Shown in pieces: positions 1-21,984 of a DNA stretch of 21,984 nt. Both the position numbers and the translations under genes were made by a program. Source of the DNA: a virus; the IMG/VR virus record IMGVR_UViG_3300006805_001739, positions 1 to 21,984 of that record. One strand, written 5' to 3'. The notes beneath the pieces are model-generated. The model did no database searches. It was not told the origin of the DNA and worked only from the letters and a program-made list of their open reading frames with translations. Positions within the stretch are counted from its first letter, which is position 1. Every line of letters starts with the position of its first letter.

Positions 1-3000
1 CTAATGCTGCTTCATTTGAAGAGGAATACGATAATCAAGCAGACATTATAGAGGGTGAACTCAGAGGAGAACCTACACCTACTGAAGCTGAACCAAGTAC
101 ACCTGAACCAACGGTAGAAGATACTCTCACAGCTAAGCTAGAGAAAGCTAAAGAAGATGCCTTAAATGAGCTAGAAGACTTATTTAAGGAAGCAGGGAAA
201 GGTCTCAAGCAGAATGCTGATCCAGTACTGATAACTAAGATCATGGCTGCTACAGTTAAGCTTACTGGTATCTACTTTGCATTGGGTACTATTAAGTTTG
301 CTGATTGGGCTAAAGCTATTCTTACTGATCTCAAGAAAAGAGGTGTAGATCCTGAAGATGTTAAGCCATTACTTAAACAGGCTTACTTAGCTACTGCTGC
401 GTCTTCAGAGGTTAAAGATGAAATACTTGATCAGATGGATGATGCTAAGACTGTACGTGCATTCGATATAGATAGTTTGTTACTTGGTTCAAAAGATACA
501 AAAGAAGTTCCTAAAGGTAATGGAGAAATCAAACTGAATGAGGGTCAAGAGAAAGCATTCAGTGAGATTATGACATTCCTTGAGAATACTGACCCAAGTG
601 TAAATACACATACCTTGATTGGTGCTGCAGGTACAGGTAAGACAACTATTGTTAATAGTATCCTTAAGGCTCTACGTGAAGCAGGAAGTGTCTATGGTAC
701 GGTTGTACTTACTTCTCCTACTCATCGTGCTAATACAGTTACCATGAGTAAGAATAAGAGTGAGAAAGTACAGACGTTACATAAACTACTTAATCTTTTG
801 CCCTGGATCGACTTAGATAAGTTTAGTGATTATGATTCCAGTAAGGTAACTTTTAAAAGGGGTGATAGTGAAGACGACACAGGATTCCCTAGTAGTGGGT
901 TAGTTATTGTTGATGAGAGTTCAATGATTGGAGACGATCTATATGACTTTCTTATCAAGAGTCTTGATGCTAATCCAGGTGTTAAGATTTTATTTTTAGG
1001 TGATGCAGCACAGTTACGTCCTGTATCTAAAAAGAATAAGAATGGTGAGCGAGTAGGTATCAAAGATGATGCAAAGGATTCTAAAGCATTAACTGAATCT
1101 AATAGTGTGTCTATTCTTACAAAAGTAGAAAGAGCTGAGAATAGTGCATTATTGGGTGAGTCTGTGTATTTGAGAAATGGGAAAGGAAACTTCTCTGATA
1201 CCAATAATATGACTGACTCTAATGGTGTTGTTTTCTTAAATGAAAAGAAAACTTTCATAGATAAAGTAGTGGATATGTTCAAGTCTAAGGAGTTCTTGAA
1301 AGATCCATTATTAGTTAGAGTAGTGGCATTTAGGAATGAAGTTATTAAGGATCTTAATAATAGAATTCGTGAAGGTATCTATGGTAAGAATCCACCTGAT
1401 TACGTTGTTGGTGAATTACTCTTAGGTTACAACGCTTATGGTAAAGCTAATCCAGGTGGGATACTACCTATCGCTAATGGTGTGGACTACATCATAGATA
1501 AGATTGGACCAACAGAAAGTAAAGAAATATTAGGTGTTTCGGTACTCACAGCAGAAATCACTTTTCATGACGTTTTTGGTTTAGCTAAATCAAAGAAATT
1601 ACGTTTCATTCTTCCATCAAATACTGAGGCTACATGGACTGCATTAGGTCTAGTAGGAGATAAGTTTCTTACTCATGATGCCAACGGTAAGTTTATACCT
1701 GAGAGAGATACTCGTGCACGATACAAACGTAAGAAACCTTTTGAAGAAGTATTAGGTGAGTATGTATTCCCTCGTGATATTGGTGTAATGGAAAAGAAAA
1801 AGGGAGATACAAAAGAGAAGCTACGTCCTATCCATAATCAAACTATTAACTATGGCTATGCACATACTATCCATAAATCTCAAGGTGGTACTTATTCTTA
1901 TGTGTTTGTGGAAGGTAGAGATATTGATTCACCTGATGCAGACTTGAATAAGAGACTTCGTTACGTAGGTACAACTAGAGCCAAGAAAGGAGCATTCATT
2001 TATGTTGGTCCTGGTGTAGCAATAGATACATCTAAACCTGTTACCTATCTATCCTTTACTCCTGCAGATGCTAAGGATAAATCAAAGGTAGAGACTCCGA
2101 TTATTGAGGAGACTCCTAAAACAGTTGATCCTATTTTGGGTGCTTACACCAATCACTCTGGTGGTGCGAAAGGCTATGATGCTGAGTGGGACATTATAGG
2201 ATCTGAGTTTGGTTTCAATAATAACAACCATTACTTATTACCTGTAGATGGTGATGTTGCAGATCCAAGATTGAAAGCTAAAGGTGTTAAGCCTGTAGAT
2301 GCTACAAAAGATATTGGTCAAGTGGCTGCTACTGGACAAGCGACAGGTGAGGCTCAGGTAGCTGTAACAGAAGCTGAAAGACTCATGGGCAGAATAGCCC
2401 CTAACCACACAACACGTAATACTAAGAAGATTAGAAACTATGCTCAGGTTAAGAATGCTGATGGTATTTTTGCTATTGGTTCCTTAATACCTAAAGGTGC
2501 AGAGATTACTATTGCACAAGGTAAAGAAACTAGAACTGCTTTAGTACCACAAGTAAATGGAGGTACAAGTGTTGCTGTACAGTTAGGTATTATGATGGGT
2601 AAGCCTACCTATGTATTTAACCAAGTAGAGAATGATACCTATGCAGAAGGATGGCATAAATGGGATGCAGCTAAAGAGGATTTTGTACCCACAGGCATAC
2701 CTGTACTGACTAAAAACTTTGCAGGTGTAGGCACATCATCAAATACAACAGAGCAAGGTAAGCAAGCTATCAGAGATGTGTATCAGAAGACTTTAGATTC
2801 CTTGAATGAATCAGAATCTAAGACTACTGGTACATCTATAGATGCTTCTAATATCTATGATAGATTGAATCCTAGTAAGACTGTTACAGAGAATGTAGCC
2901 TTAGAGTCATGGTCTAATCTTAAAGATGCTACTGAAGCCATTACTGATAAAGCAGTTATTTCTACTCGTATTAAGGGTTCTAATGAACATTTTGGTAATC

Positions 3001-6000
3001 CATTTAGCTCTACAGTAGCAGGGTTAATCAAGACTAAGAGTACAGAAGAGAGTGTAGTACGTTACCTTGATTGGATCCTATCTGAGACTACAGATATCAA
3101 CCCTGAGCAACATGCTTGGATCAGAGAGCAACTCAAGTCTCAAGCATTAGTGGGTAAACCTATCCTTTATTACAAAGAATTGGGTGAACCATCTCATGCT
3201 AACGCTTTAGATTACTTAATCAATACTGAGTTTAAAGTTGATCCAGAAGTTGCTACCGAGACTCAAACTATCAATCCTGAGTATCGTGGTAAGGTTATTC
3301 TTGCTCATGCAGGCACAGGTAAGAGTTTTGCTACTAAGTCTAATCCAGACATTGTTGATGGTGATGTACTGTACTATCAAGCAACGAATACAATTATTGA
3401 TAAGTACAATAAAGCCAATGGAGAGAATGTACCTAAGATTAAAGATGTAACAGGTACTCGTGGTGTATTTGATGCTTGGGGTGAATATGGAGATAAAGCA
3501 GCTATTCAAGCATTAGAAGTTCTTAAGGTTAGTAACAAAAATGTTGTAGGCGAACTCAGTAAAGTTACACCTACTGATGTAGCCAAGTGGAAGAAGTCAT
3601 TACTAGGTGGTGACAGTGACACCAAAGCTATTGCTACCTTAGAGAAGTATTTAGTTAGCAAGACTGAGATAGATAGTCGTAAAGCTGAAGCTATAAGACG
3701 TAGAAATGAGATCTATCAAGAATATGCTAAGCAAGCAAGAGCATTAGCTGACTCAGGTAAGACTGTGCTTTCGTCTTCTATTCGTCCTGAGTTAATAGCT
3801 GTAGCAGATATAGTTATTGCACAGAATGATGTTAATTTCATTGCTAAGAACTTAACCAGTAGTGAACGAGTAAATCAAAACAGTGAGGTAGATCTTGGTA
3901 AGATTCAGAAGAAGATAGATAAAGCTATACGTGTAGAAGGTGAATTAGGTAATAAAGGTAAGCGTATTACTTTAAAGAACCTAGGTGATAAGCAATTCAT
4001 ATCAGATCTACTGTTTGGTTCAGATGAGGTCATAGCAGAGTCTGTAATTGATGAAGGAGTGTCAGTACATGGTAAGCCTAAGCTTATGTCTAAGCCTATT
4101 AGAGAGATTGATAATGAGCTTCCTGTGGGAGGTATGAGTGTATTCACTGGAGCAGCTAATGTTACCCCACGTGAGAGACAAGCAGCTCAAGCTAAGATTA
4201 TCAACTCACCCAATACTACAGAGACAAAAGTAGTAGCTCCTATAAAGCGTAAGGATGGTTCTACTACTCCAGGTAGGACAACGAAGATTGAGATATCTGG
4301 CTTACAAAAAGCTAATTTAGTTGTAGCTAGTTTCTATCAGAAAGCTAAGTCTAATTCTGTTGTAGTAGCTATTAAAGACTTCTTTACTACTCACTTCTCT
4401 AATGACACTTCAGCTAATGAGTTCTTAGATAAGTTCTTAGGTAGACCTGCTACACCTGAGGAATTAAATCTTATTAGGGTATTCAGGGATTTCCATACTA
4501 AGAGAATTCAACCTAATGTCAGATCATTACTTACAGGTTATGCACAATTAGGTGATTTTAAGCTTACTGATTATCTTACTTATTTGTTTCCTGATGAGGC
4601 AAATCCTTCATTAGATGAAAACATTGTTACTGCTATAAGTGCTGCAGCATTCTCATTCTTATTGGAGAAGTCAGGTAAGTTCACTCATGCAGAAGAAGAT
4701 GTAGCAGAGCTATTAGGGTTAGACGAGAAGACTCCTATCCCTCATGTAGTTATGAGACGTTATCAGAATGTTGGTAGCTCAAGGGCTGCTATTGTAAGTT
4801 ATCTAGGTAGAAGTATCTTTGAGACTCTCTCATTGAAAGTACAACAAGATGCTACAGAAGAACGTAAACAGAGAATGATCAATGCCTTTGGTTCATTGGC
4901 TTACAACATAATGGCTAAAGAAGGATTACTTCAAGTTACTGAGGTACTTAATAGTGTGGTGGCAGGTGACATAGCTCGTGTTACTGGTCAGACTACTGAC
5001 CACACAGTTAAGAATGATGAAACATTAAAAGGTGATCATGTTAGAGGATTCACTACTTATGCACGTGTTGCTTATGATACTAAAACCAAGAAAAGTAAAC
5101 GTGGTGATTGGTTATATGAGAATAACGCTAAGCTACGTCCAGATATTCAAGAGTATAAAGATGCAGCTAGAGGTGTCTCTTCTGTATTAAACAACCTCTT
5201 TGGTATTACCAACGTAGATACTGCTCCATTGTTCAAAGAACCAAAAGGATTGAACCAAGAGTCTACTGATCAGTTAGGTACACAAGTACCTTCAGCACTC
5301 AAAGACAATACTGAACAGATGATGAAGAAGAAGTACGTACCAAATGGTGATACGTACAAAGCTATGCTTCATTTGAGGGATAACAACACAGAAGCTTTAG
5401 AAGCGATGATAGGCGTAGTATCTGATGAAGACATAGCAAAGATGCATGTCACTCAGAGAAGCTCTGTAATCAGCACTAATGAGGGTCTGAGACGTAGTTT
5501 AGAGAATGGTCTTGCTTTTGTTAGTTCTGTGCCTACCACAGAAGGTCAATATGCTCCTATCTACTTACCTATGAAAGTATGGGTACTTAATCGAGTAGGT
5601 GTTACTTCTAACTTGTTTAATGAACAAGGAGACAAGGTACATCGTGCACTCACAGTAATGAGCCAACATGTTCAAACTATTGCTGCTACCCAGCCTTTAG
5701 TAAATGGTGAGATATCCCTTGTAGGTAGAGCACTACTTGGTGCTGCTGCATACATGGAAGAGATCACATTATCTATTGGTAAGGTGGCAGTAGATAAGAC
5801 TGCAGCAAGTGTCTATTTACCTGCATTGATGGAATATCTATCACTGGATCGAGTGAGTTCTGCTATTGCTTCTTATGGTAAGTTACAAGACGGTACTGCA
5901 ACAATGGAAGACATTACTGCAGTGAGAGACCTAGTCATTGAGTTTGGTGGTGGAGCTATGTCTCTTGCATCAGTCAATGTGCTGTATCAACTATCTACTA

Positions 6001-9000
6001 TTAAGGATGGTAAAGCTACACTCAAGACTGAAGGAGAAGTAACTACTAATGTTGCTATTGGATCAGATGGTGTAACTAATGGTATGGCTCTCTCTATGCT
6101 TGTTTATGGTATTGGGAGACCTAGAAATAAACAGGGAGCTACAGTTAACAGTCTACACAATGCAGCAGGTTATTTTTATGTAGGAGATAAACAAGAGACT
6201 CTAATGGCGTATCGTAGTAGTGGTGCTGATGATTTGTATCAGCAACTAGCTAGGATTCAAAAAGACCTATGGAACACACTAGTTACTAATAATAGAAACC
6301 CTGTAGAGCAAGCTAAGCATGCTGCTTTAGCTTTCTTTGATCCTAAGTTTGGTGAGAGAGCAGGAGCAAAGGTAGGCTTAGTACCCTTTGTTTATGGTTC
6401 AGGTTTCACTTCTATTAAGGCAGCACAGTCACGTGCATTCATCAGCTCTATCTACGCTACTATGGCTAAGTTAGCTAGTAGTAATGGTGGTAATCCTACA
6501 ACAGCATCTATAGTCGAGTTTGATACCCACTTGTCTGCTCTATTGGGTAAGCCTGAAACATTTTTAACGAATGCTGTTTTAGCAGCTAGGGAAGGTTTAA
6601 CAGTTAAAGAGGAGCTTATTAAGGCTAAGGTAGATGCCATTCTTGAGACTGAATTGACTCCTAATATGATTGATAAGATTACAGAAGTTGAGTCAGGTAT
6701 AAGGGGTACCATCACACAGAATGCAATGAAAGTCATGTCAGGAGATTTGATTGCTGCTCGTGGTAGAGTCAATAACTTAGCCAGTTTAGGCTTTGACATC
6801 TTTAAAGGTTTGTTTGACTTCACTCGTGATGAGACTTTAAAGAACCTAGAATCTCAAGGGTTAACTAAGTATCGTGTAGCTCAAAATGGCGATAGAATAA
6901 CTTTAGAAGGTCTTACTGTTAAACAGATGGATCGTCTAATGGCTGATCTAAATAAGTATGGTCCTGTTGTAGTCTCTGTTGCAGGTACTTATTCAACTAA
7001 TCCAGTTGAGTCAGCTCATGCTATGTACATTGTAACTAAGGTACCTCAGACTGCTGAATTACCTGTTTCTAAGTTACATATCAAAACTCAGTTTGATATT
7101 AAACACACACCTAACAGTGCTACTGTGCCTACATTCAGTAACTTTGAATCTCCACTATACACAATCACTATTGAGTACAGAGGTCCTGCTAATAACGCTT
7201 CTATTGTTCAAGCTATGGATGCTTGGGTAACTACTCAGGTATCTTCTAAGTTTGATGCATTGAACCACCATGATGAGAATGCCTCAGGGGTTACTGAAGC
7301 TGTCGCTATGGCCCAGTTCCAAAACAAAGTATTGTTTGATGCAGCACTCCAGTATGGTGTGTACAAAGAAGTATTAAGGGGTTCTTTATTCAGACCACTT
7401 AGAGGGATTATCAAATATGGTGAAAGCTCTACAGGTAAAGAGACTGATGCATCTTCTGAGTTAGCTAGACGTAACTTTGCTGTAGAGCTGAGCAAAGGAA
7501 CTTTTAGTAGCTTAAAACAATATGCAGATGAAAACTTTAATATCAAAAATAAAACTAGTTACTCTGACTTATTAAAAGCCATTGTTACTGCAATGTATGA
7601 CGTAGAGGTTAATAAGGTTTCAGCCTTAAAAGGACTATCTGCGATATCCCAGTACAGCTTAGAAGGTGGTGAGTACAAGATAACACCTAGAGATAAGCAA
7701 GCTATAGAAGATAAAATAGCTGCTTTAAAGGAAGAGTTAGCTTTGGACTTAGAGGTAGCTACTAAGTTAGGTAAAGACTTAGATAAGCTTTACTTCAGTA
7801 CTATTACTACGCCTAAAGCTCAAGCTAAACCTGAGGTAGTTAGAACCATTGGTTCAAATGGTAGAGTGACTCAACGTAGTACTAAAAAGATTAAGTTCAG
7901 AAGAGCAGGTGATCAAAGCAACATATTGAATCCTGTTTACTTGGGTAATGATTTCCTTGTAGTAAATGACGGTATAGTTGATGTAGCGGCATCTATTGCC
8001 AATATAGACTTCAGTGGTACTTACATGGACTCTGCATTAGGTAAGGCAATGCTTAAGCTGATACTCAGTAGTTTACCTAAAGGATTAACAGTTCAGTATT
8101 TAACTCCTGATAACGTAACACCTGATATGGCTAAAGCTTTGGTAAATCCTAATGCTAAAGATTCAGCAGTGGATAAGCTATCCAGAGGCGACTCATGGTA
8201 CTACAACAACAATATTGTAATAGCTGTTGATGGTAGAGGTCATGCTGTCAGTCTGATACATGAATTAGTTCATGCTGTTACTTCTGCTACTGTAGGTATA
8301 GGTGGTGATCCTAATACCATTGATGCCTTTACCAGACTATCCGATAGACTGAAAGAGTATGCAGCAGATAACGCAGCTAGTATCAGTCCCCATACCTTGA
8401 AGAAGATTGAGTATGCTACAGGTAAGTTAAGTGAGTTCATTACAGTCATGCTCACTGAGCAAGACGTATTTGAATTAGCTCGTAAGATTCCTACTTCTCT
8501 TAAAACTAGAACCAGAAGTGCTAATACAAAAGGCATGGCTACTCTATTAAAGGACTTCCTTACTGTAATAGCTGATTACTTTAGATCTAAAGTAAATGCA
8601 GCAAAAGACAGTTTAAATGGTATGGAATCTTTGTTGGAATCTACGTTAGTTATCGCTATGGATGCTATACAACTCAACAAGACTTACTTTGATTCAGGTA
8701 CTAGTGAAGACTTTGAAGGGGAGTTAGATAATGACTTGGATAATAAGAAAGCAGATGCTGTAAGACTTGTAACAGAGTTTAGAGCACAAGAGGTATTTGA
8801 AGCATTACCTTCTTCTGGTGACTTAGAAGCAGACCAAAGACTATCAGCTTTAATGTTATCCATTATTGATAGTACATATACCCCTATATCCAACTCAAGA
8901 GCAAATACTACTTACACTCCTAATGAAGTATGGGGTAAAGCCATTAGTGAAGGTAGAACGCCTTATGGTACTGGAGCGATAGCTGCAGGATTTGAGTTGA

Positions 9001-12000
9001 GTCAGCGTGAGTTGTTTGCTATTGAAGCATTAGAAGTCACTGTGAAGGGTGTTATTGATTCAGGTATAGTAAGTCCTGCATACAAAGAACTCTTAAAAGT
9101 TTTTGATACAGCCAAGACTGTATTAAGTGCAAAAGACTTCCATAAAGGTGATTGGTCTAAAGCAACTGAGCATCAAAAAGAAGTTGCTGAAGCTAAGCAT
9201 AGATACCTATTCAACATTGCTCAAAGTGCCAATGGTAGAAGTGACTTCATGAGTAAGTTTGTTGCTATGGCTCTAGGTAGTCATGAAGTACATGCATTAC
9301 TTACTTTCAGTGAAAAGAAAGCTAAAGCTAAGGATTCTACTTTACTTTCTAAAATTGAAGCTATGTATGAACATGCATTACGTTGGGTATCTGGATACTT
9401 AACAAATACGTCTACTTACCAACAGGCTAAGGATAAATTACCTATCTTGGTTCGTAATCTTGTGGATATTGATCATAAGAAGAGAGATCAAGCAGTTGGT
9501 AATGTGTTTGATAAATTGAATGTGGGTGTAGGTAAACTAGATAAGTTCATTAAAGAACGTGGAAATAAACTAGATGCTTCTTTAACTAAGCTGGTTGATG
9601 GTACTAAGTATCCTCGTATTGCAGGTGTAACTAAGACTGCAGGTATCATTGCAGGTGGTAGGGCAATGGACTTACTTGACTTGGCTCAACAGTACAGAGA
9701 TCTAGCTAATCCTGGTAAGCCTCTTGGATGGAAGGCTGAAATACTCAATGAGATGGCTACACCAAGCAAAGCTAAGCAGGCTGTATTGCGTTTACTACGC
9801 AGATATACCTTGATTCAGACTGGACGTAAGAATCACTCTAGTACGACTGTAGAGGCTCTCCTTGAGAGTTTTGCTGATGGTGGTATGAAACTATCTAAGA
9901 GTGATAAAGAAGCTCTTACATACGGTGTATTGCGTACAGATATGCAGGTATTGTTCTCTAAGTATGGTCGTATAGGTTTAAGAAGACTCTTGAGTTCTCC
10001 TCAATTCTTGGATCAAAGAATTCAAGAACTAGAGGTTGATGTCACTGATCCTCTACATCGTGTAAGAGTTAAAGACTTAGCCTTCTACATGACTACAGGT
10101 GAGACAAATGACATGCTTGCAGAGAATGCATTATCTATTGCTAGAAATGTAGGTATGCAGACTGTAATGAAAGAGTCTGAGGTTGATCCAGACTACTTAA
10201 GTAAACTGGATGAGTTAATCTCTTTAAGAGCTTTAGAGTACATGGATACTCATCATAAAGACTCATTGATTAAGATCATGGATATTGAGAATGCTCGTAC
10301 AGAGGGTAGTGCTAATGGTGTAGAAACACTTATGCGTTACCACAAGCGTATTCAAGAAGATGCTAAGGATGCGCTCTATGAGGGTAATACTACTGCATTT
10401 GTTAAAGGATACATTCCTGATATCACAGATCCCCATAGAGAGATCAAAGTAGTTACTACAGAGGCAGAAAGAAAACAGATGAAGGATATGGGTTATACGT
10501 TTGTAAGAGCGTATAGATCTCATCCCTCTGAGCCTGGTGGTGGTACTCGTTATGTTTACGTGACTGAAGCATCTAGTAAAACTAGATACGTATCAGGTGC
10601 AGTGAGTATGACAGGTAAGGTTAAGAATGGTACGTCTATATTCGCTAACAGTGACCTATCTTATGTGGGCGAACACAACGTCATCAGAAGGGAAACTGAC
10701 TTAGCTAGAGAACGTATTCTTAACATCAATCCTAGCAGCTATGATCCAAGAGTAGATGGTACTAGAGGTGTTGCTCCTACCTACTCTAATGGAGGTACTA
10801 TCATTGACTTTAGATACGTACATTCTCATGCCACTAAAGATTCCTTGCTAAGTCGTAACAATAACTTTGCTAAGGTTCTAGGTGCATTTGCAGGTTCTAA
10901 CTTTGATAAGGTTAGTACTTCTGATCATAACAAAGCAGTAATAGATGTAATCACTGCTGACTATCAAGAGAACTATACTAGGTATCCTAGATCCTTTGTG
11001 GAAGTAGGACCTGATTCACCTGATCCTAGAGTACGTGCAATGTACTTCATGTTACCTGAAGATACTCGTAACTACGTACAGTCTATCTGGGGTAAAGGAA
11101 CACCTATGTATATTCGTAATACTTTGCTTTTACCCTTATTTGGTACTAGTAAGTATACGATTGGCTTAGCTTTTGATAAAAACCCAGAGCTACGTAATCT
11201 ACCTGAGAGAATTATTACAGGTGTATTTAGTGCAGTGTTTAAGGACACAGCTAAGTTACGTGCTCTACAAGCAGAGACACTAAACCAATCTTTAGTTAGC
11301 TGGTATAAGAGTACTGTGGTTATTAGAAACTTAACTACCTTAATGGGGAACCAAGCAAGTAATACAGGTATTCTTTTAGCGATGAATGTACCTGCTACAG
11401 ATATCTACAGAAATAGTGTATTGGCATACAGAGCAGGTATGGATTACATGAGTGATACCAGAGAGTTAATCAGAGCACAGAATGCAATGAACACTGGTAT
11501 AGGTAATGCTGCTGTACATCTACAGACTATTCGTAAGCATAGTGATTCATTGGCTCGTAATCCTCTTAAAGAGTTCTTAGATGCAGGTATGTTGACTACG
11601 ATTGTAGAGGATGTATCTCTTGAGATTAACGATTATGAGTATAAGAGTAGACTAGAGCAGAAGATTGACGATCAACTAGATAAACTTAATCCTACTATAC
11701 GTAAGATTGGTGCTACCTTATTAGTTGCTCCTAGTACTGAGTTGTATCAGAAGTTAGCTACATTAACTCAGTTATCTGATTTTACTGCTAAGTATGTTCT
11801 TTATAGCCACATGCGTAATAAATCTGAGGAGAAATTGAGTCATGAAGATGCATTAGCTTTAGCCGATACTGTTTTCATTAACTACGATGTACCTACGTCA
11901 ATGGAACTTCAGTATGGTAATGATATGGGTTTCTTAATGTTTACTAAGTACACCTTGCGTGTTCAACGTGCAATGGCTTACTTAATTAAGAACCATAAAG

Positions 12001-12170
12001 GAGGATTGTTTGCTCAGCACCTGTTGGCTAATACTTTAGGTATGCCTGCAGCTACTATTCCATTATTTATTAACCAACTGGGTAATCCACTACAACCTGG
12101 AGGATTAGGTGCAGTAGGTGCACTAAATCAACCACTACCTATTAAAATGCTACTAGGTGGAATCAACTAG
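1..12170 (+). CDS. Giant virion RNA polymerase-like protein with N-terminal SF1 helicase (5' partial)
   Basis: The frame is open from base 3 to the TAG at 12168-12170, giving 4,055 residues in the window; the start lies upstream. Residues are counted from the codon at base 3. Residues 20-40 form a Pro/Thr/Glu-rich linker. An SF1B RecD/Dda-like helicase follows: Walker A GAAGTGKTT (207), DESS (about 304), GDAAQLRPV (333), HKSQGGT (624) and YVGTTRA (654). A SLOG-like domain spans about 714-933 (HSGGAKGYD, NADGIFAIG, NGGTSVAVQ). A DUF4326-like domain spans about 984-1075 (GNPF, SHANALDYL). A kinase-like P-loop is AHAGTGKS (1101). The T7/N4-type RNA polymerase covers about 1440-2580: NRVG region (R1864), motif A DGVTNG (D2022), motif B R2119-x3-K2123-x7-Y2131-G, motif C HHDEN (D2424). 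Zincin HELVH is at 2753 with a possible third ligand E2811. The C-terminal 1,200 residues have no enzyme motif I recognise and end in a Gly/Pro/Leu-rich tail. N4 packages a 3,500-residue polymerase of this type in its virion; virion location here is inferred. The polymerase and helicase calls are firm, the smaller domains less so. Confidence 0.88.
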   Translation, partial: NAASFEEEYDNQADIIEGELRGEPTPTEAEPSTPEPTVEDTLTAKLEKAKEDALNELEDLFKEAGKGLKQNADPVLITKIMAATVKLTGIYFALGTIKFADWAKAILTDLKKRGVDPEDVKPLLKQAYLATAASSEVKDEILDQMDDAKTVRAFDIDSLLLGSKDTKEVPKGNGEIKLNEGQEKAFSEIMTFLENTDPSVNTHTLIGAAGTGKTTIVNSILKALREAGSVYGTVVLTSPTHRANTVTMSKNKSEKVQTLHKLLNLLPWIDLDKFSDYDSSKVTFKRGDSEDDTGFPSSGLVIVDESSMIGDDLYDFLIKSLDANPGVKILFLGDAAQLRPVSKKNKNGERVGIKDDAKDSKALTESNSVSILTKVERAENSALLGESVYLRNGKGNFSDTNNMTDSNGVVFLNEKKTFIDKVVDMFKSKEFLKDPLLVRVVAFRNEVIKDLNNRIREGIYGKNPPDYVVGELLLGYNAYGKANPGGILPIANGVDYIIDKIGPTESKEILGVSVLTAEITFHDVFGLAKSKKLRFILPSNTEATWTALGLVGDKFLTHDANGKFIPERDTRARYKRKKPFEEVLGEYVFPRDIGVMEKKKGDTKEKLRPIHNQTINYGYAHTIHKSQGGTYSYVFVEGRDIDSPDADLNKRLRYVGTTRAKKGAFIYVGPGVAIDTSKPVTYLSFTPADAKDKSKVETPIIEETPKTVDPILGAYTNHSGGAKGYDAEWDIIGSEFGFNNNNHYLLPVDGDVADPRLKAKGVKPVDATKDIGQVAATGQATGEAQVAVTEAERLMGRIAPNHTTRNTKKIRNYAQVKNADGIFAIGSLIPKGAEITIAQGKETRTALVPQVNGGTSVAVQLGIMMGKPTYVFNQVENDTYAEGWHKWDAAKEDFVPTGIPVLTKNFAGVGTSSNTTEQGKQAIRDVYQKTLDSLNESESKTTGTSIDASNIYDRLNPSKTVTENVALESWSNLKDATEAITDKAVISTRIKGSNEHFGNPFSSTVAGLIKTKSTEESVVRYLDWILSETTDINPEQHAWIREQLKSQALVGKPILYYKELGEPSHANALDYLINTEFKVDPEVATETQTINPEYRGKVILAHAGTGKSFATKSNPDIVDGDVLYYQATNTIIDKYNKANGENVPKIKDVTGTRGVFDAWGEYGDKAAIQALEVLKVSNKNVVGELSKVTPTDVAKWKKSLLGGDSDTKAIATLEKYLVSKTEIDSRKAEAIRRRNEIYQEYAKQARALADSGKTVLSSSIRPELIAVADIVIAQNDVNFIAKNLTSSERVNQNSEVDLGKIQKKIDKAIRVEGELGNKGKRITLKNLGDKQFISDLLFGSDEVIAESVIDEGVSVHGKPKLMSKPIREIDNELPVGGMSVFTGAANVTPRERQAAQAKIINSPNTTETKVVAPIKRKDGSTTPGRTTKIEISGLQKANLVVASFYQKAKSNSVVVAIKDFFTTHFSNDTSANEFLDKFLGRPATPEELNLIRVFRDFHTKRIQPNVRSLLTGYAQLGDFKLTDYLTYLFPDEANPSLDENIVTAISAAAFSFLLEKSGKFTHAEEDVAELLGLDEKTPIPHVVMRRYQNVGSSRAAIVSYLGRSIFETLSLKVQQDATEERKQRMINAFGSLAYNIMAKEGLLQVTEVLNSVVAGDIARVTGQTTDHTVKNDETLKGDHVRGFTTYARVAYDTKTKKSKRGDWLYENNAKLRPDIQEYKDAARGVSSVLNNLFGITNVDTAPLFKEPKGLNQESTDQLGTQVPSALKDNTEQMMKKKYVPNGDTYKAMLHLRDNNTEALEAMIGVVSDEDIAKMHVTQRSSVISTNEGLRRSLENGLAFVSSVPTTEGQYAPIYLPMKVWVLNRVGVTSNLFNEQGDKVHRALTVMSQHVQTIAATQPLVNGEISLVGRALLGAAAYMEEITLSIGKVAVDKTAASVYLPALMEYLSLDRVSSAIASYGKLQDGTATMEDITAVRDLVIEFGGGAMSLASVNVLYQLSTIKDGKATLKTEGEVTTNVAIGSDGVTNGMALSMLVYGIGRPRNKQGATVNSLHNAAGYFYVGDKQETLMAYRSSGADDLYQQLARIQKDLWNTLVTNNRNPVEQAKHAALAFFDPKFGERAGAKVGLVPFVYGSGFTSIKAAQSRAFISSIYATMAKLASSNGGNPTTASIVEFDTHLSALLGKPETFLTNAVLAAREGLTVKEELIKAKVDAILETELTPNMIDKITEVESGIRGTITQNAMKVMSGDLIAARGRVNNLASLGFDIFKGLFDFTRDETLKNLESQGLTKYRVAQNGDRITLEGLTVKQMDRLMADLNKYGPVVVSVAGTYSTNPVESAHAMYIVTKVPQTAELPVSKLHIKTQFDIKHTPNSATVPTFSNFESPLYTITIEYRGPANNASIVQAMDAWVTTQVSSKFDALNHHDENASGVTEAVAMAQFQNKVLFDAALQYGVYKEVLRGSLFRPLRGIIKYGESSTGKETDASSELARRNFAVELSKGTFSSLKQYADENFNIKNKTSYSDLLKAIVTAMYDVEVNKVSALKGLSAISQYSLEGGEYKITPRDKQAIEDKIAALKEELALDLEVATKLGKDLDKLYFSTITTPKAQAKPEVVRTIGSNGRVTQRSTKKIKFRRAGDQSNILNPVYLGNDFLVVNDGIVDVAASIANIDFSGTYMDSALGKAMLKLILSSLPKGLTVQYLTPDNVTPDMAKALVNPNAKDSAVDKLSRGDSWYYNNNIVIAVDGRGHAVSLIHELVHAVTSATVGIGGDPNTIDAFTRLSDRLKEYAADNAASISPHTLKKIEYATGKLSEFITVMLTEQDVFELARKIPTSLKTRTRSANTKGMATLLKDFLTVIADYFRSKVNAAKDSLNGMESLLESTLVIAMDAIQLNKTYFDSGTSEDFEGELDNDLDNKKADAVRLVTEFRAQEVFEALPSSGDLEADQRLSALMLSIIDSTYTPISNSRANTTYTPNEVWGKAISEGRTPYGTGAIAAGFELSQRELFAIEALEVTVKGVIDSGIVSPAYKELLKVFDTAKTVLSAKDFHKGDWSKATEHQKEVAEAKHRYLFNIAQSANGRSDFMSKFVAMALGSHEVHALLTFSEKKAKAKDSTLLSKIEAMYEHALRWVSGYLTNTSTYQQAKDKLPILVRNLVDIDHKKRDQAVGNVFDKLNVGVGKLDKFIKERGNKLDASLTKLVDGTKYPRIAGVTKTAGIIAGGRAMDLLDLAQQYRDLANPGKPLGWKAEILNEMATPSKAKQAVLRLLRRYTLIQTGRKNHSSTTVEALLESFADGGMKLSKSDKEALTYGVLRTDMQVLFSKYGRIGLRRLLSSPQFLDQRIQELEVDVTDPLHRVRVKDLAFYMTTGETNDMLAENALSIARNVGMQTVMKESEVDPDYLSKLDELISLRALEYMDTHHKDSLIKIMDIENARTEGSANGVETLMRYHKRIQEDAKDALYEGNTTAFVKGYIPDITDPHREIKVVTTEAERKQMKDMGYTFVRAYRSHPSEPGGGTRYVYVTEASSKTRYVSGAVSMTGKVKNGTSIFANSDLSYVGEHNVIRRETDLARERILNINPSSYDPRVDGTRGVAPTYSNGGTIIDFRYVHSHATKDSLLSRNNNFAKVLGAFAGSNFDKVSTSDHNKAVIDVITADYQENYTRYPRSFVEVGPDSPDPRVRAMYFMLPEDTRNYVQSIWGKGTPMYIRNTLLLPLFGTSKYTIGLAFDKNPELRNLPERIITGVFSAVFKDTAKLRALQAETLNQSLVSWYKSTVVIRNLTTLMGNQASNTGILLAMNVPATDIYRNSVLAYRAGMDYMSDTRELIRAQNAMNTGIGNAAVHLQTIRKHSDSLARNPLKEFLDAGMLTTIVEDVSLEINDYEYKSRLEQKIDDQLDKLNPTIRKIGATLLVAPSTELYQKLATLTQLSDFTAKYVLYSHMRNKSEEKLSHEDALALADTVFINYDVPTSMELQYGNDMGFLMFTKYTLRVQRAMAYLIKNHKGGLFAQHLLANTLGMPAATIPLFINQLGNPLQPGGLGAVGALNQPLPIKMLLGGIN

Positions 12171-12204
12171 GTAAAAAATACCCCCACTATTAAGTGGGGG
12201 TATT
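12171..12204 (-). terminator. Intrinsic terminator between convergent genes
   Basis: A perfect 12-bp inverted repeat, AATACCCCCACT (12177-12188) and AGTGGGGGTATT (12193-12204), encloses a 4-nt loop. Read leftward, the stem runs into TTTTTTAC, so it is a good rho-independent terminator for the minus-strand cluster, just past the stop of the 59-residue gene at 12209. Read rightward it follows the stop of the giant gene directly, but the tail TATTCATG is a poor U-tract. It may stop both transcripts, with better termination expected leftward. Confidence 0.85.
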
Positions 12205-12208
12205 CATG

Positions 12209-12388
12209 TTACTCGTAAGGATCTCTTTCATTTTTGGTTAGTTTATTCTCAGCTAAGGCTCCAATAATAATACCGATAATAACTGATACAAGTATTAAGG
12301 TAAGTACTGAAGCTAAGATTCTAATACCAATAACCAAACTGATTAATATGAGTACTAGGATTATCCCACCTAGCCAGTACAGGATCAT
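12209..12388 (-). CDS. Small two-helix membrane protein, 59 aa
   Basis: On the minus strand, an ATG at 12388-12386 opens a 59-codon frame ending in TAA at 12211-12209, 5 nt before the terminator hairpin. The start overlaps the TGA of the preceding gene as ATGA, so translation is probably coupled; no independent Shine-Dalgarno site is evident. The product begins MILYWLGG. It has two hydrophobic stretches, about residues 2-21 and 24-46, separated only by a Gly-Ile-Arg turn, and ends in a charged hydrophilic tail (ENKLTKNERDPYE). That suggests a hairpin of two transmembrane helices in the inner membrane. Size and topology would fit a holin-like or other small phage membrane protein, but no lysin gene lies beside it in the window, so function stays open. 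The hydrophobicity, coupling and terminator placement support a real gene. Confidence 0.7.
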   Translation of the reverse strand: MILYWLGGIILVLILISLVIGIRILASVLTLILVSVIIGIIIGALAENKLTKNERDPYE

Positions 12389-12759
12389 TTCAAGCTACGT
12401 GCAAACACAGAATCAACACTCACAGGTGCTTCATCTTCGTCTTCATCTTCCTCTACTACAGGTACATAAGCTGCAACTAATGTATCTTCCTTATCTTCAT
12501 AGAGGGACTTAGGATCTACTTGATCCTTTGGTTCTTCTACTTCTTTGCTCTCTGCTGCAATCTCTGCTGCTGTACGTCTCTTACGTTTAGTAGTAATAGG
12601 TTTGCTTGGGTTGCTACCTGTTACCTCAGCAGAGATGAGGAATGCACCACCTGTGGTTGTTGTTACTGTGATTGTTGTTTCAATACCCAGTACTTCATCA
12701 ATATGCTTTGATAAAGCTTCTTGAATATCATTTGGTTCAATCGTTACTAAGACTTGCAT
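12385..12759 (-). CDS. Unknown protein with basic patch and acidic tail, 124 aa
   Basis: I do not recognise this protein. Residues 1-50 look like a small alpha/beta unit (MQVLVTIEPNDIQEALSKHI, then a Thr-rich strand and AFLISAEVTG). A basic patch TKRKRR lies near residue 57 and is followed by an Ala/Glu-rich helix. The C-terminal third is strongly acidic (EEDEDEDE near residues 103-110). A basic patch followed by an acidic tail would fit a nucleic-acid or protein-partner contact, but this is inference only. The ATG is preceded by AAGGAAC with 8 nt between AGGA and the start, a good ribosome site. The gene overlaps the end of the RuvC-like gene by 13 nt and its TGA overlaps the next ATG, which places it firmly in the leftward operon. 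Confidence 0.8.
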   Translation of the reverse strand: MQVLVTIEPNDIQEALSKHIDEVLGIETTITVTTTTGGAFLISAEVTGSNPSKPITTKRKRRTAAEIAAESKEVEEPKDQVDPKSLYEDKEDTLVAAYVPVVEEDEDEDEAPVSVDSVFARSLK

Positions 12760-13295
12760 AGGAATAGTTCCTTAAATTGTTTTGAAAGTAACCCTACATG
12801 AGCTGCAACAATAGCATCTGCTATGTGTTCTGCTTTACTCATGTTGAGTTCGTTATGGTGTTGAGGGAATGTGTAGTATGGGTGTGTTTTCTGAACCCAC
12901 TTTACTATCTGCTTTTTAGAAGTGTTTCCCCAACCTACGAGTTTCTTTACTTGGTTCGGTGTTACTTCAATGAGGGGCATCTCATATCTGAGTGAACCAA
13001 GAATACTAATACAGATACCATAGCCTACTGATGCCCTAGCACTTTGACTTCCTGTTGGAATCTCAGCAATAGATAGGGATGGTTTGTATGTGTGATATAG
13101 CTCTTGTATTCGTGTGTAATGGTGAGTAGCTGAACTAAGGTCTCTTTGGTTAGGTCTTCTAATATTGATGGATGGAGTATGCTGTAGGACCTCTGTATGT
13201 AATACAGTTAACTGAGTGGTTTCACAATCGTAGTCAATAACAGCAATACCCCAATTCCTTAAACTTGGATCATGGCTAATGAGTCGTAGGTTCAT
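12747..13295 (-). CDS. RuvC-like Holliday junction resolvase, RNase H fold
   Basis: The 182-residue product has the acidic residues expected of RuvC-type resolvases: D9 in a first strand (RLISHDPSLRNWGIAV), E78 after a second strand (SLSIAEIP), and a C-terminal HIAD (H157, D160) leading into an Ala-rich helix. A lysine pair in NTSKKQ (127-128) sits where related enzymes carry basic DNA contacts. Such enzymes resolve four-way and branched junctions made during phage replication and recombination, often before packaging. The frame could open at a GTG at 13322, but that codon has no ribosome site. The ATG at 13295 has GGAA 9 nt upstream and puts the catalytic strand at the N-terminus as in the family, so I chose it. 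It overlaps the preceding gene by 20 nt and the next by 13 nt. The superfamily is clear; the exact subtype is not. Confidence 0.78.
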   Translation of the reverse strand: MNLRLISHDPSLRNWGIAVIDYDCETTQLTVLHTEVLQHTPSINIRRPNQRDLSSATHHYTRIQELYHTYKPSLSIAEIPTGSQSARASVGYGICISILGSLRYEMPLIEVTPNQVKKLVGWGNTSKKQIVKWVQKTHPYYTFPQHHNELNMSKAEHIADAIVAAHVGLLSKQFKELFLCKS

Positions 13296-13560
13296 CTGGT
13301 GTAGTTCCAAAAGGTAAGTCACCTACGCATTCAATAGCAAAAGCTATACCTGCTAGGAAGGCAGTACGTTGATCAGGATCAAGATCCTTATCTACTTTTA
13401 CTGGTTCACCTTTGGTGTTAATACCATCTACTGTAATAGCAACAACTACATCATCAGGGATATCTAAGGTATGGTTTAACTTAGCTACTACTGTGTTGTA
13501 CCATTGAATGATTAAATGACCCATCTGTTCTACAGATTCAATAGGTTTTGTTTCTGACAT
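13276..13560 (-). CDS. Unknown small acidic protein, 94 aa
   Basis: I do not recognise a family. The protein has an N-terminal amphipathic helix (about residues 8-30, GHLIIQWYNTVVAKL), a central beta-like stretch (DDVVVAITVDGI) and a more hydrophobic segment (AFLAGIAFAIECVG, about 67-80) that is too short and mixed for a confident membrane helix. It starts at an ATG at 13560 with AAGAG 9 nt upstream. Its TAG at 13276 lies inside the start of the resolvase gene, so the two are probably translated together. It follows the probable ssDNA-binding protein gene after a 50-nt gap that holds a hairpin. Context suggests a role in DNA metabolism, but nothing in the sequence shows it directly. Confidence 0.72.
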   Translation of the reverse strand: MSETKPIESVEQMGHLIIQWYNTVVAKLNHTLDIPDDVVVAITVDGINTKGEPVKVDKDLDPDQRTAFLAGIAFAIECVGDLPFGTTPDEPTTH

Positions 13561-13578
13561 GTTTTAATACTCTTGAGT

Positions 13579-13600
13579 GGTAAGGGTATTACCCCTTACC
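13579..13600 (-). promoter_or_regulatory. Intergenic RNA hairpin after the ssDNA-binding protein gene
   Basis: GGTAAGGG (13579-13586) pairs with CCCTTACC (13593-13600) around a 6-nt loop, 10 nt past the TAA of the gene at 13611. Leftward, the tail is ACTCAAGAG, with no run of T, so it is not a full intrinsic terminator. It may protect the 3' end of the upstream message, be a processing site, or weaken read-through into the genes downstream. Confidence 0.5.
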
Positions 13601-13610
13601 TAGTTATGGT

Positions 13611-14324
13611 TTATTCTTCGTCAAATAAAGAAGTGGTAGCAACTGGAGCTGTGGATGCAGCACCTAATGTATTTTGTGCTTCAACTGGTTTGAAGTTATC
13701 TACATCTTTACCATCATTCTTCTCTAACCAAACTGCTTGAAATTCAGCAGGTACATTAGCATTCAGCTCAACAATGGTTTGATTAGTCTTAGCATTGAAT
13801 ACTTTATCAATGCGATTAGACTGCTTCATATCATTGGTAGGTACATACTCATCACCAGATTTAACTGTCTTGTTTTCTAGTACACGTAGTACACCTAATT
13901 TAACAGGCTTACCTAATGCTTCTGTGTAAACTGGAACCGAAGTAGGTACTTCTTGTTTGCTTACTGGATCACGTAATTTCACCATTTTAGCTTTAGGTGT
14001 GAGCTCATGTAACTGCTTACCTGTAGCCATAACAGCAAGAGAGTTAGCAGTAAGGAAGTCTGCTAAATAAACTTCTTTACCCTCTTTATCAGTGTAAGTT
14101 GTTTTCTCTTTACCTGATTTCTTAGAAGTAGGATAGATAACAGTTTTAAGCTTCTTACCATCTACTGTTTCAAACTCTAAGTTAAAGGCTAAGCCTCCTT
14201 TACGTGTGCGTGTTTCATACCACATTTTAATAATCATGTTGTAAACACTTGATGGTAATGCAGCGAATCCACCTAAGGTGTCTTTCTCTGCTTGTGCTTC
14301 TGCTACGGGTGCGAAAATACTCAT
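13611..14324 (-). CDS. Probable single-stranded DNA-binding protein, 237 aa
   Basis: The N-terminal two thirds resemble phage ssDNA-binding proteins: a short lead, an LGGFAALPSSVYNMII segment, then beta-rich stretches (GLAFNLEFETVDG, KLKTVIYPTSKK) as expected of an OB fold. Lysine-rich loops could contact DNA. The last 25 residues are low-complexity and end in SLFDEE, an acidic tip with a hydrophobic residue, which is typical of SSB tails that recruit replication partners. It lies in a recombination cluster two genes from a Sak4-like ATPase, and SSB genes often pair with Sak4. The ATG at 14324 begins 5 nt after the HNH gene; GGAT about 9 nt upstream is a modest ribosome site. The family call rests on overall pattern and context rather than on a catalytic motif. 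Confidence 0.68.
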   Translation of the reverse strand: MSIFAPVAEAQAEKDTLGGFAALPSSVYNMIIKMWYETRTRKGGLAFNLEFETVDGKKLKTVIYPTSKKSGKEKTTYTDKEGKEVYLADFLTANSLAVMATGKQLHELTPKAKMVKLRDPVSKQEVPTSVPVYTEALGKPVKLGVLRVLENKTVKSGDEYVPTNDMKQSNRIDKVFNAKTNQTIVELNANVPAEFQAVWLEKNDGKDVDNFKPVEAQNTLGAASTAPVATTSLFDEE

Positions 14325-14329
14325 AAAAT

Positions 14330-14854
14330 TTATCCGTTGTTGTGGGATCCATGATTGTCATGGAATCCTAGTTCTTTAAGTTTTGCTTCTCGTGCAATCA
14401 TTGCACTAGTCGCATCTGGGAATTTGCTTTGGAATACCTTCTTACCATTCAGCTTGATTTCAGCAATCCAACGCTGTCTAGTCTTACAGTACCAAATACC
14501 TTGCTCACCTGAAGAGGTGTTTCTTCTCGCACTTTGGTTTCTAGTGTTTTCGGATTGAGAGATGTCCCTTAAGTTTTCTATTCTGTTATCAGCTTTGTCA
14601 TGGTTAATATGATCTATTACCCCATCAGGGAACTTATCATTAAATAGGAGCCAGACTAGATGATGCTCACGGTAAACGTGTTTGTTAATGCCTACTAATC
14701 TGTAACCTGAAGTCTTGCATAGACTACCTGCTCTGGTTCCTATTACCCTTGTCTTAGCTGTGCCCTTTGAAATCCAGTAGAGATGACCTGTCTTAGCTTC
14801 ATACCGTAATAGCTTCATCAGTTCATCTTTAGTTAGATTGTACTTACTATGCAT
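14330..14854 (-). CDS. Freestanding HNH homing endonuclease with AP2 DNA-binding domain
   Basis: The 174-residue protein has an HNH core at about residues 60-106: H64/H65 in VYREHHLVWLLF, then D81-H82 in GVIDHINHDKADN, then NRIENLRD with N90 and N94, matching the HNH_3 type common in phages. Residues 117-163 match an AP2-like DNA-binding fold (GIWYCKTRQRWIAEIKLNGK, then an Ala-rich helix). This pairing is typical of homing endonucleases that cut related phage genomes lacking the insertion and spread by repair. It overlaps the Sak4-like gene by 8 nt, ends 5 nt before the next gene, and has only a weak GAG ribosome site, so it looks like a mobile gene wedged between two recombination genes. No intron or split host gene is visible around it. 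Confidence 0.9.
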   Translation of the reverse strand: MHSKYNLTKDELMKLLRYEAKTGHLYWISKGTAKTRVIGTRAGSLCKTSGYRLVGINKHVYREHHLVWLLFNDKFPDGVIDHINHDKADNRIENLRDISQSENTRNQSARRNTSSGEQGIWYCKTRQRWIAEIKLNGKKVFQSKFPDATSAMIAREAKLKELGFHDNHGSHNNG

Positions 14855-15581
14855 CGTGGAACTCGTGTAAACGATTTAAGAGTAACTGTGCATCATTGTC
14901 GATGAATGTTTCTTCAAGTGTCCACATACCCATCGTTCCTCGAATACGCTCTCCTATGGTGTCTTTGGTGAGCTGTGTTTGGAATACATGCTTGTATCCC
15001 AACATCTCGTCCATAGGTGTAATCTTAAGTAATGGATTTGCGTATGGAGCTAGTGATTCAAGACTCATCTTCTTCGCTGCTACTACACAACTAAACATGG
15101 ACTCAATACCTACATTCTTTAATGCACCTTTGATAGGTACACTGGTAGTCATGTTCAAGGTATTTTGATCGTAGTTAGTCAATGTATGAGCTAGAAAGAT
15201 CATGTTCTTCTTTGATGGTGCTACACGTTGCTGCATCATGTTTCTAAAGAACTCTGCATAGTTACTCCAACCTGCCATCTTATCTTTAGCAGGTAATACG
15301 TACAGAGATTCATACATGTCCATTAAGAATGTCAGTGTATCAATTACAACAGTATGTACTTTCTCTGTCTGTTCAGCATATTGAAACAACTCAGGGATAT
15401 GCCTTACTGGATCAGTAACATTGATCTCTTTAAACTTGGATCGAAAAGGTAATCGTTTACCTGCTTCACAGCATGCATACAATACACCCTCTGGGTTTGC
15501 TAGTGTATGAAGACTAGCTGACTTACCTGCAGCAGATGGTCCACAGATAAGTACTAGATGGTCGTTAATTACAGCCGTCAT
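14847..15581 (-). CDS. RecA-core ATPase of the AAA_24/Sak4 type
   Basis: This 244-residue P-loop ATPase has Walker A GPSAAGKS at residues 14-21, a Walker B strand TVVID ending at D81, and a sensor-like FLAHT at 129-133. Length and layout match the phage nucleotide-binding family AAA_24, which includes Sak4: a RecA/Rad51 core without extra domains that promotes single-strand annealing with its partner SSB. Here the likely SSB lies two genes downstream, separated only by a mobile HNH gene. It probably acts with the PD-(D/E)XK nuclease and RuvC-like resolvase of this cluster in recombination-dependent replication. The start at 15581 has GAGG 7 nt upstream. A DnaB- or RadA-like role is less likely because the C-terminal domains of those proteins are absent. 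Confidence 0.85.
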   Translation of the reverse strand: MTAVINDHLVLICGPSAAGKSASLHTLANPEGVLYACCEAGKRLPFRSKFKEINVTDPVRHIPELFQYAEQTEKVHTVVIDTLTFLMDMYESLYVLPAKDKMAGWSNYAEFFRNMMQQRVAPSKKNMIFLAHTLTNYDQNTLNMTTSVPIKGALKNVGIESMFSCVVAAKKMSLESLAPYANPLLKITPMDEMLGYKHVFQTQLTKDTIGERIRGTMGMWTLEETFIDNDAQLLLNRLHEFHDA

Positions 15582-15606
15582 TATGGTTCCTCTATTAGTT
15601 CATGAA

Positions 15607-15624
15607 ACTGTCCAAAAGGACAGT
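15607..15624 (-). promoter_or_regulatory. Intergenic RNA hairpin between primase and Sak4-like genes
   Basis: ACTGTCC (15607-15613) and GGACAGT (15618-15624) form a perfect 7-bp stem with a 4-nt loop, 3 nt past the TAA of the primase gene. Leftward it continues as TTCATGAAC and then the ribosome site AGAGGAACC of the next gene, so it lacks a terminator U-run. It may be a processing or stability element. Confidence 0.45.
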
Positions 15625-15627
15625 AGT

Positions 15628-17754
15628 TTAAATACCAAGTTTCTTAGCAACAGATTGCATGATGGTCGCATACAACTCAGACTCAGCTAACTTGTCAGGT
15701 ATCTTATCGTTTAAGCCACATACTGCAGCACGTACCTGTTCAAAGGTTTTACCTGCATCTACCAATACCATAGCGTACTTGTGTAACTGCACATTACGAT
15801 TGCCATCTCCAATGTTATTGATTACCCATCGTTCTAGGTTATCTAAGTTACTTTGCTCTAAGGCTCTTTTTGCAGTACGTTCTGCTTCAGTAGTTTTAGG
15901 TATGAATCCCAATACATCGAATAGACTGCCATCATTAGTGAATACCTGAGTAGCGTGGTATGTCTGCCATTTCTTGCAGCGATGATTACCTGCTTCATCT
16001 ACAGCAAAAGGTAAAGCTAAGAATACGTTATGCATGAACTGCTTGTAGTCTTGCTCTTCCAAGTAAAGCTCATAGTTGATAGGTAAGATAATGCGATATC
16101 TATCTTGATCTTCAATACCATGAGACTTTGTTGTATAGATGGTGTACTTGTAATCCTTTAATAGAAGTTTAGCTGTAGAGAGTGGACAAGTATTATCAAC
16201 ATCTAATACAAGCATATTGAAGCCACTAATAATATTACGCTCTAATCGGTATCCATCTCTTACACGATGGTTGAGCCAATGTAATGTACCCTTAAAGGTT
16301 AACATCTTACTCAAGTCTTCAAACTTGACTATGCTATTTATATAACCTGAAGTCATATCTTCACTGTAAGACAGGATGCACTTATCAAGATTTGTTGGTT
16401 GAATAGCTGTAGCACTAACGAATTGAATCCCATCAGTGAAAGCTTTTTTAATGATGATATTATTCTTATAGCCCCATGAGGTAGCCATAGTAATCATCTC
16501 TTCTTTCATCTGCTTGGTTCCACGAAAGTAAGCCAAGTCTGTATCTAAATCTGCTAGTGTTAATTCACCAGTGTACTCAGCTAGATGTTTAGCTAACTTT
16601 ACGTAAGGACGTTCTGGTGTAACCAATTTACTTAGTGACACACCTGATTCAGTAGCCAATGCAATAGCATAGTCTAAGTGGGTGGAAGTAATAACAGGAG
16701 ATCCCTCAAAGAATGCATAAGCACCTGCTAATTTCAGTACCTTAAAGTAACGATGGTCTACTTCAGCTTTACGAATAGAGTCCTGCTTAGTATAGGTACG
16801 ACCTTCTGCTTCACAGTCTAATTTGTATTGCATTAACTTCAGGCACTCAGGTCGCTCTATTAAGATCTTGGTTCCCATGTTTACAGGATTGGCTAATCTA
16901 GCAAACTGATCAGTTAGATCTTCAATCAACTGAAGATTAGTTTGATTAAACATATTGTCTAATAAATCTTCTGCAGTTAATTCTAAGTTCTTTGTTGCTT
17001 CAGAAGCTGAACCAAAGAAACATCGTCTACCCATACCCATGTCTAGGAGTTCAATGAACTTAGTTTCTGTTTGACCTCCATCAAGTAGCTTACTAGGTAC
17101 ACCAAAAAGAAGCATATTGGCAGGAGTAGCTCCATCCATACGTTCTGTTCTTAGGTTGTCTGAGGAAGACTTAATTAGTTTCTCTTTGATTAAGCCTTTA
17201 TCGTATAGCTCTAGGAATGTGGTAAGAGGTTCTACGTTGTTTAATAGGTTAGCACCTACTTCATCAATACATAGATTGAGACTACCAACTCCACTGAGTA
17301 ATAGTTTGTGTCGTAGCTGTTTAATAGCAGGAGTAGTTGCACTATCGAATGTGAATAGCATGGCACCAATACTAGAGAATTCTTTCTTTAGTTTTGTGAG
17401 CTCTTCGTCTTCTGTTGTGTTGTTACGAATACTACGTTCACCTGCTAACTTCACTAGGTTACGTTCAGCAAAATCAGGGAATGTTTGTTTCATGAATATC
17501 TTACTGAATTCACTTAATAACTCACCTTCGATGATTGAAGTAGCATAGCCTTTACCTGCACCAGATTCAGCTACGTTAATAGCGTAAACATTGATTGGTA
17601 TAGTTGTGTTTGACCATCCAGTAATGGATGCTCGCATGTGTGAAGCTACGACTCCTAAGAAGTAGGCTAGTTGAGTTCTAAAGAACAGTCTTTCTGTGTT
17701 TTGTGTACGAGCAGATAGTACATCTACAATCTGCTCCATTACTGGATGATGCAT
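15628..17754 (-). CDS. ATPase-primase fusion, archaeo-eukaryotic primase type
   Basis: The 708-residue protein has two halves. Residues 1-380 are a DUF3987-like P-loop ATPase: Walker A ESGAGKG (63-69), Walker B LNLCIDEV (D164, E165), LLFGVP (215-220), and a likely arginine finger in GMGRRCFF (R243/R244). Residues about 480-620 look like an archaeo-eukaryotic primase (AEP) core: MLVLDVDN (D518, D520), TKSHG (S544, H545), RYRIILPI (552-559) and FAVDEAGNHR (D586). Residues 642-708 resemble the primase C-terminal domain PriCT (GDGNRNVQLHKYA onward). It probably primes and unwinds DNA at the phage fork. Helicase after primase is the usual order in prim-pol fusions; here the ATPase comes first. The ATG at 17754 has AGGAG exactly 7 nt upstream. 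The primase assignment rests on ordered motifs; whether the ATPase half is a true helicase is open. Confidence 0.78.
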   Translation of the reverse strand: MHHPVMEQIVDVLSARTQNTERLFFRTQLAYFLGVVASHMRASITGWSNTTIPINVYAINVAESGAGKGYATSIIEGELLSEFSKIFMKQTFPDFAERNLVKLAGERSIRNNTTEDEELTKLKKEFSSIGAMLFTFDSATTPAIKQLRHKLLLSGVGSLNLCIDEVGANLLNNVEPLTTFLELYDKGLIKEKLIKSSSDNLRTERMDGATPANMLLFGVPSKLLDGGQTETKFIELLDMGMGRRCFFGSASEATKNLELTAEDLLDNMFNQTNLQLIEDLTDQFARLANPVNMGTKILIERPECLKLMQYKLDCEAEGRTYTKQDSIRKAEVDHRYFKVLKLAGAYAFFEGSPVITSTHLDYAIALATESGVSLSKLVTPERPYVKLAKHLAEYTGELTLADLDTDLAYFRGTKQMKEEMITMATSWGYKNNIIIKKAFTDGIQFVSATAIQPTNLDKCILSYSEDMTSGYINSIVKFEDLSKMLTFKGTLHWLNHRVRDGYRLERNIISGFNMLVLDVDNTCPLSTAKLLLKDYKYTIYTTKSHGIEDQDRYRIILPINYELYLEEQDYKQFMHNVFLALPFAVDEAGNHRCKKWQTYHATQVFTNDGSLFDVLGFIPKTTEAERTAKRALEQSNLDNLERWVINNIGDGNRNVQLHKYAMVLVDAGKTFEQVRAAVCGLNDKIPDKLAESELYATIMQSVAKKLGI

Positions 17755-17764
17755 GGAATAGCTC

Positions 17765-18742
17765 CTATGGTTTTAAATCGCCTGATTCAATTAGAGCAGT
17801 TCGTTGAGAGCATAGATTTCTAGCATTGCAGTAGTTACATGCAATGACTTTACCTTTTACTTCTTTAACGAATCCTGATCCTTTCTCTGCTAGGCGTTGT
17901 TGTGCTTCTAAAAAGGTATCAAAGTTAGCTGTGCTTTTAATTTGACCTTCTTTAGCGTAATACTTCCATACAGTTTCTTTACGCCATAGATCAGCATCAG
18001 AACAGGGAGGTAGTAAATGTTCTGGTGTATCTTCATGCATTTTTATTTCACGTAATTTAGATTCAACATATCGTTGAACTTCGTCTACGCTTAGTAAAGA
18101 AAATGTTTTAGTTAGTATCTTTGCAGGTGGATAGTCTTTCTTTGTGACAGCACTTAAAGCAGACCAATCAGTGAATATAAAAGTAATACCCATAAAATCG
18201 CTAGTTACTTTATCAGGATTGAGCCAACGATATAAGCTACCTTGTAGGATGTACTTATCATCATTGTTACCTGATGTGTAACTGAAAGTGCTTGTGGATT
18301 TAAAGTCTTCTAACTGTCCATCTCCAATAAAGTCAAACTTACCTGAGATGGTTATATCCCCTACTTTCTTATGACTACGTATTTCAACATACACTGGAAT
18401 ACACTTATTGTTTAAGTCTTCCTGAGTAGGGTTTACTCTAATTCGTTCTATTACTTTCTGTGGGTACCCTAAAGATTGTAGTGCTTCTATTGGGTTAGCC
18501 AACCATGCTTTCTCAATAGAGTCATGAAATGCTGTACCCATTGTAGAACTAATCAAATCAGTAAGGTCTGATACTACTGTATTAGAATCTGTGACTCTCT
18601 TACCTAATATGATTTGTCTAAGGGGCTTCATGAGTGTAGTAACACTTATTGTGTTTGGGTCTGTACTGTGGTCATAGCTATCGTGAGCAAGCCATACAGC
18701 AGCAGCTAATGAGATGCATGTGTTATTGGTGTATCTTTTCAT
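17765..18742 (-). CDS. PD-(D/E)XK exonuclease, RecB/Cas4-like, with C-terminal cysteine cluster
   Basis: The 325-residue product has the order of RecB-family nucleases: GTAFHDSIEKAW (H73, E77), GKFDFIGDGQLEDFKST (D137, D146-x-K148) and LQGSLYRWL (Q167). The C-terminus carries C302-x2-C305-x5-C311 (ACNYCNARNLC), and a further cysteine occurs in PPCSDADLW (C247). This resembles the 4Fe-4S clasp of Cas4 and AddB, though there the fourth cysteine often lies nearer the N-terminus. Such enzymes resect DNA ends to produce single strands for annealing proteins, which fits the Sak4-like and SSB genes nearby. The ATG at 18742 has AGGA 7 nt upstream and overlaps the preceding gene by 20 nt; the gene ends 10 nt before the primase gene start. 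Confidence 0.85.
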   Translation of the reverse strand: MKRYTNNTCISLAAAVWLAHDSYDHSTDPNTISVTTLMKPLRQIILGKRVTDSNTVVSDLTDLISSTMGTAFHDSIEKAWLANPIEALQSLGYPQKVIERIRVNPTQEDLNNKCIPVYVEIRSHKKVGDITISGKFDFIGDGQLEDFKSTSTFSYTSGNNDDKYILQGSLYRWLNPDKVTSDFMGITFIFTDWSALSAVTKKDYPPAKILTKTFSLLSVDEVQRYVESKLREIKMHEDTPEHLLPPCSDADLWRKETVWKYYAKEGQIKSTANFDTFLEAQQRLAEKGSGFVKEVKGKVIACNYCNARNLCSQRTALIESGDLKP

Positions 18743-19043
18743 GGTTGGTTCCTGAAGTGCATTCAGCTAATAAAGCTGAGTAGCCAATTAAGTCTACATA
18801 GTCATCTGGGTTGTAGTTGCCTTGAGTCATTCTTGCCATCTTTAAAGCAAGCATGAATTGCCAACCTTGTTCTTCTGTTATCTGATTACCCGTCCACGCA
18901 TTGAAGATGCCTACTGTAGCTTTCATTGCTCGTTCACCTTGAGGTGAATCTCTTTGACTGGCTCTATTATTGATTGTGTCTAAAGCTTCTTTTAGGAAGC
19001 CTGTTGCAGTGACAGAATGACTGTCCGAAACAAGTTCTTTCAT
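18723..19043 (-). CDS. DUF6378-like small phage protein, 106 aa
   Basis: The protein is helical and matches the pattern of DUF6378: an N-terminal helix, TGNQITEEQGWQFML, then ALKMARMTQG (K68, R71), then DDYVDLIGYSALLAE (D81, D84, G87). The K-x2-R and D-x2-D-x2-GY pattern in helices recalls all-alpha nucleotide pyrophosphohydrolases (MazG/dUTPase-like), but that relation is my inference and the family has no agreed role that I know of. It sits just downstream of the ribonucleotide reductase, so a part in nucleotide metabolism is plausible. No strong ribosome site precedes the ATG at 19043, only GAG 9 nt upstream. A terminator-like hairpin lies between it and the reductase gene. Confidence 0.72.
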   Translation of the reverse strand: MKELVSDSHSVTATGFLKEALDTINNRASQRDSPQGERAMKATVGIFNAWTGNQITEEQGWQFMLALKMARMTQGNYNPDDYVDLIGYSALLAECTSGTNHEKIHQ

Positions 19044-19070
19044 TGTTTTGTACTCGTATGAGGGGAAGCA

Positions 19071-19092
19071 AAACAGGGGCAGGGATGCCCCT
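19071..19092 (-). terminator. Weak intrinsic terminator after the reductase gene
   Basis: AGGGGCA (19075-19081) and TGCCCCT (19086-19092) form a GC-rich 7-bp stem with a 4-nt loop, 13 nt past the stop of the ribonucleotide reductase gene. Leftward, the stem is followed by GTTTTGC, a short U-run, so it may terminate part of the thyX-reductase transcript and lower expression of the genes downstream. I see no convincing promoter after it. Confidence 0.55.
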
Positions 19093-19105
19093 ATTAGATA
19101 CTTAC

Positions 19106-21115
19106 TTAGGTAAGTTCACAGACACCACCTGCACAAGCAAGCTCTGCAGATAGGTTTACATTTGAACCATCAAGCTCAAAGACATTGTTGATATCAATGG
19201 AGTCTAGGAAAGGTAATAAGGCGTAGTATTGCTCTTCTGTGCAGTCTTCAAATGGTAGCTGTGGATAAGCACTAGCTCCATAATAAGGAAGCACTGAGAT
19301 ACCGTTATAGTAGGCTCTGTTGTTCCACATCCATGAGATCAGTGGAGTCCACTCATCATCTTTCACTGAGATGGTACAAGAGACGTTATGGGTATTAACT
19401 CCCAGAACATGCCCATTGTGTACCCAGTTCTCTGAGACATGTTTTACTCGTTCTAAGAGATCCATCATAGATTCTGTTCTCACACAGGCTCCTTTAGGTG
19501 CTTTTTGTGGGAAGCTGAGTACTACCTGTTTCTCATTGGTTACATCTTGCTCTACAAGCTGTGGAGCAACACGCATAAGGTATTGAGCTAATGCTTCATC
19601 TTTACCTGCTCTCATACGTCTAATGTAGTAATCATTATGCCAAGCATGAATACCACTAGCTGTACCTAGAACCAGTGATGTAGTACCTGCAGGTTTTACA
19701 CAGGTAATGCGTTCTGCAGGGTTAACACCTATGAGAGCTGCAAACTCTTTATTGCTTTCTACTGCTACGTTAGAAGCAGCATTAAGATCCAGAGAGGTTA
19801 CTGTACCCGAAGCTATACCTGTCATTGAGACACCTAATAAGGCACCTCTTTCACACGTTTCTCTCCACTTAGGGTTTAGGTAGTGGAATGCTGTATAGCC
19901 TGCTTGTAGCGTACCTATGAAGGTTGCAGCACGTGTGGCATCTTCTAAGTCTTTCTGCGTGTGAAGGATTCCTGCATTGATCTCAGTAAGGTTACACATC
20001 TGATAAGGCTCAAGTGCAATCTCACAACATGGATTAGTTCCCCAATCTAGGTTATTAGTCCAATAGACTCCTGGTTCACCACAGTTAGAATCTTTTACTC
20101 TTTGCATTAGAGTTCTAAATGCCCGTTCACCTACGGTACCTCTAAGCAGCATAGCTGAGTTATTAGCTCTGGCTCTAGCAGGTTTAGCAATGTACCAAGG
20201 CAAGGTATTGTTGGTGACTAAGGTGTTGTAGTCATAAGGGGACAAATTAGCTATTTGTTTACCAATACCACAGTCATAGACTACTTCAGCTAAACCATCA
20301 GAATTCAATGCTACTGTCTCATAGCTTAGAATAGGTACTACTGCTTTACTCGTTAGCATCTCTTCATCATTAGCATCAAATAAGCAGATCATTGCAGCAC
20401 GTCTAATACCTCCTGCTAACACTGCATCAGCAATGGTACAAGCCATATCATGTACTTCAATAGGACGTAGCTTACGTTGTTCCTTTGCTACTGGGGTGAG
20501 AATACTAATGAGGTTATTTACACATATCCTTAATGGTTCTGGTCCTGGTGCTTTACCTCCTGTTGTAATTAAGTCTGCACCTTTCTCACGGATATCTCTG
20601 TAGTCAAAGGATGGTAAGTCAGAACCAGTAAAGAAAGATTTAACTACTCGTTTTACTGCATCTGCCCAACCAATAATGGAATCCTGTACTTGGTATGTGT
20701 AGGTATCCATTAAAGGTAAACGTACAACAGGTAACTGACTTATGTGTCTCTGCTGTACTGAATATCCCATACCTGTTCCACCAAGTAATAGGAACATAAG
20801 CTCACTAAAGAACTTATAGGATTCTGCAGGAGCATAGGCACAGTTAAATATTCGACTGTTTGCCATCTCAATAGGTCTACCACCAAACTGCAGTGAGCGC
20901 ATACTAGGTAATACACGTTTAGTGATTACATAGGTTTCGTAGTACTCATTGATCATACGAGCCAATAAGGGATACTTTCTAATTTGCATTTGTTTATTAC
21001 GTTCTACAATCTCACTCCAGTTCTCTCGTCTACCTTTCTCAGGTAAGAACTTTGCATATTTATTGAAGACGGTAATATCTGATAAAGCTTGTTTATCTAA
21101 TTCAACTGTTGTCAT
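19106..21115 (-). CDS. nrdJ: Class II (adenosylcobalamin-dependent) ribonucleotide reductase, monomeric type
   Basis: This enzyme reduces ribonucleoside triphosphates to deoxy forms, using B12 to make the thiyl radical, so it needs no separate radical subunit or oxygen. At 669 residues it is slightly shorter than the Lactobacillus leichmannii enzyme. Visible marks are the first redox cysteine in RIFNCAYAP (C92), GGTGMGYSV (112-120), the active loop NPCCEIAL with N361, C363 and E365, the partner cysteine in QMCNLTEIN (C374), the phosphate loop KPAGTTS, and the C-terminal shuttle pair C661-x4-C666 (ACAGGVCELT). All catalytic positions are present, so it should be active. The ATG at 21115 follows AAGAG by 7 nt. 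It lies 13 nt after thyX, so the two are surely co-transcribed, supplying dNTPs and dTMP for phage replication. Use requires host or environmental cobalamin. Confidence 0.94.
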   Translation of the reverse strand: MTTVELDKQALSDITVFNKYAKFLPEKGRRENWSEIVERNKQMQIRKYPLLARMINEYYETYVITKRVLPSMRSLQFGGRPIEMANSRIFNCAYAPAESYKFFSELMFLLLGGTGMGYSVQQRHISQLPVVRLPLMDTYTYQVQDSIIGWADAVKRVVKSFFTGSDLPSFDYRDIREKGADLITTGGKAPGPEPLRICVNNLISILTPVAKEQRKLRPIEVHDMACTIADAVLAGGIRRAAMICLFDANDEEMLTSKAVVPILSYETVALNSDGLAEVVYDCGIGKQIANLSPYDYNTLVTNNTLPWYIAKPARARANNSAMLLRGTVGERAFRTLMQRVKDSNCGEPGVYWTNNLDWGTNPCCEIALEPYQMCNLTEINAGILHTQKDLEDATRAATFIGTLQAGYTAFHYLNPKWRETCERGALLGVSMTGIASGTVTSLDLNAASNVAVESNKEFAALIGVNPAERITCVKPAGTTSLVLGTASGIHAWHNDYYIRRMRAGKDEALAQYLMRVAPQLVEQDVTNEKQVVLSFPQKAPKGACVRTESMMDLLERVKHVSENWVHNGHVLGVNTHNVSCTISVKDDEWTPLISWMWNNRAYYNGISVLPYYGASAYPQLPFEDCTEEQYYALLPFLDSIDINNVFELDGSNVNLSAELACAGGVCELT

Positions 21116-21128
21116 TTTGGTTCTCTTA

Positions 21129-21881
21129 TTAGTCTACGAGTGCAGCCCAAGCCTTAGGGAATAGGCTACGGAGGATTGGATCTAGTTGTTGTGCTAATAC
21201 CTGAACCTCTTTCTGTGCATGAGGATCAGTTCTGAGAATAAAGAATTGAGCAAATGAATACAAGTTGCCTGTCCATACCCAGTTCACAATAGTACCTTGA
21301 GGTAATACGAATCTAGCTTGTTCTGGGCATACACCATCAGAGATCATTCTTTCATACAGGTCTACAGCAGCTTCAGTTTGCTCTGTGTACTTCTTAATCC
21401 AATAAGATGAATGAGTGTGTGTCTCTGCAGAACCTTGCTTTATAGAGCCTTGTGGTGAGGCCCTGAGGGTATCTGGAATAAATATCTCAGGAGTAGACTT
21501 AATGTACCTACGAGACTCTTCATTCTCTACAAAACCAATCTTAGATTTGAAGCATTGAGTACGTATAGGCACAGGAGCGTTACACTTCACTGTGATGCAC
21601 GTATGTGCAAAAGGTACCCAATGGGTAGGTGTATTACGAATATGCTTGTAGACTAGCTCTGGGTGCGATACACCATTGCTTAGGTCTTGTAGCCTTAGGT
21701 TCCATTCTTTTTGATCTACCCCACGAGCCAAGAAGTTAAGTAAGCTAAGTATTTGAGCTTCTGTTCTTGGTTCAGGTTGTAAGTTACCGTAGTCATCTTG
21801 TGAGAACGATATACGTGCAGCATTTATTACTGACATATCGTTACCCATAGAATCTAGGAGTTGTATTTTAAGTTGTGTCAT
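21129..21881 (-). CDS. thyX: Flavin-dependent thymidylate synthase ThyX with altered motif
   Basis: ThyX methylates dUMP to dTMP using methylene-tetrahydrofolate, FAD and NADPH. The 250-residue protein has the family layout: HTCITVKCNAPVPIRTQ (H93), the signature region ending VENEESRRY (N120, E121, S123, R124, R125, Y126), ARFVLPQG (R190) and LRTDPHAQKEV (R217, Q223). The usual RHR of the RHRx7S signature is replaced by KSK at 112-114, within QCFKSKIG. Some phage ThyX proteins are said to carry FKH-like variants, so activity is likely but the flavin/dUMP contacts may differ. The ATG at 21881 has AGGAT upstream. It is the first gene of the leftward cluster, directly after the divergent control region. 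Confidence 0.92.
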   Translation of the reverse strand: MTQLKIQLLDSMGNDMSVINAARISFSQDDYGNLQPEPRTEAQILSLLNFLARGVDQKEWNLRLQDLSNGVSHPELVYKHIRNTPTHWVPFAHTCITVKCNAPVPIRTQCFKSKIGFVENEESRRYIKSTPEIFIPDTLRASPQGSIKQGSAETHTHSSYWIKKYTEQTEAAVDLYERMISDGVCPEQARFVLPQGTIVNWVWTGNLYSFAQFFILRTDPHAQKEVQVLAQQLDPILRSLFPKAWAALVD

Positions 21882-21959
21882 AGGTTAATCCTAATAGATT
21901 AGATTTGTGACTGTGGTAGGTATAATATGACCTCAATATTAAATGAGGTAATAAATACC
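21882..21959. promoter_or_regulatory. Divergent promoter/operator region
   Basis: This 78-nt gap separates leftward thyX from a rightward start. Rightward, a perfect TATAAT lies at 21921-21926 but no good -35 box is 17 nt before it. Leftward, TATTAT (21927-21922) has TTACCT (21951-21946) 18 nt upstream as a weak -35. Two dyads overlap: AGGT-N8-ACCT (21918-21933) and ACCTCA-N8-TGAGGT (21930-21949). A further dyad, CTAATAGATTAG (21891-21902), abuts the thyX ribosome site. The elements suggest shared control of both directions; the promoters are sequence guesses. Confidence 0.45.
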
Positions 21960-21984
21960 ATGACTATTAGATCTGTAACAATTA
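21960..21984 (+). CDS. Start of a rightward gene, cut by the window edge
   Basis: An ATG at 21960 opens a frame reading MTIRSVTI to the end of the window. GAGGT at 21945-21949 lies 10 nt upstream and a TATAAT element precedes that, so a translated rightward gene is plausible. Only eight codons are visible and nothing can be said about the product. Confidence 0.4.

Follow-up and report, generated by a model that had tools for sequence, protein, structure and literature searches.

The Giant Frame and its Neighbours

The window, by which we mean the whole stretch of DNA analysed (a virus record 21,984 bases long), begins inside the gene of a giant virion RNA polymerase (vRNAP). The frame runs on the plus strand from position 3 to 12170 (3..12170) and carries cargo domains in its N-terminal part. 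Its 4,055 codons are not interrupted by a stop, which at the base composition of the window would occur by chance with a probability of about 10^-122. Since the contig starts within the gene, with the 5' end off its edge, the true length of the protein may exceed the 4,055 codons seen. The ATG at position 243 was considered as a start and rejected: nothing ahead of it resembles a Shine-Dalgarno sequence, and the reading frame continues through linker-like sequence, without a stop, as far as the contig edge. A start upstream of this ATG appears more likely. The region that would hold the N-terminal lipid-binding domain of the vRNAP family falls outside the contig, at the same 5' edge. Although this end of the protein is missing, at least 1,390 residues precede the RNA polymerase (RNAP) domain.

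Several unrelated enzymatic domains share this single frame, namely a helicase, a SLOG-like domain, a P-loop region, the RNAP and a zincin. The initial annotation had described a polymerase and an SF1 helicase in one frame of more than 4,000 residues, and the open frame bears this out. With more than these two domains, however, the protein appears to be a multi-domain, polyvalent vRNAP, whose ejection is a prediction.

Beyond the vRNAP gene, the opposite strand encodes RuvC, Gam, SSB, HNH, Sak4, primase and exonuclease proteins, which is the set and the order of Schitoviridae. The RuvC-like Holliday junction resolvase (12747..13322, minus strand, as are all the following) is also the neighbour of the vRNAP gene in Cbunavirus and Efbeekayvirus. 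The Schitoviridae single-strand DNA binding protein occupies 13611..14324. Between its gene and that of the Sak4-like ssDNA annealing ATPase (14847..15581) lies the HNH endonuclease (14330-14854), found in the same place in Pectobacterium phage Horatius. The Schitoviridae DNA primase (15628..17754) reaches up to 55% identity, with matches in 465 phage records, and the exonuclease (17765..18742; PHROG 2139) is of the PD-(D/E)XK type.

The Polymerase and C-terminal Domains

The N4-type single-subunit virion RNAP domain lies at 4200..7502 on the plus strand (residues ~1400-2500) and is recognised by PHROG, alignment and profile. Alignment with N4 gp50 places motif A (SDGVTNG) at 6063..6083, with the catalytic Asp at residue 2022, motif B (R..AK...YGSG; RAGAKVGLVPFVYGSG) at 6357..6404 and motif C (NHHDEN) at 7263..7280, with the catalytic Asp at residue 2424. 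The three motifs fit the family patterns DG[VI]TNG, R..AK...YGSG and hD, with the catalytic residues in place. The zincin HExxH motif (HELVH, 8259..8273), which corresponds to the C1 domain in N4 gp50, aligns as well. Both features of the family that follow the RNAP are present, i.e. the HExxH C1 domain and a long C2 domain. The C-terminal domain of the vRNAP (CTD; residues ~2910-4055, 8730..12167, by alignment) is the part best conserved with Schitoviridae, and the last 190 residues are up to 46% identical to the vRNAPs of this family.

The PHROG virion RNA polymerase matches residues 1354-4050 of the protein with E=0. From residue ~1400 to the stop, identity with the vRNAPs of Cbunavirus, Efbeekayvirus and Presleyvirus is 27-30% over ~2,600 residues. 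A profile of the RNAP core matches the N4 mini-vRNAP structures 2po4 and 3c2p at E=2e-14. Neither the window protein nor the reference Schitoviridae vRNAPs match the profile of the crAss RNAP (two-barrel, DxDxD). The polymerase motifs had initially been placed at 5592-7274; motifs A, B and C are indeed intact, but the extent must be revised, since vRNAP homology begins at residues ~1390-1435 (nt ~4200) and ends only at the stop codon. The polymerase part is, end to end, a bona fide orthologue of the Schitoviridae vRNAPs (N4 gp50 family). Searches of IMG/VR with patterns from the RNAP and the C-terminal part found no close relatives of it.

The Helicase Domain

Residues 157-669 (471..2009, plus strand) correspond to a Dda/RecD2-like SF1B helicase domain, detected by Pfam, PDB, PHROG and AlphaFold alike. 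Motifs I (621-647), Ia (711-731), Ib (774-791), II (909-926), III (999-1025), IV (1122-1142), V (1863-1898) and VI (1962-1985) are all intact, in agreement with the complete set of RecD/Dda-like motifs first reported at 621-1982. The Pfam matches are AAA_30 (E=5.9e-20) and UvrD_C_2 (E=1.3e-10). Searches against PDB sequences return Dda (E=1e-17), and those against PHROG a Dda-like helicase (E=6e-70). The AlphaFold model of the domain has a pLDDT of 86 and a pTM of 0.86, and its top PDB match by Foldseek is T4 Dda (3upu; E=1e-29, TM 0.79), so that the structural check proposed in the initial annotation came out in its favour for the helicase part. By motifs and fold, the domain is an SF1B helicase of the Dda/RecD2 group, with a predicted unwinding activity. 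The SF1B enzymes Dda and RecD2 translocate in the 5' to 3' direction, and T4 Dda displaces bound proteins.

Parts between Helicase and Polymerase

Three further parts separate the helicase from the polymerase, all encoded on the plus strand. The first is a DprA/SLOG-like domain (residues 695-945, 2085..2837; HSGGAKG motif), recognised from weak hits and from its crAss-type relatives. Its protein sequence is 76-78% identical over ~220 residues to the copies in crAss-type virion RNAPs. At the DNA level, positions 2145-2798 of the window are 76-79% identical over ~640 bp to the giant genes of L002, L003, L004, L005, L006 and L007. These crAss-type genes belong to genomes of 25 to 35% GC and, outside this stretch, have no relationship to the window. 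The domain behaves like a recently exchanged module. In the tree, the window copy belongs to a clade with crAss-type giants (100/99), apart from the copy of Klebsiella phage Pylas, to which it is 38% identical.

The Pylas copy, for its part, clusters with the one in crAss phage cr113_1 (90/90). Read with the standard code, the giant RNAP gene of cr113_1 (L078:4392-17378) contains 73 in-frame stops. Stop-codon reassignment is known in the crAss phage group and fits this observation.

The name DprA/SLOG is a lead only, taken from weak matches. The relatives of the domain in crAss phages carry a DprA-like annotation, and the Pylas copy gives a weak SLOG match. In a fold search of the region, the SLOG part was the only stretch of the 711-residue model predicted with confidence, and no match met the E 0.001 cut-off. 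The domain also occurs, without a helicase, in the vRNAPs of two cultured Schitoviridae, Klebsiella phage Pylas (L071) and Alteromonas phage PT15-A5 (L072). There it lies between the N-terminal domain (NTD) and the RNAP, the same place as in the window. In these two isolates the function of the SLOG-like domain could be tested.

The second part, a conserved domain (residues 945-1115, 2835..3347; HFGNPF...YLDWI...PSHANALDYLIN), has no Pfam match; it is kept in L004, L006 and L175, in the giant proteins or in their neighbours. The third, a P-loop region (residues ~1095-1390), bears the Walker-A-like motif HAGTGKS at 3306..3326. No relatives of this region (3285-4200, ~300 residues just before the RNAP) were detected in phages or in the fetched loci.

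A Second N4-type Fusion

A wider scan revealed a second, independent contig, IMGVR_UViG_3300001765_000124 (L293/L313), with the order NTD-helicase-RNAP-CTD. The Dda-like helicase of L293 stands ahead of the RNAP (profile E=1.6e-63); it comes after NTD sequence and downstream of virion structural genes. A search for homologues with the same domain order had been suggested at the outset, and this contig is the N4-type match. The N-terminal lipid-binding domain is found here, divided between two frames. The two overlapping NTD frames of L313 (6195-7595 and 7562-19267) reflect either a real frameshift or a sequencing error. L313 also has an additional stretch ahead of the helicase and, behind it, another HExxH (SHELAH), the second in this protein.

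We fetched 217 vRNAP frames, of which 103 are distinct and cover the RNAP start, 95 of them with at least 500 residues before the RNAP. In a profile search, a helicase was found in only one of these 103 other vRNAPs, that of L293. Complete vRNAPs have a median of 829 residues before the RNAP. No Pfam helicase is present in the eight reference vRNAP N-termini, those of N4 and seven other phages, which agrees with the earlier statement that N4 gp50 is not known to carry a helicase. A scan of genome contigs yielded 2 vRNAP loci, with the helicase fusion in neither. The vRNAP N-terminal parts of L066 (ORF from 3761) and L055 (ORF from 2558) are much longer than those of the family, motif A being at residues 2206 and 2530, respectively. 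That of L066 includes a Rho_N/SAP-like DNA-binding stretch (E=4e-4).

Related Helicases on crAss-type Polymerases

In the Crassvirales cr50_1 and cr118_1, a protein of ~4,800-4,950 residues has a helicase of the window kind at its C-terminus. The catalytic motif of these giants is of the GSDFDID type. L004, a contig built in the same way, gives a match to the phi14:2 polymerase of known structure (6vr4; E=2.4e-30). In deposited crAss records the giant is named helicase or exonuclease V. A survey was made of 80 viral loci fetched with the helicase alignment, i.e. of a sample selected by helicase similarity. All giant frames long enough to judge have a crAss-type RNAP, by motif or profile, with the exception of L237, which is cut off by the contig end; L184 and L192, short truncated frames, are outside this judgement. 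The crAss RNAP profile matches L164, L168, L207, L215, L218, L224 and L188. A DGVTNG sequence in the crAss-type giant L167 is without a vRNAP profile match and is taken as coincidence. A SLOG-like domain is found near the helicase in L004, L173, L176, L178, L184, L206 and L233, and the order in L233, helicase-SLOG-RNAP, is that of the window.

The helicase trees are quick searches, midpoint rooted, of this sample selected by helicase similarity. In them the helicases of the window and L164 come out as sisters (96-98%) inside a clade (99%) made up largely of crAss-type giants, and those of L293 and L234 are likewise sisters (97-98%). One shared origin of both N4-type fusions is rejected (AU p=2.7e-51). 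On this phylogenetic evidence the fusions of the window and L293 are separate acquisitions, each sister to a crAss-type helicase. Because there is a second N4-type contig and the combination is common among the unrelated crAss-type virion RNAPs, a helicase and a virion RNAP in one chain is, as far as these sequences go, a recurrent solution and not a singleton.

Proposed Role of the Helicase

It seems reasonably probable that the window encodes the ejected polyvalent vRNAP of an uncultured Schitoviridae-type phage, which opens its own template with an acquired helicase block. The vRNAP of this phage has gained, ahead of the RNAP domain, a cargo block with a complete Dda-like SF1B helicase. Orthology with N4 gp50 suggests that it is packed in the head. 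If it follows N4 further, its domains would pass one after another through the tail and an ejectosome (a gp51/gp52-like channel), and the protein, anchored by its NTD, would fold again in the cytoplasm on the DNA as it enters. There the helicase would most likely open the incoming duplex for the polymerase and expose or extrude single-stranded hairpin promoters. The early promoters of this phage lie outside the window. Because 5' to 3' movement of an SF1B enzyme on the non-template strand has the direction of transcription, the helicase could run ahead of the polymerase and the two could advance together. Dependence on host gyrase and SSB may be reduced in this way.

With N4 DNA as template, the N4 vRNAP is active after denaturation but not on the native form, and gyrase is believed to be required for the extrusion of its hairpin promoters (PMC12633501). 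The authors of its structure consider that the CTD may bind or unwind DNA, and the protein is proposed to stay in the ejectosome via its NTD (PMC12633501). A helicase in cis would meet an N4-type need for promoter opening. What argues most strongly for a connection with transcription is that selection has joined related helicases to virion polymerases in two unrelated lineages; this suggests that helicase and polymerase act in a common task at ejection. Against such a coupled role, most Schitoviridae vRNAPs do their work with no helicase attached, and cleavage by the HExxH domain could set the helicase free.

Alternatively, the vRNAP may be a vehicle and the helicase an uncoupled cargo that protects, repairs or clears the incoming DNA. 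It might strip host proteins, resolve R-loops or counter host defence, together with the DprA/SLOG-like domain and perhaps after release by the zincin domain. This is the main rival explanation because N4-like vRNAPs are described as polyvalent, with metallopeptidase, ART, lysozyme, PBECR and RNase domains but no helicase listed (PMC5512222). Polyvalent proteins often carry mutually unrelated activities (PMC5512222). The window also has its DprA/SLOG-like domain, another conserved domain and a P-loop, and in Pylas and PT15-A5 the SLOG-like domain is on the vRNAP without the helicase. The displacement of bound proteins by T4 Dda would suit such a cargo. However, in the sample selected by helicase similarity, the helicase is repeatedly on virion RNAPs of two unrelated lineages and not on other ejected proteins, which speaks for a connection with transcription. 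We consider the uncoupled cargo unlikely, though far from negligible.

It is distinctly improbable that the helicase serves as a motor for DNA entry, pulling or ratcheting the phage genome into the cell from within the ejectosome. N4 and T7 do draw in their DNA by transcription, and the N4 vRNAP is proposed to remain in the ejectosome through its NTD (PMC12633501). Yet SF1B helicases move along single strands, while the DNA that a phage ejects is a duplex, and the sequence offers no evidence for duplex translocation. Still less credible is that the phage relocated its own replication helicase, of the N4 gp37 type, to the vRNAP for an early start of replication. Schitoviridae do encode a stand-alone Dda-like helicase beside the DNA polymerase (N4 gp37, DS-1410Ws-06 and OLIVR1), but the fused helicases are apart from these, and an origin from the family's own gp37-type helicase is rejected by the AU test (p=5.4e-19).

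An artefact of assembly or sequencing, by which two genes or two phages became joined, can be practically dismissed: the window is a metagenomic contig and a portion of its N-terminal block has relatives in another phage group, but the frame is continuous, the codon-usage distance between the first 1,390 residues and the rest is 0.063 (compared with 0.078 for the two RNAP-CTD parts and 0.17-0.23 for the crAss-type giants), the SLOG stretch is only 77-79% identical to the crAss-type copies at the DNA level, the boundary of the block (residues ~1390-1435) is the natural NTD/RNAP border of the vRNAP family, and L293/L313, an independent contig, has the same design. Uniform codon usage and this second contig rule out a chimeric contig and speak against the sequencing error that the initial annotation had named as a possible refutation.

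Significance

The presence of the same helicase kind on the unrelated crAss-type virion polymerase suggests that injection of a transcription machine which can open its own DNA is common to several phages. A broader proposal, which we put forward tentatively and with more doubt than trust, is that such a self-unwinding ejected machine arose repeatedly. The structurally unrelated N4-type and crAss-type RNAPs would each have taken up helicases of one family, along with some shared accessory modules by exchange, and would carry out early transcription without host gyrase or SSB for promoter opening. N4 studies of promoter access in the incoming duplex have gone through host gyrase and SSB; a polymerase with a helicase in cis makes the promoter-opening step directly testable in vitro. 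That two unrelated polymerase lineages both carry the fusion suggests that ejected transcription machines follow a general design rule, and the related modules found in both suggest a traffic of cargo modules between Schitoviridae-type and crAss-type phages.

N4-like vRNAPs with a Dda-type SF1B or any other helicase are not listed by Iyer et al. 2017, whose helicases, SNF2-type SF2 and UvrD-like, are in other polyvalent proteins (PMC5512222). Our literature search found no report of a helicase on an N4-type vRNAP, no discussion of helicases on crAss-type RNAPs and no description of cargo-module traffic between the two phage groups.

Comparison with Known Systems

The Schitoviridae vRNAPs (N4 gp50 and those of Cbunavirus, Efbeekayvirus and Presleyvirus) have the same RNAP motifs, HExxH, CTD, order of parts and neighbouring genes as the window protein. 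In contrast, those examined have no helicase and ~830 residues (median) before the RNAP, whereas the window protein has at least 1,390, with helicase, SLOG-like, conserved and P-loop parts. The Crassvirales giants (phi14:2 gp66, 6vr4; cr50_1 gp059; cr118_1 gp14) are giant ejected early RNAPs, as is predicted for the window protein, many of them with the same Dda-like helicase and SLOG-like domain. However, their RNAP is of the two-barrel DxDxD type, unrelated to the single-subunit T7/N4 type of the window. The position of the helicase also differs, being usually C-terminal in the crAss-type giants (N-terminal in L175, L233 and the L218 group) and N-terminal in the window.

The SF1B helicases T4 Dda and RecD2 have their fold and motifs in common with the window helicase (Foldseek TM 0.79, 3upu). 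They are stand-alone enzymes of early replication or repair, while the window helicase is part of a virion polymerase. Polyvalent phage proteins, like that of the window, are multi-domain, predicted to be ejected, and combine an N4-like RNAP with a metallopeptidase and extra enzymes (PMC5512222). Unlike those listed in that paper, the window protein unites an N4-like vRNAP with a Dda-type SF1B helicase.
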